DNA of 64,000 bases, taken from Isoetes taiwanensis. Its lineage: Eukaryota; Streptophyta; Lycopodiopsida; Isoetales; Isoetaceae. Positions within the stretch are counted from its first letter, which is position 1. Every line of letters begins with the position of its first letter. Of this stretch, positions 1 through 64,000 are shown piece by piece. The notes below the pieces were generated by a model, which searched no databases, was not told the origin of the DNA, and was given only the letters and a program-made list of their open reading frames with translations. Both the position numbers and the translations under genes were made by a program. The DNA is taken from NCBI GenBank assembly GCA_021234155.1, contig JAJEKV010000003.1, forward strand, positions 18,646,386-18,710,385, written 5' to 3'.

Positions 1-2715
1 ATGTTTTGGCAAGAAATTACAAAGAATTGAAAGGCATTCCACCAGAGGTTGTGGTGCATACCATTGATTTGAAACAAGGATCAAAACCAGTCCAACAAGC
101 TCAAAGGCGAATGAGTCCAGCAATAGAGGAGCAAGTAAAGGCTGAAGTTATGAAGCTTTTGGAGGCGGGATTTATTGTACCAGTGCCCAATTCAGATTGG
201 ATCAGTTCTATTGTCCCAGTGAGAAAGCCAAATAACTCAATCCGAGTATGCATTGATTACAGGGATCTCAATAAAGCTACCAAAAGAGATCATTTTCCTA
301 CACCATTCATAGACACTTTGTTGGATATTGTTGCAGGAAATCAGGCCTATTCTTTCTTGGATGGGTATTCAGGATATAATCAGATCCAAATCTATCCACC
401 ACATCAAGCAATGACAGACTTTTGAACACCTTTTGGCATCTATGCTTACAAGGTATTACTTTTGTGGCCTTACAAATGCTCCAGCCACATTTCAAATGAG
501 CTATGACATATGTTTTTCATGATATTTTAGACTTTTTGAGAGTCTTTATAGATGACTTAACAGTATTTTCTAATCCAAGAAAGGATCACTTGGATCATCT
601 CAGAAAAGTTCTTGAAAGATGCCGATTGTATGGCATAAGTTTGAATCCTGCTAAGTGTATTTTCTTCACTAGAGGAGGAAAACTATTGGGCAATTATGTT
701 TCAGAAAAGGGATTACAAGTGGATCATGGTAAGATTGCAGCCTTGGAGAAGGTCAAACCACCTACAAATGTATCCCAAGTGAGAAGCTTATATGGCCAAC
801 TCAGTTTTAGTAGGAGGTATTTGCATAATTTTGCTCAAGTAACTTGACCACTTGTGGATTGTATGAAGCCAGGGCAGCATTTTAGATGGAAGGAAGATGC
901 TCAAGAAGCATTTGAATGGTGCCTTGCACAATTAAAAGAGAGAACTTTGCTGATTCCTCCAAGAATGAGTGAGCCATTTCATTTATTCTTTACAGTTTGG
1001 GAGCAAGCTTTGGCTGTCACACTATGTCAGAAAAATCAGCAAAAGCATTATGATGTGAATTACTATGCTAGCAGGTTGTTAACTCCACAAGAGCAGAAAT
1101 GGACTCATGTGGAGCATCTTGGGTTAGCATTGAAGTGGGCCTTAAACAAATTTAGACATTATCTTCTTCCTTCACAATGGAATTCAGCAAATGTACAATA
1201 TGTTTCCATTCATATGGATGTGAACCCGTTGCCATGCATTTACAACAAGACTGTCCAAGATCCTAAGTTTACAAGATGGGCTCTTATCATACAAGAATTT
1301 GAGTTGAAGTATGTTAAGATGGCTCAAGGAGCTCATAATCCAAGTGCATATTTGAGTAGTGGTGCTGAAATAGAAGAGGAAACAGACCAGCAAGTAGCAT
1401 TTCAGGATAATGGAGTATTACAAGGGTTCATTGAGACGGTGGATCTTTGGTATGCCAACATATACAGGTATTTGCAAGATCCGATTTATCCTTCATCATT
1501 TTCAAAGCAACAAAAGCATGCTCTTAGAGTACAAGCAGCTGGTTATGTGGTGCATAAAGCTATTCTTTATAAGAGGACCATGGAAGGTCTCTTATTAAGA
1601 TGTGTTGCTGGTCAACAAACTCATGATTTGTTGCAGCAAGCACATGATTGTCAGGGGCATTTTGCAGCCAGAACCACAGCTCGGAAGATCCTTCATTGGG
1701 GATATTATTGGCCAACTCTTTACAAGGATACTAGAGACTTTGTTAGCAAATGTGAGAAGTGTCAAAGGCATAAGCAGTTAACAGGCCATAATAATATGCC
1801 ATTCCATCCTATTTTGAGCGTTGGTCCATTTCATATGTGGGGATTGGATTACATTGGGCCTATCAATCCTCCATCTTCCAAAGGTCATAAGTATATCTTG
1901 GCAGCCACATGTATGTTTACAAAGTGGGTAGAAGCAATTCCAAGCAAAGCATGCTCTGAGAAAATACCACAAGAAGCTTTCTTTATCACAATTTGATTTT
2001 CGGTTTGGTGTTCCAACCACCATTTTTTGTCCGATCGGGGAAGTCATTTCATGGGAAAAGTAGTAGCTAGTTAACGAGAAAAGATTGGTGTTCAACATGT
2101 GCAAGCTTCGCTTATTATCCGGGGCAATGGGCAAGCCGAGTCTACTAACAAAATTTGAAAGCTATCTTGGCCAAAACAGTGAAGGATAATCAAAGAAATT
2201 GGCATGAAGCCTTTGAGTGCATTATGGAGTTTGGTGTACTTACAAGTTGGCTACTGGATTTACACCATTTGAATTGGTTTATGGAGTGCAAGCTGTGATG
2301 CCGATTCATTTGGACATTCCTTTGTGTTCATTTGTGGAGCTACCTTATTATGAGAATTTAGGAGAAGTTCCAACTCCAAATCAAGTGCATAATAGGATGG
2401 ATGATTTTTTTGCAATTGCAAAGAGATGAGACAAGAAGCAAAGCAGACTTCAATATGAGGCATAAACAGAAAGTAAAGCTTATCAAAGATAAGTTACAGG
2501 TTGTCAATCCATTTGAGGAAGGCCAATTGGTGTTGTGCAGGACCACTAAGAAGCATCTGACCAAATTTCAAAGCCCATGGGAAGGCCCATTTCTGATTGA
2601 TAAAGAGGTACCAGGTGGGGCTTTCTACTTGATGACTCCAGAAGGGGAATTGTTGCCTAATCCCAGAAATAGCAAGGATCTCAGGCCTTATTTTGAAAGA
2701 GAAGTGCTTTTCTAA
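1..2715 (+). pseudogene. Broken pol of a Ty3/gypsy element (Tat/Athila-like), 5' truncated by the window edge
   Basis: Polyprotein remnant in several frames. Reverse transcriptase lies at 6-425 (CIDYRDLNKATKRDHFP, then DGYSGYNQI) and, after a stop at 423-425, at 503-847 (VFIDDL, the active-site aspartates). RNase H-like sequence follows from 854. Integrase begins near 1620 with a His-His-Cys-Cys zinc finger (CEKCQRHK), then the first catalytic Asp in GLDYIGP near 1840. The integrase C-terminal region is at 2217-2715 in two frames (FTPFELVYGVQAVMPI). At least four stops or frameshifts make it dead. The wording of the RT (DHFPTPFID, DGYSGYNQ) is typical of the Tat/Athila side of Ty3/gypsy and differs clearly from the three nested chromodomain elements further on. 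Family assignment is from motif memory; that it is a gypsy pol is certain. Confidence 0.92.
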
Positions 2716-3610
2716 GGGATTCAGATTTGGTATAGCTCCAATTACAGAGAATTGTGGACAATTTTTGGGTTACAGCAGGTCGTTTTTCTGTAAAAACAGG
2801 TGGTGACAGTTCCATAATACTTCATCTATCCTACATCAAAAGATGTGTTTCGACGATACGAATCCAACGAGCTATGGTGCAGGTCAAACGGAGGTCTGGA
2901 ACTCAAGATATCAGCTTTCAAAGTTTGCCACAGTTACAGAGGCTCTGTTTCGTCACTGTAAATTTTTGGACCAGTTTGTTTGTATTAGTCATTTGGATTT
3001 GAGGAGGGTGTAAATGGGTCATTTGGGGACATGTCCCAAGGACCGTATGAGTTTGTTTTGTTGTGGGTTCTCCGCCACGGAGTGGCACATTTTCCCACTG
3101 TGGTCGCCACTGTTGGGGTCGTCACCACTCACCACACCACTCACCACACCACTCACCACACTTGTCACCACTAACCACATTCACCACTATTGAGGTGGTA
3201 TAGAAGATAGTATACCGTATATGGAGTGATGTATGCGCATGCACGCGTGCAGGATATTTGCACGTATGCATTGTGGGCATTATGAGGAGTATTATCTGAG
3301 TAGAGAGAGAAGAACAGAGGGAGACGGTGTATTGAGAGAGTGTATTGTGCTTGATCTAGCTATGGAGATGATGATTCTTTGTCTTGTGCATTGCCTTGTT
3401 CTGATAGATTGAGCTTGGATTGTTGGGTTTTTCATCCTTCTTGCAAGGTTAGAGTTCAGGCTCTAACACCTTGATCTGTTTTTATCCTTGTCTTTTTCAT
3501 CTGAATGATTCTGGTCATTCGGTTTACCAGTTTCCCTCTTTGTTTCTGCTCTTGTCTTTTCTCTAGTCATCCTAGTTTGTCCCATTCTTTTTGAGGTAGA
3601 TTCCTCTTCT
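2716..3610 (+). repeat. 3' UTR, polypurine tract and probable 3' LTR start of the first Ty3 element
   Basis: Non-coding. A purine run GAGGAGGG (3001-3008) is followed at once by TGTAAATGGG, the expected form of a PPT plus LTR start, so the LTR probably begins at 3009. The palindrome GGGACATGTCCC is at 3028-3039. The right edge of the LTR could not be found, since no partner copy is in the window. Confidence 0.4.
3123..3190. repeat. Short CACC-rich minisatellite
   Basis: Tandem units of about 12 nt (ACTCACCACACC and variants), three good copies followed by degenerate ones, inside the presumed LTR. Confidence 0.8.
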
Positions 3611-3636
3611 ATCGGCCACTTGATTGTATCATAGGA

Positions 3637-3698
3637 CCCATCCTAGGAATGCCACGGTTCTATTGTGATAGCAATAGAACCGACATTCCTTGGATGGG
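3637..3698. repeat. Foldback of ~28 bp arms with a 6 nt loop
   Basis: Left arm 3637-3665 (starts CCCATCCTAGGAATG, ends GGTTCTATTG) pairs with right arm 3672-3698 (starts CAATAGAACC, ends CATTCCTTGGATGGG) with a few mismatches; the inner 10 bp are perfect. The left arm lies in a 40 nt segment (3612-3651) that recurs at 50354-50393. It could be a MITE remnant or a small-RNA hairpin. No TSD was found. Confidence 0.75.
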
Positions 3699-3879
3699 GA
3701 CGCCCTTCCTCGCCTCTCCTATTTATATGGCTTCATTCTTCTTTTCTAGTCATCGGCGTTGAGTTCCTTTTTCATTCTTTCTCTTTTGCCTCCACAAGTT
3801 TCCCGCCCCCCTCACCCTCTATCATATCTGGCTTGTTGGTTGTATGTACAGTTTTCAGAGTGTTTAGTATTTGGTTATG

Positions 3880-4190
3880 ATTCATTTAGGTTGTGGCCCC
3901 ATGGCCTCCGGGACAGTATTTTCTTAGTCATTTTTCAATCGGCGGTTTGTTCCGTATGGTATGGCTATGTGGTCGTTGGCTTTGTCTGCATAGTTTCTTT
4001 TTCTCGGTGTGGCATTGTAGCCTCCGAGACTGTACTTGTCATTTATTTTCTCCTCGGCGTGGCGCTGTAGCCTCCGAGGCAGCACTAGCCAGATGTTCTT
4101 TCCCGTGACAGTCTTTTCCCGCGGACGGTTCCCGACTGGTCGGCTGTGTTTCTTCCTTGGCGTGACCCTGGAGCCTCCGAGTGCTATTAT
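3880..4190. repeat. Degenerate tandem repeat with GTAGCCTCCGAG core
   Basis: Four spaced copies of a GGCGTGGC(N6)GCCTCCGAG-like motif near 3893, 4006, 4056 and 4157, about 50-150 nt apart. Each can form a small CTCGG/CCGAG stem. No coding function is visible between 3610 and 4643. Confidence 0.45.
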
Positions 4191-4367
4191 ATAATTGATC
4201 ATTGCGCTTTGATGCGTGCCTATGCCTATAGCTTCTAACTTTCTAATGGATCATTCTCCTTTTCAGACTTTTCAGACTTTTCATTGCAGGTCATTTTCTT
4301 GCAACTTAATTGTATTATCATCTCACTTCTCGGCAGACGTATGCTAGCAGCATTCTTCGAGAGCGTT

Positions 4368-4444
4368 GACGACCGTTTCTCATTAGGGTTTTCCTTGAAA
4401 ACCCGAAAGGGCGGGGTTTTTCATCCCGATGAGAAACGGTCGTC
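4368..4444. repeat. Perfect 16 bp inverted repeat with a second hairpin in its loop
   Basis: GACGACCGTTTCTCAT (4368-4383) is the exact reverse complement of 4429-4444. The loop holds its own perfect stem (GGGTTTTC / GAAAACCC). Flanking sequence is AT-rich and unassigned. Confidence 0.85.
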
Positions 4445-4638
4445 AGTTTTTCTCATTTTTGCATAGACCCAGCAGCAGACGAATCATCTTTGATCGTGTA
4501 GTCCTTAGTTTCATTGTGCTCTCGATGATTGTCTAGTTTCGGAGCACTCAAATTTCAAGTTTTTTAGAAGTTCTACCCCGAGTAGGGGAATCATTTTGTA
4601 CTCTACGATTTTACAAAGCTCAATGAGAACACCACTTC

Positions 4639-4643
4639 ACTTC
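4639..4643. other. Target-site duplication of element A (left copy)
   Basis: ACTTC, matched by 50346-50350. The local sequence already repeats ACTTC, so the match is slightly less informative than for B and C. Confidence 0.85.
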
Positions 4644-6106
4644 TGTGACGTTCCAGTACGATATACGGTCTCAAGACGTATACCGTACTGCACCGTCATG
4701 CGTACACGCCATTCCAATCGACGTGTACGCCGACATATAGCCAAGCAAGTAGCGCCCTAGGGGGCAACTTGCAAGGATGCGCACACTTATTAATTTGCGC
4801 ACTTTAAACCTTTAACCAATTAAAGGCAGACCAAGGGTCATAGAAACCCTAAACCTAACTTATAGCCTATGTAAGGCAACCAAACCCTAATTCTTCCCTT
4901 TTCGTCCACGAACCTTCCGAGCTCCAGTTCGCGCGCCTCAAGAGTCAAATCCGACTCTCAAGATCTGCCCGTGCGCTCTAGCTCGTCAGATTCCCTTTCC
5001 GACCGCATCCCCAAGCAGAACAACGACATGGACGCATTCGGATCAAGAGGAGTGAACCAGGGATCAGGTATTTAGTCGATTTAATAGCCTAAACCGTATT
5101 CCAGCCATCGAACCAATAGGTTTAGCCTATTAAATTACCCTTAGTAGCCAAGCAGATCCCCAGACTGGCCCTAACTAAAGAACCTAACTCTATGATATAG
5201 ATTAGATCTTATTCTTTAGTTCTATGATGATGTGATGGATGGATGAATTCTGTGGACTCATTGTATTGGGAAGGGGGGTAGAGACTTACAGCTTAGTAGT
5301 TGATGCTCCTAGCTAGCCTCCTTAGCACACTGTAGATTCGGCCTGTGTACAAGAACCACACCTGGTTGTGGGTGAAGGGGCCAGACTGGCTCAGAAGGAG
5401 GTTCGTGTTCTGACTCTTGAACGATCCCTCTGGTGTGTAAGGCCTACCGGGGATCATAGTGGACTAGGTCTAATGGCTTGCCACTGAGTGTGGGCAAGGC
5501 ATGGGCTCGACACCCATGGGGTGATGCGTCACTCTCCAGTGGGTTCAAGTCGAATAAGGGCAGTGGCCCTCTAGTCACCTTGAGTCAGCATGGAGATCTC
5601 TGGAGGGAGTGATCCCTACCTGCCCCATCGGAACTGGGGAGATGCAACCCAGGAATAGCCCCTTTGGCTATGCATCCGGCGGGCTACAGTCAGGTCCCAA
5701 CACTCTTCAACCTACTCTGCAAAGTGTGCACAGGAGGGGCGGATGGAGTGGAACCCTATGCCATGTTCTCATGCCAGCCAAATCCATTGTCATGAATTCT
5801 GTCTGCAATGAACTCTAAAGACCCAAGCCGTCAGTCACCCCCTGGAGTCTGAGCCTTGGGTAGGAACCCATATGTATTGTGCTGATCTTTGTCTATGCAG
5901 ATGTTGATGTACCACCCTTCGAGGTGGATATGTGATGATGTTGTATACTGACATGTATGTTTACGCTTCCGCAGCTAGGTAGGCCCTGAGGGAGACGGGG
6001 TAAAATGGCCCCTTCATTCTTCCCACTGGAACTCATTAGCTGGTATGGGGGATGAACTCCAGTTTGTATACGGTGAGTGCACCGTATACGAGTAGGGGAC
6101 GTCACA
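4644..6106 (+). repeat. 5' LTR of element A
   Basis: 1463 bp, starting TGTGACGT and ending ACGTCACA, so the ends form an 8-bp inverted repeat. Near-copy at 48917-50345, which is shorter through small deletions (for example around 49695 and 49810). It contains an internal inverted repeat AACTAAAGAA / TTCTTTAGTT around 5176-5223. No ORF in it looks real. Confidence 0.96.
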
Positions 6107-6107
6107 G

Positions 6108-6120
6108 TGGTATCAGAGCA
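6108..6120 (+). other. Primer-binding site of element A (tRNA-iMet)
   Basis: TGGTATCAGAGCA begins 2 nt after the LTR end. TGGTATCAGAGC is complementary to the 3' end of plant initiator tRNA-Met. Confidence 0.93.
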
Positions 6121-6810
6121 ATGTTCTTGGAGACCAAGAGCAAAGCACTGACCATGCTCCCAGTAGTACTAACTTGATAGGATCCTCAAACCTCGAAAAA
6201 TGGGAAAAAATTTTCTCAATTTTTTTTAGTATATGCTAAGCTAGTAACAGTATGTGAATTAGAACATAAAAAGATTAAAAATAGTGAGCCAAAACCTTCA
6301 AAAGACAGATGGTCTCACACGTCGCGCCAGGAGCAATAATGAAACTCTCATTTTTGAGCTGGGCGCAACGTGTGAGACATTGAGCCAAAAACACCTTAAA
6401 AAGTGATGAATTTCAGAAAAGTAACATGGTAATTCGAATTTCAAGCTAAGAACTAGCCAGATTAGTATATTACATTCCTAGAAACATGCTTAGAAAGCAT
6501 AAGATTTAGCATCAAAATCCACCATGTCTCACACGTCGCGCCAGGAGCAAAACTGGAACTCCAGATATTGATCTGGGCGCAACGTGTGAGACCAATAGTT
6601 AGAAAAGTCTAAATTACGCCCATGTAACAGGTTAATAAGTGTCTTGGCTCACCCAAAAGAGTAGTTTGAAATTTGACCAAAAATTGACCATCTATAAATA
6701 GACCTAGACCCCCCCCCCCCCCCAATTTCTACGTTCCTCTTTGGAAAAATCGCTCCCCCTTGCTAAGGCGATTTTTGGGCGCCCGACATCGGATTGACGA
6801 GCCGTCAAAC
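6121..6810 (+). promoter_or_regulatory. Promoter module 1 of element A: two hairpins and a TATA box before the H3-like gene
   Basis: Two inverted repeats of 67 nt (6312-6378 and 6526-6592) have outer arms GTCTCACACGTCGCGCC and GGCGCAACGTGTGAGAC and a second short stem inside. A TATAAATA box is at 6693-6700, followed by a run of C (about 6709-6723), a pyrimidine-rich CAATTTCTACG, and the ATG at 6811. Nearly the same arrangement precedes accessory gene 2 and recurs in elements B and C. A Pol II promoter is inferred; the hairpin arms are seen directly. Confidence 0.75.
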
Positions 6811-7459
6811 ATGGCCAGAGGCCATCCTTCATCTAGTGAAGGAACCGAGTCCGAAGAGCACCCCGACAACCCTACTAACCAAGGAGGGGATGAGATGGAG
6901 GTCAAGGAGGACGCACACTCCAATGCGGGGACAGAAGTCCTCGATAATGAGGAAGGAGATGTGATGCAGCAGGTTTTTGAAGAAATGGAGGAGGAAAAGA
7001 GGCGGAAGGAGGAACAAGATCGGGTGGCCGAGGAGCAGGAAGAACAGAGAGAGCCGACACTCGATCCAGCCGAAGAGGAGGAACTAGCGGCGTGGATAAA
7101 GAAGCACGAAGCGGAAGAACGCCGCCGAGAGAGAAAGAGGGAGGAGCAAGAGGCCAAGGAGGCCGAATTCAAGAAAAAGCTCAAGGGCAAAGGCGTGGCG
7201 CAGCCCAAGAGGAAGCTGAAGGAAAATCCCCGCACCAAGGTCGTCATCCAGGAACAGCCCGCAGACAAACCCCCATCCTCCTCGGATGACTCGGAGGATG
7301 AGGATTGTAACCCCCACGATAAAGAGGCAGGTCCTTCGAAGGATCCCGTCAATGAGCAGGCAGTACCTGACCAGAGCAGCCCGAGCAGGCGCAGAAGCCC
7401 CCACCATACTCGACATGGGGTAGAAACAAAGCACCGCGGCCAGCCCGAGAGGCGTATGT
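6811..7459 (+). pseudogene. N-terminal half of element A's histone H3-like gene, without the H3 tail
   Basis: Starts at ATG 6811 (MARGHPSSSEG). Compared with C and B it lacks about 35-45 codons: the first two residues (AR) are kept, then the sequence jumps to the region equal to SSSSEGEPS in B, so the K4/K9 tail is gone. The rest is the charged insert: acidic stretches, a Glu/Lys/Arg-rich probable helix (about 7000-7200), a KRKLK basic patch and an SSDDSEDED acidic cluster. A frameshift just before the end moves the reading frame, and element B interrupts it at 7459. The histone fold half is at 36781-37268. Non-functional as it stands. Confidence 0.88.
7455..7459. other. Target-site duplication of element B (left copy)
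   Basis: TATGT, matched by 36776-36780. Removing B restores the frame order of the H3-like gene of A. Confidence 0.95.
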
Positions 7460-8969
7460 TGTGACGTCCCCTACTCATATACGATGCCCGCACCATATAC
7501 AAACAGGAGTTCATCCCCCGCACCAGCTACATACTGATACAGGGCCCTCCACATATCACTGTGTCCGCCTAGAGTCCACAGTGGGAAGAGTGAAGGGGTC
7601 ATTTTACCCCGTCTTCCTCAGGGCCTACCTAGCTGCGGAAGCGTAAATATACACGTCAGTAACATAACATCATATATCCACCTCGAAGGGTGGCACATCA
7701 AACTCTGCATAGACAAAGATCGGCACAATACAAGGGAAGTTCCTACCCAAGGCTCGGACTCGGGGGAAGGACCGACTAGCTTGATCTCTCCGAGTTGGTC
7801 TGCGCGAGAATCATGGCGGTGGATTGGGTGGCATAAGAACATGGCTTAGGGTTGTCCACTCCATCCGCCCCTCCCGTGCACACTTTGCGAGTAGGTTGAA
7901 AAGTGTTGGGACTGGCCCAGTAGGCCCGGGGTGCATAGCCAAGGGGGCTATTCTGGGCTACATCTCCCGGTCCCGATATGGGGCGGTAGGGATCACTCCC
8001 TCGAGAGATCTACATGCTGACCCAAGGTGACTAGAGGGCCCTTGCCCTTATTCGACTTAACCCTTTGGAAGGTGAACTCCACCCCACGGGTGTCGAGCCC
8101 ATGCCTTACCCACACTCAGTGGCAAGCCATTAGACCTAGTCACTCTGATCCCCGGTAGGCCTTACACACCAGAGGGATCGGTCAAGGGTCAGAACACGAA
8201 CCTCATTCTAAGCCCGGTCGGCCCCTTCACCCACAAACGGTGGGGTTCTTGTGCACAGGCGAATTCTAGTAATGCACTAAGAGGGACTAGCTAGGAGCAT
8301 CATCTACTAAGCTTTAAGTCTCTACCCACCCTTCCCAATACAATGAGTCCACAGAATACAACCATCCATCATATGATCATAAATAATAAGAACTAATCTA
8401 ATACATAGAGTCAATTCTTTAGTTAGAGTCAATCTCAGGGTCTGTTGGGCTACTAAGGGCGATTTAATAGGCTAAACCTACTAGTTGAGAAGGTTTTGGA
8501 ATGAGGTTTAAGCTATTCAATCGACCAAATACCTGATCCCCTGGTTCACTCCCTCTTGATCCGAAGGCGTCCATGTCTCATTTCTGCCTCGGGATGCGGT
8601 CGGAAGGATGATCTGACAAGCTGGGGCGTGCGTTGGCAGATCGTGGGAGTTGGAATTGACTCCTCGGGCGCGCGAATCGGAGCTCTCGGAAGGTGCGGGC
8701 GAAAAAAGGGAATGTTAGGGTTTGGTGCCTTATGTAGGCTATCGGTTAGGTTTAGGGTTCCCATGACCCTTTGTCTACCTTTAAGGGTTTAAAGGTCTAA
8801 AAGGTTGCGCATTGCTAAGTGTGCGCACCATTGCAAGTTGCCCCCTAGGGCGTCCTTGCTTGAGTATTCGTCGGCGTACATCGTCGACCGGGGCGGCGAT
8901 AATGCTTGGCGTCAAGACAAGATGCGGTATACGCCCCGAGACCGTATATATCGTCTTTGGAGCGTCACA
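7460..8969 (-). repeat. 3' LTR of element B
   Basis: 1510 bp. It starts TGTGACGTCCCC on the plus strand (the reverse complement of an LTR end) and stops at GTCACA, next to a reversed PPT TCTCCCCACCTT (8970-8981). Partner at 35286-36775. Confidence 0.95.
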
Positions 8970-9344
8970 TTCTCCCCACCTTGAATTGATCTTTGTCCGC
9001 GGCATCTTTGGTCTCCAGCCTTGGGATCTTCTTAACACCGCAATCAACTTTGATGCATACCATATACTTATTATTATAGTTATGTATTTCGTAGTATTAC
9101 CTCAAGGTAATATTTATAGAACATTATTATACTATTATTCAATTCAATAGTTATCACTTATGTCATTATAACAATAACTCCTAAAGTTTCAGTCTATCAT
9201 TATATATACAATTATTGCTTGAGGTACTCTTTATTCCTTGCAACACATTATAACAAAATTGTGTTGCAAGTCTTCGTAGTTCGACCTCGTGGCCCTCCGG
9301 AGCGCTCTATTGGCCTGCAGGTCAACACTACGTTAGTACCATAA
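8970..9344 (-). promoter_or_regulatory. 3' UTR end of element B: PPT pair and conserved hairpin
   Basis: Read on minus. The PPT AAGGTGGGGAGA ends next to the LTR, with a weaker PPT-like tract upstream. A hairpin with perfect 11-bp arms CTTGCAACACA / TGTGTTGCAAG lies at 9237-9270, and a conserved block containing GAGCGCTC lies at about 9290-9330. All of these occur at the same relative place in A and C. Confidence 0.8.
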
Positions 9345-12300
9345 TCTTATATCTTATATAATAATGTTCTTATATAATAATGTTATAGAGTGTGTCTTGA
9401 ATCACGCCCTAATTTTGACGGCTAGGATTAGACGAGCAGATTTGACGGTCCAAAAATAAAGAAAACAGATGTACTTAGGCGGCCATCGAACTGGGCTATG
9501 CTACCGCGAGGCTGTCGAACTATTTCGGCGTAGCCCAATGTTTTACCTTGGGAGATTGGCTATCTGTTTTGTGAAAGAGTTTTGGATGCTTTGTCACTGG
9601 AGTGCAGCAGGCTTTATTGGCCATGGGAGCTCTTCTTCAAATGTCTCTCATTGCATCAAGAAGATAGCACCATTTGAGTTAATAGAATGATGATCTTCAG
9701 TAAACTCGATGCCAGATTTGGATGTGAGACCTCCCAGAGCAGATGGTTTCAAAATTCCTTTGCCCTTCCGAGACTTCCAAAGACAGTTTCAAAATTCCTT
9801 TGCTCGCTTCGAAGCTTGCACAAAGTTTTTTATGTTATGAATGATCATGGATGAAGCAGACTCTGAGAAAAGGACATGTGCTTGCATCTACAAACAAACA
9901 TAAAATCTGGAGGTCTTGCTGATCTGGGCTTAGTGTTGATGAGACAGGTATTTTTTGTACTTGCATTTTTGCTTAGGAATTATATATATTCCGCCCATTC
10001 TACATGCATATTTGCTTTGGTGCTTGCTTAGAGAAGAGCCAGTTATTAAGTTCGGTGCAGAAGAATGCATGTCCCCTTTTACATGCATTTTTTTAGCCTT
10101 GATGTTTGCGTTGCATATTATTATCTATCATGTTAGATCTGTAAATTAGAAGAGTTATCTTCATGTACAACTGAAAATATGGTCTCTTTTATGTGCTCAA
10201 CTTAAAATCTGGAAAGTACAACTCTATATAGCTGCCATTTGCTCTAGGAAGCTTGGTCTGGACAGATCAATTGTGTGTCATTGTTCTTCATGATGAGTAT
10301 GTATGCACACATGATAATTAATGATTAAATACAAGATTGAATAATCTGGAAGATATATTAAGCTTAATTTTGTGTTTTCTGCCTATCTAGATCGTAGGAG
10401 TCCTGCTGCATGCTACTAAGCAACTGCAAGCACACTGTAAGTCTTGCCAAAATGTTGCCGTCCTTGAGATTTCTTATGATTGCATTCGAGATGGAATTCA
10501 GGTCAGGTTATCTTCATGTGGAGCAGTTTTTTTCATGTATTAGACTTTTCATAAGGTGTCCAAAGTTTATAGGTCACATTTTTTGGGATCTTTTTGAGTT
10601 TAAGCTTCACTCACGGGACCTCATTTTCTTATTCATTTTTTTTTAGTCAATGGGCCTATAGTAATACTTAAACATGCGGGCCGACAACATAGATGACAGT
10701 GACAAACCGATCTCCAAGCATGTAAGCTCAAACACCATATACAATAGCATTTCAAATATCATTTCATATGCTTTGGCAGTGTACATTCTGTAAACATGCA
10801 TTTGATCCCTTTTAATCCCATAGCATTGTTTGGGAGGATTTTGAAGTGTTTGCAAGGTTTAGGGGGTTTCTGTAGTGCCATCAGGGGGTAACAAAGTCAT
10901 CGTGATATAATGAAAAAGATATGGCTTTTGTTGCTGTCGTGCTTCTATGCAGCTCAATTTGATGAATTTGTTGAAAAATCTATCTTGCATATATGCTAAA
11001 ACATCAGTAATTTTATATAATATGCATGCCCACATAATACAGCATATAAGTGAACATTCAAGATATTGGTTTATTATGGGAAAATTTTGTCACCCTTTAA
11101 TTATCCTGTCCATGTTGCAAGCTCCAATGTCTGGCTTATTACACGAAAATCTATTCTGCCCATATTGCTACTTTTGGAAATAACAATGTCTTATGTTTGA
11201 ACTAACGTGTCCAATGAATCTATTGCAGGGTACAGTTCTTTGCAGCCAAGGCAATGTAACGTTGACTTCATATTTGTTGAACAGAATATTATTGTTGATG
11301 TATGCACGTAATTTAGCTACAAAGCTGAACAACAGCAATAATTGCAGCACAAATGTTGTATTGCTTACGGTTTCATCAACTTACAATTTCATCATCTTAT
11401 GTTCTATACAACTGTATTTAAATATTGATTGGGCCCACACATCTATCAAATTTAAAGCTTTAAAATGCAAAATTAAGGCACTAGCACAATGTTGGCAACA
11501 TGCCAACATGCCATCGATAAAGGTCCATGCCGTATTAGTATTGGTACAATATTGGCAAAATGCCATTGATCCCTTCCACACATGAAAGATCTTAGTCATA
11601 TTAGAGTGCCCTCAAACATTAGATAGGTAGAAACACTAAAGCCAAGTTCACCATGGACAAGTAGGTCGTACATCACAAAATGAAAATGAAAGACACGCCA
11701 AAAAATAATACAAAACGAAAATGAAAGACACGCCAAAAAATAATAAGCTATGCGAAACCTTTACCTCTTCAAATATGAAGGCATCCCCTCTTCAAAAAAA
11801 AGGGGGGGAAAGAGGGGGAAAGAATTCCTGAATGTTTTGAGCCATACGATAATTTTTTACTAAGGCCCAGATTCCACTGAGCTGGAAGTTCTTATACCTG
11901 GACGAATTGCAAAAGCCCAATAACAAAGTTTTTGGGTTTTGACATTCCATTACTGACCCAGAGAGTTCACGATGTGGCGGCCACAATCAAAGTTTTTATT
12001 GCCGGGCAAGATCCCTAGGAGTTTGCGACTCTATTTCTAACGAACTATCATTCAATCTAGGCTAAGTCAATGGTATGATCCATACAACTATACATGTGGC
12101 AATACACACTTAAATGGAATAATAAAAGAACATTGAACCATTGAGATCGGGAAAGGATAAAAGAGATAAATAAAAGAACATTCGACATTGAGATCCTGAA
12201 AAGGATTAAAATTGTCACGGTTCACATGGCAAACATCCTCAACTAGCAAAATAAAGAGGTGGTGGAGGAATCGAACCTCCACACACCCCACACACTCCAC

Positions 12301-12533
12301 AAAATAAAAATTGAAAAAGATGCAGAAATACGATACAATACATTTCTGATAGATGAGAACATGTAGAGATACAATGCAAAATTGGATAAAAAGGCCATTA
12401 AGCTCTTGAAACCTTCAAGAGCACAAGCATAAGCATAAGCACAAATGATTCTTTGAAGCAGCTCTAATCCTAAATAATATCACTTACACGTTCTTCTTAA
12501 CTTATGCCCAGCAACGCTGGGCACCATTACTAG
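9345..12533 (+). mobile_element. Non-autonomous Helitron inserted in the 3' UTR of element B
   Basis: Begins TCTTATATCTTATATAAT directly after an A and ends CTAG directly before a T, the A|T target typical of Helitrons. A hairpin TGCCCAGC-AAC-GCTGGGCA (12505-12523) ends 10 nt before the CTAG terminus. The host sequence on either side matches the uninterrupted 3' UTR of A and C. I see no Rep/helicase gene in its 3189 bp. It has exon-like scraps ending in CAG|GT (around 9947-9950) and a 37-nt tandem duplication with GAAAGACACGCC (about 11680-11745), but no protein I recognise. Helitrons often carry captured gene pieces; that is possible but unproven here. Confidence 0.85.
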
Positions 12534-12985
12534 TTATTAATAAAATTTTTGGTTATATGGTGACCACCCCACCTATCTACATGGATGCATGGCTAATCTC
12601 CCGGCGTCGGAAGAGGGTGAGTCTTCCATTATGGCCGTGGGGACAGCGCCTATATGCCTATATGCCGCTCATGCCTACACCCTAGTTGCCCAGCGTGGCG
12701 GATAGGTCCTTCCCGTATAGGGGGCGTGAAGGCCAGATTCCTCCTATCAAAGCATATATGGGGTTAGAGGTGCTTTTCCGATCAATGCATTCTTCAATGA
12801 CCTCCTTTCTCTCGAGGTCGTCTACTTCCGTGGGACAGAAGTAGACTTTCCAAGCGGAACCGCGGTCATGCCTACATTGACATTACACCACGTCCTAGAG
12901 ATCACCGTGGTAATCTCATCATCGGCAACAACGCATGCAACCTTAACCTCATAGGTTGCATGCGTAGATTATACTAAACAAGCTA
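12534..12985 (-). other. 3' UTR of element B next to pol
   Basis: Non-coding. It matches the 3' UTRs of C (26367-26860) and A (48076-48500), for example the shared block AGATCACCGTGGTAATCTC (12899-12917, minus of the C/A block). No ORF. Confidence 0.85.
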
Positions 12986-15626
12986 TTAATCTACTCGAAT
13001 CGACATGCCTGAGCCGATTTCTTCGGAGATGACCTTGCCGTCCCATTGCTCCATAAACTGTGGGTACTGTTTTTCCAGATCTCTTTTGAGTACCCATGTC
13101 GCGTCTTCCACTGGCAAGTGTTTCCACTTGACTAAGTATTGGAGAAACTCCGATCTCCTTGTTTTCTTGAATGCTTTATCAAGAATTAGCTCTGGAACTA
13201 TTTCTAACTGTTCTTCTGTCATTTCCAACATCGTTGGAGTGTCCAAAACTTCTTACGGATTGGGGGTATGCTTCTTGGCCAGACTCCGTGGAAGACTTTG
13301 TGTATCTTTAAGTGTCTTTGGTAAGTCTAGTGCGTAGGATTGGTTACCCACTCTCTTGACTATTTTGAATGGTCCAGCCCACCTTGGAGCAAGCTTCTTG
13401 CAATTTTCGATGCGGAGCTTCGCCTGCTTTACCTTGATCTTGAGCCACACATTGTCGCCAACTTGATTTCCTCGGGCTGTTCGATGTTTGTCGGCGATGC
13501 TCTTTTAACGACTTCTTCTTTGCTAGGAGGTATCCCCGCACTTCTTCTACGAGCTGGCGTGCATGTCGCCAAAGCATTTGTTGAGAGACTTCTACTTTTG
13601 ACGGGATTGTGCCAAGTGTGCGGAGTTAGGCATTGGTAGCCGTAGTTGATCATGAGCGGGGACATTTGGGATGATTCTTGCTTGGTGCTATTGTATGCAA
13701 ATTCCACCAAGTGAATAAATTCCTCCCACATACCTTGCTTGTTCCAGACGTAGTTTCTGAGTATGTCTTCCAATATTCTGTTGATACGCTCTGTTTGCCC
13801 GTCCGTCTGAGGATGATAGGCCGTGCTCATGGATAATTTTGTTCCAATCGTTGTGAAGAGAGATCCCGCGAAAAGCAGCGATGAACCGGATCTCGGTGGG
13901 AGATGATTTCCCTTGGCATGCCATGGAGTGCGAAGATCTCTTTGGTGAAGAGCTTTCTTGCGTGTCCATAGTCGCGTGTCCGGTGGTCCTGCAAGGCACA
14001 AAATGTGCCATTTTCGACAACTTGTCGACCACGACCATTAAGGCATCCTTGCCTCTTACCGTCCTCGGCAGTCCTGTTATAAAGTCCATGCTGACTACTT
14101 CCCACTTAGCGTTTGGGACGGCTAATGGTTCCAATTCCCACGGTATTCGAGTTGTTCGCGCCTTTGTTTCTTTGGCATAGCTGACATTCCTTGATGTAGC
14201 GGGCTATTTGCTTCTTCATTCCGGCCAATAGTAGCTGCTACGCACTTTAAAATATGTCTTCATAAATCACGCATGGCGGCTATTGGGCTGTTGTGGTTGT
14301 CGTGGAGGATCAACTTCCTTACTCCGGATGATTCGCACGCACAACTTGTTCTTATGGTATAGGAGGTCACCTTCCTTCTTAAAGTTTTGAAGGCTTCCCT
14401 CTCCTTATCCGTTTCGCCTCCTTTTGCAGGCTTGCCCATACTTCCTTGAAGTCGACATCGTTGGCGAGTTTCTTCTATCTTTTTTCCCCGAAATCATTTG
14501 AAGAGCGTCGAGATTGCGTTGCGATTGCACCCCGGTTGTCGGTGGATGCCTTGAAAGCGCATCTGCTACCACATTAAGCTTCGGGCTTGTGGACTATCTC
14601 AAAGTCGTACTCTTGAGAAACTCCATCCACCTTCTCGCCTTAGATTGAGATGTGGTTGTGTGAATCGTCTTGGAGGCTCACGGTGATCGGTGTCAACTGA
14701 AACTTCCTCCCTAAGAGGTAATGCCTCAGATTCTCAATGCCCGACAAGCGCTAGCAGCTCTTGATCATCGCGTCGGGTGTCGTTTTGGGCGTCGTTCATT
14801 TTCCTTGAGTAAATGCGCTATTACCCGCTCTTCTTGCATCGACCTTTTTGTGGCTATCTTGCTTGCGTCCCGCCGCCACCAACTTGTCCTTTTAAGGTGC
14901 GGCGAGGTCAAGACGGGAGCGGTTGTCAAAGCTTCCTTCAACAACTCAAATCCTGCTTGGGCTTTCTTGAGCCAATGGTCGGCCCAATTTTTGACTTTCT
15001 CCGTCTTTGTCAGGTCCGTCAGTGGAGCTGCTATCTTTGTGAAGTTCTTCACGAACTTCCTGTAGTACCCTGCTAGGCCAAGGAAACTTCTGACCTCGTG
15101 GACGTTCTTTGGTGCTGGCCATTGGATGACTGCTTCAATCTTGGCGGGGTGCCGCCGAGATTCCTTCTGCTGAAATCACATGACCGAGGTATTCCACCTT
15201 TTACATTTGCGCGGTGACGCCCGACAACTTGGCATACAATTGATGCCTCCTTAACTTCTCGAGCACCTTTCTGACGTGCTAAGCATGCTCTTCAATGAAT
15301 TTACTGTACACCAGAATGTCATCGAAGAATACTATCACAAAGGTGTCCAAGTATTCTCTGAAGATGTCGTTCATGAGTCTCATGAACGTAGCTGGGGCAT
15401 TGGATAGCCCAAATGGCATTACGGTGAATTCGTAATGCCCATATCTGGTCCTGAAAGCCGTTTTGTGGATGTCCTCTTCCTTTATTCTGATCTGGTGATA
15501 GCCTGATCTTAGGTCGATCTTGGAGAAGACCCTTGCCCCTTGGAGTTGATCCATCAAGTCGTCTGACCTGGGGAGTGCGTACTTGTTCTTGATGGTGTGC
15601 TTGTTCAATTGTCTGTAATCTATGCA
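12986..15626 (-). pseudogene. Downstream part of element B pol (RT, RNase H, integrase, chromodomain)
   Basis: Continues the pol that stops at 28813 on the other side of element C. RT resumes at about 15620 with [16 protein letters not shown] and has FFDDILVYS near 15310. Broken RNase H-like sequence covers 15050-14250. Integrase covers 14134-13430 with [15 protein letters not shown] and then the [10 protein letters not shown] block in other frames. The C-terminal chromodomain is at 13246-12986 ([17 protein letters not shown]). Many frameshifts leave it dead. Confidence 0.93.
15622..15626. other. Target-site duplication of element C (left copy)
   Basis: ATGCA, matched by 28813-28817, inside the RT of element B. 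Confidence 0.95.
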
Positions 15627-17169
15627 TGTGACGTTCAAAGCCACGATTATCACGGTCCCGAACGTATATCGCATCGCCTCACACGCAGCGTACCGCCACT
15701 CGACCGGGCGTGCGCGACGACGGATAGCCAGGTAAGTAGCCCTAGGGGCAACTTGCTAGGTATGTTCACATGTTATTAATGTGCACATATGCACATTAAT
15801 GTGGGCACACTTTTCCATGTGGGCACATTTTGCCACCTAGCCATTAATGGCAAGTGGGCCCTTTCCAATTATCCCACATGCCAAAAAGGGATAATTGGAA
15901 ACCCTAGCCCTAACCCCATGTCTATTTAGGGTAGGGAAACCCTAACTTGCTAGTTTTCGTCCATAGGGTTTTAGAGCTCTGTTTTGGCTGCCCCAGGAGC
16001 CAAAACCGCCTCCCAGACGCTGCCCAAGCGAATCGCACCATCAGTTTTCCTGAATTCGATCAGCTCAGCAGAATGGTTGAACTCAGGTCAGGAGGAGCCA
16101 CCTAGGGATCAGGTATTTGGTCAATTTAATAGCTTAAACCGTCTTCTAGTCATAGAACCAGTAAGTTTAGACTATTAAATTGCCCATAGCAGCTATCTAG
16201 ATCTTTAGATCTCAGACACTAACTAAAGAACCTAACTCTATGATATAAATTAGATCTAGTTCTTTAGTTCTTCTGTGATGTATATGGATGATGTATCTCT
16301 GTGAACTCCTTGTATTGGGAAGGGGGGTAGAGGCCCTGAAGCTGTGTAGTTGATGCTCCTAGCATAGCCTCTCTAACACACTGTAGATTCGGCCTGTGTA
16401 CAAGAACCACACCTTGAGAAGGAGGTTCATGTCCTGACTCTTGAACGATCCCTCTGGTGTGTAAAGCCTACCAGGGATCATTGTGACTAGGTCTAATGGC
16501 TCACCACTGAGTGCGGGTAAGGCATGGACTCGACACGTGAAGTGGTGTACACTTTCCGGTGGGTTCGGTCGAATCACAGGCGGTGGCCCTCTAGTCACCT
16601 TGAGTCGGCATGTAGATCTCTGGGGTGATCCCTTCCCGCCCCATCGGGCTGGGAGGATGAGACCCGGGGAATAGCCCCTTGGCTATGCATCCCGTGGGCT
16701 CTGATCCAGTCCGGCGGCTTTTCAGCCTACTCTGCAAAGTGTACACAGGAGGGGCGGATGGAGTGGTCAACCCTATGCCATGTTCTTATGCCGACCAACT
16801 CCATTGCCATGAATTGCATGCGCAATGAACTCACGGAGACCCAAGCCGTCGGTCATCCCTCGAGCCCCAGAGCCTTGGGTAGGATTCCCCATGTGATGTG
16901 CTGATCATTGTCTATGCAGGTGGTGGTGCACCACCCTTCGAGGTGGATGGAGGATTATGTTGAGTACTGACATGTATGTTTTCGCTTCCGCAGCTAGGTC
17001 GGCCCTGAGGGAGGCGAGGGTAGAATGACACCTTCACTCTTCCCTTTGGGACTCATTCACGGTGTGCGATGATGTGTGGAGGGCCTGTGATCGGTGTGGA
17101 GCTGGTATGGGGAAGAACTCTGTTTGTATCACGGTGAGGGCAGGTATGATGCGAGTAGGGGACGTCACA
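15627..17169 (+). repeat. 5' LTR of element C
   Basis: 1543 bp, similar to 27252-28812 with scattered substitutions and small indels. It contains short direct and inverted runs (CACATATGCACATTAATGTG around 15784). Ends GGGGACGTCACA. Confidence 0.95.
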
Positions 17170-17170
17170 A

Positions 17171-17183
17171 TGGTATCAGAGCA
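17171..17183 (+). other. Primer-binding site of element C (tRNA-iMet)
   Basis: TGGTATCAGAGCA one nt after the LTR; complementary to initiator tRNA-Met. Confidence 0.93.
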
Positions 17184-17838
17184 ATGTTCTTGGAGACCAA
17201 GAGCAAAGCACTGGCCATGTTCCAGTAGTACTGACTTGATAGGATCCTCAAGCCTCGAAAAGTGGGAAAATTTTTCTCATTTTTGTAGTTATGCTAAGCT
17301 AGTAACAATTAAGTTTAATTGGAATTTGATAAGATTAAAAAGAATAAGCCCAAAATTTTCCAAGTGAGGTGGTCTCACATTTCACCGGTCATGAGAACTA
17401 AATTTCAGTTTTGGAGCGAGGCGCAAGCTGTGAGACATCGAGCCAAGACCACCAAAATATGATGAATTTGAGAAAAGTAATGTGGTAAGGCCAGTTCTAA
17501 GGTAGGAATTAATTAGAATAGCACGTTTTAATTACCTAAATAACCTAGAAATGTATGAGATCTCACAGCTCGTGCCTGGTCTAAAAACTAAACTTTAGTT
17601 TTGGAGCGAGGCGCAAGCTGTGAGACCAATAGGTAGAAAAAAAGTCTGAAATAAGTGTAAATTTCAATTAAATAGGTGCTTAGCATGTTAAATAGAGCAA
17701 CTTGAATTTTGATCTAAAACTTCCCAAGCTATAAATAGATGTAGACCCCCCTCATTTCCACGTCCCAGTCCTAGAAATCCGCTCCTCCGCACTTAGGCGA
17801 TCTTTTGGCGCTTTTACCCGATTGACAATCCGTAAAGC
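17184..17838 (+). promoter_or_regulatory. Promoter module 1 of element C, before the H3-type gene
   Basis: Hairpins at 17372-17436 (5' arm decayed) and 17561-17625 (arms TCTCACAGCTCGTGCC and GGCGCAAGCTGTGAGA, inner stem AAAACTAAA / TTTAGTTTT). TATAAATA is at 17730-17737, followed by GACCCCCCTCATTTCCACG and GCTCCTCCGCACTTAGGCGA; the ATG is 108 nt downstream of the TATA box. Module 2 at 19093-19818 has the same order and recognisably related sequence. Confidence 0.78.
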
Positions 17839-19092
17839 ATGGCCCGAACCAAACAGACCGCCAGGAAGTGTCGCCCAGGCGAAACCACCAGCGCCACTGA
17901 GGCTGAGATCATTCGACAGATGCTTCGCGACAGGCTCGCGAAAGGAGGTCGTTCACCTTCGAACGGGGAAGACGTCTCGGAGGAACAAGACACGTCCGAT
18001 CTGATTGACGTCTTCAACCAGCAGGTGGAGCAGGACGAGGCAACATCACCAACCTCCATGGACGAGGAGACAAGGGAGGTATATGAAGAAATAGAGCGGG
18101 AGATCCGGCGGCAGGAAGGAGCAGAAGATCATTCTGATGCAGCCACGGAGATCCTCGAGCAGGAAGAGCAGGCGACAGGTCTGGAGCCAGCGGAGGAAGC
18201 AGATCTCGCGAGATTCATTAGAAAATATGAACACCGGGAGAAAAAGAAGGAAGACAAAAAGAGGAAGAGGGAGGAGGAGGAACACAAGGCGGCAGAAGAG
18301 AAAAAGAAGGCGAAGGGGAAGTTCGTGGTCGGCACAAGGAAGCTGAAGGACGTCCCGCCAAGGAAGAGGCCTAACCCCAAGATCGTCATCAAGGAGCGGC
18401 AAGCCGACGAACCTCCGAACCCCTCCGACGACTCTTCTGATGAGGACGTCAACCCTAATGCTGCAGGTGGAAGCTCTTCTAAACACCCAGGCGACGAACA
18501 GGTAGCACCTGAGCAACCCCAGCAAGATCAAGTACAGAAGCCCCCTGAGTACCCGGCGTGGGATAGGAAGAAACAGCCGCGCCCTGCCCGTGAAGCTTAC
18601 GTCACCGACAGGGTAAAGATATACGAAAGAAAGATGAGGGAGCACGAGGCTTATATGAAGAAATGGGAAGCCTACAGCAAGTACTACGAAGAAAACAGAG
18701 TTGCATTTGTTGAAGGAGGGCGCTCAACGAAGCAACAGACCTTGAAGCCGCCACCACCAAAGCCCAAGGCCCCCAAGCCGCCACCCAAGAAGAAGATTGA
18801 CAGGAAGGAGGTGGAGAGGAGAGCGCTAAGGGAGATTAGGCACTTCCAGCGCAGCTACAGTCTTCTAATTCCCCGTGCCCCCTTTGCTCGGTTAGTGCGA
18901 GAAGTGATGCAGGCCTACAGGACGGACTTTAGAGTCACAGATGAGGCGCTGCTGGCAATGCAAGAGGCGGCTGAGGCAAAGATAGTGCAACATTTTGAAG
19001 ATTCAACAGCTTGCACTGTTCACGCCAAGCGGGTAACCCTCATGCGACAGGACATGAGTCTTGCGACCCGCATAAAGGGAGAACGCCCTTAG
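17839..19092 (+). CDS. Retrotransposon-encoded long histone H3 (tail + charged insert + H3 fold)
   Basis: 417 aa, open from ATG 17839 to TAG 19090-19092. Residues 2-10 are ARTKQTARK, identical to positions 1-9 of mature H3 (K4, R8 and K9 kept); the next residues are CRPGE, so S10 and K14 are absent. Residues about 11-328 are an insert unlike H3: acidic start, a Lys/Glu/Arg-rich probable coiled coil (about 130-160), a basic KRPNPKIVIK patch, an SDDSSDED cluster, an aromatic YERK...YMKKWEAY helix and a Pro/Lys run. Residues 329-417 align gaplessly with H3 A47 to its C-terminus: ALREIRHFQRS, PFARLVREV, QEAAEA, HFEDS, CTVHAKRVT, IKGERP; about 50 of 89 identical by hand count. L1 has H3 rather than CENH3 length. 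Inferred role: nucleosome or cDNA-packaging histone serving the element. It is not a host gene, because it lies between LTR and gag in three elements. Confidence 0.93.
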   Translation: MARTKQTARKCRPGETTSATEAEIIRQMLRDRLAKGGRSPSNGEDVSEEQDTSDLIDVFNQQVEQDEATSPTSMDEETREVYEEIEREIRRQEGAEDHSDAATEILEQEEQATGLEPAEEADLARFIRKYEHREKKKEDKKRKREEEEHKAAEEKKKAKGKFVVGTRKLKDVPPRKRPNPKIVIKERQADEPPNPSDDSSDEDVNPNAAGGSSSKHPGDEQVAPEQPQQDQVQKPPEYPAWDRKKQPRPAREAYVTDRVKIYERKMREHEAYMKKWEAYSKYYEENRVAFVEGGRSTKQQTLKPPPPKPKAPKPPPKKKIDRKEVERRALREIRHFQRSYSLLIPRAPFARLVREVMQAYRTDFRVTDEALLAMQEAAEAKIVQHFEDSTACTVHAKRVTLMRQDMSLATRIKGERP

Positions 19093-19818
19093 AACCTTTT
19101 TTGTAAATAATTAAAATTTTTTTGTAATATAGAGCAATTTTGTGTACTCTAATTGCATGAGCTGGATTAATTAGGGCAAGTTAGTAAGTTTTAGCTTTTA
19201 TTTCAGTAAAATAGGACATTTGCAAACCGAAAAATGTGATGTCTCACAGCTCGCGCCTGGTCGCAAAACTAAATTTTAGTTTTGAAGCGAGGCGCAAGCT
19301 GTGAGACCTCGCCCAAACTTGACCAAAACAGCTCCAAATCGACCAAATAAGGGGTCAATTCTGTCTGATTTGATGAGCCCGTCATCCTTACACCCTTAGT
19401 TTACCCAAATTGGATACCTTTTGATCGGAATGAGATTGATGTCTCACAGCTCGCGCCTGGTCGAAGAACTAAACTTTAGTTTTTAAACGAGGCGCAAGCT
19501 GTGAGACCTCCTACCATTTCTTCACCAGGACTTGTCCAGATCATCCTCAACCCGTTGTATAGCATCTTTTAGGTAATCTAACCTTGTTCAAACATCTCAT
19601 CTAGTCTTCAAATTCCCATTTTGACCTCAGATAGACTAGAATTACCCAACCCTAGGAATTTCCAAGTCATCCAAAAATTAGGGTTTCCCCCTTTCTATAA
19701 ATAGACCCCTCATTTCTCAGATAGCACCCTACAAATCTGCTCCTGCCCTTCTAGCCGATTTCTCAACTCCCCTCGAGGCTCTTGCAACCCGTTTGTTACC
19801 CCTTTCCGCAATTAACCA
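19093..19818 (+). promoter_or_regulatory. Promoter module 2 of element C, before accessory gene 2
   Basis: Hairpins at 19241-19307 and 19441-19507, both with arms TCTCACAGCTCGCGCC and GGCGCAAGCTGTGAGA and an inner AAAACTAAA / TTTAGTTTT-type stem. TATAAATA at 19696-19703 is followed by GACCCCTCATTTC and TCTGCTCCTGCCC. The repeat of hairpin-hairpin-TATA-CTCATTTC-GCTCCT from module 1 implies a duplicated regulatory cassette. Confidence 0.78.
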
Positions 19819-21352
19819 ATGGCAACCTCGATTTTTTGAGATGGTACAAGCCGCGCTCATGCTGCCGAGGCTGACGTCGACCAAATCTCCCATATCTTCA
19901 GGAAGGAGGTAGATGTCCAAGCAACCTTGCACGCAACCCCACCTACAGTGAGAAGTCTTGTTTGAGTTCCAAGCTAGGGTAGAACCGGTAGCTAGTGCAA
20001 CTCCCCCTTGCATAGGCTACTTTGTTCCTAGGCAATCCCCGCAAACAAACATCGGGGTGATATCCCAAACATTGCCAAGTACTGACAAACAAAGCGCACA
20101 AGACACTCCGAGCCAATGGTCCTAAGCTGTCCAATGGGACCAAGTACTTCTCTTTCAACACCGCTTTGGCAATCTTTCTCACCCACCGTCGCGAGAAACA
20201 CCGTGAGGGGAAACCTCCATTCCCCCTTGGACATAGACCCATTAGCCATAGCAAAGAACAAGCGGCTCCTTACGCAAGTATGAGCGGAGCAGGAAGGAAA
20301 AGAAGAGGAGGACTGTAATTTAACGGGGAATCGAGGAGGAGGAAGACTATGTCGATTTCGACCCGTGGAGGAGCGGCGACAAGCGAGCGAGGAGTGGCAA
20401 GACTTCGAGAAGAACGGCAAACTCGTCGAGTCGCTGCCCTTTGGGTTAGGCATTACAAGCCTAGCCCCCATTATTGTTGAAGCGAGGAGTTTCGCTTCTA
20501 AGCGACATCCAAACCTTCAGTCGAGGGGAAAGGAGTACCGACCTGGAAGAATTGCCGCACCAACTCCGGAAGAACGGACTTAGACAACTTCATCGTCAGA
20601 GGAGCATCGACTTCCCCTCTAAGTAAGGGAAGCCGACACTTACGGGGAGAGTCTACCTCCGACATCCAAGCCCTGGCAAACATTATGGATTATGGAGGAC
20701 CAAGCCGCTTAAATCAACTCACCGGCGGAGGAAGAGTTCCTTGCCCTCACAGAGCAGATGGGGATCCGCCACGCAACATCGAACATCCTAACGGCAAGCT
20801 GGAAATTGGCAGCACCTCCCCGAGAGAAGAGGCGAAGCCCCGACCTGGGAGAGCTTCAGAAAGCGGGCCGAGACTACAGGGGACCTCATCACGGTGGAAA
20901 TAGATGACTTTGCGGCGCGGAACCGAGCTGGATACCGAGTGGCCGGGCGGGCCTACTTAGCGATTGGGTCATTGCGGTACTACGCCCTGGCGATGGATGG
21001 AAGAATAGCGGTAATTCACCGCAAATTCTTGAGGCGAGGAAGGAGTATCGATGCTAATTGCGCTCTCGAGGATTTGGCGGCATGCTTGGCGGTTGCCCCT
21101 CAACACCAAAGTATGCCATCACGGTAAAGAGAGCGTAGCACTCGATGTTTTCGACCGCCATACCTTACAAGCGGCAAGCAAGGCTGGCGTGACCGCGGCT
21201 TATACCCCGCAGGGGTAGAAGACTTGGCGAGAGCCTTTGTGTATGGATCTTGACCAACATCCTTAGGAACTTGGGTCATTCAATTGGGAACAGCCCAAGT
21301 GAAAAAGTTCCTAGAGGATAATCCATCCTACGGCAACATCAAGAATAGTTAG
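19819..21352 (+). pseudogene. Accessory gene 2 of element C (frameshifted)
   Basis: Starts at ATG 19819 (MATS-type start shared by B; A has MATAD) and should end near 21352 (NIKNS stop). The frame breaks many times. Recognisable pieces are the LGITSLAP block near 20445-20470, the DGRIAVIHRKF block near 20995-21030 and the LGTWVIQ / VKKFLEDN block near 21265-21330. Function unknown; see the copy in A for the best view of the protein. Confidence 0.75.
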
Positions 21353-21525
21353 CAATCTTGATCAGGAAGTTTTAATTTTGTATTAGCATATTATAAAATA
21401 TGAATATAATTTCTTTTTGCACTATAAATGTTTTGTGGATGTATTTTGTGTCCCCAACTATACCAACAAACATAAATAATGCAAGAGAATAAGTAAAACT
21501 AACCATATAGCCATGAACTACTTGT
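21353..21525 (+). other. Conserved non-coding spacer between accessory gene 2 and gag (element C)
   Basis: About 175 nt, AT-rich, with shared text in A, B and C (AATATAATTTCTTTT, CCCCAACTATACCAACAAA) and ending TGTGTATGCAG, a good 3' splice site sequence. It could be an intron end or a gag leader. Confidence 0.5.
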
Positions 21526-22870
21526 GTATGCAGCTAGAGGCCTAAGCTCGGGGAACGACAATAGAAGGGAACATGTGGAAGAACGAGTCCGCCCAGCCAC
21601 GCAAGCAAGAAACCCTCGTTCGAGGAATTTGGAGCCATCACCCCTAAGAGGAAATATCTCGTGATGAGGGCCGGACCGAACGGATAAAGGCTTTGTCGCC
21701 GCAAAAGTAAGAGCTGGGTTTCCGGTGGGCAACGCTTTCGTTGCCTCAAGCATCGGTTCGAAAAACGGGGAGAGACAAGAAGAGAAGCAAGAGAAGGAGG
21801 TCCCCGGCTTCGAATCCTGGACTCAAGATTGGTCAGACTCCGGGACAGGAGGAAGAGGAAGAGCAGCCCAGGACCGAAACGGATGCAAGGCGAGAAACCG
21901 GCAGATGCAAAGGCAGAGGGACGCCATAGATGGATCGACAAAAGGGACACGAACCTCGACTACGTAAGAAGGTAGATTCCTGACTTTGGGCAATGTATGG
22001 AAGGCCCTGAATCGGAACAGTTCTCGAGGGGGAGAACAGTCGATTAGAAAGCGAGAGGCATGGCTGGGCCGAAATGAGTGAGTGCGGCAATGCTTATGGC
22101 ATGAAGGATAAGGACAAAGGTAGAGTGGCAACAGCCAACTTGAAAGGAGCCGCACGAATTTGGTGGAAAGGTTATGCAAAGGCACATGGCTTAAGCAGGG
22201 ATGCTTGTAAGTTCAGGAAGTTTGCTAAAGCCTTCAAGCGCCATTACGTACCAAGGGAGCACAAGTCCAACATGATGCAGCAGTTCTACAGGTTGCAGCA
22301 AGGCAACAAGTCAGTCGAAAAATATCTGAGAGGAATTCATGAGGTCGAGGTGGCATGCGTGCCAAAGTTAGGTGAAAAGCATGCGGTAGAAAGCTACGTT
22401 GAAGGCCCGAATGAGGAGATCCATAAGCTTGTAAGGGCAATAAACCCCTAGAAACGATGCTCAGAAGCGGAGTCCAAGGCAATAAGCTTGCAAGGAACGG
22501 GACCTCAGAATAGCGGGCAGAGGCAGCAGTAATACCAGGACAAAGGCAAGGCAGCAGGCAGTTTTAGCCCAAGGACAGCCAGCCCAGGACCAGCTAGAGC
22601 CCCGTATAGCGGCAATCAGGGGAAGCGGCGAGAGAAGAAGCGGGGTGTCCTTCAAAGACAAGCAGGAAGGGTCAAACTACTCCAAAGCAGTGCGTTCCTT
22701 TTTGCAGGCCATGCCCAAGGAAAAGAGACAGGAGTGCATAGAAAAGCAGCTTTGCTTCATGTGCTTCCAGCCAAAGCCATAGGGCAATGAAGCGCCATAT
22801 CGTCATGAGTGCAAAAAGCGAGTTGGGAGATTGGGACACCACGACGACGACGGCGGCGAGGAAGCCCGCT
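21526..22870 (+). pseudogene. gag of element C
   Basis: The N-terminal part (21526-22070) is frameshifted, with Arg/Ser-rich and acidic stretches. The retrotransposon gag core is clear at 22074-22451: GAARIWWKGYAKAHGLSRD, FKRHYVPREHKSNMMQQFY. A stop follows near 22451. A zinc-knuckle remnant (CFMCFQPKP, later RHECKK) is at about 22750-22820. It would form the capsid-like particle. Frames are broken, so it is not functional as written. Confidence 0.88.
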
Positions 22871-25800
22871 GACTACATTGTGGTGAGTGTCATATCTTTG
22901 CCATAATAGATACAAAGCAAAGAGAGCCGCGATATAAAGTAATTTCCACGGTAGGGAAGGCCAAGACCAAGTCCTTCATAGTCTTGATAGACTCAGGAAG
23001 TAGCCATAACTTTGCATCCCCCAGAATGGTTCAAATGTTGAAGTTGAAACCACTAAAGTCAAAGCCAAGGCCCGTTGTCTTAGCAAGTGGAGCAATAAGG
23101 CAGATGGCAGGTAAGAGAATCAACCGACATCGACTTGCGGGGATTAAAATCCGGATGGGGCAGAAGTAATGGGCATTGGCAAATACGACTTGATCATAGG
23201 TATGGAGTACCTTGGACCAGCAGGGGCCATTATCGATTGTGGAAAGCGGAAGGTGACCTTCCCAATGCCCGACGGCAAGATCATTGAGATCACAGGTAAA
23301 GAAGTTGTTCCCGTCATGCAGTGTATGTCTTCTAAACAGCTGTTCAAGTGCATCAAGAGTGAGCAGGTGGCATACATCTTCAAGCTTGAGATTAGTGAGC
23401 CGGAATCAGAAGAAAGCAAAGAAGACAAGGTGCTCAGCAAGTTGCCGAAGCAAATAGCTGAGCTGATCACGGAGTTCCATGATCTCTTTCCAGATGAGAT
23501 CAAGCAGCTTCCTCCTTATAGGGGAGTCGAGTGCGAGATAGCACTCGAACCGGGAACAAAGCCGACAAGCAAGGCTCCATACAGAATGACGATGCAGGAG
23601 TTGTCAGAACTAAAGAAGCAATTGCAGGAGCTACTCGACCTAGGATTCATTAGGCCTAGCGTCTCGCCGTTTGGAGCGCCCATTCTTTTTGTCAAGAAGA
23701 AGGATGGATCCTTGAGGATGTGCATAGACTATAGGCAGTTGAATAAGCACACCATTAAGAACAAGTATGCGCTCCCAAGATCAGACGACTTGATGGATCA
23801 GCTTCAAGGAGCAAGGATCTTCTCCAAAATCGACTTAAGGTCAGGTTATCATCAGATCCGGATAAAGGAGGAAGATATCCATAAGACCGCCTTCAGAACG
23901 CGGTATGGGCACTATGAGTTCACGGTAATGCCTTTCGGCTTATCGAATGCCCCCGCGACGTTCATGAGGCTCATGAACGACATCTTCAGGGAGTTTTTAG
24001 ACACCTTTGTGATTGTATTCTTTGACGACATTTTGGTGTATAGCAGATCCCTTGAAGAGCACGTACAACACTTAAGGAGAGTGCTAGAGAAGTTGAAGAG
24101 GCACCAGTTGTACGCCAAGTTGTCGAAGTGCCACTTCGCAACGGAGAAGGTAGAATACCTGGGTCACGTGATCTCAGCAGAAGGCATCTCGACGGACCCC
24201 GCCAAGATTGAAGCAGTGATTCAGTGGCCGGCGCCGAAGAATGTGCACGAGGTCAGAAGTTTTCTCGGGTTAGCAGGGTACTATAGGAAGTTCGTGAAGA
24301 ACTTTGCTAAGATAGCGGCCCCGTTAACAGATTTGACGAGGGCAGAGAAGGTGAAAGATTGGGCAGAGCATTGGCACAAGACAGCCCAAAAGGGGTTTGA
24401 ATTGTTGAAGGAAGCTTTGACGACAGCCCCTGTCTTGACCCTGCCGGACCCGGAGAAAGATAAGCTTGTAGCAACAGATGCGAGTAAGATAGCTACAGGT
24501 GCAGTGCTTATGCAAGAAGAGCGCGTGGTAGCATATGATTCCAGGAAGATGAACGACGCCGAGACGCGCTACCCAACGCACGATCAGGAATTGCTTGCAG
24601 TTGTCAGGGCGTTAAGAATATGGAGGCACTACCTCTTGGGAAGGAAGTTCCAATTGGATACTGACCATCAGAGCCTCCAGTATGTATTCACGCAACCACA
24701 CCTTAATCTGAGGCAGCGGAGGTGGATGGAGTTCCTCGAAGAATATGACTTTGTTATAGTCTACAAGCCGGGGAAGCTCAATGTGGTAGCAGATGCGCTT
24801 TCAAGACATCCCCTGACAACTAGAGTGCATTGCAATGCAATTTCGACGCTCTCCAGCGACTTTGGTAAGAAGATTGAAGAGTCCTTGCCAACGGATGTGG
24901 ATTTCAGGGAAGTATGGGCAAGCCTCTCTAAGGAGGCTAGAACAGATAAAGAGCGGGAGGCCTTCAAGCATTATAAGAAGGAAGGCAACCTGTTATATCA
25001 TAAGAACAAGTTGTGCGTACTCGAATCATCAGGTGTAAGGAAGTTGATCCTCCACGACACGCACAACAGCCCAATAGCTGGCCATGCGGGCTTCATGAAA
25101 ATATATTTCAAAGTGCGCAGCAGCTATTATTGGCCAGGAATGAAGAAGCAAGTAGCTCGCTACATCAAAGAATATCAGCTATGCCAGCAGACGAAGGCGG
25201 AGCAGCTTCGAATTCCAGGGGCATTAGAGCCATTAGCGGTGCCAAATGCTAAGTGGGAGGTGATCAGCATGGATTTCATCACAGGGCTCCCAAGGACGGT
25301 AAGAGGGAAGGATGCCTTGATGGTAGTGGTCGACAAGTTGTCGAAGATGGCACACTTCGTGCCTTGCAAGACCACGAGTCTGACTATGGATACAGCAAAG
25401 CTCTTCACCAAAGAGATCTTCGGGCTTCATGGCATGCCAAGGGAGATTATATCCGACAGGGACCCGAAGTTCATGAGTGCATTTTGGCAAGACCTCTTTG
25501 CGACGATTCAGACCAAGCTATCCATGAGCACGGCGTATCATCCTCAGACGGATGGCCAAACGGAGCGGACCAACAGGATCTTAGAAGACATGCTACGAAA
25601 CTATGTCTGGAATAAGCAAAGTATGTGGGAAGAATTTATTCACTTGGTGGAGTTTGCATACAATAGCACCAAGCAGGAATCATCCCAAATGTCGCCGTTT
25701 ATGATCAATTACGGCTACCAGTGCCTAACTCCAGACACTTGGCACAACCCTGTGTCAAAAGTGGAAGTTTCGCAGCAGATGTTGGCCGATATGCAGCAGC

Positions 25801-26366
25801 TTGTGGAAGAGGTTCGAGGGTATCTGCTAGCAGCAAGAAGTCGACAAAAGAGCATCGCCGACAAGCATCGAACAGTCAGAGAGTTCAAGGTTGGAGATGA
25901 TGTATGGCTCAAGATCAAGGTGAAGCAGGCGAAGCTCAGGATCGGGAATTGCAAGAAGCTTGCTCCAAGGTGGGCTGGACCTTTCAGAATAATTAAGAGA
26001 GTAGGTAATCAATCCTACAAGTTAGATTTGCCAGCACACCTAAAGATTCATAAGGTCTTCCATGTGAGTTTGTTGAAGAAGTACACTCCAAACCCAGACG
26101 AAGTCTTGGACACTCCAACGTTGTTGGAAATGACGGAGGAGCAGCTGGAAATAGTTCCAGAATTGATTCTTGATAAAGCTTTCAAGAAAACAAGGAGGTC
26201 GGAGTTCCTCCAATACTTGGTTAAGTGGAAGCACTTGCCGGTGGAAGACGCGACATGGGTACTCAAGAAAGATTTGGAAAAACAGTACCCACAGTTTATG
26301 GAGCAATGGGACGGCAAGGTCATCTCCGAAGAAATCGGCTCAGGCATGTCGAATTGTGTAGGTTAA
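22871..26366 (+). pseudogene. pol of element C: protease, RT, RNase H, integrase, chromodomain
   Basis: The protease motif [11 protein letters not shown] starts near 22981. One frameshift around 23150 separates it from the 1065-codon run 23169-26366. In that run: RT (residues about 110-300, [12 protein letters not shown], active site FFDDILVYS about 280-290), RNase H (TDAS, DQELLAV, TDHQSL, VADALSR, about 430-545), integrase zinc finger ([10 protein letters not shown] about 630, then YQLCQQ) and core (MDFITG about 700, SDRDPKF about 762, [10 protein letters not shown] about 800), and a C-terminal chromodomain (about 995-1045, [19 protein letters not shown]). The first Cys of the integrase zinc finger is Tyr here (YQLC; CQLC in A), a likely damaging change. 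Otherwise this is the best pol in the window. Confidence 0.95.
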
Positions 26367-27251
26367 TTCTTGTGTAGTTAGATTAATCTACGCATGCCAC
26401 CTATGCTTGGTATGGGTCGCATGTGTTGTTACCGATGATGGGACCACTACGGTGATCTCTAGGGCGTGGTGTAATGCCAATGTAGGCATGACCGCATTTT
26501 TAAACAGGAAAGTGGAAGGTAGATTAGAAAGTCTACTGTTCCACGGAGTAGGCGACCTCGAAGAAAGGAGGTCATTAAGGAATGCAGCGATAGGGAAAAG
26601 CACCTCTAGCCCCATATATGCTTTGATAGGAGGAATCAGGCCCTTCACGCCCCATATCTGGGAAGGACCTATCCTCCTCCTTATTTGGGCAACTAGGGTG
26701 TAGGCATGAGCGGCATATAGGCATATAAGCGCTGTCTCCACGGCCATAATGGAAGATTCACCCTCTTCCTACGCCGGGAGATTAGCCATGCATCCATGTA
26801 GATAGGTGGGGTGGTCACCATATAACCAAAAATTTATTAAATAATTAAAATGGTACTAACGTAGTATCGACCTGCAGGCCAATAGAGCGCTCCGGAGGGC
26901 AAGGAGGTCGAGCTACGAAGACTTGCAACACAAATTTTTGTTGGAATGTGTTGCAAGGAACGAAGAGTACCTCGAACAATAATTATAGATATGAAATGTT
27001 GAAATTTTGTCTAACTTAATGTCATAATAACTGAGATAGCGAATAACTTGTTTAATGATGTTATGAATTGATAAGTATTCCATAGTATGATGACGTGAAA
27101 ATGTTCTAAAAATATTACCTTAGGGTAATCTTGGTAAATGTATAACTATTATATTGTATGCATCACGTTGATTGCAGATTGCAGATTAGGAAGATCCCAA
27201 GGTGGGGAGACCCACGATGCTGCGGACAGCATCATTTCAAGGTGGGGAGAA
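26367..27251 (+). promoter_or_regulatory. 3' UTR of element C with hairpin, doubled PPT
   Basis: About 885 nt with no real ORF. Conserved with A and B: a GAGCGCTC-containing block (26883-26900), a perfect 11-bp hairpin CTTGCAACACA / TGTGTTGCAAG (26922-26957), and ATTACCTTAGGGTAAT (about 27114-27129). It ends in two copies of AAGGTGGGGAGA (27199-27210 and 27239-27251) separated by a GATGCTG / CAGCATC hairpin (27216-27233). The second copy is the PPT next to the LTR. Confidence 0.85.
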
Positions 27252-28812
27252 TGTGACGTTCGGCCACGATTATCACGGTCCCGAGGCATTATCGCATCGC
27301 CCGCCACGCAGCGTACCGCCACTCCGACCGACGTGTACGCCGACGAATAGCCAGGTAAGTAGCCCTAGGGGCAACTTGCTAGGTATGTTCACATGTTATT
27401 AATGTGCACATATGCACATTAATGTGGGCACACTTTTCCATGTGGGCACATTTTGCCACCTAGCCATTAATGGCAAGTGGGCCCTTTCCAATTATCCCAC
27501 ATGCCAAAAAGGGATAATTGGAAACCCTAGCCCTAACCCCATGTCTATTTAGAGTAGGGAAACCCTAACTTGCTAGTTTTCATCCATAGGGTTTTAGAGC
27601 TCTGTTTTGGCTGGCCCAGGAGCCAAAACCGCCTCCCGAGCGACGCCCAAGCTTAATCGCACCATCAGTTTTCCTGAATTCGATCAGCTCAGCAGAATGG
27701 TTGAACTCAGGTCAGGAGGAGCCACCCAAGGATCAGATATTTGGTCAATTTAATAGCTTAAACCGTCTTCTAGTCATAGAACCAGTAAGTTTAGACTATT
27801 AAATTGCCCATAGCAGCTATCTAGATCTTTAGATCTCAGACACTAACTAAAGAACCTAACTCTATGATATAGATTAGATCTAGTTCTTTAGTTCTTCTGT
27901 GATGTATATGGATGATGTATCTCTGTGAACTCCTTGTATTGGGAAGGGGGGTAGAGGCCCTGAAGCTGTGTAGTTGATGCTCCTAGCATAGCCTCTCTAA
28001 CACACTGTAGATTCGGCCTGTGTACAAGAACCACACCTGGTTGTGGGTGAAGGGGCTAGACTGGCTGAGAAGGAGGTTTATGTCCTGACTCTTGAACGAT
28101 CCCTCTGGTGTGTAAAGCCTACCAGGGATCATTGTGACTAGGTCTAATGGCTCATCGCTGAGTGCGGGTAAGGCATGGACTCGACACCCGTGAAGTGGTG
28201 TACACTTTCCAGTGGGTTGGTCGAAAGGCGGTGGCCCTCTAGTCACCTTGAGTCGGCATGTAGATCTCGGAGGGAGTGATCCCTTCCCGCCCCATCGGGC
28301 GGGAGGATGAGACCGGGGAATAGCCCCTTCGGCTATGCATCCGTGGGCTCTGATCAGTCCCGGCGGCTTTTCAGCCTACTCTGCAAAGTGTACACAGGAG
28401 GGGCGGATGGAGTGGTCAACCCTATGCCATGTTCTTATGCCAGCCAACTCCATTGCCATGAATTCTGTCTGCAATGAACTCTGGAGACCCAAGTCGTCAG
28501 TCATCCCCTCGAGTCTGAGCCTTGGGTAGGATTCCCCATGTGATGTGTTGATCATTGTCTATGCAGGTGGTGGTGCACCACCCTTCGAGGTGGATGGAGG
28601 ATTATGTTGAGTACTGACATGTATGTTTTCGCTTCCGCAGCTAGGTCGGCCCTGAGGGAGACAGGGTAGAATGACACCTTCACTCTTCCCACTGGGACTC
28701 ATTACGGGTGCAGTGATGTGTGGAGGGCCCTGTATCAGTGTGGAGCTGGTATGGGGGAAGAACTCCTGTTTGTATACGGTGAGGGCACCGTATGCGAGTA
28801 GGGGACGTCACA
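27252..28812 (+). repeat. 3' LTR of element C
   Basis: 1561 bp, starts TGTGACGTTCGG and ends GGGGACGTCACA; partner of 15627-17169. Confidence 0.95.
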
Positions 28813-29690
28813 ATGCACATCCTCAAGCTTCCATCCTTCTTCTTGACAAAGAGGATGGGTGCCCCAAATGGTGAGACACTGGGCCTGATAAAGCCTAGAT
28901 CGAGCAATTCTTGTAGCTGCTTCTTTAGCTCCGTGAGTTCATGTGTGGTCATTCTATATGGGGCCTTGCTTGTCGGCTTGGTCCCTGGTTCGAGTGCTAT
29001 TTCACACTCTACTCCCCTGTAAGGAGGAAGCTTCTCGATCTCATCTGGAAAGAGATCGTGGAACTCCGTAATCAAGTTGGCGATTGGCTTGGGTAACTTG
29101 CTGAGCCCCTTGTCTTCCTTGCTTTCTTCCGACTCGGGTTCCTCAATCTCGAGCTTGAAGATGTATGCTACTTTCTCGCTCCTTATAGATTTGAACAGCT
29201 TCTTAACGGACATACATTGCATGATGGGGGTAACTTCTTTACACCGTGATCTCAATGGCTTTCTTTGTCGAGGCGTTGGGAAGGTCACCTTAAAGCTTTC
29301 CACAATCTATGATGGCCCTATTTGGACCAAGGTACTCCATTCCAACGATCAAGTCGTATTTGCCAATGCCCATTATACGCCCCCATCACGGATATTAATC
29401 CACGGCAAGTCAATGTCGAAGTTGATTCTCTTCCCAGCTGTATGTCTTACTGCCCCGCTTGCCAAGATTACGGGCCTTGGTTTGGACTTTAGTGGTTTCA
29501 ATTTCAACATTTCAACCATTCTCGGGGATGCGAAGTTATGGCTACTTCGGAGTCTATCAAGACTATGAAGGACTTGGCCTTTGCCTTCCCCTCTTTTGTG
29601 GTGATTACCTTATCTTTGGGTCTCTTGCACATTACGTATCTATAGCGGCGAAGATGTGGCACTCACCAGAATGTAATCGCGTGCTTCCTC
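28813..29690 (-). pseudogene. Upstream part of element B pol (protease and start of RT)
   Basis: Minus strand. The protease DSGS region is near 29550 with a frameshift. An open stretch from about 29250 to 28813 covers [17 protein letters not shown]-type linker sequence, [17 protein letters not shown], and RT up to [10 protein letters not shown], where element C cuts the gene. The rest is at 15626 and below. Confidence 0.92.
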
Positions 29691-30960
29691 GTCGTCCTCG
29701 TCGGAGGGGTGTCCCATCCGCCAACTCTGCTGGCCGAGCTCATAACAAATGGGCGATTCATTTTGGTTTAATTTTGGAAACATCTAAAAAGCAGGCTGCT
29801 TCTCCATGCATTCTGCCTTTTCTCCTTGGGCATCGCTGCAAGAAGGACCGTCTTTGCTTCGAGTAGTTGGATCCTTCTGTTTGTCCTTGAAGGACACACT
29901 GCTTTCTTTCCTCTTTGTTTTTCCCTGGTTGCTATTATATGGGGACTTTCTTTGGGCTTGGGCTGGCTGCCCTAGAATTTGTAGCTCCACATTGCTTTCC
30001 TCTGTCACGATAGTAAGGCTGCCTACGTGCGCTGTTTTTTGGGTCCCGATCCTTACAAACTAATTGCCTTGGACTCGCTTGAGACCTTTACTTTTTTTGG
30101 GGTCTATTGCCCTTACGAGTTTCACGAGTTCCTCGTTCAGCCCTTCTATGTAGTTTTCCACTGCGTGTTTTAAGCTCGTTTAGGCACATCTGATCTTAGC
30201 CTCATGAATTCTTGATTGTACTTACGCACCATCTTGTACCCTAGCGCAATCGTAAAAGCTGGCGCATCATGTTCAACTTGTGTTCAGGAACATAGTGTTT
30301 CTTGAAAGCTTTTGAGAACTTCTTAAATCGGCATGCGTCCCTGCTCAACCCATGGGCTTTGGCATAGCCCTTCCACCATATGCGTGCGGCCCCTTTCAGG
30401 TTGGCTGTCGCCACCCTGCCTTTGTCTTTGTCCTTCATGCCATAGGCGTTGCCGTACTCACTCATTTCGTCCAGCCATGCCTCCGCTTCTAGGCCGGATC
30501 TGTTCTCGCCCGAGAACTGTTCGAGTTTCCGGGCTTTCCAAACATTGCCCAGTGCTGAGTCCACCTTCTTCTGGTAATCTAGGGCCTTAGTGTCCTTCTG
30601 TCTGCCGTCTCTACGGTCCGGCGCCTGCTCGGCCTCTTTTTCGGACTCAGAGTCCGAGGTTGAGCTTGATTCGGAGGTCTCTGTGCTAGGGGACCTCCTT
30701 CTCTTACTCCTTTTCTTGTCTTTCCCCGACTTTCGGGGCGTCGTTTGTGGCCCGGATGATGCTTGGGCTGCTAGTAGGGCCTTTATCTGGTCCAGGTCTG
30801 TTCGCATCTGTGACAACTCTTCTTCTGGTGTCATGGGGCCATATCCCTCGAAGAGGTTCCTTTGAAGGGGTTGCCTGTCAGGAGTTTCTTCATCTCTGTT
30901 GGGCCTCCTGTTTTGCTCGACTGTTCGTTGTTCCCTTTCTGCATACACAATTGGTCATGG
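29691..30960 (-). pseudogene. gag of element B
   Basis: Minus strand. The N-terminal 235-codon run (30948-30241) has no upstream ATG in frame; a TGA lies just before it, and the frame opens at TGTATGCAG, the same place as the probable splice acceptor in A and C. It shows PMTPEEELSQMRTDLDQIKA, an SSSTSDSESEKEAEQ serine/acidic stretch, then the gag core (GAARIWWKGYAKAHGLSRD). Past 30241 the frame is broken. Zinc-knuckle remnants are near 29800. Confidence 0.88.
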
Positions 30961-31114
30961 TTGTACGGTTAGTTTTGTTTGTTCTGTTGCATTATATGTG
31001 TTGTTGGTATAGTTGCGGAACAAAATATATCAACAAAACATTTAAAAATGCAGAAGAAGTTATATTTATATTATATAATATGTTTACTACAAAAGACTTC
31101 CGGTATCAAGATTC
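30961..31114 (-). other. Conserved spacer between accessory gene 2 and gag (element B)
   Basis: AT-rich non-coding sequence equal to 21353-21525 (C) and 43141-43327 (A), with the AACTATACCAACA block on the minus strand and TGTGTATGCAG at the gag side. Confidence 0.5.
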
Positions 31115-32627
31115 CTAACTATTCTTGATAACGGTAGAGGATGGATTATCCTCTAGGAACTTCTTCACTTGGGCTGTTCCCTTTGAATGACCCAAGTTCC
31201 TAAGGACGTTGGATGAAGATCCACCCGCAAAGCTCTCGCCAAGTCTTCGACTCTGCGGCCGGAGGTATAAGGCTGCGGATAGCCGGTCTTCCTGCCGCTG
31301 TAAGGTATGGCCCGGTCGAAAACATCGAGTGCTACGCTCTCTTCACGAGGATGGCATATTCGGTGTTGAGGGTAGCCGAGCATGCCGACAAATCCCGAGG
31401 AGCGATCAGCATCGACCTCCTTCTTAAGCCCACGGGGGTGAATTTCGCGGTGAATTACCGCTATTCTTCCGCCCATCGCGGGGAAGGTAATACCGCGAAC
31501 GATGGATTTGCGTGGCGGGTCCTCGGCTGTTGGGTATCCAGCTACGTAATGCGCCCGCCAAAATCATCAACCTCCACCATGGTGAGCTCCCTGTAGTCCC
31601 CGATTTGTTTGAAGCTGTCACGAGGTCGAACTTCGCCTCTTCTCTCAGGGGAGGTGTTGAAAAGAGCTTGCCGTTAAGATGTTTGATGTCGGCGTGGCGA
31701 ATCCCCATCTGTTCTGTAGAGCAAGGAACTCTTCTTCCGTCGGTAGTTGGTATGCGATGCAGTGCGCCTCCATAATGCGCCTGATCTTTCTTTGTAGGCT
31801 TGGATATGGAGGTCGACTCCCGTGTAAGTGTCGGCTTCCCTTACTTGGGTGGGAAGTCGAGGTTCTCGGGACGATGAAGTCATCGGATCCGTTCTTGGAG
31901 TTGGTGCGGCAACTCTTGGTGTCGATATTCCCTTTCTGCACTCCGGGAGATTTTTAATGTCGCTTAGGAGCAAAAATTCTTCGCCTTCGACAATGATGGG
32001 GGCTAGGCTTGTAATGCCTAGCCCAAGGGGTGGCGCGATTCTAAGAGTTTGCCGGCTTCTTTCGAAGTCTTGCCACTCTTGTTCTGCCTGTCGCCGCTCT
32101 TCCGCCGGGTCGAGTTCGACGTAGTCTTCCTCCTCTTCTGATTCCTCTTCTTCTGAGTCTTCTTCTTTTCCTTCCTGCTCCTGTTCGTATTGCATAAGGA
32201 GCCGTTGTTCTGCTGCTATGGCTAATGGGTCCACGTCCATGGGGGGAATGGAGGTTTCTCCCACAGTGTTTTCGGCACGATGGGTAAGAAAAATTGCCAA
32301 GGCAGTGTTGAAAGAGAAGTATTTGGTCCTATTGACAGTTAGGACCATTGGCTCGGGCGTGCGCTGCGCCTTGTTTGTGTACTTGGCAATGTTTGGAACA
32401 TCGCCTAAAGCTGCTTGCAGGGATTGCCTAGGGATCGCCTAAAGCTGCACTAGAGATGGCTCTACCCTAGCTTGGAATTCAGACAGAACGCTGCTGTAAG
32501 CTGGGGTTGCGTGCAAAGTTGCTTGGACATCTACCTCCTTCCGGAAGACATGGAAAATTTCATCGATGTCGGCCGCGGCAGCATGAGCGCTGGCGCTGTA
32601 CCATCTGCGGAAATCAGAGGTTGCCAT
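31115..32627 (-). pseudogene. Accessory gene 2 of element B
   Basis: Minus strand, ATG at 32627 (MATSDFRRWYSASAH). The N-terminal block is DEIFHVFRKEVDVQATLHA then TPAYSSVLSEFQARV. After a break, 32348-31674 reads TVDP-like text with a strongly acidic run (EEDSEEEESEEEEDY), LGITSLAPIIVEGEEF and LLLSDIKNLPE. The C-terminal part (31476-31165) has GGRIAVIHRE and ALDVFDRAIPYSGRKTG. Frameshifted. No family recognised; the N-terminus has weak H2A-like spacing (see the A copy). Confidence 0.8.
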
Positions 32628-33351
32628 GAGTTCAATGCGGAAGAGAGTAGCAAATGGTTGCAAGAGCGCCTCAGGGAGTTGGAAAATCGGCTAAGAGAGC
32701 AGGAGCAAACTTGTGGGGTGCTACGCGTAAAATGAGGGACTTATTTATAGAAAAGAGGAAAACCCTAATTTTTGAGGGACATGGAAAATTCTTCGGGTTG
32801 GGTGTTTGTAGTTTGTAATGAGGTCAAAATGGGAATTTGAAGACTAGTTCAAGTGTTAGAGCATGGCTGGATTACTGAAAGATGCTATACAACAGGTTGA
32901 AGATCATTTTGGCAAGCTCCGGTGAAGAAATGGTAGGAGGTCTCACAGCTTGCGCCTCGCTCAAAAACTAAAGTTTAGTTTCTAGTCCAGGCGCGAGCTG
33001 TGAGACATCGGTCCCATTTTGATCAAAACATATCCAATTTAGGTGAACTAAAGGTGTAAGGATGATGGCCTCATCAAATCAGGTAGAATTGACCCCTTAT
33101 TTGGTCAATTTGGAGCTGTTTTGGGCAAGTTTTGGGCAAGGTCTCACAGACTTTAGCCTCGCTCAAAAACTAAAGCTTAGTTTCTTGCCCGGTAGAGCTG
33201 TGAGACATCACGCCTTCGATTTCGGCAAATGTCCTATTTCACTAAAATAAAAACTAAAACCTGCTAACTCATCCTAATTAGTCAAGTTCAGGCAACTAAA
33301 GTACACAAAATTGTTCCATTTTACAAAATTTTCAATTATTTACAAATGGTT
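32628..33351 (-). promoter_or_regulatory. Promoter module 2 of element B
   Basis: Minus strand. Hairpins at 33141-33206 (one arm decayed) and 32940-33006 (arms GTCTCACAGCTTGCGCC and GGCGCGAGCTGTGAGAC read on plus). TATAAATA on minus at 32742-32749, then the ATG at 32627. Confidence 0.75.
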
Positions 33352-34614
33352 CTAAGGGCGTTCTCCCTTAATGCGTCTAGCAAGATACATGTCTTGCCTC
33401 ATAAGGGTTACTCATTTGGCATGGACAGTGCAAGATGTTGAGTCTTCAAAATGTTGTACTATAAACTGCTCAGCCGCTTCTTGCAGTGCCAGCAGCATTT
33501 CATCTGTGACCCTAAAGTCAGTCCTGAAATCCTGCATTACCTCTCTAACTAGCCGAGCAAAGGGGGCACGGGGAATCAGGAAGCCGTAGCTGCGCTGGAA
33601 GTGCCGAATCTCCCGTAGTGCTCTTTGCTCGAGCTGCTTCTTAGTGAGCTTCTTCTGGGAAGGCTTTTTCGGGACCTTGGGCTTGGGTGGTGGGGGTCGT
33701 AGGGTCTGCTGCTTTGTGGGGTGACCCCCTTCGATGGTCTTGACCCTGTTCTCCTGATAGTAGGAGTTGTATGCCTCCCACTCCTTCATATAGGCCTCGT
33801 GGTCCTGCATCTTTCGCTCGTAGACTTTGATGGGGTTGGTGACGTAAGACTCTCGGGCAGGCCGGGGTTGCTTCTTCCTGTCCCATTTCGGGTAAGGAGG
33901 GGGCTTCTTCACTGTGTCCTGCTGCTCCTCCTCGGGTGCTATCTGCTCGGTCACCACCTGCTCTACAGTCGGGGGTTTGGAGGAGCCTGCTCCCTCAGTG
34001 TTGGGATTATGATCTCCGTCAGAATCGTCCGAGGTCGCCGGGGGCTGATCAGGTGGTCGTTCGGCTATCACTATCTTAGGATTGGGCGTTTTCTTTAGCT
34101 TCCTTTTGGGCTGCTCCACGGCTTTGCCCTTCTTCTTCTTCAGTTCCTCGGCCGCTTTTGCCTCCTCCTCTTCTCTCTTCCTCTTCTTTTGTTCCCTTTT
34201 TCTTTCTCGGCGTTCATATTTCCTGATGAAAGCAGCGAGGTCTGCTTCCTCTGCCGGCTCGAGCCTCGGCTCGCTCTGCTCTTGCTGCTCCTCCGCTTCT
34301 TTTTCTCGAATCCAGGCCTCGACTTGTTCTTCAATGGTCGGCTCTGGCGTCGGCATCCTCTGTTCTTCTCGGGCCTTGGTTCTCTTTTCCCTCTGCGCTC
34401 CCTCCTCCTCTTCCTCAATCACTTCCGTCCCGGCCTCTGAATGTACTTCCTCTTCTTGATTTTGCTCGTTCGAAGGTTCTCCCTCACTCGAAGAAGATTG
34501 AGCGTTAGGGTTAAGGAGGCGCTCTTGGAGCATGCGCCGAATCGTACCGGCATCGACGGCGCTGGTCGCTTCGCCTGGGCGGGCTTTCCTCGCAGTCTGC
34601 TTGGTTCGTGCCAT
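33352..34614 (-). pseudogene. Histone H3-type gene of element B, one premature stop
   Basis: Minus strand, ATG at 34614, natural stop at 33354-33352 (420 codons). It opens with MARTKQTARKARPGEATSA: H3 residues 1-9 identical, S10 replaced by Ala. A charged insert follows (EEEEGAQREK, KKRKREEEEAKAAEE, KKTPNPKIVIAERP, PPPYPKWDRKKQPRPARESY). The H3 fold spans the last 89 codons (RALREIRHFQRSYGFLIP, LVREVMQDFRTDFRV, LQEAAEQFIVQHFEDS, LARRIKGERP). The only defect is TGA where C has CGG and A has CGA in HAKR, consistent with a CGA to TGA (CpG) transition, cutting off the last 20 residues. It is closer to H3 than C at QDF and LARRI. Confidence 0.92.
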
Positions 34615-35257
34615 GTTTGACGGGTCGTCAATCGGATCTCGGGCGCCAAAGATCGCCTTAGAGAGCGAGAGCTGGTTTCTAAGGCGGGAACATTCAAATG
34701 AGGGGGGTCTACTTCTATTTATAGCTTGGGAAATTTTAGGTCAAAATTCAAGTTGCTCTATTTAGCCTGCTAAGGTACCTATTTAATTAAAACTTACACT
34801 TATTTCAGACTTTTTCTACTTATTGATCTCACAGGTCGCGCCTCGCTCAAAAACTAAAGTTTAGTTTTTAGACCAGGCGCGAGCTGTGAGATTTCACATA
34901 TCTTTAAGTCATTTAAGTAATTAAAACATGCTATTCTAATTAATTCCTATCTTAGAATTAGCCTTACCACCTTAGTTTTCTCAAATTTGTCATGTTTGAG
35001 TGACCTTGGCTCGATGTCTCACAGCTTGCGCCTCGCTCAAAAACTAAAGTTTAGTTCTTTGCCCAGGCGCGAGCTGTGAGACCACCTTACTTGGCAAATT
35101 TTTGGCTCATTCTTTTTATTCTTATTAAGTTCCAATTCACTTAACTGTTACTAGCTTAGCATAACTACCAAAAATGAGAAAAATTTTCCCACTTTTTGAG
35201 GCTTGAAGATCCTATTAAGTTAGTACTACTGGGAGTATGGTCAGTGCTTTGCTCTTG
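34615..35257 (-). promoter_or_regulatory. Promoter module 1 of element B
   Basis: Minus strand. Hairpins at 35016-35082 and 34826-34892 (outer stem CTCACAG.. / ..CTGTGAG, inner AAAACTAAA / TTTAGTTTT). TATAAATA on minus at 34716-34723, with the ATG 102 nt beyond. Same layout as the other modules. Confidence 0.77.
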
Positions 35258-35285
35258 GTCTCCAAGAACATAGCTCTGATACCAC
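35258..35285 (-). other. Primer-binding site of element B (tRNA-iMet)
   Basis: On the minus strand TGGTATCAGAGCTATG starts next to the LTR; complementary to initiator tRNA-Met over the first 12 nt. Confidence 0.92.
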
Positions 35286-36775
35286 TGTGACGTCCCCTAC
35301 TCATATACGATGCCCGCACCGTATACAAACAGGAGTTCATCCCCCGCACCAGCTATACAGGGCCCTCCACATATCACTGTGTCCGCCTAGAGTCCACAGT
35401 GGGAAGAGTGAAGGGGTCATTTTACCCCGTCTTCCTCAGGGCCTACCTAGCTGCGGAAGCGTAAATATACACGTCAGTAACATAACATCATATATCCACC
35501 TCGAAGGGTGGCACATCAATACCTGCATAGACAAAGATCAGCACAATACAAGGGAAGTTCCTACCCAAGGCTCAGACTCCAGGGAAGGACTGACTAGCTT
35601 GGGTCTCCAGAGTTCAGTGCAGACAGAATCATGACAGTGGATTGGGCTGGCATAAGAACATGGCTTAGGGTTGTCCACTCCATCCGCCCCTCCTGTGCAC
35701 ACTTTGCAGAGTAGGTTGAAAAGTGTTGGGACTGGATCAGTAGCCCAGGGTGCATAGCCAAAGGGGCTATTCTGGGTTACATCTCCCGTCCCGATGGGGC
35801 AGGTAGGGATCACTCCCTCCATGGAGATCTACATGCTGACCCAAGGTGACTAGAGGGCCTTGCCCTTATTCGACTTAACCCTTTGGAAGGTGAACTCCAC
35901 CCCACGGGTGTCGAGCCCATGCCTTACCCACACTCGGTGGCAAGCCATTAGACCTAGTCACTCGATCCCGGTGAGGCCTTACACACGGAGGGATCGGTCA
36001 AGGGTCGAGAACACGAACCTCATTCTAAGCGATCGGCCCCTTCACCCACAACCGGTGGGGTTCTTGTGCACAGGCGAATTCTAGTAATGCACTAAGAGGG
36101 ACTAGCTAGGAGCATCATCTACTAAGCTTTAAGTCTCTACCCACCCTTCCCAATACAATGAGTCCCAGAATACAACCATCCATCATATGATCATAAATAA
36201 TAAGAACTAATCTAATACATAGAGTCAATTCTTTAGTTAGAGTCAATCTCGTGGAGTGCGTTGGGCTACTAAGGGCGATTTAATAGGCTAAACCTACTAG
36301 TTCGAAGGCTGGAATGAGGTTTAAGCTATTCAATCGACCAAATACCTGATCCCTCGGTTCCTCCTCTTGATCGAAAGGCGTCCACGTCTACATTTACGCC
36401 TCGGGATGCGGTCGGAAGGATGATCTGACAAGCTGGGGCGTGCTGGCAGATCGTGGAAGTTGGAATTGACTCCTCAGGCACGCGAATCGGAGCTCAGAAG
36501 GTCTGTGGGCAAAAAAGGGAATGTTAGGGTTTGGTGCCTTATGTAGGCTATCGGTTAGGTTTAGGGTTCCCATGACCCTTTGTCTACCTTTAAGGGTTTA
36601 AAGGTCTAAAGGTGCGCCGCATTGCTAAGTAATGCGCACCATTGCAAGTTGCCCCTAGGGCGCCCTTGCTTGAGATTACGTCCGGGCGCATTGGGCCGCC
36701 GACCGACGGGCGGTACGCTGGATCACAAGACGGTATCGCCCCAGAGACCGTGATATCGATCGAACGAACGTCACA
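35286..36775 (-). repeat. 5' LTR of element B
   Basis: 1490 bp, partner of 7460-8969 and very similar to it apart from small deletions; ends GTCACA before TSD TATGT. Confidence 0.95.
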
Positions 36776-36780
36776 TATGT

Positions 36781-37268
36781 GATCGACCCCATCAAAGTTT
36801 ACGAGAGGAAGATGAGGGAGCACAACGCATATATGAAGAAGTGGGAGGATTATAACTCCTATTACCAGTAAAACAGGGTAAGAACCATTGAAGGGGGACA
36901 TCCGACGAAGAAGCAGACCCTCAGGCCACCACCCGAGAAGCCCAAGCCTCCTAGGCGACCAGCAAAAAGAAGAGCCAACAAAAAGGAGAGCGAGAGGAAA
37001 GCACTACGGGAAATCAGGCATTTTCAACGTAGCTTCGGTTTCTTAATCCCCCGTGCACCGTTCGCCCGACTGGTCCGAGAAGTTATTCAAGTACAACACG
37101 GAAATGAGGGTGACGGGCGAGATGTTGCTGGCCCTGCAAGAGGCAACATAGCAAAAACTGGTGCAGCATTTTGAAGATTCGACAGCCTGCACAGTACATG
37201 CTAAGCGAGTCACGCTAATGAAGCAAGACATGCATCTCGCCAGTTATATTAAGGGAGAACGCCCGTAA
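36781..37268 (+). pseudogene. C-terminal half of element A's histone H3-like gene
   Basis: Continues 6811-7459 beyond element B. It reads IDPIKVYERKMREHNAYMKK, an in-frame TAA near 36870, GGHPTKKQTLRPP, then the H3 fold: KALREIRHFQRSFGFLIPR, APFARLVREVIQ. A frameshift lies near 37090, then MRVTGEMLLALQEAT, an in-frame TAG near 37150, QHFEDSTACTVHAKRVTLMK, and IKGERP with stop TAA at 37266-37268. The fold part matches B and C closely despite the defects. Confidence 0.9.
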
Positions 37269-37875
37269 AATTTTGTAAATGATGAAAACATTTTGTTAAT
37301 ATAAAGAGCTTTGGACTAAATAACATGTGTAATCTTGCTTAATTAAGTTGAGTTAGTAAGTTCCAGCTTTTGTTTTAGTCAAAACAGACATCTTAGACCA
37401 ATTTGAGAGGATGTCTCACACGTCGCGCCAGGAACAAAAATGAAACTCCCATTTTTGATCTGGGTGCAACGTGTGAGACCATGTCCAAATTTGCCCAAAA
37501 CAGCTCCAAATCGACCAAATAAGGGGTCAATTCTGCCTAACTCGATGACTCTAGCAGGATTAGACCCTCATATCACCCAAATTGGACAAGTTTAACCCAC
37601 TTAGAGTCGATGTCTCACACGTCGCGCCAGGAGCAAAAATGAAACTCCCATTTTTGATCTGGGCGCAACGTGTGAGACCTCTTAGTAATTTCTCCACCAT
37701 GCCATATCCAAATGACTCCAGTTTGTTGCAATAGGTTCATTAGCTAATCTTAAAATGCTCAAACCCAAAAGTAGCCTTCAAATCCTCATTTGGACCTCCT
37801 AATAGGTCAGAATCGCCCAACCCCCATAAATTTCTAAGTCACCCAAAAATTAGGGTTTTTCACTTGCCTATAAAT
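37269..37875 (+). promoter_or_regulatory. Promoter module 2 of element A, cut in its TATA box by a LINE
   Basis: Hairpins at 37413-37479 and 37612-37678 (arms GTCTCACACGTCGCGCC and GGCGCAACGTGTGAGAC, inner CAAAAATG / CATTTTTG). The TATA box is interrupted: CCTATAAAT ends at 37875, the LINE follows, and TAAATAGACCCCC resumes at 41531. The leader then runs to the ATG of accessory gene 2 at 41650. Confidence 0.8.
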
Positions 37876-37897
37876 TAGGGTTGCAAAATTAGGGTTT

Positions 37898-38182
37898 TTG
37901 CACCTATCTGATCCAGGCTTCACCTTTTGCAAAAGAATTGGACGTAAGCAAGAAGGTAAGCATCGTCCTATTATTTTGAAATTTCAAAGTCTAGAAAGTA
38001 GAAACCGTGTTATGCAGCATAGAGGACACTTGAAAGGTCACCGCATCTGGCTCAACGATGATTTGACTGTACAGCAACAAAAAGAGCGCAGGCAATTGAT
38101 GGATGAGGTTCATAAAATGAAAGCTGAAGGGAAAAATGCTTTTATTGTGAGCAATCGGATTGTTGTTCGCAATAATGCATAG
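37898..38182 (+). pseudogene. End of LINE ORF1 (nucleic-acid chaperone, C-terminal domain)
   Basis: About 94 codons. RPIILKFQSLESRNRVM and LKGHRIWLNDDLTVQQQKER resemble the C-terminal part of L1-type ORF1 proteins (RPI..KF...K..V, then DL...T...R). The RNA-binding front is missing through 5' truncation. It ends 21 nt before ORF2. Confidence 0.7.
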
Positions 38183-38203
38183 GAAGTAAAGACCCTCAGT
38201 CTA

Positions 38204-41200
38204 ATGGCTTGGAATATACACGGTTTTAATGAATCAAAGATTCTTAGTAATATGGAAATGTTTGAGCAGTTTGATATTCTTGCATTCAGTGAGACATGGG
38301 AACATGAAGCAAACAGATTGATTCCCATCCAGGGGTTTACACTGCTTGAGACCGCTTGGAATGAGCTACAGGGAAGCCGTAGAGGATGGGGCGGACTTGC
38401 ATGCTTTGTTAAAACTGAAATTTGCAATGCGGTTAGCGTGGTCAAAATATGTAAACATAAGCAGTATATATGGATTTGTGTAAATAACTGCATTTATGTG
38501 GCAATAGTATACTTTGCTCCCTTAGAGCCCTATCCCGCGCGGATCTATAACAGCCCAGAGCTTGCTGCGAATGACCCATTTTGTTACCTCTCTGCTGATA
38601 TTGCGTTCTATAAAACTAAAGGACAGGTTTATGTAATAGGAGACATGAATGGCAGGCTCAAGAATAAGCAAGCTACTGTTTTGGCTCATGAAGGAAATCA
38701 TTTGTGGCTTATGGAACAGGCAGACCCTTTGTTGGCATGGCCTAGGACCTCTTGTGATATGCATTTGAATAAAATGGGAGAACACATTCTTGGCTTATGT
38801 GAAGCACATGAATTAGTCGTGTATAATGGTGTTGCTGCATTTCCAGAATCCAACAAATACACATGTTTTCAGCCCAATGGAAATAGTACTGTGGATATGT
38901 TATTGGGAAGTCCAGATGATATGCACTTGGTGACTAGTTTTGAAGTTCTTCCTCAGCATGAGGACTCTGATCATGCCCCTCTTGTCATAAAATACAAGAT
39001 GAAAGTCAAATGTGCGGGGAAAAGCAAAAAACAAGCCCCACCCAGGTTTAAAGTGCAATATAAACTTGCTGGGCAATATGAGAAAGCAATTGATTCAGGC
39101 TTGGAAGGAACTCTTTGGCCTACAGATGATGTTGAAGAAATGCATACACTGCTTAAAGCAGTCCTATCGCAAGCCACCGCAAATGTCTTTGGACTTACTA
39201 AACCAAGGTCAGCTAAATACCATAATAAAAAGTGGTTTGATCACGAATGTATTATGGCAAAGCGCGCATTCCAAGCTGCTATAGACAAATGTGCTGCCAA
39301 GAGAGATTATAAGAATCTTGTTAAGCATAAAAAGCGAAAATGGGAAAGGGAACACCTGCAAAAACTTCTAGATGATATTGCAGTGGATCCAAAATGTTTT
39401 TGGACAAAACTGCAACATCCCATTGAATTGGGAGAGATCGCACAGGAAAGTTTGCTTGAATGGATAAGAGAATTATATACTGTTGCTAATAGCACTGAAA
39501 TGCAAATTGATACTGCCTATACTACACTCTTTGATAAGAGTGATGTTACATATGCTTTACAAAGGATGCAAAATGGGAAATCCTTAGACCTAAATGGGTT
39601 CTGTGCTGAGCTGCTTAAATGGGGAGGTGATCTTTTAAAGGATAAGTTGGTTGATATTTGTAACTTGGCTTTCCATTATGGCTTTCCACATGAATGGTAT
39701 TTAAGCAAGGTGGTTCCTATTCATAAGTCCGGTGATAAAAACCAGGCAAGAAATTATCGGACAATTTTGGTTAGCAATGTATTTGCAAAACTCTTTGCAA
39801 CTATGCTTGAGAGAAAGCTCTCTAATTGGGCTGATGAGAAGAACGAGCGCGCTTATGGACAAGCAGGTTTTCGCAATGACCATTCCACTGTTGATCATTT
39901 TGTCACTTTAAGGGTGATTAATGAAAGAGCAAAGGGTGCTATGCATAATCAGTTTTTGGCCTTCATTGATCTAGCAAAAGCTTTTGATAGAGTTGATCGA
40001 GGTGACTTGCAGAATAGGCTAGAGCTGCTACAAGTTCCTCGGAGCTCCAGTGACGATTCTTGGCGTCTATACCAACAGGTACTCATTGAACTTTCATTTC
40101 CATTTAAAAGCACTGAACAGGTCCAGAGCACGATTGGGGTGAAACAGGGGTGCCCTTGTTCTCCCACTCTCTTTGGACTTTATATTGATGAACTAGAGGG
40201 GTGGCTTGCACGCATGGGAGGAGTTGGAGTCAATGTTGGTAGATATCTCATACAGGTTTTACTTTTTGCGGATGATATAGTTTTGATTTCTAGAACTGCT
40301 GCTGGTCTCCAACATCATTTGGATACTCTTCAGAGATTTTGCGATCAAAAAGGTATGGCTATCAATGTTGCAAAATCTAAAGTCATGATAGTTGGCACAA
40401 AAAAAACTTTTCGATTCACCATTGGGGAATGTGAGTTAGAAACAGTGCATAGTTATAAATACCTTGGAATAGAGGTGGCAAGTAATTATTCATGGAAGCT
40501 GGCAGCTGAAAAACGCGCTTCTGGTGGGCTTAGAACCCTTTATGGTATGTTCCATACTTGTCGTGTGAATAACTTGTGGCATTGGAAACTCAGGAGATTA
40601 CTTTATGACACTCAAGTTAAGGCGGTTGTTTTATATGGCTGTCCAGCTTGGGCCCCTGGACTTGATCGGCAAAGCTGGGACAAGATTGAAAAGGTGCAGA
40701 AACGATTTCTCATGGAAGAGCTTGGAACTAAAATGCAAACTCCATACTGCATTATGCTTGCGGAAACTGGATTGATTCCCCTTGAAACTGAAGCTTTATG
40801 CCGTACTATTAATATGTAAATCGGGTGAAATTGCTCCCTTCAGATCGTCTCCCTTTCCAGGCTATGCAGCAATCCAAAGTACGAGGATGGTTCTCCCAAG
40901 TGATTCAATGGGCAGAAAAATGGGGTGTAGATGATTCTGCTTGGCCGGAGTCAACCAAACTAAAAGAGGTACGCATGCAAATACTTCCAAGAGTCTTGGG
41001 CAAATTGTGGAATCCAAACGATATTGCTGTGAAAAAAAATATTTATAGAGATGATATTAATAGTATGGCTACATATGGAGAACAATCTTACTTGCTATCT
41101 AATATTAGCAGGAAAAATAGAATCTTGATTTCTCAGCTACGAACTTCCTCTCATCATCTGCACATTGAGACAGGAAGGTGGTATGGAACTCCTCGACATA

Positions 41201-41445
41201 CAAGGTACTGCCCAAGCTGTCTTGACCCTAAAATTGAGTCAGAGGTACATACTTTTTTGGAGTGTCCTGCCTATGAACATATAAGAAGTAAGTATAACAT
41301 TTCAGGATTCACATTGTCAGAGCTTTTTAATACGCCTCCAAATCTCCTTAGTTCATATCTCAAGGATGTTTGGAAGGAAAGAGCTGACATAATGGAGTTG
41401 TTTGTTAATATGGAAATACTTGAAGCTACAGGTGCCTTTGTTTAA
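38204..41445 (+). pseudogene. LINE ORF2: AP-like endonuclease and reverse transcriptase, one frameshift
   Basis: 871 codons open (38204-40819), then a frameshift, then about 206 codons to 41445. Endonuclease: AWNIHGFNES, FSETWE (catalytic Glu), GDMNGR, STVDMLLGS, SDHAPLV (Asp-His). RT from about residue 430: VVPIHKSGDKNQARNYRTI, AYGQAGFRNDHSTVDH, FIDLAKAFDRVDR, GVKQGCPCSPTLFGLYIDEL, and the active site LLFADDIVLI. The C-terminal part has CPSC...VHTFLECPAY, the Cys/His motif of LINEs. It would nick the target and prime reverse transcription at it. With only one visible frameshift, this is a fairly young copy. Confidence 0.93.
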
Positions 41446-41530
41446 GCGCCTTGTGGACTATATATCTCTTGTAATATCTTCGCCATATGGACCTGAGGGT
41501 CTTAAATGGCGTGATTAATATTATTATTAT

Positions 41531-41649
41531 TAAATAGACCCCCATTTCCCACTTGGCACCCTACAAGTCTGCTCTTGACATGCTAGGTGATCTTTCAGCT
41601 CCCTGAGGCGCTCCTGCATCTGTTTGTTAGTCCCATCTTCCCTAGATCC
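41531..41649 (+). promoter_or_regulatory. Rest of promoter module 2 of element A
   Basis: TAAATAGACCCCCATTTCC, then a leader matching 19700-19818 in C (CACCCTACAAGTCTGCTC), up to the ATG at 41650. Confidence 0.7.
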
Positions 41650-43140
41650 ATGGCAACTGCTGATTTCAGGCGATGGTACAGCGCCAGTGCTCATGCTGCC
41701 GAGGTCGATGTCAATGACATTTTCCGAGTCTTCCGGAAAGAAATAGATGTCCAAGCAACCCTGCACGCAACCCCAGCATATAGACAAGTCTTGACCGAAT
41801 TCCAAGCTAGGGTAGGACCGTCCTTAGTGCAGCTCCCCCCTTGTACAGACTATTTTGTTCCCAGGCAATCCCTTCAAGCAGCCTTGGGTGATGTCCCAAA
41901 CATTGCCAAGTACCTGACTAACAAGGCCCAGAGGTTGCCAGACTACATGGTCCTGACAGTTGACAGGACCAAGTATTTTTCCTACACAGCCGCCTTAGCG
42001 ATCTTCCTTTTCCACCGTGCGGAATGGGGGAAACCTCTATCCCTCCCATGGAGGTGGACCCCATAGCATCCTCAGCAGCAGACCAACTCCTTTTACAGTA
42101 CCAGCAGGAGCAAGAAGGAGGGACAGAGGAAGAGGAATCGGAAGATGAGGAGTACGTGGAGCTCGACCCAGTAGAAGAACGACGGCTAGCAGAAGAGGAG
42201 TTACCCAACTTCGAGCGAAGCCGGCAGACCCTCAGAGTCGCTCCCCCACTTGGGCTAGGCATCACAAGCCTAGCCCCCATCATCATTGACGGCGAGGAGT
42301 ACTTGCTCCTCAGTGACATCCAAAACCTCCCTGAATGCAGGGAGAGAGAGTTCCGACCCGACGAGTTGCTGCACCAACTGCGGCAGGAACCAGACCTAGA
42401 TGACTTCATCGTCCGGGGAGTCTTGGACTTCCCGCTTCAAGTGAGAGAAGCCGACACCTATACAGGGGAGTCGACTTCGGACATCCAAGCCTACAGCAAC
42501 ATAAGGCAAATAATGGAAGCTCGAGAACTGCCATCTGAGGAGGAGTTCTATGCCATCCAGGAACGGATGGGGATCCGTGGCAAGACCACAAGCATTTTGA
42601 TGCCGAGTTCTTCGACAACAGCTCGCACAAGAGGAGCAGGAATCGACATCAGGCGAGTTTCATCGACAATCAGAGATTACAGAGAAATCACTGAGGTAGA
42701 GGTCGATGAATACGCCGGAAGACATAGAGCGGGAGGCCGAGGGGGCGACGAGTCATCAACGATGCGCAATGACAGGTCGCTGAGGTACTACCTCCCCCTG
42801 CTGCTGGATGGGAGAATAGCGGTAATACACCGCAAATTTAGTCCCAGGGGCGAAGAAGGAGTGTTCATGCTCATTGCACTCTCTGGCTTTGGCATGCATG
42901 CTCGGTTGGCTGCAAACATCGACTATGCCATCTTAATCAAGAGAGCAAAAGCACTCGACATCTTCGACTCGGCAGGGAAGACTGGCAGTGACCGCGGCCT
43001 ACACCTCCGACAGCATGGTGGAAGAGTTGGTGACAGCCTTGCAGGGCGGGTCATCAACAAACGTCCTCAGGAACTTGGGACGCTCAGTAGGAACGGCCCA
43101 AGTTAAGAAGTTCCTTGAGGATAACCTATCCTACCGGTGA
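41650..43140 (+). pseudogene. Accessory gene 2 of element A (unrecognised; possible histone-fold start)
   Basis: ATG 41650 (MATADFRRWYSASAH), stop TGA 43138-43140, about 495 codons, with a frameshift near 42025 and one near 42975. Residues about 20-80 hold NDIFRVFRKE, TPAYRQVLTEF, FVPRQSLQAAL and NIAKYL. Their order and spacing recall H2A (HRLLRKG, APVYLAAVLEY, IIPRHLQLAI, LNKLL). This is weak hand alignment, not an established match. An acidic run follows (EEEESEDEEYVELD), as in histone chaperones, then LGITSLAPIIIDGEEY and LLSDIQNLPE. The C-terminal part has DGRIAVIHRKF, ALDIFD and, after the shift, VGTAQVKKFLEDNLSYR. All three elements keep this gene between the H3-type gene and gag. Function unknown; a partner of the H3-type protein is inferred only from position. 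Confidence 0.8.
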
Positions 43141-43327
43141 TTTCAAGAATAGTTAGACTCTTGATCCCGGAGGCTCTGTATTAAGATATTATATAATATA
43201 AATATAATTTCTTTTGTACTTTAAATGTTTTGTTGACGTATTTTGTGCCACAACTATACCAACAAATACATATAATGCAATAGAATAAATGAATCTAACC
43301 GTAAGGCCATGGTCAACTGTGTATGCA
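43141..43327 (+). other. Conserved spacer between accessory gene 2 and gag (element A)
   Basis: AT-rich, shared with B and C (AAATATAATTTCTTTTGTAC, ACAACTATACCAACAAA), ending TGTGTATGCAG just before the gag frame. Likely an intron 3' end or leader; the donor site is not clear. Confidence 0.5.
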
Positions 43328-44569
43328 GATAGAGAACAAAGAACAGTCGAACAAAACAGGAGGCCCAACAGAGACGAAGAGACCCCTGACATGCAACCCA
43401 TCCCAAGGAACCTATTCGAGGCATTTGGTCCCATGACCCCAGAAGAGGAGATGTCGCAAATGAGAACCGAACTCGACCTAGATAAAGGCTCTACTAGGGC
43501 ACAAGCATCAGCCAGGCCGCAAACAACACCTCGAAAGTCGGGGAAGGATAAGAAGAGGAGTAAGAGAAGGAGGTCTCCTAGTACAGAAACCTCCGATTCA
43601 AGCTCGGTCTCGGACTCTGAGTCCGAGAAAGAGGCTGAACAAGTGCAGGACCGTAGGGGCAGAAGGACGCTAAGGCCTTAGACTACCAGAAGAAGGTAAA
43701 CTCAAGCATTGGGCAATGTATGAAAGGCCAGAAAGCTTGAACAGTTCTCAGGCGAGAACAGATCAGGCTTGGAAGCAGAGGCATGGCTCGACGAGATGAG
43801 CGAGTATGGCAACGCATACAGGATGAAAGACAAGGACAAAGGCAGGGTGGCAACAGCCAACTTGAAGGGAGCCGCACGCATCTGGTGGAAGGGTTATGCC
43901 AAGGCCCATGGCTTAAGCAGAGATGGGTGCAGATTTAAAAAGTTTGCTAAAGCCTTCAAGCGCCATTACGTCCCCAGGGAACACAAGTCCAACATGATGC
44001 AGCAGTTTTACAGATTGCAGCAAGGGTACAAAATAGTCCAGAAGTACACCGAGGAGTTCATGAGACTAAGGCTGTATGTGCCGAAGTTGAGTGAAAAGCA
44101 CGCAGTGGAGAGCTACATTGAAGGACTGAACGAAGAGATCCGTAAGCTTGTAAGGGCAATAGATCCCAACACAGTATTAGAAGCAGAATCCAAAGCAATA
44201 AGTTTGCAAGGAACGGGGCCTCAGAACAGTGGGCAGAAGCAGCAATACTACCAGGATAGAGGCAAGGCAACAGGGATTTATAGCCCTAGAGCATCCAGCC
44301 CAAGTCCAGCTAAATCCCCATATAGTGGCAACCAGGGGAGACAGCAGGAGAGGAAGCAGGTGTCCTTCAAGGACAAGCAGGAAGGGTCGAACTACTCAAA
44401 AGCAGTGCGATCTTTCTTACAAGCAATGCCCAAAGAGAAGAGACAGGAGTGTATAAAGAAGCAGCTTTGTTTCAGATGCTTCCAACCGAAGCCACAAAAA
44501 ACCCCTTCATCCCTTCATCATCCGGGCCTTGGAGTGGGTGGATGGGACACTCCGCCCCGACGACGATGA
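43328..44569 (+). pseudogene. gag of element A
   Basis: N-terminal part: REQRTVEQNRRPNRDEETPD, PMTPEEEMSQMRTEL, basic GKDKKRSKRRRSPS, and SSVSDSESEKEAEQ. Two compensating indels around 43660-43740 create a stop at 43679-43681. The core resumes at 43769: EAEAWLDEMSEYGNAY, GAARIWWKGYAKAHGLSRD, FKRHYVPREHKSNMMQQFY, KYTEEFMRLRLYV. It ends with a damaged zinc knuckle ([10 protein letters not shown]) at about 44465-44495. Overlaps the pol frame. Confidence 0.9.
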
Positions 44570-47500
44570 CGCGAGGCGGCCGCAGCGACTACATTCAGGG
44601 TGAGTGTCACATTTTCGTTGCCATAGATACAGAACAAGCAGAGAACCAGTATAAGGTAATTTCCACAGTAGGGAAGGCCAAGACCAAGTCTTTCATAGTC
44701 CTGATAGACTCCGGAAGTAGCCACAACTTTGCATCCCCAAGAATGGTTGAGATGTTGAAGTTGAAACCATTGAAATCCAAGCCGAGACCCGTAATCTTGG
44801 CAAGCGGAGCAGTAAGACATACGGCAGAGAAGAGGATCAATTTCGACATTGACTTGCCGGGAATTAATATCCCGATGGGGGCAGAAGTAATGGGCATCGG
44901 CAAGTACGACTTGATAATAGGAATGGAGTACCTTGGAAAGTGGAAGGTGACCCTCACAACGCCCGACGGCAAAGTCATTGAGATCACATGTAAAGAAGTT
45001 GCTTCCATCATGCAGTGTATGTCTATTAAGAAGCTGCTCAAGACTATCAAGAGCGAGCAGGTAGCATATATCTTCAAACTTGAGATTGAAGAACCCAAGT
45101 CAGAAGAAAGCAAGGAAGACAAGGTGCTCAGCAAGTTGCCCAAGCAAATAGCCAACTTGATCATGGAATTCCACGATCTCTTCCCAGATGAGATCGAGCA
45201 GCTTCCTCCTTACAGGGGAGTCGAGTGTGAGATAGCACTCGAACTAGGAACCAAGCCGACGAGCAAGGCTCCGTATAGAATGACGACGCAGGAACTGACG
45301 GAGCTAAAGAAGCAATTGCAGGAGTTGCTCGACCTAGGCTTCATTAGACCTAGCGTCTCACCATTTGGGGCACCCATTCTCTTTGTCAAGAAGAAGGATG
45401 GCAGCTTGAGGATGTGCATAGATTATAGACAGCTGAATAAGCACACCATCAAGAACAAGTACGCGCTCCCCAGATCGGACGACTTGATGGATCAGCTCCA
45501 AGGGGCAAAAGTCTTCTCCAAGATCGACCTAAGGTCAGGTTATCACCAGATCAGGATAAAGGAAGAAGACGTCCACAAAACGGCCTTCAGGACCAGGTAT
45601 GGGCATTACGAGTTCACAGTAATGCCATTTGGGCTATCAAATGCCCCAGCAACGTTCATGAGACTCATGAACGACATCTTCAGGGAGTTCTTGGACACCT
45701 TCGTGATAGTGTTCTTTGACGACATTCTGGTGTATAGCAGGTCCATTGAAGAACATGCACAACACGTAAGAAGGGTGCTCGAAAAGTTGAGAAGGCACCA
45801 GTTATACGCCAAGTTGTCGAAGTGCCACTTCGCAACAGAGAAGGTGGAATACCTGGGTCATGTGATTTCAGCAGAAGGAATCTCGACGGATCCTACCAAG
45901 ATTGAAGCAGTGATTCAATGGCCGGCGCCAAAGAACGTCCACGAGGTCAGAAGTTTCCTTGGCCTAGCAGGGTACTACAGGAAGTTCATGAAGAACTTCG
46001 CAAAGATAGCAGCCCCACTAACAGACTTGACGAAGGCGGAAAAGGTGAAGAATTGGGCAGACTATTGGCTCAAGAAAGCGCAAGCAGGCTTTGAATTGTT
46101 GAAGGAAGCTTTAACAACCGCCCCCGTCTTGACCCTGCCAGACCCAGAGAAGGACAAGTTAGTGGCGACAGACGCAAGTAAGATAGCCACAGGTGCAGTG
46201 CTCATGCAAGAAGAGCGGGTAATAGCGTATGACTCCAGGAAGATGAACGACGCCGAAACGTGTTACCCGACGCACGATCAGGAATTGCTTGCAGTTGTCA
46301 GGGCATTAAGAATTTGGAGGCACTACCTCTTAGGAAGGAAGTTCCAGTTGGACACAGATCATCAGAGCCTCCAATATGTATTTACGCAACCACACCTTAA
46401 CCTGAGGCAGCGAAGGTGGATGGAGTTCCTCGAAGAGTATGACTTTGACATAGTTTACAAGCCGGGGAAGCTTAATGTGGTAGTAGATGCACTTTCAAAG
46501 CATCCGCTGACAACTAGAGTGCATTGCAATGCAATTTCGACACTCTCCAGCGACTTCGGGAAGAAGATTGAAGAAACACTGCCAACGGATGTGGACTTCA
46601 AGGAAGTATAGGCAAGCTTGTGCAAGGAAGCAAGAACGGACAAGGAGAGGGAAACCTTCAAAAATTTTAAGAAGGAAGGTAACCTTCTGTACCATAAGAA
46701 CAAGTTGTGCATGTCTGAATCATCAGGAGTAAGGAAGTTGATCCTTCATGACACCCACAACAGCCCAATAGCTGGCCACGCAGGATTCATGAAGACATAC
46801 TTCAAAGTGCGCAGCAGCTATTATTGGCCAGGAATGAAGAAGCAGATAGCTCGCCACATCAAGGAATGTCAGCTATGTCAGCAAACGAAGGCAGAGCAGC
46901 TTCAAATTCCAGGGGCATTGGAACCATTAGCGGTGCCGAACGCTAAGTGGGAGGTCATCAGCATGGACTTCATAATGGGGCTTCCAAGGACAGTAAGAGG
47001 GAAGGATGCCTTGATGGTCGTGGTCGACAAGTTGTCGAAGATGGCACATTTTGTGCCTTGCAGGACCACCGACATAGCTATGGATACAGCGAAGCTCTTC
47101 ACCAAAGAAATCTTCAGGCTCCATGGCATGCCTAAGGAGATCATCTTCGACAGAGATCCGAAGTTCATGAGTGCCTTTTGGCAAGATCTCTTTGCGACGA
47201 TTCAGACGAAGCTATCCATGAGCACGGCCTATCATCCTCAGACGGATGGGCAAACGGAGCGGACCAACAGAATTTTAGAGGATATGCTACGAAACTATGT
47301 CTGGAACAAGCAAGGTATGTGGGAAGAATTTATTCACTTGGTGGAGTTTGCGTATAATAGCACGAAGCAAGAATCATCCCAAATGTCGCCGTTTATGATC
47401 AACTACGGCTACCAATGCCTAACTCCAGACACCTGGCACAACCCCATGTCAAAAGTGGAAGTTTCGCAGCAAATGTTGGGCGACATGCAGCAGCTCGTGG

Positions 47501-48075
47501 AAGAAGTTCGAGGATATCTTCTGGCAGCAAGGAGTCGACAAAAGAGCATCGCCGACAAGCATTGGACAGTCAGAGAGTTCCAAGTTGGCGACGACGTATG
47601 GCTCAAGATCAAAGTGAAGCAGGCGAAGCTCCGCATCGGAAATTGTAAGAAGCTTGCTCCAAGGTGGGCTGGACCCTTCAGAATAGTCAAGAGAGTAGGT
47701 AATCAATCCTACAGATTGGATCTACCAGCACACTTAAAGATCCACAAAGTCTTCCACGTGAGTTTGCTGAAGAAGCATACTCCTAATCCAGATGAAGTCT
47801 TGGACACTCCAACGATGTTGGAAATGACAGAAGAGCAGATAGAAATAGTTCCATAACTGATTCTCGATAAAGCGTTCAAGAAGACAAGGAGATCGGAGTT
47901 TCTCCAATATTTGGTCAAGTGGAAACACTTGCCGGTGGAAGACGCAACATGGGTACTTAAGAGAGATCTGATAAAGCAGTACCCACAGTTTATGGAGCAA
48001 TGGGACGGCAAGATCATCTCCGAAGAAATCGGCTCAGGCAAGTTGATTTGTGTAGATTTATGTCTTGATAGCTAA
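44570..48075 (+). pseudogene. pol of element A: protease to chromodomain, two in-frame stops
   Basis: One frame from before 44570 to TAA 48073-48075, broken only by TAG 46609-46611 (TGG in C) and TAA 47854-47856 (GAA in C). Protease [11 protein letters not shown] near 44700; RT with [12 protein letters not shown] and FFDDILVYS near 45710-45740; RNase H with TDAS, DQELLAV, TDHQSL; integrase zinc finger with [10 protein letters not shown] and CQLCQQ (intact HHCC, unlike C) and core [23 protein letters not shown]; chromodomain after the second stop ([17 protein letters not shown]). Protease and RT are on one open run of 720 codons. Confidence 0.94.
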
Positions 48076-48916
48076 GAATAATCTACGCATGCAACCTATG
48101 ATAGGTATGGGTTGCATGCGTTGTTACCGATGATGAGACCACTACGGTGATCTCTAGGACGTGGTGTAATGTCAATGTAGGCATGACCGCGGTTCCGCTT
48201 GGGAAGTCTACTTCTGTCCCACGGAAGTAGACGACCTCGAGAGATAAGAGGTCATTCAGGAATGCATTGATAGGGAAAGCACCTCTAGCCAATGCCTACG
48301 GGGGGGACACTATCCTTCACGCTCCATATACGAGAAGGACCCCATCCTCCATGCTGGGCAACTAAAGGTGTAGGCATGAGCGCCATATAGGCATTATAGG
48401 GCGTTGTCTCCATGGCCACGATGGAAGAAGCATCCTCTTCCTACGCCGAGAGATTAGCCATGCATTCACGTAGATAGTTGGGGTGGTTCCCTTATAACCA
48501 AATTTATAAATAATTAAAGTGGTACTAACGTAGTGTCGACCTGCAGGCCAATAGAGCGCTCCGGAGGGCAAGGAGGTCGAGCTACGAAGACTTGCAACAC
48601 AAATTTTGTTGGAATGTGTTGCAAGGAATGAAGAGTACCTCAAAGAATAATTGTATATATTAAAATATTGATAAACTAAAATATTGTGATAAGTGAAACT
48701 AATGGGTAACTGTTGTAATGACATACGGATTGATAAGTTAATTGATTGAATAATGGTATAATAATGTTCTAAAAATATTACCTTAAGGTAATCCTAATAA
48801 AATGTGTAAGTATGATAATAGTATATCGTATGCATCAAGTTGATTGCAGGTTAGGAAGATCCCAAGGTGGGGAGACCCACGATGCTGCGGACAGCATCAT
48901 TTTAAGGTGGGGAGAA
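48076..48916 (+). promoter_or_regulatory. 3' UTR of element A with hairpin and doubled PPT
   Basis: Hairpin CTTGCAACACA / TGTGTTGCAAG at 48591-48625. ATTACCTTAAGGTAAT palindrome near 48777. AAGGTGGGGAGA occurs twice (48864-48875 and 48904-48916) around a GATGCTG-CGGA-CAGCATC hairpin (48881-48898). The last copy is the PPT. Confidence 0.85.
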
Positions 48917-50345
48917 TGTGACGTTCTAGTATGATATACAGTCTCAAGACGTATACTGTACTGTACCGTCATGCGTACACGCCATTCCAATCGACGTGTA
49001 CGCCGACGTATAGCCAAGCAAGTAGCCCTCTAGGGGGCAACTTGCAAGGATGCGCACACTTATTAATGTGCGCACTTTAAACCTTTAACCAATTAAAGGC
49101 AGACCAAGGGTCATAGAAACCCTAAACCTAACTTATAGCCTATGTAAGGCAACCAAACCCTAATTCTTCCATTTTCGTCCACGAACCTTCCGAGCTCCAG
49201 TTCGCGCGCCTCAAGAGTCAAATCTGACTCCCAAGATCTGCCCGTGCGCTCTAGCTCGTCAGATTCCCTTTCCGACCGCATCCCCAAGCAGAACAGCGAC
49301 ATGGACGCATTCGGATCAAGAGGAGTGAACCAGGGATCAGGTATTTAGTCGATTTAATAGCCTAAACCGTATTCCAGCCATCGAACCAATAGGTTTAGCC
49401 TATTTAATTACCCTTAGTAGCCAAGCAGATCCCCAGACTGGCCCTAACTAAAGAACCTAACTCTATGATATAGATTAGATCTTATTCTTTAGTTCTATGA
49501 TGATGTGATGGATGGATGAATTCTGTGGACTCATTGTATTGGGAAGGGGGGTAGAGACTTACAGCTTAGTAGTTGATGCTCCTAGCTAGCCTCCTTAGCA
49601 CACTGTAGATTCGGCCTGTGTACAAGAACCACACCTGGTTGTGGGTGAAGGGGCCAGACTGGCTCAGAAGGAGGTTCGTGTTCTGACTCTTGAATAAGGC
49701 CTATCGGGGATCATAGTGGACTAGGTCTAATGGCTTGCCACTGAGTGTGGGCAAGGCATGGGCTCGACACCCGTGGGGTGATGCGTCACTCTCCAGTGGG
49801 TTCAAGTCGTCCCTACCTGCCCCATCGGAACTGAGGAGATGCAACCCAGGAATAGCCCCTTTGGCTATGCATCCGGCGGGCTACAGTCAGGTCCCAACAC
49901 TCTTCAACCTACTCTGCAAAGTGTGCACAGGAGGGGCGGATGGAGTGGACAACCCTATGCCATGTTCTCATGCCAGCCAAATCCATTGTCATGAATTCTG
50001 TCTGCAATGAACTCTAGAGACCCAAGCCGTCAGTCACCCCCTGGAGTCTGAGCCTTGGGTAGGAACCCATATGTATTGTGCTGATCTTTGTCTATGCAGA
50101 TGTTGATGTACCACCTTTCGAGGTGGATATGTGATGATGTTGTATACTGACATGTATGTTTACGCTTCCGCAGCTAGGTAGGCCCTGAGGGAGACGGGGT
50201 AAAATGGCCCCTTCATTCTTCCCACTGAAACTCATTACGGTTGCAGTGATATGTGGAGGGCCATGTATCAGCATGGAGCTGGTATGGGGGATGAACTCCT
50301 GTTTGTATATGGTGAGTGCATCGTATACGAGTAGGGGAGGTCACA
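48917..50345 (+). repeat. 3' LTR of element A
   Basis: 1429 bp, TGTGACGTTC to GGTCACA, followed by TSD ACTTC (50346-50350). The terminal ACGTCACA has one change (AGGTCACA). Confidence 0.95.
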
Positions 50346-50393
50346 ACTTCACTTCGGCCATTTGATTGTATCATAGGACCCATCCTAGGAATG

Positions 50394-52290
50394 AAACCTT
50401 ATAATGCATCTATGTATATTCCGAACAAAGTCGGGGATAGAGGGCACCCCTGTTTGACTCCTATATCGCAATTTATCGCCTGTCCTTCCTGTTCCATTTT
50501 TGCGTATACCCTGTGATATAGTCTTGCAATTGCTCCTACCATGTCCCCCGGTGCCTACATATCAATTAGTCTCTGTAGGAGTTTTTCCCTTGGGACGGTG
50601 TCAAATGCCTTTCTCAAGTCCACAAAGCAGCATACTACTTTCCTTCCCTGTGATCTGTTATGCTCTATTAGTATCCGGAGGGTTACTAGGTGATCTGTGG
50701 TTGAGTGTTCCGGCCTGAAGCCTGCTTGTCCTTGTGCCCTTAGGTTTCCTGTTTCTGCCCACTATTTTAATTTATTGTTCAGTACTTTTCCGAACCATTT
50801 CGCAAAAATAGAGCTCACCATTATTGTCCTATATTCCCAGGTTCTTCCCCGATCCCTCCTTTGTGTAGAGGTATTACCCTATTGTATGCCCATCTATTTG
50901 GGAGCCCCGTATGGATTATGCCATTGAAAATGTCGGTAACCTGTTTCCCAATTACTGTATCCGCACATTTTAGTAGTTCGTCTGGGACTTTGTTATTGGC
51001 CATCCTGTTTAGTGCTACCATTACTTCCTGCATGCTGAAGCATGGTTTATCCATCTTCTGTAGGGCGGGTATTGGCATTGGGGATGCCCCCGTCTTATAG
51101 AGTTCCTCAAGGTATTTCTCCCATCCGGCTCTTCCGATACTATTCAATGTATTTTTTGTTTTCCTATTCCCTTCTCCCTTTATTCTAAGTCCCTTCCAGA
51201 AATTCCGGGGTTGCTTTTTTAGCATTTTAGCTAAACCCCATTGGTGCTGTGCCAATCTTTTGTTCCATTTAAACTTCAACATTCTTAGGTATACTGCTCT
51301 TTCTCTTTCGTATGTATCTCTGCCTATGTGTGCTCTGACTCTTCTTTTTTGTTCCCTGCATTCCTCGTCATACCATATAGAGGCCTTGAATGTATTGCTC
51401 CTCCTGGGCCTCTTTCATTTCCCGAAAACCTCAATTGCCACCTTCACCATTATGTCGTTAAGACGTTCCCATTCTCGTCTGCCCTATGCTCCCCCCATGC
51501 CCAGTTTCCCATTTCTGCTCTGACACTTCGCGGTGAATGTATCTGCGTACTTATCCTGGAACTATATTTTCATTTTCATGTTGTTTTCTTCCTGTGTGCT
51601 ATCAACCTATGCTTGCTCGCCCCCTCTGAGCATTAACTGAATGGGTCTGTGGTTCCCCCTCTCCCCAGTCGGCCATTCGCACGAAGCTTGAAACGTTTAC
51701 CACTGCTTGGTCATTCAGGATCACATAATCTACTATGCTCCTCCCATGTGTATTCTGACTCGTGAAATTCCCGGATCCATACCAATTTTGTATTCCATTG
51801 GCTATAATGACCCCTGTCGTTGTGCATACTTCCAACAGTAATTCTCCTTTGGCATTAATCTCTGTCTTGTCTTCCATACTTCTTCTCCAATCCTGTGATC
51901 TCGCAGTATGTGTCCACTGCCCATTCTCTTCATTTATGCTCGTGATTTGTGATTGTTCCTGGCCTGTTCTGGCGTTTAGGTCCCCTATTAGGATCATAGG
52001 TCCCTGGTCTTTTCATTTCATCATACTCTCCCCCAGGTCTAGCAATTCTAATTTGTCACTGTTCGGCGGGTAATACGCTATGATCAAAATTAAATTTTTT
52101 TTTGATATTGTGTTCCCATGTCTCTACCAGACATATTATGTCGTAGTTATAGGCTCCCTCAAGCCCCTCTCCATCATCCCAAGGGTACCCAGTGCAATTC
52201 CAGTACCAGTTTGTCAGCGTCTCTTCCCTTGAGGCTACTCCTTTGGGATTTCTGCGTGCTCTGCCCCATTGACTGCTCTTCTTGGTCATC
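50394..52290 (-). pseudogene. ORF2 of the minus-strand LINE (endonuclease and RT, broken)
   Basis: Endonuclease pieces at 52289-52056 (NWYWNCTGYPW, CLVETWEHN) and 51997-51602 (LIGDLNARTG, SIVDYVILND). RT front at 51282-50821 (FWKGLRIKG, NKVPDELLKCAD, RWAYNRVIPLHKGG). RT core further down in other frames, with translated text like AQGQAGFRPEHSTTDH, FDTVPREKL and GVKQGCPLSPTLFGIYIDAL on the minus strand. It stops before the YADD box. Confidence 0.85.
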
Positions 52291-53433
52291 CCCTAGCTTT
52301 TGTGATCGAGTTGGACCCATGCTTCCGATTTGGGGCATTCGATCTTCGCCGGCCCCGCTTCCGCTTCTTTCTTCTACTGGCTGTATCGCTTCTAGAGCCC
52401 TCCCCATCGGGGCTCCACCCAAAGCTACCTCTTCATGTCCTTGTACTATGACCGCCAAGGGGTTGATATTCTTTTTCTCCAGCCCTTTTAATTTTATGGC
52501 CTCCGGTTCTTGTCCCAGGAGCGTCTGCTCCCTGATCCTCTTGTGAAAGTATACTTTGCCATTTCGAACTCCCACATGTATTCCTGCCTGGTTCAATTCC
52601 CTGGCTCTGGCCAGTTCTCTGTGTAGCCCCTGACGTTGCATGACCGTTAGCGTTTCTTGCACTTTGATTCCATTCCTTAGTCTGGATCCCATGCACAGTA
52701 TACGTTCCTTGGCTGTCATGTCTCTGAGTGTCAGGTTTATATGCCTCGCCCGGCCCCTCCATTGGCATGACCGCACTGCTTTGACGATGATGCTCCGGTG
52801 TTCTTTGAAAACTGTCTCTATTATTTTTGCAGTAACTCGGTATATGTCTTCGTTAGGTTTCTCTGCTATCCCTATCAGCCTAACATCATGCTTAATTCTA
52901 TTCTGCTCCTCAAATTCCATGATATGCGACTTTATTCTATCAAATGATTCCCATGCATCTAACTCAACATTTGCTTTTTCTAACTCAACCAACCTCTGCA
53001 TGATCTTAGCTTTTTCTTCTTCAATCTCGTTTATCCTTCATTGCATCTCCTCGCTCGTCCTCTCGACCCCTCCAATCCTTAAATCCATGCTGGAGATGGC
53101 TATCTTGTTGCGGTTGGCCGTCTCCGCCAGTGTAGAGCATCCATGCTCGGGATTCTGGATTCTAGCTGCTTGTTCATCTGGGCCAGAAAATCTTTGAGGT
53201 CCTGCTGGCTTATTGGTGCTCTTGCCATATCTGCCTTCTTTCGCTGGCGGAGGCCGGTATTTGTCGCCATCGTTCCCTGGGTACAGTATGCAGTGGCGTC
53301 TTCCGTCTGATTCATTGTTAATGGAAATTCTTCTGCTGGAATAGCTATTTCTCGTTCGTATAACATACTCCATCTCTAAGCGGTCTCTTATTTGGAACAC
53401 CATTAATTCTGAATTTGAATTTGAAATTGCCAT
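52174..53433 (-). pseudogene. ORF1 of the minus-strand LINE
   Basis: Two runs, 53433-53038 and 53001-52174, probably one gene with a break at about 53030. The first has a Pro/Arg-rich start and AISNSNSELMVFQIRDRLEM. The second begins with a probable coiled coil (QRLVELEKANVELDAWES), then VRLIGIAEKPNED and LRDMTAKERILCMGSRLRN, matching the RRM and C-terminal domain pattern of L1-type ORF1 proteins (RNA-binding chaperone). The end overlaps the start of ORF2. Confidence 0.75.
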
Positions 53434-53589
53434 ACTTATTAATTATTCTACCCACCTCCACGTATTATTTGATTTATCGTTTGTGGAATATCGTCGCCTT
53501 ACCGTTCCAGCTGATTGGCCGGGGGTGACCCCAATCCAATATTCGGTAGCTATCTACCGAGATGTTATTTATTTACGCCATTATTCAGT

Positions 53590-54100
53590 TATTTTGATGA
53601 CCCCGGTACCAGTTGGAGAGTCGTGCCCTCACTGGCATACGGCGGGAGTTAAACCCCTCTGCCCGTAGCATATCCCAGTCTCCTTTTTTGACAACTTTGC
53701 ACTTATATATACATGTTGGCTTTTATTCCGTGCCGCTCATATATTGCTGTGTTTTGTGATGTTTTCGAGCTCATGGTGATCTATATTACCAGTTAGTGGG
53801 TCTGGCCCTCGCTATCCTAGTGAACGACAGAGGCTGGGCCTCTCTGTCCCGTATCTTACTCCGTCCACCTTTTGCTCGATGTATGGAGATTTATCCCCCT
53901 GTCCGTAGCGCGGTATGATCTCCTTGTTGACGTGTCAATCCTGCTGATGTGGATCATGTCCACTGTACCACTAGAGTTCGTGGTAGTCCTGGATACCAGT
54001 TGGTGGGTCTAGCCCTCGCTATCCTGGTGTACGGCGGAGGCTGGGCCTCTCTATCCTGTAACTTGTTCCGTCCCCGTTTTACTCATTTGGTATAGAATAT
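53590..54100 (-). repeat. Tandem monomers in the LINE 5' region
   Basis: Three degenerate copies of a unit with TACCAGTTGGTGGGTC, CCCTCGCTATCCTGGTG and GAGGCTGGGCCTCTCT, near 53607, 53788 and 53993 (about 190-200 nt apart). Repeated 5' monomers act as promoters in some L1 families; here that is inference. Confidence 0.65.
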
Positions 54101-55477
54101 CTGCTCCTTCTTTGGATGCATATATCGTGCTTTGTGTCGGGATCTCTTCATCTATCATAGGATACAGATATGCAATATAAGTCTTCTCCATCTAGCATAT
54201 GATATAGATGCAAAATATAAGTCTCTTGCCGTTTTGGGCCCTTTTTTATTCCTTTTTTGTTATTCTGCAACCCACTCGTATTTGTCATGGCTCTTAATAT
54301 ATGGCCTGACTCATATAACCCTCCTTGTCGTCGTTCTTTCTGTTTCTCACCCTTTGCAATCGTTTACTGTTGATTTCATGTCATGTATCCATAAAATAGT
54401 CTGTATTCCTCCCACGTTATAAGATATGTACCTTTATCTTCTGTGACTTTGCTAAAGGTGACATTTTGTACTTGCCTATCTATTTCCGTGACGCATTACA
54501 CAGTGTGACTATACCTCCTTGTTCTATCAGAAGATCTTAATAACAGAAACAATTCGTGTTCACATTCCCGATCAATTGGGATATATATTAGCATTTCATT
54601 ACGTAGGTAATATCCATTTTTAATTCTCAAAGTTTGGCACATGAAGAATACATATACTGAACGATTCAACCAGGGGCTGAATCAGATGGATATCATGTAG
54701 CAAAGAATTTGGCAAACATAGAATATAAAAAGAAAGTAGACATAAAATAAAAACAAAATAAATCCAAAAAAATTTCTTTGGGTCGCTCGTTCAGCTTCTT
54801 CCCCATCTGCATACCCTTGATCTGTTCATTTTCTCGATTTTTTACCTGTAGATGATTCCCCTATCTTCTTTTTTTTCTCAACATTTCTCGCCATGCAGGC
54901 TCTGCAAATATAATCTGTTGGATTTTTTTTCACAACAAAAAACACAAAATTATTACCAAAATCTTTGACCAGTAGCTCATGTTGATAGCATGACTTCTAA
55001 ATTGTCGCGTTCATTTGTAGCCAACTAAAACACTGCATCACCCTTTCTCTGTCCTGCTTCCTTACTGTATCGTTATTGTCAGCTATAACTCCCATGACTT
55101 CCAGCAAATGGAGGTTGTATCCTGCATCTTTCATCGATTATGAATGGTGAATTCTATCACAAAAAAGAAGTGGACTCTCCCGCAGTTTATGCATGAGGGA
55201 AGTCCCCTTTCCAAACACAAACAATCCTGTTCAAAGATGCACCAAGGGCCCGCTTCTTCAAGCTCTGGATTCCGTGGCACCGTAAGGTTTCCAGAAATTC
55301 CAGATCTCAGCTGCTTCCTAGCTACTGGTTCATCGATCGGTTGTGAATCCACAATCCTCTTGCCTTTATCCATAGCTTCTTGGCGCTATGTTGGCGAGCC
55401 GGGTGCTTAGACCATAGAAGAATTGCGGCCGGATCGAACAAATTCCTGAGGCGGATTTCATCCTCCTCTTCCTCCTC
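54101..55477. other. Unassigned AT-rich stretch
   Basis: A duplicated ~40 nt segment (ATATAAGTCT, 54150-54225) may still belong to the LINE leader. Beyond it no gene is convincing. An 80-codon minus frame at 55373-55131 (starts MDKGKRIVDSQPIDEP) has Cys-rich text (CIFEQDCLCLERG) but no known domain. Confidence 0.5.
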
Positions 55478-57292
55478 TCTTATAGGATTGTTCCAGTTTA
55501 TGAAGGCGGGGATAAAGAGGTAGTGAGCAATTACAGGACTATCATGGTAAGTAATTTATGGGCTAAGCTCTTTGCAAACATAGTTAAATCTAAATTGAGT
55601 ACGTGGGCTGAGGCAAATGGAGTCAGAGCACATGGACAAGCTGGATTTAGACCTAAACATTCTACCATAGACCAGCTGGTTACATTGAGAGCAATTGTGG
55701 AGAGCGTCAAAGGTAAAAAGAAGCCTATTTTTATTGCATTTGTTGATTTTAAAACCGCTTTTGATACCGTGCCGAGAGGAAAGTTATGGGATAGATTGGA
55801 AGCATTGAATGTTCCAGTTACCATCAGACAAGCTGTTAAAGTTTTGTATGAGCAAGTGCTGGTAGAGCTTTCGTATCCCTGGTCAGAATGTGCCAGTGGA
55901 GGAATAGCAAGCAACATTGGCGTGAAACAGGGCTGCCCATTGTCCCCCACTCTATTTGGGATTTTTATTGATGAATTAGAAGATTGGATTGTCTTCCATG
56001 GTGGTGCTGGATCCCCACTGCTGGCATATGTCATTGCCATCCTTTTATATGCAGATGATGTGGCTTTGTTGGCGCGAACAAAGCTGGATTTGGAAAGGCA
56101 TCTTGAGGCCCTATCAACCTTTTGCACAAAGATAGGTATGATGGTGAACACTACGAAGACGAAGGTTATGATTGTTGGCACAAGGAGCAAACACGATTTC
56201 ACTTACAGAGACATGCCATTGGAAACGGTAACCTCTTTTAAGTATTTGGGAATTATTTTTAGTAGCAATTATTTATGGGATGAATGCATAGAGCAGCGAT
56301 ACAGTAATGCGCTTAAGGCACTATGTGCGATGCAAAAGCAATGTCATAAAATACATTTATGGAATTGGGATTTAAAGAAGCAGCTCTATAGAGCACTTGT
56401 ACAAACAGTTATGCTATATGGCTGTGAAGTATGGGCTCCAAGCTTGACGGCCAAGCTATGGAAAAAGGTGGAGAATTTGCAAAAGAAATTTTTGCGCGCT
56501 GAGTTAGGGGTGAAAATGCAAACGCCATATGCGATGATGCTTGCAGAAGTGGGAATGCTGCCTCTTGAGGGAGAAGCAATGATTCATACTGCCTCTTACT
56601 TGCTCAAGGTCAAGGCATTAAGTGAAGACCGCCTTCCCAGTATAGCTAAAAGAGCGTCTGCGGATAAAGGTTGGTACCATGATGTAATTTGTTGGTTTCA
56701 GAAATGGAATATCAGTGTAGGTGAGTTGGTGGGCAAGAGAGATAAAATAAGAGATTTGGTTTTTCAGAAGTTTCAAATTAAAACCTGGAGCACGGTCCAA
56801 GAGGTAAAGATGTCTTTCTACCAGCAATTTATTAACCCATCTTTACAGGTAGCAAAATACTTGTCAGAGAATATATCTATCTCAAATAGGCATTTGCTTG
56901 CTCGCATGCGTTTGAGCTCACATTATTTGAAAATTGAGACTGGAAGATGGCAGAGGATAGAAAGGGCTGACCATATATGTGAGTTGTGTCCTGATGGTAT
57001 GATTGAAGATGAAGCGCACACCCTGTTATACTGTAAGTGTTATGAAGACATTAGACTTCAATATTCTATACAAGAAAGTTCATTAGTTGAGCTCTTTGGA
57101 CTCTCAACAAAATACTTGTGTTCTTATATAGATGAGGTGCTACAGAAAAGATGTACTTGCTTGAAAAAAGAAAAAACAGGTGGAGAGTGAGGAGTTGGAG
57201 GTTTATGATTAGAGTGATATTTTGTGTTTTGTACTTTCTCGTTCTATAGACCTGATAGGTCTCTAAAGGACGTAATAAAACATTTCATTTCA
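55478..57292 (+). mobile_element. 5'-truncated LINE, plus strand
   Basis: Starts inside RT and ends with a GACCTGATAGGTCT stem (57250-57263), then TCTAAAGGACGTAATAAAAC and CATTTCATTTCATTT. The same kind of terminal stem is in the LINE at 41490. TTATAG is present near both ends (about 55481 and 57299), a possible target duplication. Confidence 0.88.
55484..57190 (+). CDS. LINE reverse transcriptase C-terminal two-thirds, open frame
   Basis: About 560 codons without a stop to TGA 57188-57190, but without start or endonuclease (truncated). RT motifs: IVPVYEGGDKEVVSNYRTI, AHGQAGFRPKHSTIDQ, AFVDFKTAFDTVPRGKLW, GVKQGCPLSPTLFGIFIDEL, active site LLYADDVALLA, then the thumb and CELCPDGMIEDEAHTLLYC (Cys-Cys-His-Cys). 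Related to ORF2 of the LINE at 38204 but a different subfamily. Intact through this part, so a relatively recent insertion. Confidence 0.9.
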   Translation, partial: RIVPVYEGGDKEVVSNYRTIMVSNLWAKLFANIVKSKLSTWAEANGVRAHGQAGFRPKHSTIDQLVTLRAIVESVKGKKKPIFIAFVDFKTAFDTVPRGKLWDRLEALNVPVTIRQAVKVLYEQVLVELSYPWSECASGGIASNIGVKQGCPLSPTLFGIFIDELEDWIVFHGGAGSPLLAYVIAILLYADDVALLARTKLDLERHLEALSTFCTKIGMMVNTTKTKVMIVGTRSKHDFTYRDMPLETVTSFKYLGIIFSSNYLWDECIEQRYSNALKALCAMQKQCHKIHLWNWDLKKQLYRALVQTVMLYGCEVWAPSLTAKLWKKVENLQKKFLRAELGVKMQTPYAMMLAEVGMLPLEGEAMIHTASYLLKVKALSEDRLPSIAKRASADKGWYHDVICWFQKWNISVGELVGKRDKIRDLVFQKFQIKTWSTVQEVKMSFYQQFINPSLQVAKYLSENISISNRHLLARMRLSSHYLKIETGRWQRIERADHICELCPDGMIEDEAHTLLYCKCYEDIRLQYSIQESSLVELFGLSTKYLCSYIDEVLQKRCTCLKKEKTGGE

Positions 57293-58730
57293 TTTCTTTT
57301 ATAGCCTGATAGCTTGTAGGGTTTCGCTTCCTTGTTCCCGCTCCTTTATTATGCTACGCCCGTCTTTATTAATTGCTAGTGTTGTCTTATCTTGTCCTAT
57401 TCTTTTTCTAGTTTTTCGTATGTGTGTCCAGGAAACATCGTACTGCACTCTATAAACCTTTCTGACAGTCGTACTCTGGCCTTCCCCTCTGGCAACTAGT
57501 CATCATTAATAGCTCCCCCCATCCATCGGATGGGTGACACGTCATTAGGGTTTAATGCATTGCAATATCCATATACTCACTATCGTATTATTCTTCTTTT
57601 ATTCTCGCCAATTCGGGTTAAAAATTTTAAAATTGGCATTTAGGATTAGCTACTCGTATTTTCCTACCGTTATTTGTTAAACGGTTATTAATTTCAAATT
57701 CCATCCCCGAAGTCTGAGTAGCGTGAATTGCTTCTCTACCCCTGGTGGATTAACACCCTTGATTTCGTCCTCTTTTCTGTGCTGTTGTAGTGATCGCACT
57801 CCGTCCATGGCCCAGCACTCCCGAATTTATACAAATTAGTCTATGTCTGATTTATTATGCAATATTATCTTCTATTCGTTCCTATCATAGCCAGAGGCAA
57901 CTCAAAGAGATTGCCAGTGGTAACTCAAAGACACATATCCAATTACAAGAGATAACTAAGGAAAGATGTAAGAATTAACGAGCATTTTCTTTGAAATTCC
58001 TGGTCGGGTGATGTGTATCCTCAAACTGCCTCCCCCCCCCAAAACCCGAATTGTATGTCCTTTACCAATATGCTATTCTACTATTATGGTTCCGGTACTC
58101 ACTTGGTAAACGCAATCCGCAACCCACAACCCGCAACCCGCTGAAAATAGAATGTTCTGGAAGCTCAAATATCAAATTCAAGGCCAACCAATATTTTTAT
58201 GGGATGGATGAACTTGTCAATTGCTTATATATCAAATATTAGCTCAAAATGCATTATTTCCTTGTAAAAGCTGTTGTATTTAAACTACAACTACCTTTTA
58301 GGAACCATAATTGGTTCTGAGGAGGCAGAAAGCAGTTTTGACCCTGTCATGTTTGAATAGTCCTATCTTTCTTCACAGACTTCGGATTGACATGTGGTTT
58401 TTTGTGTTTTTTTCTCTATCTCGTGTAGAAAACTATTATGGTAATCAAAAAATTTGAAAAAATCTTTTTGTCAAAACTGTTTGACTTTATTTAAACATGA
58501 ACCTTTTGGTACTTGATCCCTCGAGTTTGTTAGAGCATAACTTATAAGAATGGAGGTGTATATATTTTTAGATATTTTTTTAGTAGAGCATGACTGTCAT
58601 ATATGAACTTCTAGGAAGGGTTCGAATAGATTTTGTACCGTTGATTTTATACGAATTTTAAAGTGAACACTACAAATGGACTATTTTTGGTCCATCATGG
58701 GACAACTCTAGTGTTAAGGCAAGTAGTTGA
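57293..58730. other. Non-coding stretch
   Basis: AT-rich. A C-run (58031-58039) and a short CCGCAACCC repeat (about 58115-58140) are the only patterns seen. No gene, no LTR end. Confidence 0.6.
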
Positions 58731-61066
58731 TTATGGCAAGAAACCTTTGTACCCAATGGAGACCGAATACTGGACAGTCACTTTTTCTCCAGTAATCTTC
58801 TTCACAAGGGCCACTTTTCTTCTCAACTCGGCCGGTACCTTAGGGGGCAGAGTCTCTTTATGTTTTGCATTTTTAGCCTTCCAATTCTTTAGGAAGTCCT
58901 TTGACCAGAATACAAACTTTTTGATGTCATCATTACTGACCTTGTATTTGCCCAGCAATCCAATTTCAGATAATGCCACATCCCCCGATAGCCTTTGTAA
59001 CTCAGCTCCTATAGCTGACTTCATTGTACGTACATCCTTCACATGGTTGCAGCCAAGAAGGACATCCTATCCTTAGTGAAAGCACTCTTCTTGTATAAGA
59101 CTTCCTTCTTCAGGCACTGGTTTAAAACCCAAATGGTCTCAGTGTCATCTAGCCCCTGAGTCTTTCTCATCTCTGACACATTCAAGTCAAAGATGCTTAC
59201 ATCAACAGGAGGCACCCTACCCATAGTATCTGGCAACTTCTTTTGTGCATAAGCATCCCAGAATTCATTCTGCTTGAGCCATACTGCCTCTTTACAAAAG
59301 ACAATCTTATACGAATCTGTTGGACCTGACCTGCTAGTTGTGCTATCAGAATATCTGCATTGTCATCACCACCTTTTTTCTTCGATTTTCTTGCAGTCTT
59401 CTTCTTCTCCTGTATAATTGTCTGCGACAGAGTCCGCTCAAGCAGCATGAATGCCTCATACTTTGACCCGCCCTCTCTGGTGGGTAATGGGCAGCCATAT
59501 TCCACCCACTGTTGACGTGTACGGCGCAGTTGCTCCACGTATGGACTACAATAGTACAGGAATTGAATCAGTATCTTAGACCAGAAACACGCCTGGCACG
59601 AATTGAATAGAATTGAATTGATCAACACAAAAAACGCAGCTGGCGTGAAATGAATTGAGCTATGAACGCAATTCACGCCAGGCGTGCTTTTAAATCAAAG
59701 CAATTCGCGCCAGGCATGCTTTATGCTGTGTAGAAAGCACGCTTGGCTTGAATTAAATTGAATTAAGCTATATACGCAATTCACAACAGATGTGCTTTTA
59801 AATCAATTTAATCATGCCAGGTGTGCTTTAAAACACGTCTGGCGTGAATTCAATTGATTTAAAAGCACGTCTGGTGTGAATTAGAATGATTTAAAAGCAT
59901 GACTGAATATTAAAATGGTAACATCCTACTGTAGTTAATTACCTTTTGCATAGAAATGTCTTCCCCATTTCGTTTAAAGTTGCACTAATCTCAATCATAT
60001 CTGCAGGTGAAGTATTGGCATCCAAGAGTCGACACCTCCTATACGCATAGTGATTGTAGAACATGGTTTGGCCTATTTGTTCTGCCTGCCTGATGAGGGC
60101 CTTTTCTGCCTCAACGGAATGCTGCCCATCGATGATGACGAATTTAATGTCATCATTTAATAATAACTCCACGGTGTTCGACCACACAGCAGGCTTGTTT
60201 GTAATCGTATCCTAAGGTAACACATCTGCTAGCATAGGCATTTGAACTGGATTACTAATCATACTATGAACAATCTCCATGGCATGTGATGAATCATATC
60301 TTCTGCTAATATAAATGGAGCTTGGTGAATGGATGAGGCACTTCACGTGGATCTGAAAAGTTGTCTTAAGACCACATGGATAATGGTCAGAGTACTTATT
60401 CAGCTTGTTCATGGCCTCTAGCTGCGCCACTCTGTCCTGTTCATTCTCAAACACGGAAGCCTGCAAGTTGAGCATCCTTCCCTAGATTCAGGACCCTCCT
60501 AGAAGCTTTCAAGTCAGCTAATTCTCTAGCTTGCTGCAAGTAGTGACTTGGTGTCGGTTTATTGAACATGCCTCTATGCACAGCTGTAACCCCGTGGCAA
60601 ATAGATATTGGTGTAACTGCTACATTAGTGGGCCAGCCATACTTAAAACATGTCTCACCATTCACATCTGTCTTCATGAAGGTATCTTTGTATGCAGTAG
60701 CTCTACAATGAGTAAGTCTGAGCAGATCTTTCTTCGGCTTATATGTCATCTCCAAGAGCAATTTGCAGTTGGTGTCATCCTCTTCCTCACAAGAGATTAC
60801 GATCCCTTGTTTGGTCATCTTGTCTGCTTCCTTTTCCCTCGAGAAGAGCGTTAGGTCGAGCTTGCCATTTGTCTTGGCGAGGTCAACGTACCACTCGGCA
60901 CCCTCATCTATTTCCTCTTCAGTGCATGCAGGGTCAATGGTTGCTATAAGAATAGGCCCTTCGTTATCTAAGGTGAGATCATATGGTATTACATCTGGGT
61001 CGTCTACCCTTGGCTTCTTACCAGGAATAGACCCCGAATTATTAGGGGTTTTCTTCCTCTTGGGCA
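58731..61066 (-). pseudogene. Unrecognised multi-exon gene, probably decayed
   Basis: Minus strand. Exon a starts at 61066 after a splice acceptor (TCTTCTTTTGCAG on minus): VPKRKKTPNNSGSIPGKKPR, DDPDVIPYDLTLDNEGPIL, then MTYKPKKDLLRLTH. A frameshift near 60475 leads to FENEQDRVAQLEAMNKLNK, an in-frame TAG near 60212, and KFVIIDGQHSVEAEKALIRQ. The exon ends at 59943 (AAAAG|GTAATT). Intron 59546-59942 ends TATTGTAG. The next exon: SPYVEQLRRTRQQWVEYG, KYEAFMLLERTLSQTI, a frameshift near 59310, KQNEFWDAYAQKKLPDTMG and ETIWVLNQCLKKEVLYKK, ending KVTVQYSVSIGYKGFLP with stop near 58731. DGQHS recalls the DGQHR/ParB-like motif, which is not enough for a call. One stop and two shifts suggest a pseudogene; a missed intron could explain part of this. 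Confidence 0.6.
59585..59905. repeat. Intronic cluster of GGCGTGAATT inverted motifs
   Basis: Eight or more short copies, in both orientations, of a motif like AATTCACGCCAGGCGTGC followed by TTTTAAATCAA. They fill most of the intron 59546-59942. The CACGCCAGGCGTG core is itself a palindrome. Confidence 0.8.
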
Positions 61067-61118
61067 CTGCAAAAGAAGATGAACATGATTTAGAATACTT
61101 TTGTGAACATGAGATCAT

Positions 61119-61372
61119 GTTTGGCGTGAATTTCAAGCTATATTAGTATAATTCATTCACGCTTGGCATGTTTGTAGCTCCTATTGTAGACCACGCTTGG
61201 CATGAATTTGAAGCTAAATTAGTACAATTCATGCTTGACGTGTTTCTAGCTTCTATTACAGACCACTCTTGGCGTGAATTTGAAACCAAATTAGTCTAAT
61301 TCATGCTTGGCGTGTTTCTATCTCCTATTAGTATAATTCAAGCTTGGCATGTTTTTAGCTCTTATTATAGAC
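61119..61372. repeat. Tandem ~72 nt repeat with CTTGGCGTG core, upstream of exon a
   Basis: About 3.5 units (starts near 61119, 61194, 61268, 61331). Each has TTGGCGTGAATTT, AATTAGTATAATTCA, GCTTGGCGTGTTT and CTCCTATTATAGACC. It shares the GGCGTGAATT motif with 59585-59905. Confidence 0.82.
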
Positions 61373-62550
61373 CCTTTATGCATCTTTTACACTACGTACC
61401 CTCACTGAAGACTGCTATCTCTAAGTGTCAAACCTCAGTTCACTGAGCGTGTACCCCTCTATTTAAAACTACTAAGAACTATATTCTAAATGGGTGTGTA
61501 CCCCTCTGTTAAAAACTACCAAGAACTATATTCTAAAAAATAGAACAAAATTATATTCTAAAAAATAGAGAATCATAGCATTAACTGAAGGTAATATACC
61601 TTGTATATTGCAGAGAAAGAATTCAAACTCCTGCAAAGCATAATACTCTCTACACAGTGTGTATTTTGTGGCAAAAAGGCAAATTAAATACCTTGAATAG
61701 GTTATGTTTGACAGTTTACTTAGAGGAAGAGAGTGGCCACTTCAGCTAGAAAAGACCCAAATGATTGCTGCCACTATAAACAGCTTGGATACATCCTATC
61801 GCCTAATTCTAGAACAAAAGGCTTTGGAATTATAACTTGTAATGGTTAAAAAGGTAATATATACAGACAAAACACTGTCTAGAAATTATATTCAATGTCA
61901 TAGATAACTATTTTCAGATGCACTTATCATAGAAAGTGGCAAATAGGTGGTCAACTTTTGAACAACTCATTTGCATTTCACAGCGGCAAAGCTATCTTGT
62001 TACAATATCCATTGCCCTAGCTCTATTTTCTTGCGTGACATTCCTAATTTTAGGTCTCTCGTTTTCCACTTGTTTTCTAGCAAAAGTCATAACCTCCTCT
62101 AAGATCCAGTAAAGGAGAAAGGAACTGATCTGCTCTAAGAGATTGCTTCTAATTCCATTGGAAAGGCTTTTGTGCTTTTATTGGCATAATATTAGTGTCC
62201 ATTGCAGTGATCGTTATTCCAAACAACTGAACTATAAATAAGTTTACATTTGCATTGTTACTGTTAAAACAATAGAAATAGTTTTTTTCATCTGTATATA
62301 TAAAAAAAAAAAAAAAAAAAAAAAAGAATAGTGTAGGAGAAAGGCAAATAAAATGCAGGGCCAAATACATAGTTAATGCAATGATGGCCTTGCAACCAAC
62401 AGTAGAGTGATTATGCTAATGCACGCAGCTACTATTGCAGCTTAACTGTAGATTAGCTTGAAAATATATTGCACACGCATGGAAAACTAATAGAATATTC
62501 TAGCAGTTAAAAAGATCTCCAAGAACATCCTAGCAGTTAATAGAACAGTC
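61373..62550. other. Non-coding stretch with a 43 nt tandem duplication and an A-run
   Basis: GTGTACCCCTCT...AACTATATTCTAAA is duplicated at 61449-61491 and 61496-61538. An A24 run is at 62302-62325. No gene seen. Confidence 0.7.
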
Positions 62551-63125
62551 TGTTAGAATAGTTCATGTTATAATTGTTTGATCCAGTCTGAGATTGAAGA
62601 CTACATCATGAGGGTGAGATTCATTTAACCTAATGTAGGTGATGGTGATTTATTTCTAAGGTGCCATTAGACCGTAAGACCATTGGTTCGATGAAGACGT
62701 TTATATTTATGGTAAATGGACACCTAATATGTGGCTAAGGGGGAAACTTTGTTCAAAACTTCCTGTTTGAGTTTTACATGATAAGCCTAGCTCGATCGGT
62801 CCGCCTTAGCGGCCGGATCCAGGGCTATAACATAATCAAGAAGTATTGATTTGATTATCGGCCATATTGAAGTTGAATGCAGGTGCTGGATGGATTATCG
62901 GACCTAAAGCTTGGGTTGTCGGGTGCAGGTCAACCAAGCTACAATAGCTTGGTCAATACCAATGCTACAGTGTTTTTACTGTAGCTATTATAAGGTTTGA
63001 AAACAATTGTTTAAGTTGTGAAGATAAACCAAAGGGAGAAATTAGCTAGAGATTATTGCTTGTTTCTATTCAATTTTATCTTTGAATAGATTATCTGCTA
63101 GTACCGTTGTGTTTAAAATTCATCA
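62551..63125 (+). repeat. 5' LTR of a Ty1/copia element
   Basis: TGTTAGAATAG (62551) to TTCATCA (63125), immediately before a PBS. The left edge is inferred from the TG start and size (about 575 bp); the other LTR is outside the window. Confidence 0.65.
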
Positions 63126-63126
63126 T

Positions 63127-63140
63127 TGGTATCAGAGCCA
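63127..63140 (+). other. Primer-binding site of the copia element (tRNA-iMet)
   Basis: TGGTATCAGAGCCA, a better match to initiator tRNA-Met than those of A-C. Confidence 0.93.
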
Positions 63141-63161
63141 GAGATTCAAGGTGAAATAATC

Positions 63162-64000
63162 ATGTCTAGTTTGGTGCTAATTTGCTTAATGCCATTGAGG
63201 TGTTTAAAGGAGAAAGTGGTTTCCAAGCTTGGAAACAAAGCATCCAAGAGGTTCTGGAGTTTGAAAAGTTATGGCATTTGGTTGATCCAAGTGCAGGTAG
63301 ACGTCCTACTGCTAATGTTAGTGCAGGATCTGCAAATGTTGCAGGAGCTAGTTCAAGCTCAAGTAGAGAAGGTTCCACGGTTGGAGGAGATGCTGAAGCA
63401 AGTGGAGGAAAGGATAGTACAATATCATCAAGCATTCAGATAGATGATGAACTCAAAATTAAAGAAGCTCAAGCAATTATTAGTTGTAAGGTTGGTCCTG
63501 CAATTAAGCTTAAGCTCAGAGGATTAAGCCCGATTGAAATGTGGTCATACATGATTAAGAACTATGAAGCCAAAACTTCTTCACAGATAGATGTGCTGGA
63601 AAAACAATTGAGGAAATTGAAACTTCATGATAAAGAAAATATTACAGAGTTTCTTGAAAATTTTGATTCAATCATTGCTGATTTAGAAGGGGCAGGGGTA
63701 ATTCTAAATGAACAGTACCAGCTTTTAGCAATCTCAAGGGCAGTATCTCATAATGCTTATCTGGCCACGCTCTTGAGGAATATTGCTAGGTCAAAGGAAC
63801 ATGCAATTCAAATAATAAGGACAGAATTTGAATAAAAACAAATGGGCCAAGAGGAAGATGATCAAGCCATTGAAGTGTTGTATGCTAGAAATTTCAGAGC
63901 AAAAAAGGGAAATGATGTTGCAAGCAAGGAAAGAATTGGTCCATGTTACAATTGTAACAAATATGGCCACTTGAAGGCTGACTGTCATAAGAAGGCAGGG
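63162..64000 (+). pseudogene. Copia gag, truncated by the window end
   Basis: ATG 63162 (MSS) is followed by a 1-nt loss near 63171. The main frame then runs from 63182: LNAIEVFKGESGFQAWKQSI, VLEFEKLWHLVDPS, WSYMIKNYEAKTSSQIDVLE, the copia gag (UBN2-like) pattern. A TAA at 63833-63835 interrupts it. The zinc knuckle CYNCNKYGHLKADC follows in the same frame near 63945-63990. Encodes the particle protein; two defects make this copy inactive. Confidence 0.9.

Follow-up and report, generated by a model that had tools for sequence, protein, structure and literature searches.

The 64,000-nucleotide stretch of Isoetes taiwanensis DNA analysed here (hereafter the window) contains, at 17839..19092 on the + strand, an intact gene whose 417-amino acid product resembles histone H3. 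The gene, delimited from a list of open reading frames together with Pfam, phmmer and an alignment to H3, opens with MARTKQTARK, and its product divides into a tail (ARTKQTARK, aa 2-10), a charged, proline-rich linker of about 318 residues (aa 11-328) and an H3 core (aa 329-417), the last of which is encoded by 89 codons at 18823..19089 (+) that correspond to H3 residues 47-135 in the phmmer and H3 alignments. The original prediction, made from the letters of the sequence, had called the gene a full-length-plus histone H3 that begins with mature H3 residues 1-9, shares about 50 hand-counted identities with H3 over its last 89 residues without a gap and includes the motifs LVRE, HAKRVT and GER. 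Both the start and the three core motifs are present as described, and alignment of the final 89 residues with the A47-135 stretch of plant H3 gives 51/89 identities (57%), gapless, a count that copies A and B of the gene (see below) share when compared with the plant H3 rows P0005 and P0012. The prediction would have fallen had the C-terminal 89 residues shown no H3 hit; Pfam instead returned the Histone family (PF00125) at aa 298-413 (E=7.6e-28; 97.7 bits against a cut-off of 26.4), and in a phmmer search of PDB sequences the best match had E=5.3e-27 and the best 60 of the 179 sequences at E<=10 were all H3s. By sequence, the protein thus belongs to the H3 family from the alpha-N helix to the C-terminus, as the Pfam match, the PDB H3 chains and the gapless 51/89 identity indicate; the family assignment in the phrase 'full-length-plus histone H3' stands, and its claim to full length does not, since a clear likeness to H3 is confined to residues 1-9 of the tail and to the globular core.

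Three nested elements of one family carry the gene

Comparison of the window with itself, together with junction sequences, resolved three nested elements of a single family, with C outermost, A within C and B within A. The H3-like gene had been treated as a single feature, but all three elements carry one; its predicted placement between LTR and gag was found in B and is the same in 3/3 family members within the window.

The intact gene belongs to element B, a 13.2 kb Ty3/gypsy chromodomain element (15627..28812, +) that inserted into the pol of A and is flanked by the target site duplication (TSD) ATGCA at 15622-15626 and 28813-28817. Its 5' LTR (15627..17169, +; TGTGACGT...ACGTCACA) and 3' LTR (27252..28812, +) were placed, like the element itself, by self-comparison and junctions. 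The 5' LTR is followed in all three elements by the primer-binding site TGGTATCAGAGC, located in B at 17171..17182 (+) from the sequence and junctions, which we take to be of the initiator-Met tRNA type. The LTR ends TGTGACGT/ACGTCACA likewise recur in all three, with one base altered in the end of C's 3' LTR and one in the start of A's 3' LTR, and each element has a 5-bp TSD (ATGCA for B, TATGT for A and ACTTC for C); TG..CA LTR ends, a short TSD and a tRNA primer site identify these elements as LTR retrotransposons. Further downstream, B has a frameshifted gag (Retrotrans_gag; 22053..22779, +; Pfam and alignment) and an open pol of 1065 aa (23169..26366, +; open reading frame list and Pfam) that encodes RT, RNase H, integrase and a chromodomain (aa 996-1048). 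The Pfam families recovered (RVT_1, RT_RNaseH, Integrase_H2C2, rve, Chromo and Retrotrans_gag) stand in the gag/pol order of chromoviruses, with the rve match in B slightly below its cut-off (31.4 vs 32.6 bits), and these domains together with the TSD-flanked LTRs bear out the assignment of the gene to a Ty3/gypsy LTR element.

Element A lies on the - strand and inserted into the H3-like gene of C. Self-comparison and junctions place its 5' LTR at 35286..36775 (-) and its 3' LTR at 7460-8969 (-), flanked by TATGT (+ strand) at 7455-7459 and 36776-36780. Its H3-like gene (33352..34614, -; translation and alignment) is in one frame with one internal stop in the core, at codon 401. Element C (4644-50345, +; TSD ACTTC), whose 5' LTR (4644..6106, +) and 3' LTR (48917-50345, +) were delimited in the same manner, has an H3-like gene that was split by the insertion of A and was traced by translation and alignment. 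The 5' part (6811..7459, +) has a deletion after MAR that removes ARTKQTARK, and one frameshift; the 3' part (36781..37268, +), which includes the H3 core, has two stops, one in the linker and one in the core, and one frameshift. Chance or artefact as the origin of the H3 likeness is excluded by the strength of the homology and its repetition in copies A and C, because copy A repeats both MARTKQTARK and the core with synonymous changes in the tail.

A second accessory ORF, ORF2, lies between the H3-like gene and gag at 41587-43106 (C), 32690-31167 (A) and 19758-21300 (B). Its first part is best preserved between C and A, whereas the B region (19758..21300, +; alignment) has decayed, with stops and frameshifts; ORF2 pieces compared with Pfam gave no family above the cut-off. 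Other features of the window include a segment of element A (9343-12522) that is not common to B or C in the self-comparison and is probably a further insertion, three LINE-like features labelled by reading (an 871-aa ORF within element C at 38204-40819, another ORF at 55523-57190, and pieces on the - strand at 50821-53433), as well as a weak pol relative (23-37% identity) at 24-2155 on the window's left edge, which represents a different Ty3-type element. LTR dating of the nested elements was discarded because the divergence conflicts with the nesting order: K2P between LTRs is 0.018 for the outer element C, 0.093 for A inside C and 0.064 for B inside A, and LTR divergence of A and of B is patchy.

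TATA boxes, hairpins and a possible 3' signal surround the gene

The gene had been predicted to have its own TATA box, and CTATAAATA is indeed found about 100 bp before the ATG in B (17729..17737, +) and before the H3-like gene in 3/3 elements, at 6692 (C), 17729 (B) and 34724 (A); the window has 8 occurrences of this 9-mer where 0.54 would be expected. A second TATA box precedes the ORF2 region of B (19695..19703, +), with CTATAAATA before ORF2 in both A and B and CTATAAATT there in C. Past the stop codon, all three elements have a TTTGTAAAT stretch that resembles plant polyadenylation signals.

In the window, the hairpin pattern TCTCACA, 40-60 nt, TGTGAGA is matched by exactly 12 sequences, each 63-65 nt long; every element has four of them, one pair upstream and the other downstream of its H3-like gene. 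In B, the upstream pair lies at 17373..17435 (+; partly degraded) and 17561..17625 (+) and the downstream pair at 19242..19306 and 19442..19506 (both +); the same search places hairpins 1 and 2 of C at 6313-6377 and 6527-6591 (+), hairpins 3 and 4 of C at 37414-37478 and 37613-37677 (+), and the four of A, spanning 32941..35081, at 32941-33005, 33142-33205, 34827-34891 and 35017-35081 (-). Across the 12 hairpins, 89.6% of cells are paired, whereas shuffling gives 83.0% and sliding no more than 46.7%, and 20 cells are changed on both sides against 8.4 in shuffles (0/500 as high). Counted as pairs with two-sided change the number is six, a value reached by 214/500 shuffles, and most of the two-sided changes are one shared difference between C and A/B, so that few events are counted. 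An Rfam scan of 15000-36800 gave no family at the gathering threshold. The hairpins may act as DNA palindromes or as RNA hairpins.

Relatives of the protein and of the element

Using the full-length protein as query, 2408 of 8000 scored sequences matched at E<=0.001, H3s dominating the result; the top match, P0001, is a multi-H3 fusion and ten other matches inspected (P0121 apart) are fused or doubled H3s. For the N-terminal 300 aa, 2511 candidates had words in common with the query, and none of them matched at E<=0.001. IMG/VR scans with the protein, with pol and with the A4 alignment returned no relative, and neither did prokaryote genome contigs. For pol, the nearest of the best 120 of 8000 scored sequences is P0121, at 83% identity, and the others of these 120 are 41-59% identical and include Closterium, pine-labelled (PITA) and flowering-plant entries. 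P0121 sits on a 4999-nt contig, which is too short to reveal any H3-like gene, and its Gag matches Retrotrans_gag (E=9e-16) and, weakly, zf-CCHC_3 (E=2.7).

AlphaFold2 modelling gave mean pLDDT values of 56.1 for the whole protein and 55.8 for its core, and both models are too poor to count for the fold. Foldseek with the core model gave 32 matches, 23 of them at E<=0.001, to nucleosome-complex entries of 48-56% identity, but TM-scores by query length were at most 0.48, so this result adds little.

The core is conserved in three copies and the tail in two

The original prediction had named dN/dS across copies as a check, and this could be taken within the window from copies A and B, the third copy, C, being broken. 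Over the 89 codons of the core, A and B differ with ps 0.457 and pn 0.081, giving a Ka/Ks of 0.12 (bootstrap 0.044-0.255; 999/1000 replicates usable). The first 15 codons behave similarly (ps 0.545, pn 0.059), and the nine ARTKQTARK codons have 5 synonymous and 0 amino acid changes. Between these regions, ps and pn are 0.787 and 0.299 at aa 16-240 and 0.838 and 0.159 at aa 240-317, and a ratio could be formed in 170/1000 and 140/1000 replicates, respectively, because synonymous sites are saturated; the core of B compared with that of C is likewise saturated at synonymous sites (ps 0.810, pn 0.159). For reference, the same counting gives Ka/Ks values for pol of 0.059 when B is set against C and 0.144 when B is set against part of A, and values of 0.16-0.33 in four comparisons for ORF2. 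Judged by these counts from two copies, the H3-like gene has been under purifying selection between A and B. Sequence comparison further indicates conservation of the core in three copies and of the tail in two, the latter being conservation between A and B because copy C is without the tail and has 2 stops and 2 frameshifts.

The condition of the gene in A differs from that of its surroundings. It runs in a single frame from ATG to final stop, with one stop inside, though the gag-pol of A is wrecked: the 15626-12531 part of A aligned to C has 38 indels in 3069 nt, of which 34 break the frame (29 within pol and 5 beyond it), and the 30602-28818 part has 26 in 1738 nt, 23 of them frame-breaking. 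Very many of the indels in A's gag and pol (28818-30602, 12531-15626) are 1-2 nt long. The contrast between A's H3-like gene (0/1257 nt) and its 15626-12531 part (34/3069 nt) is significant (Fisher, p=1.1e-5). In B, the gag region has 14 indels in 1723 nt, 12 of them frame-breaking, and pol has 0 in 2646 nt. When the H3-like genes carried by A and B are aligned as nucleotides, 10 indels separate them, 5 in multiples of three and 5 not, and both frames are open. A clean gene beside a wrecked gag-pol could reflect decay under mobilisation in trans, selection, a recombinant of a good 5' half and a dead 3' half, or a local assembly error; the contrast comes from one element, in which selection and recombination or assembly error look alike.

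The protein is a divergent H3

The product is not a canonical H3 (H3.1/H3.3), given a core identity of 57% and a tail in which only residues 1-9 are clearly kept; canonical H3 has a near-invariant core and a tail that includes S10, K14, K18, K23, K27 and K36. In place of Ser10, B has Cys and A has Ala; Y41, R42 and T45, which precede the core and which we take to be DNA entry and exit residues, are lost in the phmmer alignment. Within the core, there are substitutions to P at 63 and V at 84, and the residues at the chaperone site (E87, L89, L90) match neither H3.1 nor H3.3. Residues that would matter in a nucleosome have fared better than the rest: of 20 positions that we take, from a background list rather than a computed one, to form the H3-H3' bundle or the central DNA contacts, 17 have the H3 residue in B, compared with 51/89 overall (hypergeometric 0.004), including 9/9 in the bundle.

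Elements and viruses that carry histone genes

Gene-carrying LTR elements are known, as are histone-carrying transposons, and we did not find both combined in the open-licence literature searched. The original prediction had stated that no LTR element with a histone gene had been described; for LTR elements this stands, in that none was found in the titles and abstract openings of open-licence literature, an absence that is not proof, the word 'histone' is absent from the text of a review of gene capture by plant transposable elements (PMC13317346), and the part of PMC12477816 covered has nothing on a histone gene in LTR elements. Other transposable elements with H3-like genes have been published. 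The hAT DNA transposons of Pyrenophora tritici-repentis carry H3-like genes for which ESTs exist (PMC3538342), and those of Pseudocercospora and relatives carry H3-like genes in copies inactivated by RIP (PMC6710886). The fungal elements resemble those studied here in that an H3-like gene sits between the termini of a transposable element and is multiplied with it, but they are DNA transposons with terminal inverted repeats rather than LTR retrotransposons, and the Isoetes family is set apart from them by a gene whose copies show purifying selection and by the 318-aa linker that parts tail from core.

Element B resembles plant chromoviruses in its RT, RNase H and integrase with a C-terminal chromodomain, which, judged by eye, is without the first and third aromatic cage residues, like the plant group II chromodomains described in PMC3350952. 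Unlike plant chromoviruses, B adds the H3-like gene, ORF2 and four hairpins between LTR and gag; PMC2864245 mentions that some chromoviruses have an extra ORF whose function is unknown. Among viruses, PMC9145170 describes single H3s of DNA viruses (xenomavirus, DSLPV1 and others) that are 73-87% identical to the H3 of a possible host; as here, the parasite has a gene for a single H3-like histone, in some cases with a lengthened tail, and host H4 is presumably the partner, but the Isoetes protein comes from a retroelement, is 57% identical to plant H3 and has about 318 aa between tail start and core. The same source describes the bracovirus histone CvBV-H4, which is parasite-borne, has a longer N-terminus and enters host nucleosomes, and which differs in being an H4 from a polydnavirus of wasps.

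What the element may do with an H3-like protein

Plants silence retrotransposons largely via histone H3 marks, above all H3K9 methylation. The original prediction had supposed that the protein might enter nucleosomes, package cDNA or compete with host H3, and each of these would be a possible role. The explanation we propose, with confidence that is evenly balanced, is that a chromodomain Ty3/gypsy lineage captured an H3-family gene and kept it as a unit, separate and between 5' LTR and gag, and that its product acts in chromatin as an element-made H3 variant. Removal of Met1 would expose the true H3 N-terminus, ARTKQTARK, and the core would pair with host H4, so that the protein could join chromatin, most plausibly on or near element DNA. 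The element would in this way gain nucleosomes of its own, in which Ala or Cys at position 10 could not be phosphorylated as Ser10 is, and from which most of the other sites of tail modification, together with Y41, R42 and T45, are absent. The most likely benefit would be escape from, or use of, H3K9-based silencing. This reading is favoured by the homology of the core, the selection between A and B, the 17/20 contact positions, the frame of A and the presence of CTATAAATA in 3/3 elements, and is weakened by the poor AlphaFold2 models, the broken copy C, the 5/10 non-triplet indels, the mismatch at the chaperone site and the possible recombinant or assembly error in A.

An alternative that we consider unlikely is that the protein builds no nucleosomes and is a histone-mimic decoy, in which ARTKQTARK occupies host H3K4/H3K9 readers and writers and thereby counteracts silencing, a role comparable to that of VANC, the anti-silencing factor of VANDAL transposons. 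The exact H3 residues 1-9 in A and B with synonymous changes only, the loss of Ser10 in both copies and the long charged linker that parts tail from core are all consistent with a decoy. Against it, the core, which a decoy does not need, changes little (pn 0.081 vs 0.299 for aa 16-240, although core ps is lower too, at 0.457 vs 0.787), and copy C retains a recognisable core and has lost the tail.

A second alternative, which we think somewhat less likely still, is that the gene derives from a plant CENH3 and encodes a centromere-type histone that helps the element to reach or hold centromeric chromatin. The comparison was made with four plant CENH3 sequences, used as provisional references in place of database entries, and four plant H3s. 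A PDB search with the provisional Arabidopsis CENH3 returned no plant CENH3 among the best 60 of 176 matches. At 18 sites that separate these CENH3s from the four agreeing H3s, the element is CENH3-like at 6, H3-like at 3 (at one of which, site 77, the H3 match comes from copy A alone) and neither at 9. The core is 53/89 (A) and 55/89 (B) identical to the provisional rice CENH3, compared with 51/89 to plant H3, and shares HFQ, LIPxAPF, TxE, LLALQEAAE and TLMR-type residues with the provisional CENH3s. Long N-terminal extensions such as this protein's are known in cenH3s, according to PMC9145170. In an unrooted plants-only tree, the H3 clade excludes the element (98/95), and when CENP-A and Cse4 are added the element stands beside the provisional plant CENH3s (93/93; 92/92 in a smaller set). 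Several observations point the other way. Loop 1 has the length found in H3, without the extra residue of the provisional plant CENH3s; the GER near the C-terminus of the core is H3-like, and the exact H3 tail start is a further difference from plant CENH3; identity to the provisional Arabidopsis CENH3 is only 47-50/89; and alignment scores are higher for H3 (250-255) than for the provisional rice CENH3 (225-240). The CENH3 clade also excludes the element in the unrooted tree (83/85), and an AU test on the set with CENP-A and Cse4 does not reject a grouping of element and H3 (p 0.208). The element's branch is long. We describe the protein as a divergent H3 variant with a CENH3 leaning that is unsettled because the CENH3 references were provisional.

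We hold it improbable that the basic core and linker serve to coat element nucleic acid, cDNA or RNA, in particles or pre-integration complexes. A histone-type protein from a cDNA-making element that keeps most of the central DNA-contact residues would suit such packaging, but the Gag of the nearest relative, P0121, is already equipped with a capsid domain and weakly matches a zinc knuckle, and a TATA box of the gene's own speaks for its being expressed independently of gag. That the gene is passive cargo, a captured host gene without function, is barely credible given the selection between A and B (Ka/Ks well below 1), the gene's presence in three elements and the frame that A keeps where its gag-pol is wrecked, even though copy C is broken and gene capture by plant LTR elements is well documented (PMC13317346).

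Returning to the element-made H3 variant, a more elaborate version, in which we place little confidence, would have element-made nucleosomes contain a CENH3-derived H3 variant with an H3K4/K9 tail and no Ser10, marking a privileged domain, either centromere-like or unsilenced, with the hairpins as a regulatory or packaging signal. More generally, an H3-like gene that is borne by an element and, by the comparison of its copies, selected suggests that a genomic parasite employs a chromatin protein which it encodes itself. By encoding and maintaining an H3-family protein, an element would be the parasite's direct counterpart to H3-based silencing, and selfish DNA would have a means of acting on chromatin that is new. 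Should the CENH3 leaning prove true, the finding would also bear on how retrotransposons and centromeric chromatin shape each other.
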